Source: Loxodes magnus (taxonomy: Eukaryota > Ciliophora > Karyorelictea > Loxodida > Loxodidae). Taken from it: 64,000 nucleotides of DNA. The stretch lies in contig CAMPDV010000013.1 in NCBI GenBank assembly GCA_946699065.1, positions 1,695,727-1,759,726 of the forward strand, given 5' to 3'. How positions within the stretch are numbered: the first letter of the stretch is position 1; each line of letters starts with the position of its first letter. A model generated the notes under the pieces. That model saw only the letters and a list, made by a program, of their open reading frames with translations. It was not told the DNA's origin and did not search any database. Shown piece by piece: positions 1 to 64,000 of the stretch. The position numbers and the translations under genes were made by a program.

Positions 1-3000
1 CAATGCAATATTTTATTTCATTTTTTCATCTAATTAATTTTTAATTCTGCAATTTTCTCTTCATGTAACCTTATTTTATTTGGATATTATGATTCGTTAA
101 TATTTAGTTTTTTTTAATTTTATAAAAGTCCTTACTTTTATCCTACATTTTTATAAGTAAGATATTTAAGCTTCTTTATTAAATTTAATTAATATAAAAT
201 TATTTTTCATATCTGGACTTAAATCTAACTTTTCTATATCTTGTTCAATCCTTCCAAATAATCAGCTGAATATTATATTTTTCGCTTGATTAAATAATAG
301 TTTCTTTATATATTCCACTTATTTCAAGAACTTCTTTTAATTAACTTTCTAAGGATTTAATTTCTTCTTTTAATTTAAGTTTTAAATCATTAGATAAATT
401 TTGCTTATTTGCCTTTGGTTGAACATTTTATCAATTAATGCTTAAAATAAATGTTTTCTGGTAATAATGTTCGAATGAAGATATGTTAATTTAATTAAAT
501 TTAATCAAAACTAGCGAAAAATTATGGGTGTTCTTAGCTTTTCTCTTACACTTGATTGCCTCTTTTAAAATTTTTTACAAGCATTCATAATTATGTTCCC
601 TCAAGTTAATATTAATTTACTTATTTGCTTCCTAAATTTATCCTTTTTAACTAAACTTCATTATATTTAATTCTACTTTAAGACTACGATTTTAAGTTGA
701 TGGAAAAGGAAATATGTTCCTAATTAGACATTAATATTTCTTATATATAAAAATTATTTTAGTAGAGCATCTAATAGACACTTAAATTAAATTTTTGCAC
801 TTTTCATATTTCTTCTTTTGATAAAATTAAAAAAAAAAAAAATATTTGTAAATTTTCTTATTTTAAATATCTTTTTACTGTTTACAGATTTTAAATAATT
901 CCTAGTTTTTCACATAAAATACATTTTATTTGAATATAATGATTATAATTTTTAGTTTCAAGTTGTTTCTCGAAAATGTCCTCTTTAGTTTCTTATTTCA
1001 TGATATGAAACTAGTTAAATCTTGTAAAAGTGTAGTGCTAGTATCATTTAAAACTTTTTATTTATAAAATCTAGAATAAGCATCAATATCTCTTTTGAAA
1101 ATATTTTTTATATTCCACAGATGAGATTATTAATTTTTTAAATATCATTAGACTGGAAATACTTTATGATAACTACTTATAGTATTGCCACGCAGTCCTT
1201 AGGATAAGTAACTTAATTATAAATTAAATCGATACTCGCTTGAGTAAATTATGACTTGATATTCCGTTTTTTGCTACCAAAAGTAAATAAAGTTTTTAAA
1301 AGGGATTTCTTATCTTCAACTTTAATCGAAACCTATTCGTTTACAGCAAACTCAAGGCCTTTCATTTCGAATCTTTTCTAATTGTTTTTAAATAGATTTA
1401 ACATTTTTTATTATAATAGCTTAGGAGGAATAAAGATACAATGATTGCTCTTTAATTGCTTAATTTTTTTCTAAATTGTATCTTTCTATTTTTTATAAAT
1501 GAAGATGTAGAGATTATAGTTATTCTATAATTATAAGTAGCATTATTAGTAAAATTACTTAATTCTATTGCTCTATTTTATTATTTTAAGATGATTACAG
1601 CCTTCATAATTTACTACATTATCTTAAAAATATTACTTAAAATTTTTAAATAAGAACTTTCCTATAAAAATACATCAACAAGTTTTTCTCCTTAGCTCTT
1701 TATAAAAGAGGTTGAATTGATGTTAGTATCTGAAAATAATATATTTTTTAAAGTTCTCTTTCTTAGTTTTTCCATAGCAGAAAATTATTTATTGTTAGTT
1801 TATTTAATTAACATTTTTATTGCTTTCTTTATACATATTCTAAATCATTAATGACAGTATTTATGATATCATTATTAATTTTTATTATATTAGTTACCAT
1901 AGAATTTTGATTAAATTTCATTATGGCTTATTTATAATCCTTTTAAATTGACTTAACTATTGATAAAATTTAAGTTGCTTTCAAACTTATTTTTTTCCTA
2001 ATTTTCTATTATTAAATACATTATAGTTTTAAAATGATTTAGATAGACTCTATTATAAAATTATATTGCTAATTCTTTTGCTGATATAAAGAAATAAGCT
2101 ATGTTTTGTTAACTTTGATTCCTTTTGTAACTCACAATAAACGAGCTTTATCATTTATAATAAGATTCTTTAGAATCAAGGTCTTGACATTAAATTTATT
2201 TTTAAATGTTGCTTTAAAATCTTATTTTAGATGCATTTTGGTAGTTTGAACACATTTCCAATCATAAAAATTCTTTAGAGCAGTTTGGAAATGTTTAAGC
2301 AGTATTGTCAATCAAAAATCCTTCATAAACCTTTTCTTAATATTTCACAGTTATATATCAAATTAAAGCATTCAGTACAGTTAGGCTGATTTTTATATGG
2401 AGATTCTAATAACTGGAATGAAGAATTTTCTTATAGCAGACTTATAAGGGAATTCCTTTGCTCCTAAGGATTATTTTAGTCCAAGCATTTTAAATACTTC
2501 AGAGCAATAACATAAATTTCAGGTTCTTAAATTTTAAAGCAAGCAAATACCACTTAAAGGATTCTAAGGATTATAAAGCAAATGATTTTTTCTATCATTT
2601 AAATCTAAAATAATAGTTTAAATCTTGATTTCTACTTTAATTAGCGAGACATTATATAATTCATAATGAATTATATATTGAAGTTTTAAATTTATACCTT
2701 CTCTTATTAATGTATTTGATGAATATTAATAGTTATAATTTAGTCTAGTTTCGTAGTATTATCACAAAACTAAGTTATTTAAGTTTTTTTATAAAAAATA
2801 TTAAGAATAAATAGAACGTTTGCTTATAAACTAAAAAGTTAAAAATAACCTAGAATATTATTATTTTAGCTTATATATAAAAATTCCTAGTTTATATCAA
2901 TTTAAATACATTTCTTATTTGAAGATTAAGTTAAAGTTTGTAAACACATTTTTATAGGTAAGATATTAGAATATCTTTGGTTAGATTGAATAAATTTGTA

Positions 3001-4100
3001 AATTGCTAGTGTATTTTGATTTAAAAGAGAGAATTAAATATTAATTTTCTGATTTTATACGTTAAATGGATTTGTTTCTTTTGCATTCTTTTTTTCAAGA
3101 TCTATATATTTTCATAATGCTTGACAATATCAATCATTAATTCCTTTTTCTCATCATTTTTGTAAACTTTTAAAGTTTTGATACGAACTAGGAATAAGTA
3201 ACTTAACTGAATCCTTTAATTGAAGGCAAAATTGTAAATTTAGTTGTTTTAGCATATTACATAGACTAAGCCATTAAAATTTAATCTTAGTAAGCATGAA
3301 AAAGAGAATAAAGTAAAGGATATAATAATTATAGTTCTTAGTATTCTATTCCAATATTTTGATACTTCCAGTTCTATTTCAAAAAAGTAATGCAACTACA
3401 ACTGTAAAACTTCTCTTATTTACAGCTATTAATCATTTTATCTTAATTGCATTTGATTTAATTATTTACGCAGTCTTAGGCAATGGAAGAGTATAAATAT
3501 AGAGAGCAAATATTTTAAATAAGAAAAATTTAAAAAGTAAAGGGATAAAAAAATAAAAGTTAAGGTTAATTTTAATTTGATGTATTTAAAGCCAAAGTCT
3601 AAGATATAAATAAATATTGTAATATCTTAAAGTTGAATCTAAAAAAGATACCAAAGATTATTTTTTCTTTTAAGAGAGATTAAAATAGTTAATTATGTAT
3701 CTTTACGTAATTAAAATGTTTTGTTCTTATTATAAAGATAATCATATATTTGATTATATGATAAACTTATAGAAATTAAAATAAATATAATAATCCTTAA
3801 TCTTAAGATAATTAGCTAAAATTAGAAAAATAACTATTTTATTTAAATCATTCATTTAGATTAATACTTCACTTACTTATCATTTAATTTTAAAATCTTA
3901 TTGATGTTTTAATTTAAATAATATAACACTTAGCTAGACAGGATTAATTATTTGTTTAACTGCATATTAATTTTAAGATTTAAACTAAATTATTATATAT
4001 GAATACCTTTATGATAATTTTCTTTTATACTTCCTTTGCTTACTACTTTATATCTAGCAGCATTAGCTTTTTCAGTAGCAAAGTTTTATAATTACAAATA
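1..4100. other. AT-rich region without a recognisable gene
   Basis: I see no domain that I can name here. The DNA is dominated by A/T runs and short low-complexity tracts. A slightly more complex stretch at about 2240-2560 on the plus strand reads open with TAA/TAG as Gln and carries a peptide faintly resembling a kinase activation-segment region (ILITGMKNFLIADL). No HRD motif precedes it, so I do not call it a gene. It may be a decayed remnant. Confidence 0.4.
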
Positions 4101-4129
4101 TAATAAGCATATATTAAATTAAATTAAAA

Positions 4130-7110
4130 ATAATATAGTTTGCTTAATAGCTTTGAAGTTTTAAGTCTAAACTCAATACACTTCTACTTTTAAGTACTCT
4201 TGAAAATGTTGTAGTATTTCTTCTTGTCTCATTAAGATTAGATTTACTTGTCTTATTTTCATTAAGTTTTAGAAAGAATATATTTGTTTTCATGTTTATT
4301 TTATTCTGCTTCATGTAGATTTTATTATTCTATCAATTTGATTCATATAGTCTTTTTTGCAAAATATTTAATTTATTATGTTTTAATTATATTCTAAGAG
4401 CTCTTTTTCTATATTTTCATAAATATTTTCTTAGTTTATATTATTTTACGCTTTATTTTTGCTTTTAATAATTTTATCTATTTAGGTTTTAATATTATCT
4501 ATACTTTTTTGGTAGTATTTACATTTGAATATGTGTTAGAATGCCTCTTTTTCTTGACATAAGCATTAATCATATTCTTAAGGAATATGTCTTTCTTGAA
4601 GATCACTTCTAAAAAAAAGTAGTTAGGTTCTCAATCTGAATATTAATTTTGATGGTTGCATTTTCTCTTTGTTCAATAAAAAGTAGGTTATAACTGGGAA
4701 TTTTTCTACATTTTTGAATTACTTTGTTATAATTTTTGCTGTGATCATTTCTTTTTTTCTTTTTTTTGTTGTTTTTGTTATTCTCTAAAATGTTTAATTA
4801 AAAAAGTGTTCTTTAATTTTTACATCAATTTTTTTATCGAATTACATCATATTTAGATTTTATAAAGCTTTTAAATCTATTTTAAATTTCTTTTACATTT
4901 TTTTAATTTATTTCTGTTACTAAGTCTTATTTTTTTAACTTATTTAGAATAATTGGATAAACTTTTCATCTTTATTCTTAGATTATTACTATTGATTATA
5001 TAAGTCATTTAGTTTTCTATAAAATTTAAAATATCTTTTTGTAGTTATTTATTCAAATCCAAGTCAGTTAAAATCTATGTGTTGTAACTCATTTCAAGAT
5101 GCTTATGGCATTTTCATATATTATCTTATAATTTATCGTTAACTTACATGTATTTAGTTTTTCACCTTTGCTATTCCAGTTTGTATACTATATGGAATTA
5201 TTTCAGCACCATATTCTAATTTAGGTAGAATAAATAATCTGAATAAATTTTTGAAATTAATTGGGATCGTCTTATTAAATCTGCTGTAAAATTACTATTA
5301 AAATAAGTACTTGGCCTACTAATATTTATTTTGTACTTTTTGTATATGTGTAATTAATTAATTATTCTGATCAATTGTGAATCCTAAATATTCAACAGTT
5401 TTCTTTTATTAAATTAGCTTCCCTTATATTTTCAAATTTAATTTTTTTTAGTTCTCTTATTTCTCTTTACTAATATTAATGCATTCAGTTTTTATTAAGT
5501 TTATTTTTAATTTTATTATATTGAATATTCTTTAAGTTTGATCTATTAATTATTACATTCTTTAAGCGTTGTTGGAGATTAGTAATAAATCGTCAGCTCA
5601 TGCTAATTTTGAGTATTATGTATTTCCTATCTTGTATCCTAATTTATTATATTATTCTAAGTATTACATAGCAATATCATAATAAATTATGGCTAGTATA
5701 GGTCCTGATGAGCTTCCTTAAAGTATACCATTTTTGTAGTCTATTTTTCTAGTGATTTAGTCTTCTAGTTAAAAGTGTATTTGTACTTGAGAATATATGT
5801 TTTTCAATGTTTTTATTAAGTTATCGGCTATTTTAAATCTTTCTAGTTATTTAAAAAGTAAATAGTGATTTATAGAATCAAACATTTTCTCAATATCAAT
5901 CAAGGTAAAAATCAACGATTCATTTTCTTCCTTTTTTTTCTTACTTTCTTAATAATGATTCATTATCTATTATATTTGTATATGTTTATTGTAGTTTGCA
6001 TTTTCTTTATGAATCCTTTTTAGTCTTTATTAATTTGGTTTTACTCAATTACATCTTTATATATATGGTTTGATATTATCTTGTCGAATATTTTTTAGAT
6101 TGTATTTATAATTGCTATTGGTCTATAATTTTTTCAATCATATTTGGAATCTTTTTTATGAATCATTATTATTTTAATTTTATTTAGTTCGGCAGGGATT
6201 AATTAATCGCGTTAGCAGTTTTGATAGAATTTTGTTAAAATTTTTCAAAGTTCATGTCCTGCATATTTAATTAATTCATTTGGTATTTAATCAAAACCTG
6301 CAGCTTTATTATTTGGGAGGTATCTTATTATATCAACAACTTCTTAGTATAATATTTTACTCCATGATTATGCTATTTTTTATTAAAGAATTTTATTTTG
6401 TTTGTAGATTTCATCTATTTTTATTACTTCTTTAAGTATTTCTTATTGATTAGTATCTTTATATTAGTTTAATACACTTTCTCAATTTTTAATAAATTAT
6501 TCTGTCTAATTTGAATTGAGATTCATAATTAGAGCTTTTTTAGGATTGAAAATTTTATTTGCTTGTTTAGCCATTTCCTGGTTATTACCGTTCAAATTTA
6601 TTTATTTTTATCCATTTATATTTTTTCACATGGCATTCTTCATTTTTACGAATTTTTTCTTTTACCCTTTTGCTTCTAATTTCATTTAGATGACTTCATC
6701 ATTCATACGGTTAAATTAGTTTAATTTATTTATATATTATATTCTTGCATTTCTGGCTTTATTCATTTATATCACTACAGATGAAGGCAGTTTTGGTTAA
6801 TTTTACTGTCTTTGATCAAGTATCTCCAGAGCTGCAATATGGATTAAATTTTTAATAAATCTGTATTATAACGATAAATTCAAATTTTATATATTATTTT
6901 CAAAAAAATCATAAGCACCAAGGAATTAGTTTTTATATAATTATAGTTTTTCTTAGTCTTACAGTTTATTTAGATTATATATCATTCTTATTTACTAATT
7001 TTCTGAATTAAATTAATCGTCATTTATTTTAGCATTATATTCTATAATAAGCATATATAATTTAAAATTAAAGTTCTAGATTTTAATACTTATAGAACAG
7101 CTACTATTTC
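4130..7110 (-). mobile_element. LINE (non-LTR retrotransposon) copy 1, 5'-truncated and frameshifted
   Basis: Read on the minus strand with TAA/TAG = Gln and TGA = Trp, this gives a non-LTR reverse transcriptase. In order it has an N-terminal basic helical linker (near 6800-6450), KAAGFDQIPNELI (near 6300), DWKNYRPIAIINT (near 6140), the catalytic segment LIDIEKMFDSI (near 5900), GILQGSSSGPILA (near 5710), the box WADD (5589-5600), KLEYGAEIIPYS (near 5200) and a C-terminal C-x-C...H...C finger (near 4550-4500). Every block has a counterpart in the element at 34.4-38.1 kb, so the two are one family. A frame change lies between the GFIKKMQTT block and the LIDIEKM block (about 5960-5990), and no endonuclease domain is visible upstream. 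It is therefore a dead, 5'-truncated copy. The limits are approximate because flanking AT-rich DNA is also open. Confidence 0.88.
5589..5600 (-). other. RT catalytic box W-A-D-D (TGA-encoded Trp)
   Basis: On the minus strand the codons are TGA GCT GAC GAT, preceded by GCA. This is the position of the usual F/Y-x-D-D polymerase box. The Trp is written TGA, and the second family member has TGG at the same place (35871), so the two copies support both the TGA = Trp reading and the W-x-D-D variant. Confidence 0.85.
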
Positions 7111-8078
7111 TAAGCTTAGGAAACCAAAGAATTTAGAATGTTTTAATTAACACTAAACTAATAATTTCTTATTAGACTACTTAACAAATTACAATCTTTT
7201 TGCTTATTTATTCTATCCCGAAAGCTATGAAGTGTTAACAAAGTTCTTAAATATATTATATTATGATATATTAATATATATCTAGATATAGGATAACGAT
7301 TTAAATACACTTAATATATAGATACATTAGCTCGCTAATAGACATTACATATACATTTATTTTACTAACTTATCCACGTTTTGGCAATATACCATTCCAA
7401 TTTTCACATTCTTCCTGTATTAACTCATCTGACATAATTACTAATATTTCAATCACTAAGTTAAATTTATAAAATTGAAGTTATAAGACAAATTAAATGG
7501 ATTGCTTAGTATAGCTCTATTTGAATATCTAAGAAGAGTAATGCTATTTGAGTAATGATATAAACTAATTATAAAGAATAAATAAAGGTAATAGCTTCCA
7601 TGTAATAAGAAGTATAACCATAAATAACTATATTTTATACTCCTATTATGCTTTGCATTAACTTAAACTAATTCAAGTTATTATCATATCTTTAAAAGAA
7701 GGAATTCAAAGGGTAAACATTTATTATTGTAGGAAGCTTGTGATCTATTTCGAAAACAAATGTGGATATATTAGTGCTTAATTAATACTAGAAGATAAAT
7801 CTAAGATTTTATCTAAAGTATAAGAAATTAAGTTAGTAAAATAGAATAAAACAATTTATAAACATAATAAATTAATATGCAAAAAGAGTCTTTTGTAGCA
7901 AGAAATAAACAATATTAAGTTTATGACTATATCAAACTTAATTTAAAAGTTAAACTTTATTTATATTATAGATAACTTTTTTAGCAAGGTACATTTGTAT
8001 ATTGACTTTATGTTAAATTAATATATATGAGTTAGACGATATTTATATGAGTAATAGATGTTTAATACTAAAATTAAA
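7111..8078. other. AT-rich intergenic stretch
   Basis: This lies between the 5' end of the minus-strand LINE relic and the C-terminus of the minus-strand beta-helix gene. It contains AT-rich palindromic stretches (near 7250-7320) and no recognisable coding motif. Confidence 0.5.
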
Positions 8079-11000
8079 TCAGTCTTTACTTTTTTTCTAG
8101 TCCTTAGCTTGGTAGCTTTTTTCATCTAAATCTATTTAAAATTGGTCAATCTTCAACTGTTTTAATTTAAATTTTATTTCTTTCTTTAAAGCTTCAGTTT
8201 AATCTTCTGAATTACCAAAATTCTTATTTTCTTCTTCATTTATAGCTGAGAAATTAAGTCAGCTTAAAGTTTGATCTTACTAATAGTTGCTGGTAGAAGA
8301 ACTTATGTCATTTTTATTTTTTAACTATTTATTTTATATTTTCTCTAGATTCTTTTTAATTCTAGTATTTTTACATTCTAACTAATACTGTTACATTGCT
8401 TGCTGTTCTTAGTTCTCATTTACTCTGTCTTCTTATGACTAATTTAAATTATCATTTAGGCTCTTAGCATCTTTAGTTTTTACCAATATAAATTCTTCGT
8501 TACTGTTTAATACTTATTGATTATTTTAAAATTCTTGGTATCTGCTTAAAAACTAGTGAATCCTTTAATTTCAATATTCCTTTTAAGATAAAAATGTTTG
8601 AGTTGAAATTAATTGATAAAGCTCTGCTAGATCAGTATTTATTAAGAGGCATCATTCAATTTACTTTAGAATCTATATTTCTTATCTTACAAAGGTTTAG
8701 CTTAGTTTTGTGCTATGTTTATTTTCTCTGTCGATATTATAATATTCGTCTTCTTTCTATTTTAGCTTTTACTGATCTCTAAATAACAGTCTTATTTTTC
8801 TAATTCATTTATATTCCTTTTTCCTGCTTTTATTTTAGTTTTATTCTCATTGCTATGCTATTTCTACTAAATTTACGTTTCCTTTCAAGCAACTTAGTAT
8901 AAAATACCATTTTAAGTTCTTTATAAATGTTTCCTCTCCATACAAAATAATAAGCTAATAAAGTCATTTTACTATGAAATATCCATTAGCAATTACTAGT
9001 AGAATAAAGGCTAATATGTCTATAGTTAAATATCTTTACCCAGAATCGAAGTAACTTCCTAAATAGAGAGTAAAAACTGAAATAAACAAGTAGTTTAGCT
9101 CTAAGTCATTTAGCTCTTTCTTAATAAAAGGTTTAAACTTTCTTTAGAGTAGAATGCAGATAATTAGAATTAAGGTTAGGCATTAAAACTAAAAGATAAT
9201 GGTAGTTTTCTATAAGAATATGAAGACTAAGGAAATAACTAGCTTTTCATAAATCTTTACAAACTCCCAGTAGTAAAAACTTTCTTTGTAGCCAATTATT
9301 ACAAACCCTAGTTATGATTTTATTAGATGGGATTTTAGTATTTTACGATTCTTGTATAGGTATAAAACTAAAATAAAAGGAACTAGAAATCCATACAGTA
9401 GAAGTCCTGGTAAACCATATGTTAAAACTAATTACAGGTGATCTCCCTTCCAACATTATATATTAGTATACTAATTTAAAACTGACAATTCGTTAGAAAT
9501 GCTATAACAACTGAAAGCACTTAGGATACTCTAAACAACATTGGTGTAGCTTTAAAAATACGAAACAACCATAAAAGTAATAAAGACTGACTTGTTAAAA
9601 TGTTTTCTCCTTAATAAAGATCATATAGTTTATGATAATAGCACTGAAATCAAAACACCCAAAGGAAAAAATAGATTAACCATAATCTTAGTGTAATATC
9701 TTCTTTCTCCTGATCAAAAAAGACAGTCAGATCTAAAAATACTGGAAGTTTCTTAAACATATACTTAGTTTACCTAAAACAAGCCATTTACTGCATCAGG
9801 TCAATCAAATTTAAAATCCTAGATTAAAGTAGAAAATTACATATAGTTAGTTAGTAGTTTAAAATAAATACTCTAATAAGAATCTTTCTTTTTACCTTAA
9901 CTTAGTGTTTAGTACACTAAAAAGATTAAAAAGGCACTAAATACGATTACAGTGATAAAAGCTAACGAAATCTATTATTACTTGCTCGTGCATTTTTAAC
10001 AAATTCTAGCTCTATCTTTAGTCCAATCTTATTCACAAACATCACATAAAATACCTATATGACCTTACTAACAAATTCCTTTTCAATTTACTTTTTCTGT
10101 TTGTTCCCATCTTTTTTAAGCAATTGTAGTTTATAAGTAATTATTTACATAACTAATGCTCAAATAAGACCCTAAGCAAGCTTCTTAATTAGGACATTTA
10201 TGAACTTTTTCTGCTTAGAAACCTTCTCTTCAATATCCTTTTTTAGGTGTAATCAAATCACTTCCTCAACATTATGCTCCTTCCATGCACTCCTTGCAAT
10301 TATAATCATTTTTACTGAAAGAATATTTTCCTTAAAAGCAGTTTTAGCATTAGATACTGTAAATAAGTATTTACCCTTAGAGACATTGCTATACTTGAAT
10401 TTTAAAGTTAAAGTTGTTTGTTATATTAGTACTTTAAGGTAAGTTATCTGCATTAAAAGCATTAGTATCTAGTTGTATTTATATTTGCTACTTCTAATTA
10501 GGATTTACACTTATAACTATATCTGAATAATTGTAAAATCCCTTTTAGGCTATTAAGTTTGTTTATCCTGATAAGCTAGCTTCCTAAGAAGAAATTAAAC
10601 TAAAAGATTCATTTTATGTTCTTACAACTTAGTCAAATATATCCACTATACAAAATTAAACCTTTTCTAAAGGAAATCCTGGTAGCGTATATATTGGTAA
10701 GCTTTATTACTATATCAAAAGTAACTAAATTTAGTTAGTCTAAAGTAATTTTAACGTATAAGCAAAAGCAGCTATATCTTTACCATAATAAGCTTAGTTA
10801 CTTATAAAGTATTATTGGAATTCTTGGTCTTTCATAGCAGGAATAAAAGTAGGTAAAGTACCTGAAAATGAGATAGCTCCTCCTTCACTTGCTTAAGATA
10901 GTATTTAATTATTAATAAAGGAATTATTTATTATTTAGATATGACAATTCTATCTTTTATCACATACTAGTCTTATAGCTCCTCCTTTAGAAATTTATAC

Positions 11001-14000
11001 TTCTTAATCTTAAATTTTATTATTAAAAAAGATGTTTTAATCAAACCTAATATTAGCATTCTAAGCATACCCAGCTCCTCCTTAAATACTAGCTATGTTA
11101 CTTTTAAATATATTATTAGTAAAGTAATAGCTATATTAGACTTAGTCATTCTATATCATAAAGCAAGAACCTTGTTAAGACTGCTAGTATAAGCAACCAC
11201 TATCAGATATGTTTAGTTATGAATTATAAGAATAAATAGCAGATCCATAAAGATTATCACTATGTCCATATATAAAAGTTATATTAGTCAAATTAAGCTA
11301 ACTATTATCAGCTATAGATATAGAAGTATTATAAGAATATGCAAATCTACAGTTTAATATTTTCATTCATGTTCTAGTTACATGTATAGCAGCTCCTATT
11401 ATATTCGCAGCATTCTGCTAAAAAAGTGAGTTTTCAATACTTATATAAGAATAGTCAGAGAAAATCAAACCTCCATATTCATAAGCAAAAGAAAGATTAC
11501 TAGTTAAGTTTTTAATCTAAATTGTAGAATTAAAGCTAAACAGGAATGATCCTTACTAAGAAGTAATGTCAGAAATGGATAAATTCTAAAACTAAATTTC
11601 TGAATTTAAGATGTAAAATATTCCAATCTAGGATGAAGTTTTACCAATTATTAAATCAGTTAGGTTATAATTACTTTCATATAGATAAGCTATACTTCCT
11701 CTCATAGCATAATTTTAGTAAAATTATGAACTGGAAATTTCATTAAAGGAATGGTCAATATTATATAACAAGTACAAAACTCCTCCATCGTAAATAGCGG
11801 TATTCATATAATAATAATTTTGAGAAGCTAAACTGATAAAAGAAAAAAATATTTGGGAAAATCCTCCTGAATCAAATGCCTGATTTTTAATAATTTAATT
11901 CATTACAATTTTTTCTATTTTTGACTTATATAAAAATAAAGCTCCTCCAAAATTAGCTTCATTCTCTTCAATTATGCAGTTAGTGATTTAGTATATTGCT
12001 GAACCTTTTAAAAAAGAAAACCCACCAGAATCGAAAGCCGTATTTTTAGAAACTACAGTAAATTTTATTGTATCAATCTTAGAATTATCTACAACCATAA
12101 CTCCTCCTTAGTTTGCGCTATTTCCTTCAAATTAGCAGCTAATAATTTATAAAATATTTGAATATTGAATTTATGAAAATCCACCAGTCTATTTGGCTTA
12201 GTTTTTAGAAGCATAGGTAAATTTTATTTTTTTTATATTTGAATTATCTAAAAAAAGCGCTCCTCCTTATTATGCTTCGTTTTCTTAAATAGTGCATTAG
12301 GTTATTTAAAGTATATCTGAATTTTTTAAATATGCTAAGCCACCTGAAAATTTCACTTTATTTTGAAAAAAAAGGTTTTATTGTAGTAATTCTACTTTCG
12401 ACTCTTCCAGGTAAAAGACCCCTCCTTAATTAGCATTATTTAGCTCAAAAGAGCAATTTGCTACTATGCTAATATTAGAGAATCATGAATATATAGATCC
12501 ACCCTAATCATTTGCCTTATTTTTAAACATTTAGCTTAAAATTATGTTATCAAAATATGAGTGATCTATCATAAAAGCTCCTCCAGAATCTGCTAAATTT
12601 TCTTAAAATAAGCAATTTGCTATTTGATAAACTTGTGAGTACCATATGTATGCAAATCCACCTGAAAATGAGACTTCATTTTGAAGAATCAAGTTACTTT
12701 CTATTAAATCTACGATTGATGTATCAAGATAAATAGTTCCTCCAAAAGAAGCAGTGTTTTAGAAGAACAAGCAATTCGTTATCTAATAAGCTTTAGAATC
12801 AAAAAGGTATGCAAATCCTCCGTATTTTTGAGCATCGTTTCTTATAATCTAGTTAAAATCTAGTTAAAATATAAAGAGAATTCTAGATATAAAGTTCCTC
12901 CAGATTCTCCATTGTTTTCTTAAAATAAAGTATTTTCCATTCTGTAAATTACTGAATTTAATAGATAAAGAAAGCCTCCTAAAGAAGTAGATCTATTTTT
13001 TACAATTTGACTAAATTTTAGTAGTATAATAGTTGAGTTGCTTATATATAACCCTCCTCCTCCTCAGCTCCAATTTTCTTAAAATAAGCAGTTCGAAATT
13101 AAATTAATTTAGGTATTTAATAAGAAAGCAAAACCACCTAAATTTTATACCTAATTTCCAATAGCTTGATTATATTCTAAAACATCTACTATCGAATCTT
13201 CAATATATAAAGCTCCACCTTAATAAGCAGTATTATTTAAAAATGAGGTATTTAGTATTAAGATCACTATAGAATTTTATGCATATATTGCTCCTCCAAA
13301 CTATTTTGCTTTATTTTATATAAAAATAGTATTTTCTATTTTTAACAATATTGACTTCTGCTTAATTGCAATACTTCCATTTATTGCTTCATTACCTTAA
13401 AAAGTGCATTCTGAAATTATTAAACTGGAATTTTCATTAACAATTCCTCCCTGTAGGTGATCTCCTTTATTATTAATAAATGAACTTTAAATAAAAATAG
13501 CATTGGATTCCAAGCATAGTATCATTCCCCTTTATTCTATAACATTTTCTTAGAATAATGAGTTTTTGATATTTAAATAGGTTTCCTAGCATTTAATTAA
13601 GCTTTCTTTTACAATGACTAATTTAATTATTGTATAGCTTATATTTATTTAGCTTTTTTTGCTTTCAATTATATTATTAATATTTGCCTTTTCATTTCAA
13701 GCATTAAATGGAGTATCTGAACCAACTTGGTTTATATTTTATTCTTAATCTTAATTACCTAATATTTCTACCTTTTCTAGTTAGATAAAGCTGTTTTCTA
13801 AATATATAAATGCTGTATAATTTATATTTATTATTGATAAACTGCCAAATTACACATTAGCACTCATCGCCGATATAAAGTATCTGTTCAAAATACCGTT
13901 TTCCATGCTTTCTTTGATTAGCTACTTCTAAGAAGCTTTTATTCCGTTGAGTGTCAGATTTTTTAATATAAATGCCTCGGATTTTAGTTCTATTTTAAGT

Positions 14001-14416
14001 AGCTAAGTTTCTACTATTATTTCTGCAGTATCTTAGTGATTTAGACACATTTCTTAATACTTAGATGTATCAGAGCAATTTGGGAAAGTTAGAATAGTTA
14101 TATTTTTAGCTGCTTTCCACTGTTTCCCTCCTCTATAAATTTCACAGTTATCAGGACAGTTTTGGCACTTCAAGCAATCAAATAAATGCTAATGAGGAGA
14201 TATAAACACTCTATGAGATTAGCCTTCCTCCAGTTAAAATATTACTTAAGAAATTGATGTTCAAGGAAATTATTAAGTTCCCATAGATTAACTAATTGCT
14301 AGTTTTTCCATGATCTCAGGAGAAGTTACAAAGACGTCAGATCCTTAAGACTTTAAAGAACTAAAGAATAGTAAAATAATAGCAATAAGACTTAAAACTC
14401 TTATTTAGTTTTTCAT
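8079..14416 (-). CDS. Large secreted/transmembrane protein with beta-helix (Pmp-like) repeats; one 11-bp frameshifting duplication
   Basis: The ATG at 14416 starts a hydrophobic signal peptide (MKNQIRVLSLIAIILLFFSS). A short Cys cluster follows (CLKCQNCPDNC, about residue 75). Then comes a very long series of repeats of the type N-x-x-F-x-x-N-x-A-x-x-x-G-G-A/F-x-Y/F, visible on the plus strand as recurring 'gctcctcc' (about 13450-10850). Such repeats form right-handed beta-helices in Pmp-like and pectin-lyase-fold proteins. The C-terminal third (about 9450-8900) holds several membrane helices and the phrases YYWEFVKIYEKL and YGEET, a layout I associate with large ciliate surface proteins. A hydrophilic Q/N/K-rich tail ends at TGA 8079-8081. 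Several internal TGAs fall at Trp-like positions. The reading frame is continuous except for a perfect 11-bp duplication at 12849-12870. Function beyond surface or adhesive structure is unknown. Confidence 0.8.
12849..12870 (-). repeat. Perfect 11-bp direct duplication that shifts the frame
   Basis: CTAGTTAAAAT occurs twice in tandem. GGA-repeat codons upstream (higher coordinates, e.g. 13219, 12901) are in one frame, and those downstream (12821, 10985, and the stop at 8081) are in the frame reached by shifting 11 bases. Removing one copy makes the whole gene a single frame. It could be a mutation, an assembly artefact, or a very short germline-limited insert bounded by a repeat. Confidence 0.85.
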
Positions 14417-16200
14417 ATTTTTATATAATTTAGCAATAATACAGCACTCTTTAATCTAATCCTCTAATATTTTAATTATTAAGTAAACTTAGATTATCAT
14501 ATCTTTTAAATTAGTGTAACTAATGCTTAGTTTAACTTTACCATTCCAAATTAAAAGGAAGTATAATACTTACAGAAATTAACTAAAATTACCACTAGAT
14601 TTAATTAAATCAAAAGTCTTAGCTAAATCAATTAAAAATTCCTATATTTCTATTAGTTATGCATGTATAATACTAATAGAAGCTTTTCCTCCTCAAATTT
14701 TTAATTAAGTATTTTATGCTAATTAATTCACTACGCATTAATAGTGATAGTTAAGCTTTTTTATAACTTATTCCTTCTGGTCAATTAACTTAAACCTTAT
14801 GCTCCTTACCAACTAAAGTAACTTAAATACTAGGATTCTTTAAGGTTCTATAATCTATAATTCTTACCTGTTTTCAAGATGATGTCTTAAACTTTTGCTT
14901 GAGTTGCAGTATTTATAATTAAAAATAGGAGGTAAGGTTGGAAAGGCTTAGCATTCTTAGTGAAATAAGATATAAATTAAAGTATTTAACTAAGAAATAT
15001 TGATTATAATTATTATATCGCTGCTTTATAACCCGTTCAATAAAGGAAAGTTAATTACTAGTATTCAAATATTTTCAGTTTATGCAATAACTATTTTCTA
15101 AGCTTCTAATTATAACTTAATTTAGTTTAAATAAGTCAAAGATATTATTAATTAGGCTTTACTAGCAACTTACAAAGTTATCTTCATTTAATGGCTTGAG
15201 ATATAGATATGATCTAAAGAATGAGAAAGCTAATAATATGCTACTAGGTAAGGAAATTAACTTTAGTATAATATAGCTTAAGCTTCTCTTTGCTTGATTT
15301 AGTTACTTTTATTTGGGTTTAAATACTTCTAGAAGATTAATTTTCATAGAAGTATATATTAAGAGATAGCTTACAATTCAGTTTATTTTATTATCTTATT
15401 AAAGAATGCAGAACAATAAGATACATACTATTAAATTAGCACTGCTATTATTATTCTTAGTTATATCCCTAATTTTACCTATAAATTAGAACAATCTTTA
15501 ATATCATGGGTAAAGTTATATTACAAGTTACTTTAATGTATTAGTAAATAATTTTAAACAGTTAGGTAAATCTTATTAGTTTGTCTTTAAAATCATTATT
15601 TAATTCATTATAAGCTTCTTTGCTTATATAAGCTCTAGTTTAAATTGCTTTCCTTTAGTTATATTAAAATAAGCTATTGCTTAACTACACTACTGTATAA
15701 ATCTAGAAGCATGCTTTCTAATTAAATGTTATTAAAATAATTAAACATAGAATCTATATAAACCATAATAGCATTGCAGATTATAGAAGATAATAAGATT
15801 TTGCATTAGTTTATTAATACTAGTCATAAGTCTAGATTTATTTAATTTATCTTTATAACCAATCCAATCTATTATTTCCTCTATTTCTTTCACTCTTTCT
15901 TGGATTTAACCAACTTATTATTACCAATTTATCTCAAAACACTGCTAGAATATTATTCGTTTAAGCCTCATCAAACTATTTTAAAAACCCTAAGCTAATA
16001 AATAGAAATAACAATAAAGATTCTCAAAAGAGTCAAGGCTTCGTTAAAGCAGAAGAGGAAATTTAAATAAAGGACTAATTTAAACTAATAGAAGAAAGCT
16101 TCTTATTTGTAGTGGAAAGGATAATATTTGCAAATAAGAAAGCATTCCTATTTTAAAAGAAAATAGTACAACTTTCTTAAGTGTCCACAAATAAGTTATA
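14417..16200. other. AT-rich region upstream of the beta-helix gene
   Basis: This should contain the promoter of the minus-strand gene starting at 14416. I see no defined core promoter element and no recognisable coding motif. The sequence is AT-rich with short homopolymers. Confidence 0.4.
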
Positions 16201-16229
16201 GACATGGCAAAAAAACTTGCTTGACATTC

Positions 16230-16960
16230 TAAATTATTAAAATTCAAAACCTTTAGAAAAGAAAACTAAAATCAGAAAACAAATGAATTCAATGAAACCA
16301 GATTGGAGTATGTACAAAGATCCATTAAGTGATTTAATATGTGGTAAATTAGAGTTAGAAAAGAAGATAAATAAGCATAATTTTTGATAACAAATTTATA
16401 AGCAAAAATGTTAAAAGATATAGAGAATTTGGAGATAGCAACAAAAGGAAGAGATGAAATAAAATTGCTATATAATAGATTTTACAATTAGCCTAAAATT
16501 CTTAGAAAATTTGACGAATATTTAAAAGGAGATAATCTAATTGAGTAGAGGCAATAATTAAAGGATATCATAAAAAGATCTATAATAATAAAAATAAATG
16601 ATTAAGAAAAAGCAAGCAAAGCATTTACTCTATAATTAAGAAAATGAAAGCTAGAGTTATAGCAATATCACTTTAGAATATAAACTAAAATATTATTTTT
16701 ATTATTTTCAAAAGCTTGCTTTTCATGTCTATTATTGCTTAAGTTGTCGATTATCTTAATATTTGAAGAAAGGTCAAGGAATCAAATAGCTTTTAAATTA
16801 TTTAGATATGTAAAATAAAAAAGAACAGCTTGATTCTAATTTAGCTTATTTGATTAAATTACTTTCAATCTAAAAGTTTATCTTTATTTAAAAAGGCTTT
16901 TTTTAATTAAAATATCATATGAATAAACTTTCTAATTAATTTGGAAAACAAATTATACAC
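16230..16960 (+). CDS. Unassigned coding-like stretch, probably two frames
   Basis: With TAA/TAG = Gln, the stretch from 16283 reads MNSMKPDWSMYKDPLSDLIC followed by a charged helix, up to a TGA near 16387. A second frame from 16408 continues with MLKDIENLEIATKGRDEIKL, then FYNQPKILRKFDEYLKG, and near 16690-16780 a Cys- and Leu-rich hydrophobic stretch that could be a membrane segment. Amino-acid use is more protein-like than in the flanks. I do not recognise the family. The frame change could be an indel, a short intron or simply two separate pieces. It may be a relic. Confidence 0.35.
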
Positions 16961-16999
16961 TTTTTTAACATACTAATTATTAAGTTCTTGCCTAGAGAA

Positions 17000-19850
17000 A
17001 TTGGAAAAAATAAACTTGAATTTTTAATATTTTTATTCCTTGCTTATGCATGTTCCATAATGCAAGTTTATTGCTAATTTATTAAATTTATTTCTTCCTC
17101 TAAACTTAAAATTTTATTAATATAATTAATTTTAAGCAAAGAAATCCTCCTTAATTTTTAAACTAAGCTTTATCTTTCTATTAATTATTTGGTAGAGTTC
17201 TGGAAATAACTTTTGGAAGTAGTTAGATAATATTTATAAAAAGTCTAAATTACTATTTTATATTCCTATTAGCTATTGATAAGCTATATGCCTAACAAAT
17301 AACTTTATTTCTACTACTGTCTTATCTGATATTGATACATGGCTTAATTTTATTAAAGTGAGATATGAAATAAACTTATTATTATTACTAGAAACTGTAC
17401 TTCTTCCTAAAGAAGTATTTTAAGTCAAATTTACATTCTTAAGTTATGGAAGTATTTAATAACTTCTTTTTAAAAGAGTTACTAGTATAAGTAAGAGCTT
17501 TATTATTAAATACAGCAGTCTAAGTTTGACAGTAGTATATTGTCAGTTCATTGAAATTAAATAAACTTCTTTAAATGTATATTAATTATAGCCTTACTGT
17601 TCTTATTATTATAACGCATTACTATCTCTTATTTAATACTTTTACTTTAATTCAAATTTCAACAGAGTATTAAATAAATAAGCGAATATAGATAAAGAGA
17701 TATAAGAAACTAAATTAAAGTAAAATAAAGCAAAGCTTATTTACCTTGCATAATATGATAGTTGAAGAACATTGAATTAGTCATTTAATTTAACATCTTA
17801 TTTAAAGGTAATTAGCTCATATTTAAGATTTATATACTAAACATAATGCTCAAATACAATGTAATAGATCTATTTTGCTTATATTAGAATCTATAGACAC
17901 TTATATGTAAAGAAGTTTAAACTTACTTTAAAATAAGAATTTATCCTCTTTAATAGCTTATTAAGCAAAATTAATTACCTCAGCTTGTGTTTTTATTTGG
18001 ACTACCTTACTATTAAACTGCTTATCCGTTAAAATTTATTGTTCTTAGCATTTACTCATTTAATTATCATACCTTTTGTGGTTGAAAATAGTAAGCAAGT
18101 TATTTTATAATGATCTTAGTAATTTTCCGTTCAATTTGAATTTTTATCTCTATTATTTTCTTTTTAATAATCAGTCTTAATTATTATTATTGCTTGCTTT
18201 TCTGAATCTAGTTCTTTTGTTAGAATCACCAGTATGATTAAATCTGAATTTTGAGCTTTTACTCTTTATTTCACTGAAATAAATATCCTATCTTAAAAAC
18301 CTGAGCAGAGATGAATTGCTGAATTACTCATACTTACTGATTATCTGACTTAAAGTTTTATAACTAAACTAGGATAAATCTTAATACTTTTTCAGAATAA
18401 GTTTGTACATTCATATCAGCGATACACAATTAGGCTAAAACAGAATCCTTTTCTTTTCTAAATCCTATTTATCCAGTCTAAAATGTTAAGCGAAACTTTA
18501 AAGAATCCTTATAAGCAAATAATTATTTTCAATTTATTAGAGAAGGGAAACTAGTATCTAAAATATTTCAGCATTACATAATCTTATTTCTTTTTTGCCT
18601 TAATTTTATAGCAATTAATGGTCTTAGATTCCAAAAATAATAAAAGTAATAGTAATAAGGTTTATTTCAAATGGCCTGCAGATATAGTTTTATACTTTAC
18701 TATCTCCTTTACATCTTTTAAATAAAGATTAAATCTTATTAATTCTTCTTTTTACTTTATTTTCAGAACTAATGGTTTATAAAAGTATTTTAAAGCTACC
18801 TGAATCTGAATTCTATTTATTCTCTAATTATAAAATGTTTATAGCACTATAATTATTATCTATTACCTGCTTTAGATAACTATAAGCATTTTATAATAAA
18901 AAGGCTTTTATTGTTTATACTTTTTTAAATATAGAAAGGAATTGACTGATTACTTTGAATCTTCGAGTAATTGCTTGATAATAATATCTTAGAAAATATT
19001 GCTATATAATTTTTTAATTTAAATCTGGTCTTTAGATTTAACCTCTTTTATTGCTTGCTTATTTAATAATCTGCTAGAATGTCTTAGAAATATTTTATTC
19101 TTATGAAAGGGTAAGTTAAAGTAAAGCCATTAAGGAATATCTGACTGCTGACTTCTCATTTTGCTTCAATTTGTTTTAGTTTAATTAGAAAAATAGAGCT
19201 ATCTGATATATAACTTATACTGTCAGTATGAATGCGAAATATTAAGAGATGGATTAGAAAGAACATATGAAGTACTATAGTAATATAAATAACTCCTGAC
19301 TGTTCAAAAACCTATAATATTAGGCAATGTGTTTAAGCTTCTTATATCTTATTTAAAATAATTTCTGAGTTAAAAACTAAAATAAAGAATGAATGCTATG
19401 CATATTATTAGAAAATAGGTGATAAAGCAATGGGTCAGATAAATTAACTTATCAATACCTTCAACAAATATGAAAGATTTAATTTTGAAAAACTATGTAA
19501 TATTTTCAGATAAGTGATTGTATCCTTGTGTCTTACATATATATAATATCAATAAAAAATACTATATTAATGGTTATGAAAGAATTTTACTTGCCAATCA
19601 TCTTATTTTAAAAATTACTAGTTTGAATATTTCTAATTCCTCTCTTACTCATATATTAACTTCTTAACTATTACAATAGAAATTTAATAAAATAACTAAA
19701 ATGTTAATGAATTTAAGTTATAAGCTTTTTTAATTTATTAAGCTTTTTGATTGCTAATTAAAATATTTTTATTATTTATTGATTAAAAATATTATTTATT
19801 ATATTATAAAATTAACTATTCATTTAAATCAAAAATATTTAAATTTGGAA
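17000..19850. other. AT-rich region, nothing recognised
   Basis: About 2.8 kb of AT-rich sequence. Because all codons can be sense in this code, openness is uninformative here, and I find no motif that I can name on either strand. Confidence 0.4.
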
Positions 19851-19855
19851 GCTTC

Positions 19856-20120
19856 AAGAATAGTGCTTTGTCTTCACATAGATACAATCACAACATGAAA
19901 GCAGCATCCTTATTCAAAGTCAAATTGAATTATCCGGTTTACCATTGATAGGAGCTTGACTACAGGCAGTCCGTAGCGATGGAGCTCCCTGACTGCAGAT
20001 ACCCAAATATCAACTGCCTAACCCTGCTCATGCTATAATTGTTAGTACTTATAGATCGTATATTAGAAGTTATGATTGAGCAATGTGGTGAGTTTTCAAC
20101 CAGAATAGATCAAAAAATTA
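19856..20120 (+). CDS. Short coding-like island, unknown product
   Basis: This compact, GC-richer island stands out from its flanks. From the ATG at 19895 it reads MKAASLFKVKLNYPVYHWQE, then LDYRQSVAMELPDCRYPNIN, CLTLLMLQLLVLIDRIL and EVMIEQCGEFSTRID. The Trp (TGA near 19949) and Gln (TAG) fit the local code. No family is recognised. It sits about 330 bp upstream of an ORF1-like retroelement and could be part of one, or a fragment of an unrelated gene. Its end is unclear because no TGA follows in frame for some distance. Confidence 0.4.
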
Positions 20121-20447
20121 CAGTTTAATAAATAAATAAAATGATATATTCTTAATAAATTTAGTAATTACATTTTTTAATTATTTATACTCACTAATAA
20201 AATAGTTATTATCCCAGTTCTTTCAAAAAAAAGTATAGTAACATAATTCACTATAAAAGATATTTAATACTAATTTTAACTAGGATATAAATGATTAATT
20301 ATCTTATATTATCTTATATAATACTATATTATTTTTTTATTTTTAATAATTAAATAATTAAACTTAATTATATTTACTTTTAATTAAATATTATATAAAA
20401 AGTAAAATAAAAAGAAATTATATTAATAGTTTTAATAAGGATAAAAA

Positions 20448-21345
20448 ATGGAAGGATTCAAAAGAGGTTTTTACACCACCTCCAAAAAGTTGGAGAGGAA
20501 ATCTGAATCCAATCTTGGATAGTCTTCTTACCATTAAAACTAACCTTTTTCTTAATTCTAACAACCTGAAGAGGAAAAGAAACAAGCTCAGAAGACAACA
20601 CATGAGATAACTCCAACCTCAGAAGAGAAGCCCAGAAAGCAGATGAAGTCTGCTCTGCATCAGGAGGTCTCAAAGTTCAATCCTTCTGGCCAGATGAGCA
20701 TGGAACAGCTCATCAAAGTGGTATTAAACCTCCAGGAAGAGGTTAGGAAACTGAGAAAGGACAATGAGAAACTGATGGAAAAACTCAACCTAGCGGAAGG
20801 AATAGAATCCAGACTTATATCCTAAGAAAGAGAACTAAGCGCTTTCTGAAACATATCTTAAGACCAGAGTAGCTAATCCTAAAATTAGCTTCAGGAACAA
20901 TCTGATCTGAGTATTAGACTGGAAATACTAGAAAAGAATTAGGTGAACAAAGGGGAGATCCAATGATGATTGAAGAGACCAATAGGAAGTCTAAGGTTAA
21001 ACTCCAAAAAGTAGTGAAGAAATGTTACTACTGCAATTCGACAGAACACTTATGAAGATGCTGCAAGAAATTCCAAAATTTCAAGATGTAGTACTGGAAT
21101 AAATAAAGAACCATACAAGCACAGTAGAGGAAGAAAAAACAAATGTAGTAGAGATAAATAAGAGAAAGATTATACTTAAATGAATAAGGATACATTTACA
21201 AGATTAAATTTAATTAGAAATAAGGCTAGATCCGTAAATGACAAGAGTAACGGGAGGAGAGAGGAGTAGAGACATCTAAAACTTTATTTTTAACACCGGA
21301 GCAATCTGGTGTCCAGCATGAAAAGGTGAAAATCCTCGAAAATTG
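20448..21345 (+). mobile_element. ORF1-like (zinc-knuckle) retroelement, copy 1
   Basis: The ATG at 20448 opens a hydrophilic protein starting MEGFKRGFYTTSKKLERKSE. A strong coiled coil follows (MEQLIKVVLNLQEEVRKLRK, near 20700-20790). After a frame change at about 20960 comes MMIEETNRKSK, then a CCHC zinc knuckle CYYCNSTEHLWRCC (C-x2-C-x4-H-x4-C, near 21025-21065) and a basic Gln-rich tail. This layout of coiled coil, zinc knuckle and basic tail is that of LINE ORF1 or Gag-like nucleic-acid chaperones. The element ends in two consecutive hairpins (21293-21312 and 21324-21336), followed by sequence similar to the LINE 3' end at 38111-38144. No reverse transcriptase accompanies it. Similar copies lie at 23.5-24.1 kb and 39.9 kb. 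Confidence 0.7.
21293..21336 (+). other. Two 3'-terminal hairpins of the ORF1-like element
   Basis: Hairpin 1 at 21293-21312 is ACACCGG / loop AGCAAT / CTGGTGT (7 pairs, one G-U). Hairpin 2 at 21324-21336 is AGG / loop TGAAAAT / CCT. The LINE at 38 kb has the same order with different stem sequence but the same second loop (TGAAAAT), implying a conserved RNA structure at the 3' end. Confidence 0.6.
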
Positions 21346-21479
21346 TTAAACTTAATTTATCCTATTATTAATAGTTTTAATTAAAAATTTAATATAATTG
21401 TATATTATATTCAACTCTGGTATTTTTTAATATTTTAAGATTTAGAGTTAATTTGTTATAAATGAAATCTTATTCTTAT

Positions 21480-23250
21480 TTAGATTAGTTATATAAAATT
21501 AGGATTTAAGAAAAGATGAAGAAATAAATAGAGGAAGCTTTGGTATTGTCTAGTAAGGAAAATTAAAATAAAATATCGATGTTTTTATAAAAGAGTTGTT
21601 CGTTAAAGTTGGATCGCATAATGAAATTTTACTGGAGTTTCAAATTTTAAAGAATTACGTCATTCAAATTTCATAGTTCTTTATGGATACTGTTCTTCTG
21701 CATAAAGTTTGATTATGGGATTAATACTACAATCTCTTTACGATATTTTAGAAAGCGAGATGAAATTCCAGGAAAACTAAGATATTAAATAAGTTAAAAA
21801 ATAGTTTCAGGATTATAATATATCCATTAATAAAATATTATTCACAGAAACCTAAAGAGTTTAAATATATTATTGGATAGTTAATGCAATGCAAAAATAA
21901 CTGATTTTGGATTAGCGAAAGTTAAAACAGATCATAGTCTTTAAATACATTTTCTTAAAAGGAAACAATACGTTGGATGGTTCCTGAGTTATTAAATTTT
22001 AATCCTAAATATAGCAAATAATCAGATATATATCCATTAAACATGGTATATTGGGAAATAGCAACTAGATAAATTCCTTATGAAGGTATAGAAGATACAG
22101 TTATAATGATAGAAGTTCAAAATTAAAAAAGAGAAGAAATTCCTAAAGATAATTCTTAATAATTTACACAGTTAATAAGAGGGTGTTGATATTAAGAACC
22201 AAAAAATAAGTTAGAACTAAAAGTAATAAAATAGTAATTGATAAGATATAGATGGATAAAGTTAGATAGTATATTTATAACCAAATATAAAAATAAAAAA
22301 TGAGAATAATGTAATGCTTAAAAAAATGTTAAAAATGAAGAGTTTAAAAGAGATATTCTATAATAGGAGGCAATTTAATTAGAGTAGGTATTAAATTTAG
22401 TAAATTTCCTAGATCAAATACAAAATTTATAATTTCGACAATTTAAAAGATTAAGCACTATAAGAATTTTTGAATTAACTGAAAGAATAAGAAATTACTG
22501 TTTAATAAATCATCTAAATTCCTTTAAATAAATCAGGTTTGATAATTAAAAAAAATCTTATGAACTAAATGGATTCAAGGATAAGTCATAGAGTAAAAAC
22601 TATTATAGGTAATTGAATTTTCGAAATAGGATAATGAAAGAGAGAAAGCGGTAGCGAATGCGATTACTTTGTTGAATTATATGGGATATAACTTTTATAA
22701 AAGAATATGAGAGGAATATAAATAAGCATTGCTGATTTGAGAGATTCATATTTTGAATCCTTAGATCTATCTTATGCAAACCTATCAGAAGTTAAAGCTC
22801 AAAATTAAAAATTTCATAAAATGCAATTTGAATAATTCAAATATTGATAAATTTAAAAAATTTCTTACAGTATTTTGACTTGGCATACGGATTCTGTTTT
22901 ATCTGTAGCGATATCAAGTGACCAGAAATGAATTGTTTCAGGGAGTTAAGATTATATAATAAAGATATGTGACTTTACGAAAGTTTTTGTTATCTTTTTT
23001 ACTAAAAGCTGATAAAGGATTAATGGAATAAAGCAGATTTTATTGATATGGATAATCATAACTAAAATTAAATTTCCAACATTAATGCTAATATTTAAAA
23101 TGAAAAATGAAGAAGAGTTAATGAGTCTAACTAAAATCAAATAATTTAACATAATAAGAAAACTGCGATTCAATTATTTGGTGCTTCTATTTATCTAATC
23201 CCTAAATTTAAAAGTTAATAATATCAAAGTATCTAAAGCATCTAAAGTAT
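21480..23250 (+). pseudogene. Decayed protein kinase - pentapeptide - WD40 gene
   Basis: Kinase blocks appear in order but in shifting frames. They are a glycine loop NRGSFGIVQQGKL (near 21525), KELRHSNFIVLYGYC (near 21645), HRNLKSLNILLDS (near 21845), KITDFGLAKVKTDHS (near 21895), ETIRWMVPELLN (near 21965), SKQSDIY...VYWEIATRQIPYEG (near 22020-22085) and LIRGCWYQEP with TGA-encoded Trp (near 22185). The arrangement is that of TKL-type kinases. The catalytic HRD reads HRN. At least three frame changes separate the blocks. Downstream are pentapeptide repeats ADLRDSYFESLDLSYANLS (near 22735) and one WD40 blade HTDSVLSVAISSDQKWIVSG (near 22885). The Asp loss plus frame breaks indicate a dead gene. 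Its layout parallels the RING-pentapeptide-WD40 gene at 59.1 kb. Confidence 0.78.
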
Positions 23251-23460
23251 GAAATAAGAAATTTATAAGCAGATATGTTACAATTAATTAAGACTTAGAA
23301 TAAGATACTGTTAAATTGTAAAAAGTAATATTGAAGGAGATTTAAAATTACTTAAAAAATTAACAACCTAAGATCATATATAAAATATTTCCATTAACGT
23401 CCTAAGCGAGAAAAATAATTTAATTCATATCTGCCAATCATTAAGGCCAAAAAGAATTTA

Positions 23461-24150
23461 CATTCATAGAAAGCAAATGAAGTCCGCTTTGCCTTTTTAG
23501 ATCACAGAGTTCAATACTTCTGGTCATTGAATATGGAATAGATTATCAAAGAAGTACTAAACCTTATGGAAGAGGCCAGGAAGCTCAGAAAGAAGAATGA
23601 GAAGTTGACGGAAAGTATTCAGAACGGAATCCAAATCAATTTAGATCTCAGAATGGCCAATTAAGAGAGGAAGATCGACGTTCTTTGGAATTACTAACGA
23701 AAGCAATTCAATTAGACGAACTCACAAGTAGAGAGGATACAAGTCCAGAATTCTTAGATTGAAAATATTTTACAAAGTTAGAAGAGAAAGATATAACTAG
23801 AACAGAACAAAAAAATGGAGAAGGAAAAAACTCCTCAAGAAATAAAGAAAGAATAAAACAGATTAAGATTTAGAAACTATGCTATTATTGTAAAAGAAAA
23901 AATCATCTGTGGATGAACTGGACAGAATTTTTAAAAGTTAAGGAAAAACATGATAGAAACAAATTTAATAACAAATAACGAGAAGGAGAAATTAGATCTG
24001 ATGCATAGAGAATGGAGCGGTTTACAGATTGAAAATGGATTAGGAGCCTTAAGAACTAGAAGATAAAAGATGTTATTCAATTAAGACAAGAGCCTCAAGT
24101 GCTAGAGCTTGTAAAAAACTAGGTTAAAACTTCAAAGCATTTTTGAGCGG
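23461..24150 (+). mobile_element. ORF1-like (zinc-knuckle) retroelement, copy 2, decayed
   Basis: Nucleotide similarity to copy 1 starts at 'aaagcaaatgaagtccgctt' (copy 1 has it near 20636) and runs through the coiled-coil segment (LNLMEEARKLRKKNEKL-like, near 23555-23620). Further on, KLCYYCKRKNHLWMNW (near 23875-23925) corresponds to the zinc knuckle, but the last Cys has become Trp, so the metal site is broken. The C-terminal part and 3' hairpins are not clearly preserved. Together with copy 1 it flanks the decayed kinase/WD40 gene in the same orientation. Confidence 0.65.
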
Positions 24151-25600
24151 AGATATGTCGTACTTTGAGCATTTTAATAATAATAATATAATTAATAAAA
24201 ACAATATAACTTATGACCAATAAATTAAGAATTATTTCTGAGAATAAATAAAATGAAAATATGCTCAATGAAAAAATTATTTTTGAAATTAATATATTGC
24301 TTATCTCTTAAAGATTTATAAATTAATATCCAATATCTGATGAGATTTAGCATTTTTTTTTGTAAATGCTGCTAAGCAGCGAATCAAGCCTTGCATAAAT
24401 TTACTTATTACTATAACATTTAATTAATTTACTTTCGTAATTAAATCTACAAGTTATTAATTTTGAGTTATTTTAAGCCTATTTTCATTAATCATACTAC
24501 TTTTTTTACTAAAGAAAATTATATAGTGATAAACTCTAGTAGAAAAATATAAAATTCAAAACGAGAAAGTAAGTAAAAAATAAGATAAAATAATTAGCAA
24601 AAAGTTTTTATATAGTTCTAAAAAATTTGCATTTTTATAATTAAAATAATAAGATTTTATGAGAATAAAAGAATAAAAAATTTAAAATAGTAAAATTAAA
24701 AAAATTAAAAAGTTTTCATTGCTTAGTGTTTTGCTTTATAAGAGATTTGAAGAACAGACAAATCTTTTAAAAAATTCGGAAAAAAAATTTGAATTGAGAA
24801 CTAGAGTGAAAAATAATTTTAGAATAAAAAAATAAAAAAAGTAAGGGAAGAAATGAATTATTAAAAAAATAGTAAAATAAATATTTATAATTTCTAATTT
24901 CAATAATAAAAATATTAAATTTCTAATTTAAAGATGAAAGGTAAAAAAGTTAGAAAAAGAGAAGATAAATTCAAAAAAATATATTTGTTTTTCTCCATAC
25001 TTTATATTATACAAAACTTTCCAACGAACAGAAATTTATATTTTGATTAAAAATAAAGGGTAAAAAATGAATATATAATTAAAAGGCTAAGACTGACAGA
25101 CTTGTTTAATCTTATTTATAATTGATAACGTTTTGACAATCATTAAACACAATAGTTTTTATTATAGAGATGGATTTTAAAAATTTATCACAAATTTTTT
25201 AATATTCATTTCACCTTTCACAATCTTATTTGGACATTTTGAATTTTTTACCACTATTAGTGTTAAATGTAATAGCTATTATTTGGACATTTTATATACA
25301 AATAAAATCAAGATTTAAAAAATTTTGATATTTAACTCAAAGTGTTTCGTTCTCACTACTTTCTTCACATTTCTAAATTGGATAAATAAAATATTAAGCG
25401 TCGTAATTATAAACATAATAAGTTTTATTAAGTCATCCTTACTAAAATAATAAAATCATGCATAAAAAATAGCTATATTATATGAAGAGTTTATCATTTT
25501 CATTATAATTAATTAATTTAAATTAAGCTATCACATATAACATTTGTATTTAAGACATCTATTACTATTTTTACTATGAACTAAATGTAAATTAAGAGTT
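24150..25600. other. AT-rich low-complexity stretch
   Basis: A-rich and T-rich tracts with no recognisable coding motif. One GC-richer hairpin-like spot (GCTGCTAAGCAGC, near 24368-24380) is isolated. Confidence 0.45.
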
Positions 25601-26380
25601 CGCTTTCCCTGGATTTTCAACCAAGTACATGCTGCATAATTTTTTAACGTGATCGTATACCACGACCTTTTTTTATGTGGGTGCTTACCACTATGAATAT
25701 TTAAACGAGCGTATTGGAATCTTTTATTTGTATACACCTTGTTTTGTTATTCAAAATTTGTTCATTTGCTTCATGTTCTTTCTTGTAATTATTAATTCAA
25801 TGTTTTTCAACTTCAGCAGCGATTTATTAAGTATTAACTTGATTAAAAATATAAACACTTTTTATTTTCAAATTAAGATGTTTTTTTGTCGTATTTTTTT
25901 CTCAAGCTTTTTTATTTTTTTAATAAATTTTATTCTTCAAGTTCTATTATTTTTTACGAGTTGAATTGGATTTATTTCTATTTCCATGTTTTGAGTTTAT
26001 TTTGGAATTTTGTTGAGTTTATATTCATAGCTGTTCTTCTGTCAGCAAGTTATTTCGAATTAGTTATTTTCTAAGTAAGAATATCCATTGTATTAATCTT
26101 CAATGTTATTCATAAGCTCACGTATTTTCTCACTTTGATTGAAAATGGTTCCACATAACGTGAGACTAAAGAATATATTTTATCAAGCTGGTATTAGAAA
26201 TCTAAAGGAACTTCCTATTTTGATTCTTTATTATCGATCGGTCCAACCATGACTTTGCCACGTAAAGATGAGTTAGATCTTTCTCGCTAGTTTTCTATTT
26301 TGCGAATTTCTTTAGTCGCTTATCTCCTAGTTTTTTTAGCATAGTTTCTAGAGAGATAAATTTCCTGTTCCATTTTACTA
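25600..26380 (-). mobile_element. LINE 3'-end fragment (copy 3)
   Basis: On the minus strand this matches the 3' part of the LINE at 37.4-38.1 kb. It shares 'gagcttatgaataacattga' (KIRELMNNIED-like, near 26115), NNLLTEEQL, a lysine-rich coiled coil, and the final two hairpins with 'ggttgaaaatccaggg' (25606-25625). A stretch near 25735-25640 reads like the LINE C-terminal basic segment. There is no RT domain, so it is a short 5'-truncated insertion, as expected for target-primed integration. The minus-strand end at about 25600 is the element's 3' terminus. Confidence 0.8.
25608..25664 (-). other. LINE copy 3 terminal hairpin pair
   Basis: On the minus strand, hairpin 1 (25648-25664) is CGTG / GTATACGAT / CACG. 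Hairpin 2 (25608-25625) is CTTGG / TTGAAAAT / CCAGG, with one G-U pair where the 38-kb copy has a Watson-Crick pair. The stem positions vary in a pairing-compatible way relative to the 38-kb copy. Confidence 0.7.
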
Positions 26381-28260
26381 TTCTTTTATTTAATAAATTT
26401 TTTATCTTGAATCTATAACTTCATTTAATTTTAATTTAAATAATAAGAATGAAAAGCAAATACTAAAGCGAAAAAAATGAAAGCTTAATTAATTATTTTA
26501 AATTAATTTTATGAAAGTAGTTTAAGTAAATAATATATATAATATTGATAATAATTAATAATTAATAATTAATAATTTATTCACCTTTTAAAACTGATTA
26601 GAAATTAAAGATAATTAAATAATAAATTTAAAACAAATAATTCAAGTATCATTGTTTTTAATTAAAAAAGAATTAAGGTAAATGATTCAGAAATTATCAT
26701 AAATAAAAAAATAATCATAAGTAAAAAAAAGTTAAAATTATAAAATGTTTTTTGATTAAATAGAATATTTAAAATAAAATCGCAAAATAATTTCAAAAAA
26801 AAATTTTGAGAGAAGCTGTTAATTTTCAAACTGAATTATATCTAAATTATGACTTACAAAAATCTATTTTAAAGAAAAAAGGATTTTTAATGAATGGTTA
26901 GCTCTTTTACATAGACATACGACTTAAAAGCAATTTTAATAACAATATTTTAATTTATTTTAATTTAATTGATAAGGATTAAATATTTATAAAAAAATAA
27001 AATAATAATAGCAAATTTTTTTTAATAAAACATAATTTCTTAACATAATGAAATATTTTGATATTTTTTATGAACAGTCTAGAAATAAAAAAGGAGAGTA
27101 AACGCATTTTTTATTATTTAATATAAATTATGTTAGAAAAATATTAATTAAGTTTTAAATATAAAGTAACTTTTTCCATTAATTATATATATCACATTTT
27201 TTTATAGTCAAATAGGAGACTTATTATCTAAATAACAAATCTAAATTTTTTATTTGATTTTCTAATTTTTTTATGTTTTTTCATTCAATATTTAATTTTT
27301 CTATTTTTTAGTTACAATTTTATATTTATAAAATTTTTCTCTTAAAGATTTTACGAAAAAAATAAACTTGCCTTATTATTTAAAAAACCTAAAAGTTTTT
27401 TATAGTTTATTTCGCTATTTTCCTGATTTTTTCTTTTTTATAATTAATATTAAACTTAAAATGATCGATTATAAAGAAATTTTACGAAGCACATGTTATA
27501 GATTAAATTTAAATAAATTTTTTTGTTCTATCTTAATATTTTGAAATAATTTTTTCTTGTACTTATATTTCTTCAAGTTAAATATTTATTTTATTAAACT
27601 AAAGTAATTTTTTAGAATATATTAAATATTTTCTTTTTTATTCGTTTTAAACCTAAAACGTTTTAAAAAATTTTAAAACTGTTAAACGTTAAGTAAAAAC
27701 CCAATTTTTTTATTTTGTATTATATTAAAAATATAAATATATTGAGAAAATAAAAAAAATAAACTATAACAAAATACAATTTGGTTTTTTTTTCGCAATA
27801 ATTTATAAGAAAAAATGTACTTTAAAAAAGTTAAATCGTAAGTAAGAATCAAGCCAAAAAAATTTAAAAAAAACGTATTTAAAACAACAAATAAAATGAA
27901 ACATCAAAAAAAATTTCTTTAGAAAATATAAAACATGTAAATTATAAATATATCTTCAAATAAAAATGTCTAAATAAAAATTAAAAAAATGTCTAATTAA
28001 AAAAAACGAACAAAAAATGCCAAAGAATAAATAATAAACAAAAAAGATTTCATAATGAAAAACATAAAAAATTAAAAGTAAAAAAATTGAAAAAAAATGA
28101 ATAAAAAATGTAAAAATAAAGCCAAAAAGATTAAAAAAATTAATTAAAAAGCATCAAAAGAAGAAAACTATGTTAAAAAATTAAAAAAAATAAAATTAAA
28201 TAATAAATGAATCTAGAAATTTAAAAAGAATTTTTGAAGATTATATTTTGAAGCATAAGC
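26380..28260. other. AT-rich low-complexity stretch
   Basis: Long runs of A and T with 'aaaaaat'-type motifs on both strands. No gene, RNA or repeat unit is recognised. The base composition is among the most extreme in the window. Confidence 0.5.
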
Positions 28261-28269
28261 TTAAGAGAG

Positions 28270-29400
28270 ATGTGTGAAGAAAATCAGTGATAAATTTCTT
28301 ATAAAAAAAACTAGATTCATTCATTGACACACAGGAATTAAGATTGCTCAAAATTATAATTTTAAGAGTAAGCATAGAAAGAAATCTCGAGAAGATAAAA
28401 TACCTAGAATAACTAAATAAAAAATGAAATCATGCATTGACAGACAGAATTTCAGATAACTTGAAGAATAGAAGTTTAAAAATAAGCTTAAGAGAGAATC
28501 TGGGATAGATTAGATAATGAGAATACTAAGAAAATTTGACTAAAAAATGGCAGACAGAAAGTAAACAACTTAAAAATATGATTTTTAATAATATCGTAAA
28601 GAGAGCAGTCTGAGGTAGATTAGATAATGAGACTAACTAAGAAAATTTGACTGAAAGAATTGACAGATATAAGTTAAAATACTTGAAGATTAGACTTTTA
28701 ATAATAAGCTTGAGCAATAAGTCTGAGATAGATCAGATAAATATAATAACTAAATAAAAACTGGATTCATTCATCGACAGGCAGAAATTAAAATAACAGA
28801 ATAAAATTTAAAATTAAGCTATAAAGAACATTCTCTAGTAGATCAGAGAAACGCATAACTAATTTTTAACTAGATTTTCATCGGCAGACCGAACTTTTAA
28901 GAACTTATTGATTAGATTAAATCAAATAAGTTTAAGAGAGAAGTTTGAGACAGATCAAGTAATTGGAATAACTAAGTAACAACTCGATTCCTTTATCGAC
29001 AAATAGGAATTAAGAATACTTGAAGACTTGACTTTATTATTGTACTTTTGAAAGAGATCTCAAGAAGATCAGATACCTAGAATAATTAAGTACAACCGGA
29101 CTCATTAATCGAAGACAAATCTTAATATTATTTGAATATTTAACATTAAATAATAATTTAAGAGAGAAACCTGATATAGATAAAATAAATATAATAACTA
29201 AGTACCAATGAAATAATTCATCAAAGACAGAATCTAAAATACTTGACTATTTGAATTTTAAATAAGTTTAAGGGAAAAGTATGAGGTAGATCAGATAATT
29301 GGATTAACTAAGTAGTAATTGGATTCATTCATCGACAGATAGAATTTTTAAATATTTAATGGTTTGACTTTTTATAATTAGATTAAGAGGAATCTGAAGT
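28270..29400. repeat. Degenerate ~112-bp tandem satellite, about 10 units
   Basis: A motif like 'gattcattcatcgacagaca' recurs near 28320, 28435, 28548, 28660, 28770, 28880, 28990, 29100, 29213 and 29325, a spacing of about 108-116 bp. Within units, 'gataagcttaagagagaa', 'tctgagatagatcagataa' and 'ataactaagta' recur in the same order. Copies are well diverged, so the array is old or under weak homogenisation. Confidence 0.8.
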
Positions 29401-32217
29401 AAGAATGAGTTTTCTTACTTTCATAATATGAAATGTTCAACTTGGCTTATTGTAAGTTTTATTGATTTTTTTAATTTTTAATTTTTTAATTTTCATTTTT
29501 TATTTAAGAGTTGATAAATTTTTTTTATAGCTTTTGATTTTTTAAGTTATTTAATCTCTTTTATTGTGATTTTCCCGTGTTTTTTAAAGTTTATTTTTTA
29601 ATATTCTTTCTCAATCGTTTTGAGATTTTTAATTTAATTCGTTTTTTAATGTGCTTATTTTTTTATTCTTATATCTTAATAATTTCTAATATTTCGTTAT
29701 TTTTCTTTATTTTTTCCGCTTTTAAAACTTAAGAACTTGGCCATTTTCAGAGACTTCTATTTTATGATAAATATTTCTTATTTTATAAAGTTTTTATTTC
29801 ATTTTAGTTATCTCATATTTTTTAATATTTTTGTCTATTAAATTAAATATTTTTTCAGATTGGTAGTTTCTAAAATATTTTCAAAGCTTTTCAATTTTTA
29901 TATATTTAAGATTAAGATTAATAATTCTTTAAGCATGGAGTTTAGTGTTTGGAGGTTCTCAGTATAAATCAATCTTGTTTCTCTATATTTAAAAATTAAC
30001 AAGAAAAGTAAAATAGAGATCTAATGTTAAGATTGAGATTATTGAAGATACAAAATATTTCAAAAATGTTTGATTTTTCTTATCTGATGTAAAAAGTAAT
30101 TATTTCTATTTATTTGCTAAAAAAACTCTCTAAGATGATAATTAACTTAGATTAGAACCGACTAAAGTAATTTTAATTTATAAGTCCTGTTCAATTCTAT
30201 TTGATAATCCTAGACATAAATTTTAATAAATAAATCCTTTATATTTGGTAATAAAATAATAAAATTATATTTCAAGATTTCCTGTAAAACTGCAAGCAAT
30301 AATAAAAAATTGCTTATTTGGCAAACAAGTTTAATAATCTATAATGGACATTTAAATTCTTCTAAAAATTGTATTTCAATATCAAGAAAATTTAATTCTT
30401 TAAATTAAGAAAGGAAGTAGTTAATAAGTAATTATATTATGTATCGAAAATTATAAGAGTAATAAATAAAATTTGAAAACTTCATTTTTGTAAATATGTA
30501 ATTTATAATGAACAAGTCTAAATGCGTTATTAACATTTTTTTAAAGATTGAAATTAGAATAGAAGCTCTAGATTAAGCAGCTTAGTAATTTTAATAACAT
30601 CATTTCTTCCAATTCCTGAATTATTGAAAAACTATAGTAAGAGCATATTAATTAGGTAATTGAATAGAAAATTTTATAACGACAAACTAGCACCTTGAAT
30701 TTCATAGCTGCTCCTTAAACTTATTAAAAGTTATTTTTACTTTAAGAAAAAGCTTAATAGGATAATTTGATTAGAGAAAAATAAATTAGAAATACAAGAA
30801 AAATAAAGTTTAAATATTTCAGATAAATCTTGAAAGAACTCGAGCAAAATTAAAGGGATAAAATAAGATTAAATATGATTTAACTTTGTTAAAGCTAAGC
30901 TTTATTTAAAAATAAAAGAGAGCTAGATGATTTAGTTAAAAACTTATTCTCAAAGTAGAAAAATTTATTGAATAAAAAAGATTTTCTTTAAAATTATTAT
31001 TTAATAAAAGAGTCTTTTCGTATTTCAAAATTTAACTTTTAGATCTTAATAAAAGATAGATTTTTACGAAATAGATTTGAAATAAATTAAAAAATTTACA
31101 AATAAATAGTTTCTATCATTCATAGAAAAAATATTAGTAACTTCAAAACAAACAAATTTCTAAACTGATAAAAAATTATTGTATAAACTTAAAATGAGGA
31201 ACTAATAAGAAATTTTAGTCAAAAAACATTAAAATTCACAATTTTAGAAAAAACTGTAGCTAAAAATTAAAAAAGAAGTACAAAAGAAATGATAATCTGT
31301 AATAAGAAAATAAAATAGAACTTAATTAAGAGAGGAAACCATTTCAATAACTTCGAATATACAAATTTATTTTTAAAAGCGAGTCTTTATTATTTTCTTT
31401 CAAAAATAAAGTCAAAATGAATGATTTTCTTTTACAGAGATCAACATATGAAAAAAGGTTCTATTTTATAATTTTATCTTTAAGCAATTTCTTGATTCAT
31501 GAGAGAGATCCTTTCAGTAATTTTGATAATCCGAAATTCTCAAATATAAATAGTGATGATATCTACATCTAACTTATTTGTGACAGAACGTTCATAAAAG
31601 AATTATATAAAAATTTTCATTTTTAGAATGGGCTTGTAAGATTACAAAATTTAGCTTTTGTATCAGATGAACCAGCAATAAATTTTATTTTAAATAAACC
31701 AAGCAAGTTTCAAGATTCTTTTATTTTTTTTATTTACTTTTTATTTCGAGTCTTGAAATTTTAAACCATTAAAATCAACAATTTGCATATTCACATTCTT
31801 ATAAGTTTTTTCTATTAGATTTTTGCGAGTAACTAATTCTGTAAATATTTTAGATTCTTTATATTATGATTCTTAAAATGTTTAAAATAACGTTATGCTT
31901 TATATTATTACTTTCTAAACTTTATAGTTTTTAAAGCTTTTTAATATTATTTTGCAATTACAAGACTTAGAGTATTTATCATATCAATATTTTTAAATAA
32001 AGATTTTTTTTTCTCTTTTTATGCAATAATATAAAGCTTAAAGTAAGTTATATAAATTATTTGCTTTGATAAGTAATAAAAGCATAATATATTATACTTA
32101 ACTAATCTTTTAAGTGCTTTATATTCTTTTAAAATGATGAGTAAATGGAGAGAATTTAATGGAAAATTTTATTTTAAGACTTTTTTATAAGTAATAATTT
32201 TGATTTTATTTCTAGAG
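29400..32217. other. AT-rich region downstream of the channel gene
   Basis: T-rich then A-rich sequence with no recognisable coding motif. It lies beyond the 3' end of the minus-strand channel gene. Confidence 0.45.
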
Positions 32218-34432
32218 TCATTGTATTTAGGACTTTGCACTTAGCAGCCTAATAATTGAGTCCAGTTTTACTTCAATTGAGTCAATCTTTTTATCGGTAG
32301 AACTAGTTTGAATTTTAAGGAGTTCGACTTCTTTCATTTTCTCCTCGATAGAATTTACCTTTCCATCAATAGAGCTTGTTTAAGTCTTAAGTATCTCTAT
32401 TTCTTTCACTTTCTCCTCAATAGAACTTGCTTAAATCTTAAGAATCTCTATTTCTTTTGCTGTTTTCTCAAGAAAAGAGATTGTATTATTTTTTCCTTCA
32501 AGAGAATCTATCTTAGTAATTTTTCCTTCTAGAATATCTAATTTATTTGTGTTTTAATCAATTTTTTCGTTGATTTTATCTTCAGTCTTTTTGATGCATT
32601 CTCTTACATCCGCAACTTTTCCTTCCCATCCAAAACCTTCTTCTTGATAGTAATTATCACAAATATGAAGATATTATCCGTTATTTTTTGGATTTCATAA
32701 TGAAAGGATCTGTTCTATCTCAAGAAGAACTTCAGTTTTTTCTCTATAGTCATAATAGACTTGCTAGATTTAAAACTCATCAAAGGAATCTCCTAGAATA
32801 GAGATGATCATATTAAGCATTATCACTACATTTAAAATAATAGCTAAGAGGAATGTAGTATATATTATATCCAATCCTTCCCTATCAAATACTCCTGAAT
32901 CTCCTGCTATCAAATCAAAAGATGAAATTCATAAGCTTTTAAATGAGACTTCTTCACCCTTTGCTGCAATATATAGAAGACCAAATGCTAGTGTGGTATA
33001 AACCATTATAGTAAGGAAGTATCTTATTTTGTAAAAGGAATCTAAAATCAGCTTTATGTAATATCTTGTTTCGTCAAACGATCTAAATGCTGTAATTCCA
33101 CGTAATACGTTCAATAGTAGAAAAATTCAGTTAAATGCTTCTATATAGATATCAAAAGCGCAAAAAAATATCCATGGAATTATGCAAATGATTCTAGTAA
33201 TATCAACTATATTCCAAGCATCCTTAAAATAATCTAATCTAGTTATTCTAATTTAAAGCTATTCCCAAGCAAGCAAACACGCATTTATTAGCACCAATAA
33301 AATCAAGGAAAGGTAAAAAAAACAAAAAGGTTTAATCATCAAAACAACAATAAGAAATAAATTAAGTCATATCAAGCAAGAAATACCAAAGATTATATAT
33401 CATAAGTAATTTCACTTTAAATTAATATAACTTCTTATTATTTTATGTTTGTATAAATCTTTATCTTTTGAGACTAGGAATGAATTTAATAGCTAAATAC
33501 TTTAATCAGATCCAACAACAGAAGGCAGTTTGAATTTAGATGTAGATATTTTAAGATGTTCTTTAGATTAATCATCTATTTATGAATTAGTTTCCTGAGG
33601 TAAATCTCTTTAATAAATACTTTATTCTTAGTTAGCAAAAGGAAGTTTTTACTAAAATAATAAGAAACTTTAGACAAAAAAGTCTGAGAATTTGATGCGA
33701 TAATCTTACTCAACATACCGATAGTCACGAAGATTTTTGTCAAAGTAAAGTAGATTGTTAAGTAAAGAACCCAAAAATGTAGAAGAATTACTTATAATAT
33801 CAGAAAAATCAAGTTATAAAGATAAATATGTAGCTCTTTAGGTTATAAATTCACTATTTTCAAGTTAAGATATGCAATCCAAGATTAAATCAATCGTACT
33901 TTAATGCTAGTAAAAAATAGAATAAAACAAAGGAGAATGGCCAAAAACATCAGACCGCAACTATATCTAATAGTTTTTAAATGCTAATTGTAAAATTTCA
34001 GTTTTTCCTAAAAAGCTACAGAAATGAAGAGGAGTAAATAAAAATTAAGTAAACGTGCAATCTCATGAAAAAATTTATTAAAAATTATCTGAAAACAAAT
34101 TCTATCAAGTAGTTAATAAAGTCAATATGGAAATATTTTGCAAAGGAATAAAATAAAGACCGTACAAAAATTAATAATTTTTAGTGAAATTCGGAATAGA
34201 TACAAACTTGCAAGAAAATTAAGAAAAGAATCTTTAGATGTTTCAGAGTTTTATAGATGAGTCATAAGAAGAGCTAGCGAGTATATTTCCATCTGGACTA
34301 AAGGTAACTTTAGTGACAGTATCTGTATGTCCTTAAAGCGTCATAATTTCTTAATGAGTTTATAGGTTTCATAGTTTTATATTTGAGTCTTCAGAAGAGC
34401 TAGCGAGTGTATTTCCATCTGGACTGACTTTA
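32218..34432 (-). CDS. WD40 - ankyrin-like - 6TM cation-channel - coiled-coil protein, N-terminus missing
   Basis: The minus strand is in one frame for about 735 codons, ending at TGA 32218-32220. In order it has two WD40 blades (SPDGNTLASSSEDSNIKLWN near 34425-34370, then HTDTVTKVTFSPDGNILASS near 34330-34270; both 'KLW' Trp are TGA), an ankyrin-like stretch TPLHFCSFLGKTEILQLAF (near 34035), a linker, and about six hydrophobic helices (33420-32780). The last pair flanks a pore-like loop and ends LNMIISILGDSFDEF (near 32790), the S6 signature of TRP/polycystin-type ion-transport domains. A C-terminal coiled coil contains repeated KTxxSSIDGKVxxIEE units (32480-32260), suggesting oligomerisation. 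The frame reaches the LINE boundary at about 34432 with no start codon or earlier blades, so the gene is 5'-truncated or interrupted there. Confidence 0.85.
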
Positions 34433-34439
34433 TCAATAA

Positions 34440-37400
34440 TTCTATAGTATATTGGGAAAATATAACTCAGAGAAAATATAAAATAAATAGGTTATAAGAT
34501 GCAATAGATAGGCTAAAATATTAAGATATTTCCTACAAACTTATCTAGAATTCTTTTAAATAGATTAAGATAATCTTGAAGATTAATATGAATGCATCAA
34601 AAGTAATATTTAAGACAATGCTGATCAAACATTAGGTTCGTTTATTCCAGACTCAAATTATAACAAACTTCCTCGAGCTCTCACAAAGAAATATATAGAG
34701 GCAAAAAGAGCTAACTCAGAATATAAGGAAGCTCACGTAAAATTTGGAAGAATAAACTAGCAAGTAACTAATCTTCATGAGGAAGCAAAACGACTTTGGA
34801 AAGATTTCAAGTATAATCTATGAAAATTTAAAAAGAACAAAGCAAAAAAGAAATTTCTACTTCTTAATGGAGATTCTAAGGAAATTTTTTCACAAGTTAA
34901 GAAAATTCTAAATCCTTTGAAGAGAAATACTATGAACTTTAATTAAGAAATCAAAAATAAATTCATTGAATCATGGGAAAATTGTGTTTTTAACAAGCAT
35001 TCTAATCTAACTCAAGAATAGATAAATCTTAGTAATTAAAAAATAGATAAAATATACGATAATATTTAAGAAATTAAAGATTATCCACTCTCGTATTTGT
35101 AAGGATTTGATCTTTTTACCATAAAAGAAATATAATAAATTATAAAAGAAATTCCGAATGGAAAAGCAGCTGGTCCAGATGGAATAAAAGGCGAACTTCT
35201 GAAATTTGGTGGATAATATTTATTAATAATTCTTCATTCTTTTCTGAATAATATGCTAAGACTTGGAAGAATCCCTTAGGAATTAAATATATCGGTGATA
35301 ATTCCAATATTTAAAAAAGGAAATAAAGATGATTGGAAAAACTGACTACCTATTTCTCTTATTAATACTATTCTAAAACTATATAATAAAGCTTTAACAA
35401 AAAGAATATACAATCTGATTTATTAGAGAAATTTGATTCACCCTTCATAAATGGGATTTATGAAAAACAGATAAACAACTTAATAAATTTGAATAATATA
35501 ACAAATAATTGATAACTATCGGAAATGTGCTAAAGGTAAGACTAAATTGATAGCAACACTGATAGACGTTGAAAAAATGTTTTACTCAATAGAAAGAAGA
35601 CTCTTGTTTGATTAACTTAAGAGAGTTAAACTACCACTTGGAATAATAATAGCATTAGAATCGCTTTATAAAAACCTAAATTCTTCATTTATCATAGATG
35701 GTAAGAGCACCAGAACTTTATAATTTAACAATGGAGTTATGTAAGGAAGTTCTCATGGACCAGTTTTAGCATTATTGTATTATGACACAGTAATTAGATA
35801 TCTGGAAAGTAAAAGTAACTAATTGGGATTTAAATGCCAGGATTCAAGTATTAGCTTCGCTTGTAAAGGATGGGTAGATGATCTTATTCTTCTTTCCAAA
35901 TCTGCAAAGTAGATGTAGAATTTAATAAATGAAGCAAATAAAGCTTTTGCATGAACACATTTAAAGATTAATGTTACCAAATCCGAATGCATCTAATTTC
36001 TAAAGAAGAATCAGAAATAATAAATTTTAAATTTATGATTAGGAAATTAACCAATTGCTTAAAAAGAACAAGTAACATATTTAGGAGTTATTCTACATTA
36101 GAAGAAGAACTTAAATCCCCATTGCAAAGAAGTTGCATTCAAATATATAGCTGCAATGAAGAAAGCTGTTTTTTAACTGATGAGATATAAGAATGTAACT
36201 CCTTGACATTTTAAAACTTTATGTAGACTTTTTACATTACCTAAAGCAGAATATGGAGGAGACTTAGTACCATGAAGTATTCAAAAAGGAGTAACTGGAG
36301 TTTTGAACAGAATAGAATCAAGCATGAGATTAATTTCAAGAAAAGCTTTTTAAGTAGCAACTTCAACATTTAATGAATCATGTTATATAGACCTGAATTG
36401 ATAACCCTTTAAGCACATTATGGCTATAAAATTCTTCAGATTCTACCATAAAATTAAATAAGAAAGTATTGATTTTCCAAAATCAACAATAGGCTCTCTT
36501 TTCATTAATATATGGAAAAAAGGATTTCAATACTACGATTAAGTGTAGCAATTATCAGACCTTTATAATATCGATCTGCAGAATTAATAGAATAATACCA
36601 ATCTTAAAACTTTTACTAAACATGTAAGAGAAAAAATACAACAATATTTCTACAAAGTAGCTACTAAAAAATTTATGAGGATGAAAACAGCTAAAGTATA
36701 TACTGAATAATTTGGTAATCTTTAACAATTTCCACAAATTACTTATACTAAATTAAACAAATAGTATAGACGAGAAATTATCAGTATATATAAACTTAGA
36801 ACCTAAACTTATAATTTCCGTAAGGATCTTTAAGATCGTCATTACCCAATTGATAATCCCTTTTGTATGTGTGGAGAGTATAAAACTTTCGAGCATATCT
36901 TTAAATGTGTGTACTATTCTAATATAATGAATTGATTATCGGAAAAGATCGGAAATTATGACTTAAGGCGCCTTATACTATACGATCAAGAATATCTAAA
37001 CTCATTTTCAAGGTCTAAATTGGAGAATTTAGACTTATAAATCAAAATATTTCATAAGAAGCTAATGATAAGGAGACTTGAGATTCTAGAAATGGAGAAA
37101 GCAAAAAAGGAAGAAGCTAAAGATGAATAGAAAGAAGAACTAATTAAAGAAAATGATGAAATGTAAACAAGATTAAAAAACTATTTAAAAACATTTACTA
37201 ACGTCTATAATTGAAAGAAGCAATTCTTGCAATTAAAGACGTCAAAAAACTCTTTTAGTTTAAATTTAATTATAAAAAAGATAAATTATAAAGAATTTAT
37301 AGCTAATTAATACAAAGATAAATTATTACAAATAAGTACTTGAAAAAAAATGGAATAATCTATTCGCCTTTCCAAAAACCAAATTAAGAACGCAAAAAGG

Positions 37401-38144
37401 AAAGCTGCGAAACTAATGCAGAAACAATAATAAGAAGAAGATAAATCAAGTTCCTCATCTGAAGGAAAAGTTATAATTGGAACAATAGAGACGAATCCAT
37501 TAAAAGTACAAAAATAATCAGAAATCTAAATATAAATTGACTAAATGAAAACAATAATACAAAATTATTAGGAAACAATTTACAATCAAGGGGAAAAAAT
37601 AAGAGAACTAATGAATACTATCGAAGATTAAAACAACGAGCTACTAATAATAAGACGACAATTGATTTAAAATAATTTAGTCACGGAATAGTAACTATAT
37701 GAATAATCTCAATCGAATTTTAAGCAAGAATAAAATATGATTATTGAAAAAGTTTCTACATAAGCAAACATCCAAGAAAAATAGAATGACGAAAAGATTA
37801 ATATAGAATTACTCCAAAGAATCGATTAACTTGAAAAAAAGTATTTCTGAAGAGATTCAAGAAAAGACCAATCAAAAATTGCTATTATTGCAAATCAAAG
37901 TGACACCTATTACAAAATTGCGATCAGTGAAGATAAATTTAGATGAAAGAACAACAAAGAACGTTAAGAATGCTTAGCAGACTCTGAATCACCGAAACGG
38001 GAATTTACAAGAAGAAGATATTCGTATAAAAGACAGAAGATTCTCAGTGGTTCCATCCACAAAAAAAATGGCGTGGTATCCATCCACGCTAAAAAAAATG
38101 GTAGCAAAAGCCTGGTTGAAAATCCAGGGAATGCTAAACTTTAA
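34440..38144 (+). CDS. LINE reverse transcriptase with long C-terminal coiled-coil extension
   Basis: The frame stays open for more than 1200 codons with TAA/TAG = Gln and TGA = Trp. It has a basic helical N-terminal linker, NGKAAGPDGIKGELLKFG (near 35160), DDWKNWLPISLINT with TGA Trp (near 35330), QMGFMKNRQTTQQ (near 35450), catalytic LIDVEKMFYSI (near 35560), GVMQGSSHGPVLALLYYD (near 35735), the polymerase box WVDD (35871-35882), KAEYGGDLVPWS (near 36245) and a C-terminal finger CMCGEYKTFEHIFKC (36864-36908), typical of non-LTR elements. After the finger come long Lys/Glu- and Gln-rich helices, including QMKTIIQNYQETIYNQGEKI (near 37540), and a basic tail. The true stop is uncertain. Either the frame reads through the 3' hairpins or an earlier TGA terminates it. 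Confidence 0.85.
35871..35882 (+). other. RT catalytic box W-V-D-D
   Basis: The codons are TGG GTA GAT GAT, preceded by GGA. Both Asp residues expected in the polymerase box are present, and the usual aromatic F/Y before them is Trp. The QG pair upstream is encoded by TAA GGA at 35742-35747. Confidence 0.9.
38071..38128 (+). other. LINE copy 2 terminal hairpin pair
   Basis: Hairpin 1 at 38071-38089 is GCGTGG / TATCCAT / CCACGC. Hairpin 2 at 38111-38128 is CCTGG / TTGAAAAT / CCAGG. Upstream is a partly duplicated 'ggttccatccac-aaaaaaaatgg' (38049-38100). The same pair, with changed stems, closes the copies at 25.6 kb and 21.3 kb. RT recognition of a 3' stem-loop is known for several LINE clades. 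Confidence 0.75.
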
Positions 38145-38470
38145 TTACTTTTAGTTTACTATTATAATTATTACAAATAAGTGACTATTATTGAACTGAT
38201 ACTAGAGACAAAGCTAATATGCTTATATAATTTATTTAGATATTAAGATAGTTAAAAGATAATAAATTATGGAAAAATTTGAGAATCGAAATGAGATATC
38301 TTTACTAATTAAATTTTGAATATAATATAATAGACTTGATTTAAGATTATTTAAAATAAACTTAATAAAATATAAAGAAATAAAGTAATCTATTTATTTT
38401 TAATAAGTTTTAAATATTATTTTTAGATTAAAAGCATTTAAATTCAATTTATTATATATATAATTTATTT
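38144..38470. other. AT-rich spacer after the LINE
   Basis: No coding motif is recognised. The missing WD40 blades of the channel gene were looked for here on the minus strand and not found. Confidence 0.45.
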
Positions 38471-38474
38471 TAAA

Positions 38475-38740
38475 TAGAGAAAAGTAATCCTCCAACTGAG
38501 ATCGACTTAAACTCTGGCAGCTTGAAATATGTCATGTGCAAAAAACGAACAAAAATATTGGTAGGAGCCAAGAGATAAAGAGACATCAAATAGTGTTAAT
38601 GATGAAAGATGCTAGATACTAAGGCCTCTAAGAGTTGCATTCCAATCACGATTCTATAGAAAGTAAGACTCATAAGGAAATGCTGACACCGTGAAAGAAA
38701 GTTTATTAAAGAATTGCGAGACCATTTGTTCTAGGTTGTA
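38475..38740 (+). repeat. Dispersed coding-like repeat, copy A (decayed)
   Basis: This is similar along its length to 42025-42335. It shares 'agtaatcctcca', 'gatgaaagat', 'agatactaagg', 'gagcattcc / gttgcattcc' and 'aaactttattaaaga'. The translated frame matching copy B is broken by indels here, so this copy appears decayed. The terminal hairpin seen in copy B is degenerate here (about 38713-38750). Confidence 0.6.
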
Positions 38741-39887
38741 TAATATAATTTTTTTAATATAAATAGTAATTTTATAATATTAGTTTAGTTTAAGATTTGA
38801 TTCCTATGGAAAAATAATTTTATATTTGAATATTTGAACTTACTTATGAAATGTTGATATTGATATTAAATCTGGTAGACTAATTGAATATAGTTACTTT
38901 AGGTATGAATTGTATTTAGTCTAAGCTTAATCTATATAATTAGGATAAATAGTAAATAATTAGATTGATGTAATAATTAGCTAATTTAATTTAAATAATA
39001 GGAATTAGATATTTGATTAGCAGTTTTATGTATTAATATGATATTAAATCTGATTGGTAAATGTTGTTTTGAAGTATTTATGAATATATAAAAATAAATA
39101 GGGAGATTTGATAATTAAATGAATGAATATTTGAAGTAATAAATGCATCTTGAGATAATAAACAATGATTTAAATAAGTTTTAATAAAAAGACGATTAAA
39201 TATTTAAATTACATGTTGATATATAAATTGATGAATTAGTTTTCTATTTATTTCTATAATAAACTTATTTATTATCAAATTATACATTTCTCTTTTATAA
39301 ATATTCTAATAAAGTTTAATACTTTAAATATATACTAATTAAAATATCCTAATCAACATTATTTACGTTAGTTTTGCTACATTTATAATATATTAGTAAT
39401 ATAAAAAGTTAAATAGATAATATTATATAACTACAGTAACTTTTAGAATATATGTCTACAAGTTAATTTAAAAATATGCTAACTATTAAAGAACATAGTT
39501 AATGGATTAACATTCTTTAAAATCTTAAATAAATTAAATAATATTTAAAATAAAATTATACATGCCTAAATTAAAATTTAGATCAAAAAGATTTATATTT
39601 TAAACTTAGATATGCATTATGTTTTAAATAATAAAGATAATACTAAATTTAAAAGATTTCTATTATAAAGGCTATCATTTACAGATTTCATAGATTCTAC
39701 ATAATTTTTTAATATTTAAATAATTAGATGCTTAATATAAAATAATTTAGATATTTCTAGAAAGGAAAAACTATAAATTGCATGTTTTATCTAATAATAA
39801 TATAAATATATTAGTATATCATTATTTATTTATAATATTATTATTATTACTATGATAAAATAAATTGCATAATCAAATAAATTACAA

Positions 39888-39990
39888 ATGGCTTAAGAAA
39901 AGGGTTTTATACCACCTTCTAAAAGTAAGAGAGAAAGCAAGAATTGAAAATATTTAGCTCAAGTTTTCTTTAATTATTTATCTTCTTAAT
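39888..39990 (+). mobile_element. 5' fragment of an ORF1-like element (copy 3)
   Basis: The ATG at 39888 begins MAQEKGFIPPSKSKRESKN, resembling the start of copy 1 (KRGFYTTSKKLERKSESN). Similarity fades within about 100 bp. No coiled coil or zinc knuckle follows, so this is a small relic. Confidence 0.45.
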
Positions 39991-41330
39991 CAGCAAAAAA
40001 TATTTTTAAAATTTAACGAAAAACTTGAAAAGGACTAAAAAAGCACCTTTAATTTCAAAAATGAAGAAAAAAACATAGAAACTAAAGGAAATCATGTTTT
40101 TGTGCTTTAAGTATTTGATTTTAATTTTGACAAGTGAAAATTGCTTAATTAGCACAGATAAAAGGTGTAGAAGGTTTCTATAAGACTATTATACCAATTT
40201 CTCATAGTATAAGAGAAAATTGCAGCATCTTTTCTTTAACGTACGTCTTAACTTTAATTATCTCAACTTTCTTAAGAGAATCAACTCAGAATCAAGTAAG
40301 AAAAATAGAAAATCAGAAAAAAGTTAAATAAAATATACTTTTAATTTATAAAATCCTTTATACCAACTCTTTTTTAATTAAATTTTCCTTTAAAAATAAA
40401 CAAATTACTTGTCTTAGTAAAATTGAATCTATTAAAAATTAATGAAATACTCTTTTATTTACTTTAGATAAAAGAAATATTATTCAAGTTAATAAAGAAT
40501 AATAATTAAATAACCTTCTAACTTAACTACTTTCATTGATCTATCTTTGAATATCAATATCTCTTCGCTTTTTTATTCAATGAAAGTTATAGATTTATTT
40601 AACAGACATTGCTTATCTTTTTAAATATTTACATATAATTCAAATTATTTTTTAATTATTTTAAGATTTTTATAAATAAAATAAATAATTCAGTTAGAAA
40701 TTATTGTAAAGCAGAAAAAACTAAATGGTTAGTAAATTAGAAAGGAGCTAATCAGTTAATACATAAAGAAAGTATAAAAAAGTTAGCAATGGAAAATATT
40801 TCCCCAGTTAAATATATAATTTGTTTTCTTTTTATGATTTAGTAAAGTTAATTAATTTTTTATTTTAGTCTATTTGAAATAACAAAGTTAATTTAAAGCT
40901 AAAATAGTTTTAACGCTTTAAACTATAAATAATAAGAAAATAATTTTATAGATAAAGAAGTATAATTCTAATTATTTTTAAATTAAAAGCTGTTAGTTAT
41001 TATAAGATAATTTTGCTATTATTTAATTAAATAAATTCTTAAGCAACGTTAAATCTTAATTCCAAAATAAAATATTAAATTCATTTATAATTAAAATTAA
41101 AGCTATAATATTTAGTAATTTAATACTAAATTATAGTAGCCCTCTATTTATAAATAAAACTAAAACTATAGCTAGCAAGGAAGGTCTTTATGGATAATTA
41201 ATGAAATTATAGCAAAGAGCATATATAAAGCTAAGTATGTTGAAATAAAAATTTCGTATATAAGTTAATTTATAAGTAATTTAATTATTTTGAATTCCTT
41301 ATTTATTAATGTTATATTCAGAAGAAATAT
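39990..41330. other. AT-rich stretch, nothing recognised
   Basis: No convincing gene or repeat unit is seen on either strand. Confidence 0.4.
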
Positions 41331-41339
41331 TAATTATAA

Positions 41340-41705
41340 TATATATTTTAAATAAGGTGGAAAGCCCTTTCCTTAGGATGTTACTTGGAGGCCCTGCAGG
41401 GCAACTAAAATATGAGAGCGGACGGAGCATAAATCGGAGAAAGAGAAACCAATAACAAGAGAAGGAAGATTCGACAAGCTGGAGAACTCTGAATGCCAGG
41501 AGGAAATTTTCTTCATCATAGGTCGGGGAAAGAAGCACCTGTAATCGCATATTGCATCCTATGCTTTTGGAAGGAAAATCTACAGGGACGTACTGCAGGA
41601 AAAGAGAAAAAAAGATAGAGAGACCCATAAAATTTTATTTTTTGACATTAAATAAAATTATTTTAAAGAGCTGAGCACCAACGAGAGTGCTACGCGCTCT
41701 ATAAT
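41340..41705 (+). repeat. GC-richer element ending in a conserved hairpin
   Basis: This 300-bp island is clearly GC-richer than its flanks. One plus frame reads GGKPFPQDVTWRPC, then REGRFDKLENSECQEEIFFI and IGRGKKHLQSHIASYAFGRK, a plausible but unassigned peptide. It ends with 'aaagagctgagcaccaacga gagtgctacgcgctctataat' (41664-41704), the same hairpin found inverted at 58138-58178 and related to the end of the 42.0-kb element. It may be a short mobile element or a gene fragment carrying a shared 3' end. Confidence 0.5.
41664..41704 (+). repeat. Conserved terminal hairpin, copy 1
   Basis: GAGCTGAGCACC...GGTGCT-type pairing: outer GAGC pairs with GCTC and inner GCAC with GTGC around loop CAACGAGA. 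A near-identical copy in the opposite orientation lies at 58138-58178, and a related one with changed inner pairs lies at 42292-42330. Confidence 0.65.
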
Positions 41706-42024
41706 CCAATTTATTTATTAATTAATTAATTTATTTGTTATCATAAATAATTACTTTTAAGTTGCTACTAAAAGTATAAAGTTTAAAGTATATTAAGTAA
41801 ACTTAAAAAATAAAGATTAAAATTAGGAATTTAAAATTTTAGTAGTTTTTTAATAGAAAATAGAAATAAAGTTATAAAAAGATAAATTTATAAATAAAAT
41901 AGCTTAAATAATTTATGGATACATTTATGAGCGTAAGATCATACACTTCGTAACAGGGATTTTAAAAGAAGAGATAAACATTACAACAAGTTTTAGAATT
42001 ATAATCATATATATAAATAAATAG

Positions 42025-42340
42025 AAAGGAGTAATCCTCCATCTGACATTGACTTAAGATCTGGTACCAGGAAATACTCATAGGCGAAGAACCCAACAAG
42101 AATCTAGAAGGAGCCAAAAGAGAAGAAAAAGACTAAAGAGGTATCAAGTATCGTTATTGATGAAAGATACCAGATACTAAGGTTTCTTAGAGAGCATTCC
42201 GATCCCTCTATATAGAAGACGAGACTCACAAAGGATGCTAGCACTGTGGAAGATTTCAGAAATGAATTTTTTTAACTTGAAAAAACTTTATTAAAGAGCT
42301 GCGTGGCTTTGAGATGCTACACGCTCTCTAATCTTATCTA
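42025..42340 (+). CDS. Small protein / repeat element copy B, open frame
   Basis: A frame of about 100 codons reads SNPPSDIDLRSGTRKYSQAK, a Lys-rich linker, VSSIVIDERYQILRFLREHS, then TRLTKDASTVEDFRNEFFQL and EKTLLKSCVALRCYTLSNL. It is hydrophilic and probably helical. The family is not recognised. It has a diverged, frame-broken relative at 38.5 kb. Its 3' part overlaps a hairpin (42292-42330) related to those at 41.7 and 58.1 kb. It could be a degenerate mobile-element protein. The start is not defined. Confidence 0.45.
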
Positions 42341-42854
42341 CTTATTTATTATTTATAAGAAAATATAAAATTTTAAATTAAGTAAATTGCAAGAATAAAA
42401 GTATAGCTTGTTTTTTAAGAACAATCTTCTAAATAATAATTTTTTGACTTTTAAAACTTAAAAAAAATTTAAAGTTAAAATTATCATGACTACTATCATA
42501 TTATGTAGTTAAGATGAGTCTATTTAAAGTATCTTAGGTTATTACAATTAGTAATGTTTCTATTAATTTTGGTAACACCTTAGGGATATGTATCTTTATA
42601 AAAGTTAGAGAATTTAAACTACTAGAGATTTGCCTAAATAAATTTCTTATGAAGATATTCTTATTTTTATTAATGTAAAGTGAACAAAAAAGTTGATTTG
42701 ATATAAATAGATTTACTAAGCTATTTTTAATAGGTTTCTTATAACGAAGTATAATCTGAATTGTAGTGTGTATTGAATATTAATAGTTCCTGCTTCTTTA
42801 AAAAAGTTAATAGTATTAATAATAGTTATTTCTAAAGATCTTATATATTAAAAA

Positions 42855-42927
42855 CAGCCTTGGTGGGATTCGAACCCACAACCCTCAGCTTAGAAGGCTG
42901 ATACGCTAACCGTTGCGCCACAAGGCT
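42855..42927 (-). tRNA. tRNA-Arg (anticodon TCT)
   Basis: The minus strand folds as a complete 73-nt cloverleaf without an intron. The 7-bp acceptor is AGCCTTG/CAAGGCT with discriminator G, the D-arm is GGCGCAACGGTTAGCGTA-like, the anticodon stem is TCAGC/GCTGA with loop CTTCTAA (anticodon TCT), and the T-arm carries GTTCGAATC. A T-run follows the 3' end (GTTTT), consistent with a Pol III terminator. All stems are fully paired, so it is probably functional, unlike many neighbours. Confidence 0.95.
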
Positions 42928-43589
42928 TTATAAACTTATTCTTAAATATGTATTAAATAGTATTTCAGTCTTTTCATATAAATAACTAAACCTTTTTTAA
43001 TTGAATTAGCTTTAGTTAGATTTTTTTAGTTTACTTTATTTTTTTGATTTTATTTTGAAATATTTTAGTTTTAAGATATTTTATAAGTAAATAATATATG
43101 TCAAATATTATAAAATAGGCTTAGTTATGCTTACTAGTTTTGTTAATAGTTTTTATTGATTAGACTTTGATATTAATACTGATTCATTATTAATAGAAGT
43201 GAGATAATAAATGTTTGTATACTCTATGTTTTTATTGATTGTCTAGTATTTAAATCTTTTTTAAGAGAGTATAAAAATAAGAAATTGTCTAAACATTTTT
43301 TTATTATGCTTTTTTGATTTAAAGGTTTAAAGAAAGTCACTTCTTAATAGTTATGGCTTATAAATAAATCATTTATATCCAAGATACTTTAAAATTCTGA
43401 AGACACAAGAAATTCATTGATAGAGTTAGAAAGCAGCCCAAAACAGGAATTTATCTTTATAAGGACAAATATTTTAATGAAAATTAAAAAATAATAATTA
43501 GTAAGTAGATGTGTTAAATAATATGAAGAATAAATCAAACAGTTCTTTGTATTTTCATTAAATAGAAATATTTAGTTTAATATTAATAA

Positions 43590-45660
43590 AAAAGTTTATA
43601 GTATCTCTTCATAAATAAGTTTGCCGATGTTGTTCTTTATATAATAATAACTAAATCTACTTTTCCTTCAATTTCCTTTTTCTTTCTTGAGTCTATGCCT
43701 TGATCTTGTACTTCTTGATAATTTGTTTCCATTTTTGCGTTAAAATGTCTTCTATAAGCGCTTGGATTTATACCTTTCAATACCTTCTGTACTTGCATTA
43801 ATTCAAAAAATTTACAAGATGATTTTGAAGCAAATTCCTTGCAGTTCTTATATATCTTTTATCTGGAGTTTATTTGCTTACCTGATTTAATGGTTGAGCA
43901 AGTTGATTTTAGCTGAAGATATTTAATTAAAAAACTAGAGTTTTCATTTGTTCTATTACTGAGATATTTAGAGCAGCAATAAGTAAATTAAATGCTCATC
44001 TTTTTGGCTTTCTGCTTTTGTTAAGTTTGATAAAGGTAAGATATACTGCTAGGAAGTTAAGCTCGCTGTGCTATAAAAAGATTGCTAACATTTCCTCCAG
44101 CTTGGTGAAATTTTGGATGCTTTGATTATTAATAAAGATATTTCTACATATATGTTTTGCTAAACTTTTGATTTTAAACCAAAAAAGAGTTGAGCTAATT
44201 AAAGTAAGTTAAAATCTTAAAGGGAGAATATAGTTATTAGAAGATAGAAATAATAATAATTAGCTCTTTATTTGATTAAGAAGTAATTAAAGTAATTATT
44301 AGAAAGACTTAGCTTAAGGTATATCAATTTATTAGTATTAAATAAAGCAAACTAAGATATTATGGTATATCTTAGATTTAAGCAATAAAGGTAAATTTTC
44401 AAATATTAACACTTAGCAAGAGAAAAAGAACAGCTAAATTATATAATAATTAAGATTATCATATCTTATAAAGCTTTATTTAGATATAGAATTAAATAAT
44501 CATTATATTGGTTCAATTTTTTAGAACCTTTATTTAAGTCTTACCATGAAAGTATCGTTTATAATTATATAAATGAAGAGCGTAAAATAATAGCTATCTA
44601 TATACTTTATTATTATAACCATTAAGTTTCAAATTAATAAAATAATCTAAAAATTAAAATTTTGATTAAAGAACATTTTATTGAAGATTTGTCTTTAATA
44701 AATAATGATTTAAGGATCTAGTTTTTTGCTAAAATATTTAAAATAAGTGCTGATATTCAATTCTTAATCTGATCCAAAATAATTCTTAATATATTACAGC
44801 TATTTTAAATCAATAAACAAAAAGCTTTATTGAAGTACTAGTAATAATCTTTAGATCTTTTCTCTTAAACTTCATTATCATATATTGCTTATTCTTTTCC
44901 TTAAAACCTCTTAGCCAAATATTTTATTATAATAAGTACTATAGTTCAAGATTAATCTCATTGCTTTCTAAAACGATGTATAGTATTTTACGATTTTTCC
45001 ATAATTTTTTAAATAAATCCTTTTATCTAAAAGCATTGAAAAAAAGGGACTTGAGACCTTCTATCTATTAAAGCAATACATTATTTCTTAATTCCTTTGC
45101 AATTATAAGAGTTAACTTAGTAAGTATTTAAAGTTAAGATTTCATTCAAATTTCTTTATCGTATCTTAATATAGTTCGAAAGAATTAACGTTAACTGCTT
45201 TGAAGTGAAAATCTTAATTTTTCTAGATATAATTTCTGACTCTTTGGTAAAAAATTTAGCAGCATATCTTAGCTATTCTATCATCAAAATTAGCTCTCCT
45301 TTATGACAAAAGCTTTTTTATCTTAAACCTTTAACTTCAATCTTCAGTGAGGCTCCATTTCTCTCTGTATATTTTTATAATCAAAGAATAGAAAGAGCAA
45401 GGCTCTGAATATCATACAATACCTCCTAAGCTTAAAGAGGTCTCTAGTTAAATACAAGATCTTGACAGAAAGCATCCGGATAATTATCCTGCTTTTGTAG
45501 GAACTTTAAATTTATGAGTATCAACTATTTGCTCGCTACACATGATTGTCAGTACTTTACAGAAAACTATCTCTTAATTTCCAAGTAATACCCACTAAGA
45601 GGTTATTTAAAACAAGAAAGAGCTTAGCTTCCCTAAAACATTCCAAGTAGATGATTACAA
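43590..45660 (-). pseudogene. Coding-like relic, possibly a sensor histidine kinase
   Basis: Two GC-richer stretches read well on the minus strand. One (near 45600-45240) contains YWQSCVASKQLILINLKFLQ, then PLQAQEVLYDIQSLALSILW and QKYTERNGASLKIEVKGLR, ending LRYAAKFFTKESEI. This order resembles the segment between the HisKA helix and the N-box of ciliate hybrid histidine kinases, but no intact H-box or N-box is present. The second (near 44130-43620) contains FFELMQVQKVLKGINPSAYR and KMETNYQEVQDQGIDSRKK, with no family recognised. The sequence between them is AT-rich and uninformative. If the kinase idea is right, the gene is badly decayed. Confidence 0.3.
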
Positions 45661-46399
45661 TTATATCTCTAATTTTTTAAATCTTATAATACTTTAATGA
45701 GTCTTTTTCCCTTTCTAGTATTTATTTCAGTATCGCTAAACTTATTCCATGCTTTACCGTTTTATTCTTCCATAAGTTCCACTAGTAAATATTGCTAATT
45801 ATTCTGGAAATAAGACTCTAATTATCTATAGCTAAAGTAAAATATTTTGAACATTTCCTAAGATAAATTGTTAAATCCAAGCCTTTAGTTAAATTTTAAC
45901 TAAAAGTAGATGCAAAGCTAAGTAATGATAATTCTAGTGCTAAGTTCCTAAATAGTAAATTAAAAAATTTAATGATAATGGAAATAAAGAAGGATTAGCT
46001 GAATTTATTATTTGCTTAATTAATTAAATTTCTTAATAAATTAAGAGTAGAAAATTAACAAATTAGTCTAATAAAAAGAGCAAAGTCAGTATTATAAAAA
46101 ATATCTATGAAAGCTATAAAAATAACACTTAAAGCTACAAATATTTGAAATTAAACAAACCTCAAAACAAAATTTTAAATAAAGATATAAATAAATTGCA
46201 TTGTAATAAGACTAACTAAGCCTTTTGTAAATAAGCTAAATCTATTATAATTAATTATAGTTATTAGTTATTATTAATTTAAGCATTTTAATAATAGAAA
46301 TTAATATTCTAGCAATTACATTTATTTATACAGTTTGATAGGCATAAGATATTAATTACTTTAACATTTAACATTTTTAATTTAAATTTATTTTCTTTA

Positions 46400-47600
46400 T
46401 ATGAAAAAGGCGGGAAATTTATACACTATACTTAATAATAAAATCAGTATGAATTTTAAAAATTAAAGGATTAGTTGCTAAAAATACCTTAATTAATAAA
46501 AATATAAGCATCTTTTTATAATTTATTATTAAACTAGGCTTATTGCAAATAACCAGAAGCTGCAGATAAATTTAAGCTTTATTATTTTAGTTTGCTAATA
46601 ATATCTCTTTAGCTAAATAATTATTACTAAATTTATTTAAATAGTAGCTATACATATTAGAATATTATGCTTTGTATCATTATGCATTGCTAATAAATAC
46701 GCATTTTATCCAAAAATTTATTTTGGTTTACTCTTTATTATTAGATCATACTATTCTGTTATTTCTTAAAATTTAAGTGAAACTTGCTAAGTACCATTAA
46801 CTTTATTAACTTGCTCAAATTTAAGATATGAGATTTTCTTAAATTAATTCAACCTAAAGCTTTTTAGTTTGATTGCTAGATAAAGCATTTTATAGGAATT
46901 AATAATCCCTGTGACTTATTTTTTAGTTTTTAATACAAATAGGATTTCTGATTCAAACTCCTTTTTTAACGCAAGCCCTTAATTTATCGTATCATTATTT
47001 TTGCTTTAAGTTGTATCTTCAAATTTATTATTAAATTATCTAAATAAGATAGTGATACTCGAAGTTAAATGATAAATCTAGATATTTTTCTAAAGCATAT
47101 GTTGGTTCTTGTTAGCTTCTATTAATTTCATTTCATTTAAAATACTCATTAGTATTTCCCTTATTAGCTTAGTCACCTTTAGTTGATACTTTTATTATAC
47201 TTATAAAATTATTATTTGGCTTTAAATTTAGCTTAGATATTGTCTTAACCTAAGATTAATTTCCTTATCTAACCTTATTTCATTAATATCAAAAATTGCT
47301 AATATAGAAATATCAAAAGCCTGGAGAGTTAGTTTCTGTTCCAGTTACTTTCAAATACTTTTCAAAACTTTTTCGTGCTGCGTCGATCCTTCCTCTCAAA
47401 TTTAAACTTTTTATATATTAGCTTGATTCTAAAAATTCTAGTTATTAAAATATTCTCTAGTTATTTCTTAGCTTATATCACTATGATTCTAAATTTGGAT
47501 GGTTCTAAAATATTCCAGTTGCACTCTTAATTATCTGTTTCTCATAATAAATCTCTATTTAAGCCATTCAATGATTATTAAAGTTTAAACACTAAATCTA
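46400..47600 (-). CDS. Unassigned coding-like stretch
   Basis: The minus strand near 47400-47320 reads LRGRIDAARKSFEKYLKVTG followed by TETNSPG. A Gln/Asn-rich frame continues toward 46400. The short GC-richer patch is unlikely in random AT-rich DNA, but no family is recognised and the ends cannot be set. It could be a relic or an exon. Confidence 0.25.
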
Positions 47601-50600
47601 GCTATAATAATAGAGATATTTTGTTATTATTTATTAGTGTTTATTAATATTAATAACTAAGCTAGATGTCTAGATCTATTAGGTGTTAATTGTTAATAAT
47701 GCTAGTTAGTGATGCTAGTATATAATAAGTTACATAAAGCTTAGATAAAATGATGCTAAATTAGTTTATTAATCTTTAGTATGCTTTACTAGTTTAGCTT
47801 TATACTATCTATTATTACTATTCTTTACCTTTAAAACTCACTTTATTATTTAGATATTACTTAGGAACCATTATAGATACTACAAAGCAAAGATCTGCCA
47901 CTAAAATTATACCTTATGTATGTAATGTTAATAGATTACTCTTAGTAGCAAACTAGTGGATAACTAAATTTATTAACTAAGCTATTAAAGAAAATTCTGA
48001 TTTATAATCTTCTCATTACTTAGAAGATTATCATACTGCTAAGTCTCTACGCTTCTCTTTCAGCAGCTAATATAAATTAATTAAAGTAGCAAATATTAAG
48101 CATCATAGTTGTATAGTATTATAATGAGAGTTAATTAGATGCAGGCTTAAGATTAATTAGAGAAATAAGAATTTAAAATAGACCATAGATATAATAGTAG
48201 AAGATTAATCAGTTCATAACTTAAATTAATTAGAATACTTAGAGCTATAGTCACTACTTATTATTAATATACCTTCCTTATTTCACTTAAAATTAGCAAA
48301 TTAAAGATTTAATTAGAAAAAGAAAAACTAAGAGTATGGATTAAATCTCCAATAACCTCTTAGTTCTACATAAGTTAACTGAGAAACAGATGTAACTTCA
48401 ATTAACAAAGAGCAAGCAGTCTAATATAAAAGATAAAATATAATCTATTTAGACTTGATAAATCAGAGCGATAAAGGTAGAATTAAAAACAACAAACTTT
48501 ATTCAACCAAAATAAAAATTTGATTCTTCAAGGACTTATCGAAAATATTAGAAATGAATGATAAGAAAAGGGAAATAAAATTGATGAGCATATTAATTGT
48601 AAATTTAGAAGAATATCCTAGACAAAATATTTAAAAAGCAAAAATAAATGGTAAAGAACGATTTAAGATAATTCTATCATCAAGCTCTTATTTTTATTAG
48701 AGTAGAAGCAAAAATGATAGCAAAATATTTTGAAAAAGCTCAATAAACTTTTTAATTGTAGCTATAGTTATTTAAAGAAAAATCAAATAAGAGATGAAAA
48801 CTGTGTCAATCATTTTTTTTTTGAGTGGAAAACGAAAAAACTTTAAAAAAATTTATGAAAGAAGCAAGAAAATTAGGGAAAACATATTAATAAGGCTCAG
48901 CTATAAATAAAATTAAGAAAGATAACTAATCTAATACTATCTAAAGCAATTAGGTATTCTATATTTATAGAAACAGAAGAAGATTCTTTAAGTAAATCCG
49001 CTATTAAAGCCAAATAATCTTATTTAATATTAGAAAATCACTAAAATAAAACTTATATCTCTAAGTATTTTTGATGTTAATATAAAGAAACATGATATTT
49101 ACTAGTAACTACCTAAAAGCTAATTAGTATTAGGTATCTAAATAATAATAGACTAAAGTTTATCTAATAGAAGGTATTTGTTTTATTTAGTATTTATTCT
49201 TTAGTTCCCTTTATACTAATTGCTTAAACCTATTCTTTATAAAATTTAATTTTTACTTATTATAAAATTACCAGCAATCTTTTTAATCAATAGTTAGAGG
49301 TAAATTTAGGAAAATATTTCAAATAAAGTAAAATATTAAATAAATAGAACTAAATAATTAGATAATAACTCTATAAGATAGTATTAAACTTATAAGTTAT
49401 ACACTTAAAATTGGTTATATTAGAACTAAATTATCTATGAACCTTATCAAAAATTATATCAATATAATCAATAAAGTTCTTAGATATAACTCCATCAGCA
49501 AATTGTCTTTATTAAATTTTACTTCTATTTATTTTGGAAAAATAAACGCTTCTCTGAACTGTCTAAAATTTAAAACAACTCTTCTTATGTATTTTTCTTT
49601 CTTCTTCTCTAATTCAATTTCTGTAAGACATGCAATCTCTTCTGTATTTTTTGATTTTAAGAACATTTCAATTTTGAAATCTGGCTGTCAACATAGTTAA
49701 ATTTATTACGATGCATTTAAGTTCTGTTTTAATCAATCTTCTTTCAAATTCTAAAAATATCTCTCATAGGCTTAAGCTTTATTATATATTTTAAGTTAGA
49801 TAAGTCTTTAAATCTACTGCCAGTTTTCAGGTTACATTTCTTAATTAAAAAAATATTAATTAATTGAATCTCATTATCTTATCCTTCTACTTCAAAGTTT
49901 ATTATTCATACTCAATGTTTTCTTTATTCTTTTCTTGGAGATCTTTCTTTTTCTTTATAAGTTTGTAACTTGAGCAGGTAAAAATAATCTGAGTTTAAGT
50001 TTTAAACAGCTTAGATTTGATAAAGTAGGTATAAATCTAAGTTTAATACAGTATTCTTGATCCTTCTAGTAAAAAAGCTATTGTTAGTATTTATTAACGA
50101 GAAGCTTTTATTATTTAGTTAGCTTCTAGATGTTTGATAGGGTCTTTTAACTAAGTTATCTAACTATGTAATCATTTTTCAATATATTCAATCCCTAGCC
50201 TTTAGATTCTACCAAGTAGCTTATTGTTCTTTAAATATTTTCCTTCTAATCAAAAGATTAAGAGATAGAATTCCTGCTGTTTTATCAAGCAAAATTCAAT
50301 TTGCTTAACTAGATTTAGCTGCTCATTTTAAAAAGCTTGACCATATCTAGAAAGTTCAAGAGGCTAATTAAGTCTTTAAATATTCAAGTTTATCTTTCAA
50401 GTTTTTATTTTTTAGCTATGATTGAAGTCGCAATTATACGTCTTACTAAACTGCTGGATCTTTTTATTTCTATACATTAGATTTGACTTTTCAAGAAACA
50501 TCGTTTGACAAAGAAACTTAGGACAATTACATATATAAGATCTAATATTAGTGATAGATTTGCCTAGCATCTATAATACTTCCTAAGTAATATCTTAATA

Positions 50601-51600
50601 ATAAAGTGAGCTTTATAGGTAAAAGAATAATAATAATAGGTAGTATAAGGCTAAATAAGTAAACCGTACTAAAGATTAATAAACTAATTAACTATTATTT
50701 AGGAATGCTAATATGAGGCTTGCTATTAAATAAGGAGCTAGTATTTAATATTTAAAGATTATATTAAGTAATTAAGTCTATTACATTCTTCTTTAAAAGG
50801 TAAATAACAAGATTAAGTTTAGATAATGATCAATAAAACTAGAAAATTGATTCTTTTAACGGATCCTTATAAACCATATAAGATTCTTAATTACAAACAG
50901 TCATCAAAAAACTTTCAAATGAGATACAAAAAATTTAGAAAATTCAAGTGTAAAATATTAAGTTTCTCAAATGTTAGTTTGAGATAGTGTAACAAATTAA
51001 TAGCAGTAAATAATAAAGTCTTTGAGTTTTGTAAAAGGATTTCTAAAACCAAGCTATATTAAAAAACTTATAGGATAAAAATTATTAGCAAAACCCACTT
51101 ATACTAAGTTATTTAATCAAATACATCGTATAGTAATTCGAAGCATCAAATATTCTACTGGGAATTAAACCTTAATAAGATATACCTTTTAAATTTAAGC
51201 TTAATGTAATTTAATGGATTTTAATTGCATTATAAGAGACTAAGTTATAATATTTATCCTTCTACTTATATCTAATATTTTCTATAAATTAAAAGATCTT
51301 AAGTTGCAAGACTCTTTAGCTTTGAGCATTTCTGTAAAAATGAGAGTATTAAATTTTATTCTTTAAGAAGAATAATAAAAATAGATATTAATTGGTTAAA
51401 TTGCTTAATAAGACTTACATTTTTTCTTTAATTCTAAAAATCTTTTAGGTCGCTTTTGTCTATTAAAGTTTGATATAATATTTAAAATAAATTTTAGTAA
51501 GATCAAAGACTAGCAAAAGAGAATAGATAGTGAAAATACTTATATCAAGGGAGTGGAAAAAATTATATAGAAAGATAAGATGAAAAGGAAAGAAGGATAT
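47600..51600. other. AT-rich region, nothing recognised
   Basis: Four kilobases of AT-rich sequence with 'tagcttaata'-type short repeats. No named motif is found on either strand. A short open frame near 49437-49700 has no recognisable content. Confidence 0.35.
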
Positions 51601-51602
51601 AA

Positions 51603-52022
51603 AACTGGTTGATCCTGTATTTAGTTAGATACTTATCTCTTAGATTAAGTCATTAAGTATAAATGTTAGTATTTAATTGTGGAACTGTGAATGAATCATT
51701 AACCAGTGATAATTTATTTGATAGTATACTAGATACGTAGTCATAGAAATCTAGAACGAACAAATAACTGGAAGATGTTTTTTAGATATCTTACAAATGT
51801 AATAATAATACACAAAGACTATGTTGAGAAGTATGGTAGATCATTAAAATTTCTACCCTATCAACTTTCAATGGCAGAATATTGGATTATTAGAGCAGTA
51901 ACGAGTTACGGAGAATTATGGTTCAATTCGGAAAAGAAGCTTGAAAGATGGCTACTAATCTAAGTATGGAAGCAGGCGTAAAAATTACCTAATCATGACA
52001 CCGAGCTTATCTTAAGGATTAA
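51603..52022 (+). pseudogene. Degenerate 5' fragment of 18S (SSU) rRNA
   Basis: The sequence begins 'aactggttgatcctg', the near-universal start of eukaryotic 18S rRNA. It then follows the 18S order: 'attaagtcattaagtataaa', 'gtggaactgtgaatgaatca', 'gataatttatttgatagta', 'aactttcaatggcag', 'gcagtaacgagttacggaga', 'attatggttcaattcggaaa', 'gaaagatggctactaatcta', 'gaagcaggcgtaaaaattac' and 'ctaatcatgacacc'. This covers roughly the first 420 positions. Most differences from the canonical sequence are G to A or C to T. Highly conserved helices are broken and the 3' remainder is absent, so it is a pseudogene fragment. A short open frame at 51775-51963 is only a shadow of it. Confidence 0.9.
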
Positions 52023-52029
52023 AGTTATT

Positions 52030-53550
52030 TTATATTGCTAATTTTTTATTTCTTTCTCTAGTAAGTATTCGCTATTATAAAGGAATTTTGGATATTTTTC
52101 GGATTTTCTAGATCTTAGATCATCTCTAAATAAGAATTTAACAAGCTTTTGTTTACGCCTATCATTTTTTTAAAATTCCATAAATTGCTTAAAATTTATA
52201 AAGTTTTTGATTGAAAGCAAAATGGATTATACTAGACTTATAAATAATATAGAAGTAGTCAGTTGTAAAAATAATAATAGGAGTATTAAGAGTTTTATGT
52301 AATTAATAAGTATTTAATGTTCTATTATTAAATTTCCTATTATTTTAGTTATTTCTATTATAAAATCTGTTAAGACTACTTATCATTAAGATTATATCTT
52401 TTTATTAACTACCTTCATAGAAGTAATAAGCTATATTTTTATTATTTTTAACTACTCATGGTACTCTTAAACTTACTGTTCTTATTAATTTGCTTAATCC
52501 TTATGATTTACACTACTATCAATATAAAGTATTAACTCTTAAATAGCTATTATATATTAAGGTATAGAGAAGAGTATTATTAGTAACCATTAATTAAAGA
52601 TAAGAACATTGAAATAATTTAGCTTCTAATTAACTAATACTTATTTAATTAGCTTCTAATTTAGTTTCTAATTCCTTCTTTATGGTTATGTTTCATTAAA
52701 GTCTATTAGGTATATTTTAGTGATTGGCATTGCTTAGCACTGTCTGTATTTTAATCTTTATTAGTGTCTTAACTTTAAATTAGGATTTCCTTGATTGCTA
52801 TTTTTAAGTTATAGGAAACTAAGCTTAAGCTTAAGCCTAAGCTGCCAATGTTAATAATAGTGGCTGATTGTATTTCTGATCTGTTGCTTATAAATAAATA
52901 GTACTTTTATGTAAGATTAGCTTATAGAATTTAAACCTACTATCAAATGAAGCACATGCAAGTTGTTTTACTAGCTATATATAATAGACAATAGTAGACT
53001 ATATAATCATATATAGCAGCTTAGCTTTTGATAGTAGTGACAGTGCTATAGAATGCAGATAGTTAAAGATAGAAGGAAGAAGAATAATAGATATAGATAT
53101 TTAAATGATAAATAACTTTAATAGCCTAGAAATACTCTTATTAATCTAGTCACTCTTATCATCTACTTCCTACTTTACCTTATAATTCTAATATACTCTT
53201 AATTCATATTTAAAGGGTATTATTGCTACAATACAGCCCCAGTTCACTACTAACATATCCACGCTTATTCTAGCAAGAAACTTCTGTAATATATGAATAA
53301 GAAAGAGAGATAATAGAGTTTTGTAATGAAGCTTTAAATAAGATTATCATAAACACTTCATTACTAAAATAGCCAAACTATAAATCTAAGCTAATCAATA
53401 CAGCTATTACTTTAGAATTGCAACTAAATGCTCAAGAGTATATATTTACTCTACTAAAGCTATTAGAGAATATTAGAAACTAATAAGAATGCGAGACTTT
53501 AGTACTAAGAAAAGCTTTCTTAATCTAAGTGAATACAGTTTATAAATTGA
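52030..53550. other. AT-rich region, nothing recognised
   Basis: The remaining 18S sequence (e.g. the CAGCAGCCGCGG region) was looked for and is not visible. No coding motif is found. Confidence 0.4.
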
Positions 53551-54199
53551 ATAGCATGAAGTTATAAGCAAAAAATAATAATTAGCTAATACATATAATA
53601 GCTAAAAAAATATTTATACTCAATTAAGTTTAGCAATAATAGAAGGAATCTCAGAATACTTTGTGTTGCTGTGGAATAGCTTGGCATTATACCTTGAGAA
53701 GAAAATATAAAATTCAGAAATAAAAGATTTAAATACTATTCCTGAACTAAGTTAGAACTCTCTATGATTGGCATCTCTTAAGCAAAATAAACATAACATA
53801 TAAGCAAAATTAAAAACTAAGAATATCTTATCAGACCTAAAAGATCTTAAGAGATAATTTACTAAAGATATTAAACTAAAGATTATTAAATCTCTTTATT
53901 AAAACAATAAACAGAAGGATTATCAAGCTTAAAATAAGCAGCAGGGAATTAAAATTAGGAAAAACTACTGATATAAAGGTTACTATCCTTAGTGCTATCT
54001 TAAAAATAAAGAAGTTTAATTTTAAAAGTTAAATAAAATAGCTGAAATAATAGTTTAATTAACTTAGCTTCTAAAATTAAGCATATATCAATAGAGTAGA
54101 ATGTATAGCAGTTACTGGGCTATAATAAAAATAATTAAATAAAAGAGTTTTTAGGATTATTTGCTAAATAAGCTATAACTACTACCTAAGAGCAAAAAA

Positions 54200-54700
54200 T
54201 TGATTTATAAATTTCTATCTAAGAATTGAAATTAAATTTTAAATGCTAAGGTTATAAAGATGAGCTAAGATGGTTTTATGATATTAAGTTAGCTAGGATA
54301 TTTAAATATTGTTGGGTAATAATTCCTCGAAGAAAAAAATATAAAAGAGGAGCTTCCAAAATGAATTATGGTTTATTTGAGGTTATTTAGTAAACTATTA
54401 CTTATAAAGGAGATGAAAAAGAAGCTTATTTAATTAAAGAAAAAGGAAACTATACTTAAAATTAGACACAGAAATGTTTAAATGTAATAAAGGGATCTCA
54501 AAAGAATGAAAGTTATCGTATTAAGTTGATCTTTTAAGGTAAGAAAAGATTAATAGTTATAGAATGAATCAACATTCTTAGAACTATTTATGCAATATTT
54601 AAAGAGATTTTTGAATTCAGTAATTTACAAAAAGATATCCCAATTTTATAATTTAATTCTGGATCTTTTTACTTAAATCAAATCTAAAATTAAAGTACTT
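54200..54700 (+). CDS. Unassigned coding-like stretch
   Basis: The plus frame reads YKDELRWFYDIKLARIFKYC, then WVIIPRRKKYKRGASKMNYG, LFEVIQQTITYKGDEKEAYL, IKEKGNYTQNQ, and near 54520-54590 GKKRLIVIEWINILRTIYAI. Residue use is protein-like, with a basic patch and alternating hydrophobics suggestive of beta-strands. A PH-like fold is possible, but I cannot support an assignment. Ends are not defined. Confidence 0.35.
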
Positions 54701-55264
54701 GTGTTTGTTCTTGGCACTATTTAACTAGACTTCTATTGAATGCTAAAATTTTTAATTCTTATTTATTAATTCCTTTTCTCACTCCTGTTATCTTTAAAAT
54801 TATCTTATCGATATATAAGATTTTCTTTTTTTAATCTGCTTGGTACTCTGGCTTGTACTTATTCCTCTTTTTTGTAGTATAATTTCTATGGTCAAACTAT
54901 TTAAGCTAATTATTAAAGATTCGCTTTTTTATTAAATTATCTTGGTAATTATCAGCTGCTTTGTTTCTAATATAATAGCAAAAGCTGAGCCTTCAATTTA
55001 CTCTATCTAATTTTAATTACTCTATCATAAGTAACTTAAATAGTATAGTAACCTTAACGCTTATTTATATTGATGAAAACGTTATATCATGCTGTTATTA
55101 GTCTCTTTTTAAATGCTTTGACCAACATATTAATCTAACCATTAGTAAATAAGCTTGCTTAACCTTTCAAATCTCTGTCTATTAAGCCTTATGCTTATAT
55201 TATCTAAGCTTTTTCTTCTTAGACGAATACAAGTATTTAGCATCAATCTTGTCTTTCAGACTAT

Positions 55265-55870
55265 AATAAGCTTTTGCAAAAAAGGAACTAACTTTTATAG
55301 GAAAATAGACTGAGTGATGCTAAATGTCTTTTACTTACTAAAATGCAGAATAAGCCTGTTTTGCTAAAATGTAGCCTTTGAAGTATGCTAGATAAAGTAA
55401 AATAACTAAAGAAAAGGTTGTATTATAATGAATGCAGGGAACTGAGGTAATATTAGAGCATGACTAATGAGAGGTTTTAGTTGAGTTCTTAGTTTGAGTA
55501 TTAAGTTAGCTTTGTTATGTAATTAATTGAATCAGCTGGCTTTTTCATTTAGTTTTATATATATTGTAGGCATTTTTTGAATCTTCAACTTTAATTTTAA
55601 AGCTAAAATTAGAGCAAAGTAAATAATAGAAGGCATTTATTTATAGCCAGAGCTTATTAAATCAGGGTGACAAAAAAATAAATCTTGAGAAGCAAGAAAG
55701 GAAAGATTATTAGAGAAGCTAGTAGCATTTTAGAGAAAATAGCTTAGAATAAAAGACTCAGTGAAAAAAGAAATGGTTATTGCTAAACCTAATAATCTTA
55801 AAAATAAAAAGCATAAATAAGATAAAAAGGAAATACTTAAGATTAAGAAAGGAAATATGTAAACTAAAAA
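55265..55870 (+). CDS. Unassigned coiled-coil-like coding stretch
   Basis: The plus frame reads KRNQLLQENRLSDAKCLLLT, KMQNKPVLLKCSLWSMLDKV and KQLKKRLYYNECRELRQ, followed by Lys/Gln-rich helices to about 55870. The heptad-like Leu spacing suggests a coiled coil. It may belong to the same gene as 54.2-54.7 kb, but the connecting sequence is AT-rich and ambiguous. Confidence 0.3.
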
Positions 55871-56899
55871 AGAAGTAACTTGAACAGAAGACTTCATAAG
55901 TTATTTTAATTATGAGAGGTCAATAATAAGTTAATAGCCATTTAGAAGAAAACAAATTTAAAGGAATAAAATATATTTAAATAGAGAACCCTTAAGAACA
56001 AGATACAATTAGAGCTAATTTTGATATTTTTATGAAAACTTGATAAAATGTATAGAAAATAGAAAATAGCTTAATTAGCATGTTATCTTTAGACACTAAG
56101 ATGATAAGAATCTAAAAGAAAAGTTAACGGAATTTCAAATATTGTTTGAACTTAAAGATTAAGCTTTCAAACTTTTAGATTTTTATTTAAAAAGAACAAA
56201 ATTAAGAGGGATCAGTAAAACTTTAGTAACTATAAGCTAGTTAGGTTTAAGATAGATTTATATTATAATTTGACTATCTTAAAGATGTTATAACTACATT
56301 CGTGATTAACGTTTAAAATCTAATTAAAGGCCTAAAGATTAAGTATAATAAGTAATATTAGCTTAATATCTTATTTACTTTTGATTCATATGAGGTAAAA
56401 ATTATAAAATGAGGTACATAAATTTATAAATTATTTAGCTTAAAAAATAGTAATTCTAGCTTTCATTCTGATAGAAGACAAAAAATTCTAAGTTTAAACA
56501 ATCAACTAAGAGGACTCTAAAACTACAAAAAAGAGAATTACTCTAATAAATGTTCTACTATCTTCACTTAAAGAATAAATAAGAGCAAATTTTTTTAAAT
56601 GAGCTTCTGCTTTATACTGAAAAGAAACTTAATCTACTCATATTTAATACACTTTAGAACGAAAAAATACAAGTCATAGAGTTCAAGTAGAAAAGATTTG
56701 CCAAATAGGTGATTTTCTTATAGACAATTTATAAAAAATCAGTCTTTTAGTAATTAATAAAGTTAATCAGGCAAAAAATCAAGCTCTTGGAAAAAAGAAA
56801 CATCTTAAAGATTGCCTTCAGAAATAAGTAATAGATTAAAATATATAAAAAACTAAGTGCTACAAGTATTCTGTTGAGGTATTATACTAGAAAATTAAG

Positions 56900-57480
56900 A
56901 CAGTCAGTTAAAAATATTTTTAGGATGGTAAGCAATTAAAATTTAAGGTTTAGAAAAAAATTTATTATCTTAAAACATTAAAATTTAAATGATTACAGAA
57001 GAAGAAAAATTACAGCTTCAAAATCCTATTAAGATAAGATAATTTAGTTGTTAAAAAGGTAAAATTTAGCATTAAACATGAACAAACAATAAAAGTAAAA
57101 ATCCCATTTGAACAGAACAACTTTAATATGAATTGGTCCGAAAGATAAACTCATTAATTAGAAAGAAAATTGCTTTGGAATAAATTTAAGAAAAACCATG
57201 CTGGTTTATTAAGTTTTTTGTCAATAAACTTTAGACATATCGGACATACTTTAAAGTAGTTAAAAATCAATTATTAAGTTTAGTTTGTTGCTTAAGACAC
57301 ACAAAGCATTACAATTAATTAAAAATGAAAAATATAAACGAGCTATATAAGTTAAGTGTAGAATAGATTCAAAAAAAACAATAAATGTAATAGGAGAATT
57401 GGAACACCTAAACTGAATAGAAAAAAGAAAAAGCCAAGAAAAATAAATCACTTAAAGAAGAAAATTTAAAAGGATAAGAA
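56900..57480 (+). CDS. Unassigned basic coding-like stretch
   Basis: The plus frame contains IKHEQTIKVKIPFEQNNFNM, NWSERQTHQLERKLLWNKFK and FLSINFRHIGHTLKQLKINY, then a strongly basic segment RRIGTPKLNRKKKKPRKINH (near 57385-57440). A nucleic-acid-binding role is conceivable from the charge alone. No family is recognised. Confidence 0.3.
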
Positions 57481-58137
57481 AAGCTGGAAATTATTCGTTG
57501 CATATCTAAAATTACAAATTAATCTAAAGTTACTTTGCAGATTTTTTTATATCATAAGCTATTATACAAGAATTTCTGTGAATATAAGTAGCCATCATAA
57601 AGAATAAACAGCTAACACAAATTGAATCTCATAAAATAAAACTTGATGGGTGAAATTAAGAGTAAAGACCTACTAGAGGCAAAAAGATTTTTATATTTTT
57701 ACAAAAAATGAAGAATATGAAAGATCTAATCATTGAATAAAACTGAAAATTATTGAATAAGGACATAAAATAAGAAAATAATTGGCTAAGAGCTAGTAAT
57801 GATGAAAGAATAAGAAAAATAATGATATAATATGTTAGAATGCTTTAACTATTTAAAAATAAACTTAATAAGTATCGAGATACAGAACAAAAAGGGTATT
57901 TTTGAAATTTTTGTGTGTATTTATTTTAATATTATGTAAAATATATAAATAGTATAAAAAGGTATCAATTTATTTATATATATGAATTAATATTGAAGAT
58001 ATAAGCTTCATGTTTTGAAATTTATTTTAAATGATAAGTTTAAAAATAAATTTAAAATTTGGCGCTCTTTTATATATAAAATAAATATAAAGGGAGAATA
58101 ATAAAAAGAGAATTGTTATAAATAAATAAATTTGATT

Positions 58138-58178
58138 ATAGAGCGCGTAGCACTCTCGTTGGTGCGCAGCTCTTTAAA
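58138..58178 (-). repeat. Conserved terminal hairpin, copy 2 (inverted)
   Basis: On the minus strand, 'aaagagctgcgcaccaacga gagtgctacgcgctctataat' matches 41664-41704 almost base for base. The fold has stems GAGC/GCTC, GC/GC and GCAC/GTGC around an 8-nt loop. It is in opposite orientation to the 41.7-kb copy, 16.4 kb away. Confidence 0.65.
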
Positions 58179-58185
58179 AAAAAAA

Positions 58186-58325
58186 ATTTCATACTGACAA
58201 GAATGTTTCTTACTGATAAAATTATCAGATACTGATAAACCTTGTTCAATACTGGTATAATTATTCAGTACTGATAAAAATGTTCAATACTGATATAATT
58301 TTAGAATACTCGTAATCTTTAATAC
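58186..58325. repeat. Short tandem repeat of 'atactgataaaa'-type units
   Basis: About six imperfect units of roughly 20-22 bp share the core 'tactgataaaattattcag' (e.g. near 58208, 58229, 58250, 58268, 58288). The repeat sits between the hairpin and the GC-richer island. Confidence 0.7.
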
Positions 58326-58625
58326 TTGCTGGAGGTCCAAGGACATGGCAGGATTGTGTCTCATTGCATCACCAAACCAGAGGGCATGTGTCAATTATGG
58401 GTACTTAAATTTCCCACCTCTGATGAAGCTCGCAATATTATTTCTTTTTCGTTCCAGAATTAAAAATAAACCAAGTCAAGCCAACGTCGAAGGTCTAAGA
58501 ATCTTATTTCTCGAGGCCAAACCAAAGCAGAGGAAGACATAAAGTCGATTATGGGTACTTAACTTCCCATACCTCTGATGAAGATGACCTTGTTGTTCAC
58601 CTTCGAACAACTATGGCGGTTTTAA
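58325..58625. repeat. GC-richer island with an internal ~60-bp duplication
   Basis: Two copies of a block around 'attatgggtacttaaatttc' followed by 'cctctgatgaag' occur near 58394-58428 and 58548-58585, each preceded by 'ccaaacca' and an A/G-rich stretch. The island differs strongly in composition from its flanks. A 65-codon plus frame is present (58345-58542) but has no recognisable content. It may be the body of the element whose end is the 58.14-kb hairpin. Confidence 0.5.
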
Positions 58626-59111
58626 AAATAATATAATAAAATTATAACAAGAGGCATGTAAACTTTCTAAAATGAAATATTAATTATAAAAGTGCTGCGC
58701 GTAAAAGAAGTGCTAATAATTTTTATTTATTTCACTTTTTTTATCTTTTTGTATGTAAGTCTTTAATATATTATCATTATGTAAGCAATTTTATTTTTTT
58801 AGGATATTTTTTATTTTTTTTCTTAATTAAAATATTTTCAGAGATTATTATTTCATTTCTAGTTAAAATCTTTTATTATTTACATTTACATGTTAGTTTT
58901 ATTTATATAGCTATTTTTTAATTTTTAATTTTTTTTAATTCAAAATACTAAATTATTTAAAATAACATTTAAGTGTTTAAATTCTATCTTAAAAATTTAA
59001 TTTTTAATTTTTTTATGTTAAATCTTTTTTTTAAATAATAAAAATATTTTATCAATTTTTATTTCAATATAATTAGTTTCTATATACTAAATTGTTTTTT
59101 AATATTTATAA

Positions 59112-61479
59112 ATGGATAACAATCAGTGTCCAAACTGTAAAAAGCAATTCGATTTAGACGAGAGAGTATCTAAGCAAATACCTTGCGGCTGCATTTCATG
59201 TTTAAATTGTCTTAAAACAGTATACTAATTTTATTAAGAAATCAAATGCAAAGTGCATAACTAAGTCTTTAACATTAATCCTGAAGTGTTGCGAGGATAA
59301 TTAGTTTAATTACAAGTCCAGTAAGAAGTACCGCAGCAATAAGAAACAATAATTGATCAAATGTAAATCATTGAGTTGTTTAAGTGGATAAAAGACTATC
59401 AAGGCAAGAATTAGAAAGAATATAATAAGATAAAGGAAGTTATTTAGAACGTTGCTTAATTTATGCATAATATCTAGGCTCTATCGTTTCGTCAGTTATT
59501 GAAGATTTTATTAGAATAGTTTGCTAGTAATAGCAGTAAAGTTTAAAATTTATTGAATCGTTTAACTGAGCTTCAAGCAGCAAATCAGTTGCAATAAGAT
59601 TAAGCATAAAGAACAGGTTAGTAATAAGAAAATTAAAACCAAATTGGTCAAGTCTAAGAATAGTTTTAGTAAATCCTGCGAGAGTTAGATGAGTTAAAGA
59701 AAGAACAGAACTAACAATTAGACATTTCATTTCTAAGAAATAATATATAGGCATGCATGTTCAATTTTTTCACATATTTAACTGAGAATACATAAGATCA
59801 GTAATTAACGTTGAATAAAGCAGAGTAATCAGCCTAAAAGTTTTTCAAGAAATTTAAGTTTGCAAAAGGACTTATTTAGTAATAAATTCCTGTTATGTAA
59901 TAAAAAAGTAAGGTAAAACCTTAAAATACCGAGCTTCAAATTAAATAAGAGAGTTAGTTTATCCCTTAATAATAATAAGATCAAATAATTACTTAAAAAT
60001 AAAGACAAGATATCGTGCAAGCTAAAGAATATACAATCAAGTTAGATATAGAGCAGAAGTAAAGATAAATCATCGACGCCAGATCTTTAGTATCAGCAAT
60101 GGAATAAAAGTTTAAAAATCTTTCAAATAATTACAAATTCGATAACCGAGTAATCTAAGTTTGCTAATAGTAAGCAAACTTAATTATGCCTATTATTCCA
60201 AGTCCCCCTAAACAATTTCTTAATAACTAACTATTTTTCAGCAATTAGAACTTCTCAATCACCGACCTATCTAATGCTGATTTATCAGATAACACCTTCA
60301 CAAATTGTAATTTCTCCAACTCAAACCTAACATCAACCAACTTTCGTAACACCAAGTTCATCAACTGCGACCTCTCAAACGCTAACCTCTCATCAATCAT
60401 AACTGAATACCCACACATATACACTGGACACTCCGACTCAGTCACCTCCGTGGCCATCTCTTCAGATGCCAATTTAATAGTTTCTGGATCTGATGACAAT
60501 ACTCTTCGACTCTACAACATAGCCACAGGTACCTGTAAGACCATGAGTGGTCACACCAATTCTGTAGATCTGTGGCTATATCCAGTGATTCAGAGTTCAT
60601 CGTATCGGGAAGTGATGACACTACTCTTAGACTATACAACGTCAAGACAGGTACCTGTAAGACCATGAGTGGTCACACTAGTTCTGTATGATCTGTGGCT
60701 GTATCCAGTGATTCAGAGTTCATCGTATCGGGAAGTACTGATGAGACGGTGAGACTATGGGACGTCAAGACAGGTACCTGTAAGACCATGAGTGGTCACA
60801 CCAATTCTGTAAGATCTGTGGCTATATCCAGTGATTCAGAGTTCATCGTATCGGGAAGTGCATGATTATACGGTGAGACTATGGGACGTCAAGACAGTTA
60901 CCTGTAAGACCATGAGTGGTCACACTAATTGTGTATCATGCTGTGGCTATATCTAGTGATTCCACTTACATCATATCTGGATCTTCTGACAAAACTATTC
61001 GTTTATGGAATTCAAGAACTTAATAATGTACCAAGGTCTTATCGGGACATACCTCTGATTCTGTCTTATCGGTAATATTCTCAAGTAACAACAAGTATAT
61101 CTTATCTGGATCTAAGGACAAGTCAATAAGAATATGAAATATCAATAATGGATAGTGTGAATGTGTACTATAGGGTCATACAGACACTGTGGGTAGTTTA
61201 TCATTATCTAGGGACAACAATTGGTTGGTATCAAGCAATGGAAGTTTCTGATATGATCCAAATAAATCAAGTGATTACAACATCCGAAGATGGAACTTAG
61301 GAAGGATATTGAATGGAGTAGACACTATCAACTAACAACAGGTAAGTTTAAATCTACCAACAATTATTTAGTAGACTGACTGGAACAAAGTATATGATGA
61401 CTATGGCTTAAGATTTTAGAATTGCGTAATGGCTAATATTACAATGAGTGTGGAGGACAAATAGAGATACATCAAGTGA
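59112..61479 (+). CDS. RING-like - coiled coil - pentapeptide - WD40 protein with three small frameshifts
   Basis: The ATG at 59112 opens a Cys-rich RING-like finger CPNCKKQF...PCGCISCLNCL...CKVH (59124-59262), in which the usual His after the third Cys is Cys. About 300 residues of Gln-rich coiled coil follow. Pentapeptide repeats (LSNADLSDNTFTNCNFSNSN, 60260-60400) lead into about seven WD40 blades ending at TGA 61477. RING-coiled-coil-WD40 proteins are often E3 ubiquitin ligase scaffolds. Four middle blades are nearly identical 120-bp DNA repeats (60525-60950). Relative to them, one base is missing at about 60566, and one extra base occurs near 60860 and near 60935, so the frame breaks and is not restored by these three changes. 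Trp is TGA at 60688, 61138 and 61250. The rest of the gene is intact, so sequencing error, recent decay or frame correction are all possible. Confidence 0.85.
60525..60950 (+). repeat. Homogeneous tandem WD40 repeat units
   Basis: The 'acctgtaagaccatgagtgg' block recurs at 60532, 60652, 60777 and 60900, with nearly identical sequence between. Outer blades of the same gene are diverged, so the four central units arose by recent duplication or gene conversion. All three indels fall inside this block. Confidence 0.9.
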
Positions 61480-61689
61480 TCTATTCGAATTTAAAATATT
61501 TAAACTATTTAATTTTACATTTAAGAATATTAAAATTGTTAAGTCTTTATGCTAATTAATTATGTTCTTCTTATTATTTTTATTAGTTTAAGTAAAAAAA
61601 AGTTTTAAGATTTATGATTTTTTCTTAAGTCTTTTTTATGAACTGAGTAAGTTTTATTAATAAAGTTTAATTTTAATTTAAAATAAAGT

Positions 61690-62165
61690 GTTAGAGAAAT
61701 TTTAAAATTTTTCAGTGTTAGAAAATTTTTCGAGCTATTTAATAAAGTTAAAAAGCTTTAAATTTAAAAGTGTTATGAAATTTTTTTTTTCAGGAGTATG
61801 TACTAGTCAAAAAATTTTAAATTTTCTAGTCTTAGTAAAATTTTTGAGGTATGTACTGGATTAAAAAAATTTTAAATTTTCCAGTGTCAGAAAAATTTTT
61901 GAAGTAAGTACTAGAGTTAAAAAAATTATTAAATTTTCCAGTGTCAGAAAAATTTTTGAAGTACGTACTAGAGTAAAAATAATTAAATTTTTCCGGCGTT
62001 AGGAAAAATTTTTGAGGTATATGCTCAGCTAAAAAATTCTAAATTTTCAAGTGTTTGAAAAATTTTTGAGTGATGTGCTAGAGATAAAATTTTTTAATTT
62101 TATATTATAGTTTTAGAAAATTTTTTGAGTTGCGTGCTAGCGCAAAATTTTTTTTAAATTTGTTA
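61690..62165. repeat. ~60-bp tandem satellite downstream of the WD40 gene
   Basis: A unit like 'aaattttccagtgtcagaaa aatttttgaagta' plus 'tactagagtaaaaa' recurs about eight times (near 61705, 61770, 61825, 61880, 61935, 61995, 62045 and 62100). Copies diverge mainly at the edges of the array. Confidence 0.8.
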
Positions 62166-62314
62166 TAAAAATTGATTGCGTTTGTTATAATTTTTAAGTT
62201 GCACAATGTAATTTTACGATAGGAAAAATTTAGTGTACTGCATTTGAATGTGCAGCAGATTAATTTTGCATGAGTTAGAAGCATGAAAATGGCGAAAAAC
62301 GTCAAAGCCTTTTT

Positions 62315-62480
62315 TTGCTCAGCGTTTTCCACTATAGGGCTGAGTTGGGACGGAACAAGTTGGGGTATTTCGGGATAAGTAGAAGGTCAGAAAGGAATAA
62401 TTTTTTTTGAGAAAAATTTTCAAAATAAAAAAGGTTTTTGAAAAAAAATGGGAATAAAAAAATTAGTGACTAAAATTTTG
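62315..62480. repeat. Direct duplicate, first copy
   Basis: 'tttttgctcagcgttttcca' ... 'ggacggaacaagttggggta' ... 'cgggataagtagaaggtcag' ... 'gaaaaaaaatgggaataaaa' is repeated in the same order at about 62800-62950. The block lies between the 60-bp and 21-bp arrays. Confidence 0.8.
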
Positions 62481-62494
62481 TATTTTAGTTTTTT

Positions 62495-62692
62495 TTTTGA
62501 ATATTGGTTTTGAATTTTTTTGATTTTGGTTTTGAAGTTTTTTGATTTTGGTTTTGAATCTTTTTGATTTTGGTTTTGAATTTTTTTGATTTTGGTTTTG
62601 GTTTTGAAGTTTTTTGATTTTGGTTTTGAATCTTTTTGATTTTGGTTTTGAATTTTTTTGATTTTGGTTTTGAATTTTTTTGATTTTGGCGC
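62495..62692. repeat. 21-bp tandem array (ttttgattttggttttgaa)
   Basis: About nine units of 'tttttttgattttggttttg aa', with one unit carrying an extra 'ttttgg'. The minus strand reads as K/Q/N-rich peptide repeats, but there is no reason to think it is coding. Confidence 0.9.
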
Positions 62693-62799
62693 ACGATAAA
62701 AATTTTAAGAATTGGGTTTTGGTATTTTTTGATTTTTAGAGCTAAATGAAAGGCGAATAAGAGTAGTTAAAGAATTAAATCGTGAAAATTTTAATTTTG

Positions 62800-62965
62800 T
62801 TTTTTTGCTCAGCTTTTTACACTGCAAGACTTTTTTCGGACGGAACAAACTGGGGCAAATCGGGATAGATAAAGGTCAAAAAGGAACAAATTTTCAAAAA
62901 AAGTTTAAAAATATAAAAGGGTTTTGAGAAAAAATGGGATTAAAAAAGATAAAGGATATAATTTT
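62800..62965. repeat. Direct duplicate, second copy
   Basis: This matches 62315-62480 with 'tttttgctcagctttttaca', 'cggacggaacaaactggggc', 'cgggatagataaaggtca' and 'gagaaaaaatgggattaaaa'. It is followed again by a short 'gattttggttt' tract, so the larger unit of block plus Q-tract was duplicated. Confidence 0.8.
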
Positions 62966-63184
62966 TGATTTTGGTTTCGAAATGTTTTGATTTTGGGTTG
63001 TGATAATTTTTTTGGTTTTTGGGTAATGAAATATTTTGCTTTTTAGAGTTAATAAAAGAAGAATAAAGATCTTGAATAAAAAAAAAGCAAAAAATAATCT
63101 ACAAAGAAGAAATATTTCAAAAATAATGATAAAATAAATAAAATAAAAATATGATAAGAAAAGTAAAAAATTATAATTAAAAAG

Positions 63185-63439
63185 ATGGTGGGAGCAGAGA
63201 TTGACCTATGAATCATACTTTCTGATTTTATAGTTAGGAACAAGTTCAATTCCGGTCGCTGAGAAAGTCACTGGTCAAAGTCAACCTTTACAAGGGAACG
63301 CCTTCCTCGTGATTATCCATTCATGGTAGGGGCTTGAAGCATGGTTGACTTTAGCGATGAAACTAAATGGGAACTGCATTTCGAATGCAACAGGAAATCC
63401 AAAATATACAATGAAGGCAGTGTAAGGATCGTAAACTGA
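63185..63439 (+). CDS. Small coding-like island, unknown product
   Basis: From the ATG at 63185 to TGA at 63437, the 84-codon frame reads MVGAEIDLW, then NKFNSGRWESHWSKSTFTRE, RLPRDYPFMVGAWSMVDFSD and ETKWELHFECNRKSKIYNEG. Three internal TGA codons fall where Trp is acceptable. It is compact and GC-richer than its flanks and shows a good residue mix. It sits between satellite arrays. No family is recognised, and the island could instead be an ncRNA or a gene fragment. Confidence 0.4.
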
Positions 63440-63484
63440 AGAAGTAGCAGTAAGATATTCATTTAGCTTAAAAATAATTTAAAA

Positions 63485-64000
63485 GAAAAGTAAAAAAAGA
63501 AGAAGAATTTCAGTTTTAATTAGTATGATTTGAGAAGTGATAAGTATTTGAAAAGTAAAGAAGTAAAGTAAGAAAAGAAGGTAGAATTTCAGTTTTAAGA
63601 AGTATGCTTTGAGAAGTAATAAGTATTTAGAAAAGTGAAGAAGTAAAGTAAGAAAAGAAGATAGAATTTCAGTTTTAAGTAGTATTATTTGAGAAGTAAT
63701 AAGTATTTAGAAAAGTGAAGAAATAAAGTAAGAAAAAGAGATAGAATTGCAGTTTTAAAGAGTATGATTTGAGAAGTAATAAGAATTTAGAAAAGTGAAG
63801 AAGTAAAGTAAGAAAAGAAGATAGAATTTCAGTTTTAAGGAGTATGCTTTGAGAAGTAATAAGTATTTAGAAAAGTGAAGAAGTAAAGTAAGAAAAAAAG
63901 ATAGAATTTCAGTTTTAAAGAGTATGATTTGAGAAGTAATAAGTATTTAGAAAAGTAAAAAAGTAAAGTAAGAAAAGAAGATAGAATTTCAGTTTTAAGG
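63485..64000. repeat. 80-bp tandem satellite running off the window end
   Basis: 'agaatttcagttttaa' recurs at 63511, 63590, 63670, 63750, 63830, 63910 and 63990, a period of 79-80 bp. Each unit contains 'agtatgatttgagaagtaat', 'aagtatttagaaaagtgaag' and 'aagtaaagtaagaaaagaag'. Identity between units is high, indicating recent expansion. The array continues past base 64000. Confidence 0.95.

Follow-up and report, generated by a model that had tools for sequence, protein, structure and literature searches.

In the ordinary ciliate code (NCBI table 6), TAA and TAG encode glutamine and TGA is the stop codon. This code is also given in PMC6935857. Two codes that read all three stop codons as sense are already published as well: the karyorelict code (NCBI table 27), described in Parduczia (PMC4967479), and the Condylostoma code (NCBI table 28). 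For Loxodes, table 27 was reported together with a GC content of 33.5% in coding sequences and 18.6% in 3′-UTRs, and with approximately 2,700 RVT_1 copies (PMC11441545).

Here, we analyzed a stretch of 64,000 nucleotides (the window) and found that its genes, as ciliate nuclear DNA, very probably follow table 27, with UAA and UAG read as Gln, and UGA as Trp within genes and as stop at their ends. The source appears to be a ciliate of the karyorelict/heterotrich branch, likeliest a karyorelict such as Loxodes. Such a code would explain why ordinary open reading frame calling yields just short frames. An earlier, sequence-only reading had claimed that all three stop codons are sense; masked alignments upheld this for TGA as Trp and TAA as Gln, while TAG as Gln is only probable. 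The range it pointed to, 32218..36000, holds the channel gene described below and just part of one reverse transcriptase (RT) copy, and the evidence spans approximately 4.5–61.5 kb.

Tryptophan columns of a channel gene

A gene combining WD40 repeats, an ion-channel domain and a coiled coil (the latter assigned by eye) lies at 32218..34434 on the minus strand, with 738 codons in a single frame followed by TGA. Internally it contains 10 TGA, 4 TGG, 29 TAA and 8 TAG codons. The WD40 match has an E-value of 1.6e-18, with just two repeats. Sixteen relatives with local identities of 35–48% were found, and the gene is matched to them in one frame across most of its length. Three are named, all from Stentor coeruleus, which uses the standard code according to PMC6935857.

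At least eight relatives cover 645 columns. At 11 of these, half or more of the relatives carry Trp, and the window codon is TGA (seven) or TGG (four) every time. Seven of the gene's 11 TGA codons, its end codon counted, fall in these 11 Trp columns (hypergeometric P = 1.2e-11); a stricter count on profile columns places 3 of 10 TGAs in five columns (P = 3.0e-5). All three Stentor proteins carry Trp at six of the seven TGA columns.

Two of the seven sites, all on the minus strand, are WD40 terminal Trp columns (34369..34371 and 34243..34245, where nine and eleven of 12 relatives, respectively, have Trp), in agreement with the earlier observation that TGA twice stands for this residue here. Two others, 33412..33414 and 32929..32931, are invariant Trp columns of the channel domain (16 of 16 relatives each). 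Trp is found in 13 of 16 relatives at 33367..33369, in 15 of 16 at 33127..33129, and in 6 of 12, none of them Stentor, at 34063..34065. The other three of the ten internal TGAs count against the assignment: two stand in Trp-free columns, and the third in a mixed column where a single relative of 16 has Trp. An invariant Gln column (DSFDEFQ, Q555; profile p(Q) 0.69) is occupied by TAA at 32770..32772 on the same strand. The window offers a clean worked example of a conserved gene whose Trp is encoded by TGA.

Masked profiles and reverse transcriptase copies

We scored the window, with stop codons masked, against three family profiles built from relatives alone. Codons with a posterior below 7 were dropped from the pooled count, as were channel-profile matches at 60.4–61.2 kb and 22.9 kb, which are covered by the WD40 profile; codon-usage self-training was used for frame finding only. 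The pooled profiles called TGA as Trp with a margin of 30.5 bits (24 codons) and TAA as Gln with a margin of 33.4 bits (83 codons; Gln 64.8 versus Glu 9.0 bits). When calibrated on sense codons, all 32 calls with margins of at least 10 bits were right, as were 36 of 37 at 5 bits or more and 45 of 61 overall. Where p(Q) was at least 0.3, all nine codons were TAA (eight) or TAG (one), and all five were TAA where it was at least 0.5. The WD40 profile was seeded on fixed-Trp repeats, and its rebuilt version used 880 rows aligned from 120 proteins, the best of 196 hits. The value of its Trp column (0.89) may be too high; therefore, the channel family carries the argument. These alignments support the reading of TGA as Trp and of TAA as Gln.

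The frame of a non-LTR (LINE) RT lies at 34560..38009 on the plus strand (copy 1), matching RVT_1 in one frame with an E-value of 5.6e-27. Within its 1150 counted codons, which represent the matched frame with provisional ends, are 13 TGA, 52 TAA and 14 TAG. A second copy (4479..7015, minus strand) is 36–38% identical to the first and has one frame change near 5976, at which no GT..AG stretch of 15–30 nt was found; a third (25474..26415, minus strand) comprises the C-terminal part only and is 26% identical. In copy 1, TAA occupies the motif-B Gln column (35742..35744; profile p(Q) 0.77) and a second conserved Gln column (35448..35450; 0.67), and in both of these columns the second copy has TAA as well (5718 and 6020). 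The QG pair of the RT is thus TAA GGA in two copies, at 35742 (plus strand) and 5718 (minus strand), just as the sequence-only reading had it. When the paralogs were paired, TGA stood opposite TGG three times (0.1 expected) and opposite TGA once.

As a profile test of TGA, the RT family was uninformative: its profile has no clear residue at these 13 codons (His ranks first at 0.8 bits, no call), and where p(W) reaches 0.3 or more, none of the eight codons of the RT is TGA or TGG. The TGA in the RT motif 'NW-LPIS', proposed earlier as a Trp codon, is present at 35343, but it does not serve as an exhibit for Trp, since the column is Tyr at 0.50 and Trp at 0.007 among 32 relatives. R2 proteins of solved structure have Trp at this position.

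The family alignments that the sequence-only reading had named as a possible refutation spoke for Trp at TGA and Gln at TAA, and were less clear for TAG, whose 18 codons scored 15.8 bits for Lys versus 13.3 bits for Gln. As some other ciliates do, the source could give TAG a meaning different from that of TAA, for instance Lys or Glu, and split UAA/UAG codes do exist (PMC10553269). The 2.5-bit margin is, however, under the level at which the calibration calls were reliable. Among the 18 paralog partners of TAG in the RT copies, Glu occurs three times, but Lys never, and CAA or CAG three times (0.5 expected). The sole clear TAG column, at 35916..35918 on the plus strand, is a Gln-rich one (Q 0.33, next E 0.09) and the best single site for TAG as Gln. 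We consider a separate meaning of TAG very improbable; Gln is the best joint reading and is probable from these alignments, although less strongly supported than TGA as Trp or TAA as Gln.

Further genes and candidate gene ends

A pentapeptide/WD40 gene at 60250..61479 on the plus strand has its array spread over three frames. TGA takes the place of a WD40 terminal Trp at 61135–61137, the site placed at 61138 by the earlier reading. A second such site, suggested near 60688, did not hold: the TGA at 60689–60691 falls in profile column 7 (Asn/Thr/Lys/Ser; p(W) 0.04), where sibling repeats have AGA or ACC. Three frame changes in the array at 60.5–60.95 kb are single-base differences between sibling repeats. 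In a long repeat-rich gene at 8079..14350 on the minus strand, which entered neither the profile test nor the code inference, a frame change near 12850 is an 11-bp duplication, and no GT..AG stretch of 15–30 nt was found there. The Pfam repeat family Chlam_PMP exceeded its cut-off in two pieces of this gene (E 4.2e-5 and 2e-6), with no single stretch significant.

These frame changes in several genes, together with the low number of WD40 repeats in the channel gene, could suggest that table 6 applies and that the TGAs arose by nonsense mutation in genes no longer functional, TGG to TGA being a single transition. Such decay would have kept most of the channel gene's 738 codons in a single matching frame while turning 7 of 11 conserved Trp codons into nonsense and leaving four as TGG; it would also have put 13 TGAs into one frame of RT copy 1, and the two distant RT copies have one TGA site in common. 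We therefore regard this explanation as hardly credible and nearly excluded.

ARAGORN and Rfam detected one tRNA-Arg(TCT) in the window, and neither tRNA-Trp nor tRNA-Gln; no rRNA family matched in the window, and scans of genome-contig and viral-contig collections found no relatives. Pfam was searched in three frames each of 38.4–58.4 kb and 59–64 kb (plus strand) and of 38.4–48.4 kb and 24.6–34.6 kb (minus strand), in two minus-strand frames of 57–64 kb, and in chosen pieces elsewhere. The only match at 38.4–58.4 kb (plus) and 38.4–48.4 kb (minus) was PulS_OutS, under its cut-off, and the two minus-strand frames of 57–64 kb gave none. Two baculovirus families also appeared in the Pfam scans, both under their cut-offs.

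TGA had been said, without coordinates, to end three genes, and we located three such candidate ends, chosen by eye. The channel gene would stop at 32218..32220 (minus strand), with TAA three codons upstream and the nearest upstream in-frame TGA 159 codons off; the 8–14 kb gene at 8079..8081 (minus strand), with TAA/TAG six codons and TGA 60 codons upstream; and the 61-kb gene at 61477..61479 (plus strand), with TAG five codons and TGA 76 codons upstream. The GC content falls from 0.30 in the last 300 nt to 0.13 in the next 53 nt at 32218, and from 0.34 to 0.11 at 61477, with a small drop from 0.23 to 0.19 at 8079. UAA was reported to be depleted before stops in Loxodes (PMC11441545); against this pattern, TAA occurs three codons before 32218 and another 19 codons before 8079.

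These ends bear on the choice between tables 27 and 28, which the sequence-only reading had left open. Under table 28, the three codons would be sense, all could stop near the mRNA 3′ end, and the source would be a heterotrich. Its sense meanings are identical to those of table 27, so the sense-codon evidence fits equally, and the only named channel relatives (3 of 16) are from the heterotrich Stentor, though this is expected for either sister class. With TAA or TAG in frame 3–6 codons before the three candidate ends, however, an earlier stop would be expected, and UGA is given at 0.042% in C. magnum (PMC4967479), against 10 codons among the 738 of the channel gene. We consider table 28 unlikely; the upstream TAA/TAG codons favor table 27 without proving it. 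Under table 27, UGA would be the sole stop codon, an internal UGA would be read as Trp and the same codon at gene ends as stop, with distance to the mRNA 3′ end deciding between the two, as in the published mechanism.

Comparison with described codes

As described, the Loxodes magnus genome is similar to the window: both consist of AT-rich DNA with LINE copies (PMC11441545). The window shares with table 27 the reading of UAA and, probably, UAG as Gln, that of UGA as Trp, and UGA at its candidate gene ends, with no difference shown. For annotators of this contig, table 27 or a gene finder allowing UGA as both Trp and stop would be appropriate rather than ordinary open reading frame calling. Coding TGA is frequent in the window (10 among the channel gene's 738 codons, 13 among the 1150 counted in RT copy 1), compared with 0.120% in Parduczia (PMC4967479). 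Possibly, although we think it doubtful, the window stems from an AT-rich karyorelict, as yet undescribed, that uses UGA as its main Trp codon (seen at 7 of the channel gene's 11 conserved Trp sites) and also as its only stop, with a load of ambiguous UGA far above that of Parduczia or Condylostoma.

Condylostoma magnum has the same three sense meanings as we propose for the window, but all three of its codons also stop (PMC4967479), whereas the window has TAA/TAG in frame just before its candidate TGA ends. Table 6 agrees with the window in TAA and, probably, TAG as Gln and differs in TGA, which is Trp in the window and hence not only a stop. The Blastocrithidia code also reads TGA as Trp but uses TAA and TAG as Glu (PMC12153298), in contrast to the profile scores for TAA in the window, while TAG alone would be compatible with Glu. 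The code that the window probably uses, of the published karyorelict type, is already known.

Codon meaning in three protein families

The window is AT-rich (GC 19–29% per 4-kb step), and its longest open stretch under the standard code is 139 codons. We compared the sequence-only reading, in which TAA and TAG encode Gln and TGA encodes Trp, with relatives from three protein families, masking every TAA, TAG and TGA in the window as X for scoring. The frames and the database queries that located these relatives used table 28, the Condylostoma code, in which all three codons also serve as stops. Across the pooled profiles of an ion-channel gene, of a non-LTR reverse transcriptase (RT; 32 relatives) and of WD40 repeats (best 120 of 196 hits), 2338 codons were aligned, and codons were counted only at a posterior of at least 7. 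For control sense codons, the same procedure returned the correct residue in 45 of 61 cases overall, in 36 of 37 at a margin of at least 5 bits and in 32 of 32 at a margin of at least 10 bits.

Trp led the scores for TGA at 36.4 bits (runner-up 5.9; 24 codons), and Gln led those for TAA at 64.8 versus 31.5 bits (83 codons), supporting both assignments. All nine codons aligned to columns with p(Q) ≥ 0.3 were TAA (eight) or TAG (one). By family, TGA scored as Trp with 33.8 versus 3.2 bits in the channel profile (8 codons) and 15.3 versus 2.4 bits in the WD40 profile (4 codons); the RT profile singled out no residue (13 codons). For TAG, the assignment to Gln agrees with a comparison of two RT copies, in which its 18 partners included three CAA/CAG codons, three Glu and no Lys, but not with the pooled profiles, which placed Lys (15.8 bits) above Gln (13.3 bits; 18 codons), a margin inside the unreliable range of the procedure.

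Tryptophan columns of the channel gene and WD40 repeats

The channel gene occupies one frame on the reverse strand, from 34434 to a TGA at 32218–32220, and comprises two WD40 repeats, a stretch aligning to ion-transport proteins and, by eye, a coiled-coil tail. The search yielded 16 relatives, which are not independent, several being near-duplicates in the alignment; three are named as Stentor coeruleus, and Stentor uses the standard code (PMC6935857). Of its ten internal TGAs, seven align with Trp columns (Trp in 9/12, 11/12, 6/12, 16/16, 13/16, 15/16 and 16/16 relatives); the remaining three lie in a Leu/Ile column, a Phe/Val/Ile column and a mixed column where one Stentor protein of 16 relatives has Trp. 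All three Stentor proteins carry Trp at six of these seven columns and none does at the seventh (34063). Eight or more relatives cover 645 columns; in 11 of these columns half or more of the relatives carry Trp, and the window codons there are seven TGA and four TGG (P = 1.2e-11; 11 TGAs in total, end codon counted). Restricting the count to profile columns with p(W) ≥ 0.5 left five, with three TGA and two TGG (P = 3.0e-5). The invariant Gln of the DSFDEFQ motif is encoded by TAA.

Two further TGAs had been read as terminal WD40 Trp codons in the pentapeptide/WD40 gene (60250–61479, forward strand). The one at 61135–61137 does lie at that column, but 60689–60691 is a variable repeat position inside a 123-bp tandem array of WD40 units (60525–60962; 3.6 copies, 90% matches) with copies in three frames. 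The frame shifts correspond to single-base differences near 60566, 60862 and 60938, which may reflect a pseudogene, sequencing error or recent decay. A lone WD40 repeat at 22875–22974 (forward strand), preceded by pentapeptide-like sequence (by eye), has TGT at the terminal Trp position. Further tandem arrays lie at 61697–62101, 62492–62689 and 63483–64000, the last with 6.5 copies of 80 bp (91% matches) running to the window end. A tRNA-Arg(TCT) at 42855–42927 (reverse strand) is the sole RNA family match above gathering score.

Reverse transcriptase copies

RT copy 1 was matched in one frame from 34560 onward (forward strand); copy 2 (4479–7015, reverse strand) is 36–38% identical to it with one frame change, and a third piece lies at 25474–26415. 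TGA occurs in 16 of 849 aligned codon pairs, opposite TGG three times, TGA once (a site common to both), Tyr three times, and Asn, Ile, Lys, Leu, Phe or Asp in the other nine. RT is a poor basis for reading TGA, because none of the eight window codons in columns with p(W) ≥ 0.3 is TGA or TGG. The TGA of the NW-LPIS motif, previously offered as a Trp, falls in a column that is half Tyr among RT relatives, though R2 proteins carry Trp, and does not serve as an exhibit.

The channel WD40 repeats end ~125 bp short of the RT frame start on the opposite strand (34434–34560). Copy 1 may be a 5′-truncated LINE inserted in the channel gene. Pfam gave no endonuclease domain in 34200–38399, and no WD40 match was found on the reverse strand at 38.4–48.4 kb. 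Past the RT frame, at 38047–38128, lie three short GC-rich inverted repeats (GTGG...CCAC at 38047 and 38073, CCTGG...CCAGG at 38111), possibly a 3′ structure of the element.

Gene ends and comparison with published codes

The proposal that TGA also ends three genes rests on candidate ends picked by eye from the coding signal, at 32218 and 8079 (reverse strand) and 61477 (forward strand), and is unproven. The nearest upstream in-frame TAA/TAG lies 3, 6 and 5 codons away, respectively, and the nearest in-frame TGA 159, 60 and 76 codons away. GC content is 0.30, 0.23 and 0.34 in the last 300 nt before these ends and 0.13, 0.19 and 0.11 in the next 53 nt; 3′-UTRs of Loxodes magnus are described as short and AT-rich, in a paper that also gives ~2,700 RVT_1 copies (PMC11441545). 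Whereas the choice between the karyorelict and Condylostoma codes had been left open, these ends, with TAA/TAG 3–6 codons before them, favour table 27, the karyorelict code with UGA as sole stop. The gene with the candidate end at 8079 (long and repeat-rich, from ~14350) has its frame shifted by an 11-bp duplication at 12842–12870. The Loxodes paper describes UAA as depleted over the ~20 codons ahead of stops (PMC11441545). Here, one TAA stands 3 codons ahead of the candidate end at 32218 and another 19 codons ahead of that at 8079, an imperfect fit.

Karyorelict codes have reportedly been surveyed by Seah et al. (2022). Swart et al. (2016) described the three codons as encoding the same amino acids in a Parduczia and in Condylostoma magnum, and the Parduczia stop positions that they inspected carried UGA (PMC4967479); the Loxodes magnus paper states that karyorelicts use table 27 (PMC11441545). 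The passage assigning UAR to Gln and UGA to stop in Loxodes and other karyorelicts does not mention UGA as Trp for them (PMC6935857). The code seen in the window is therefore already known. Of mild interest is the heavy TGA load of the channel gene (10/738 codons) and RT copy 1 (13/1150), which is higher than the UGA share of codons given for Parduczia (0.120%) and C. magnum (0.042%) (PMC4967479).
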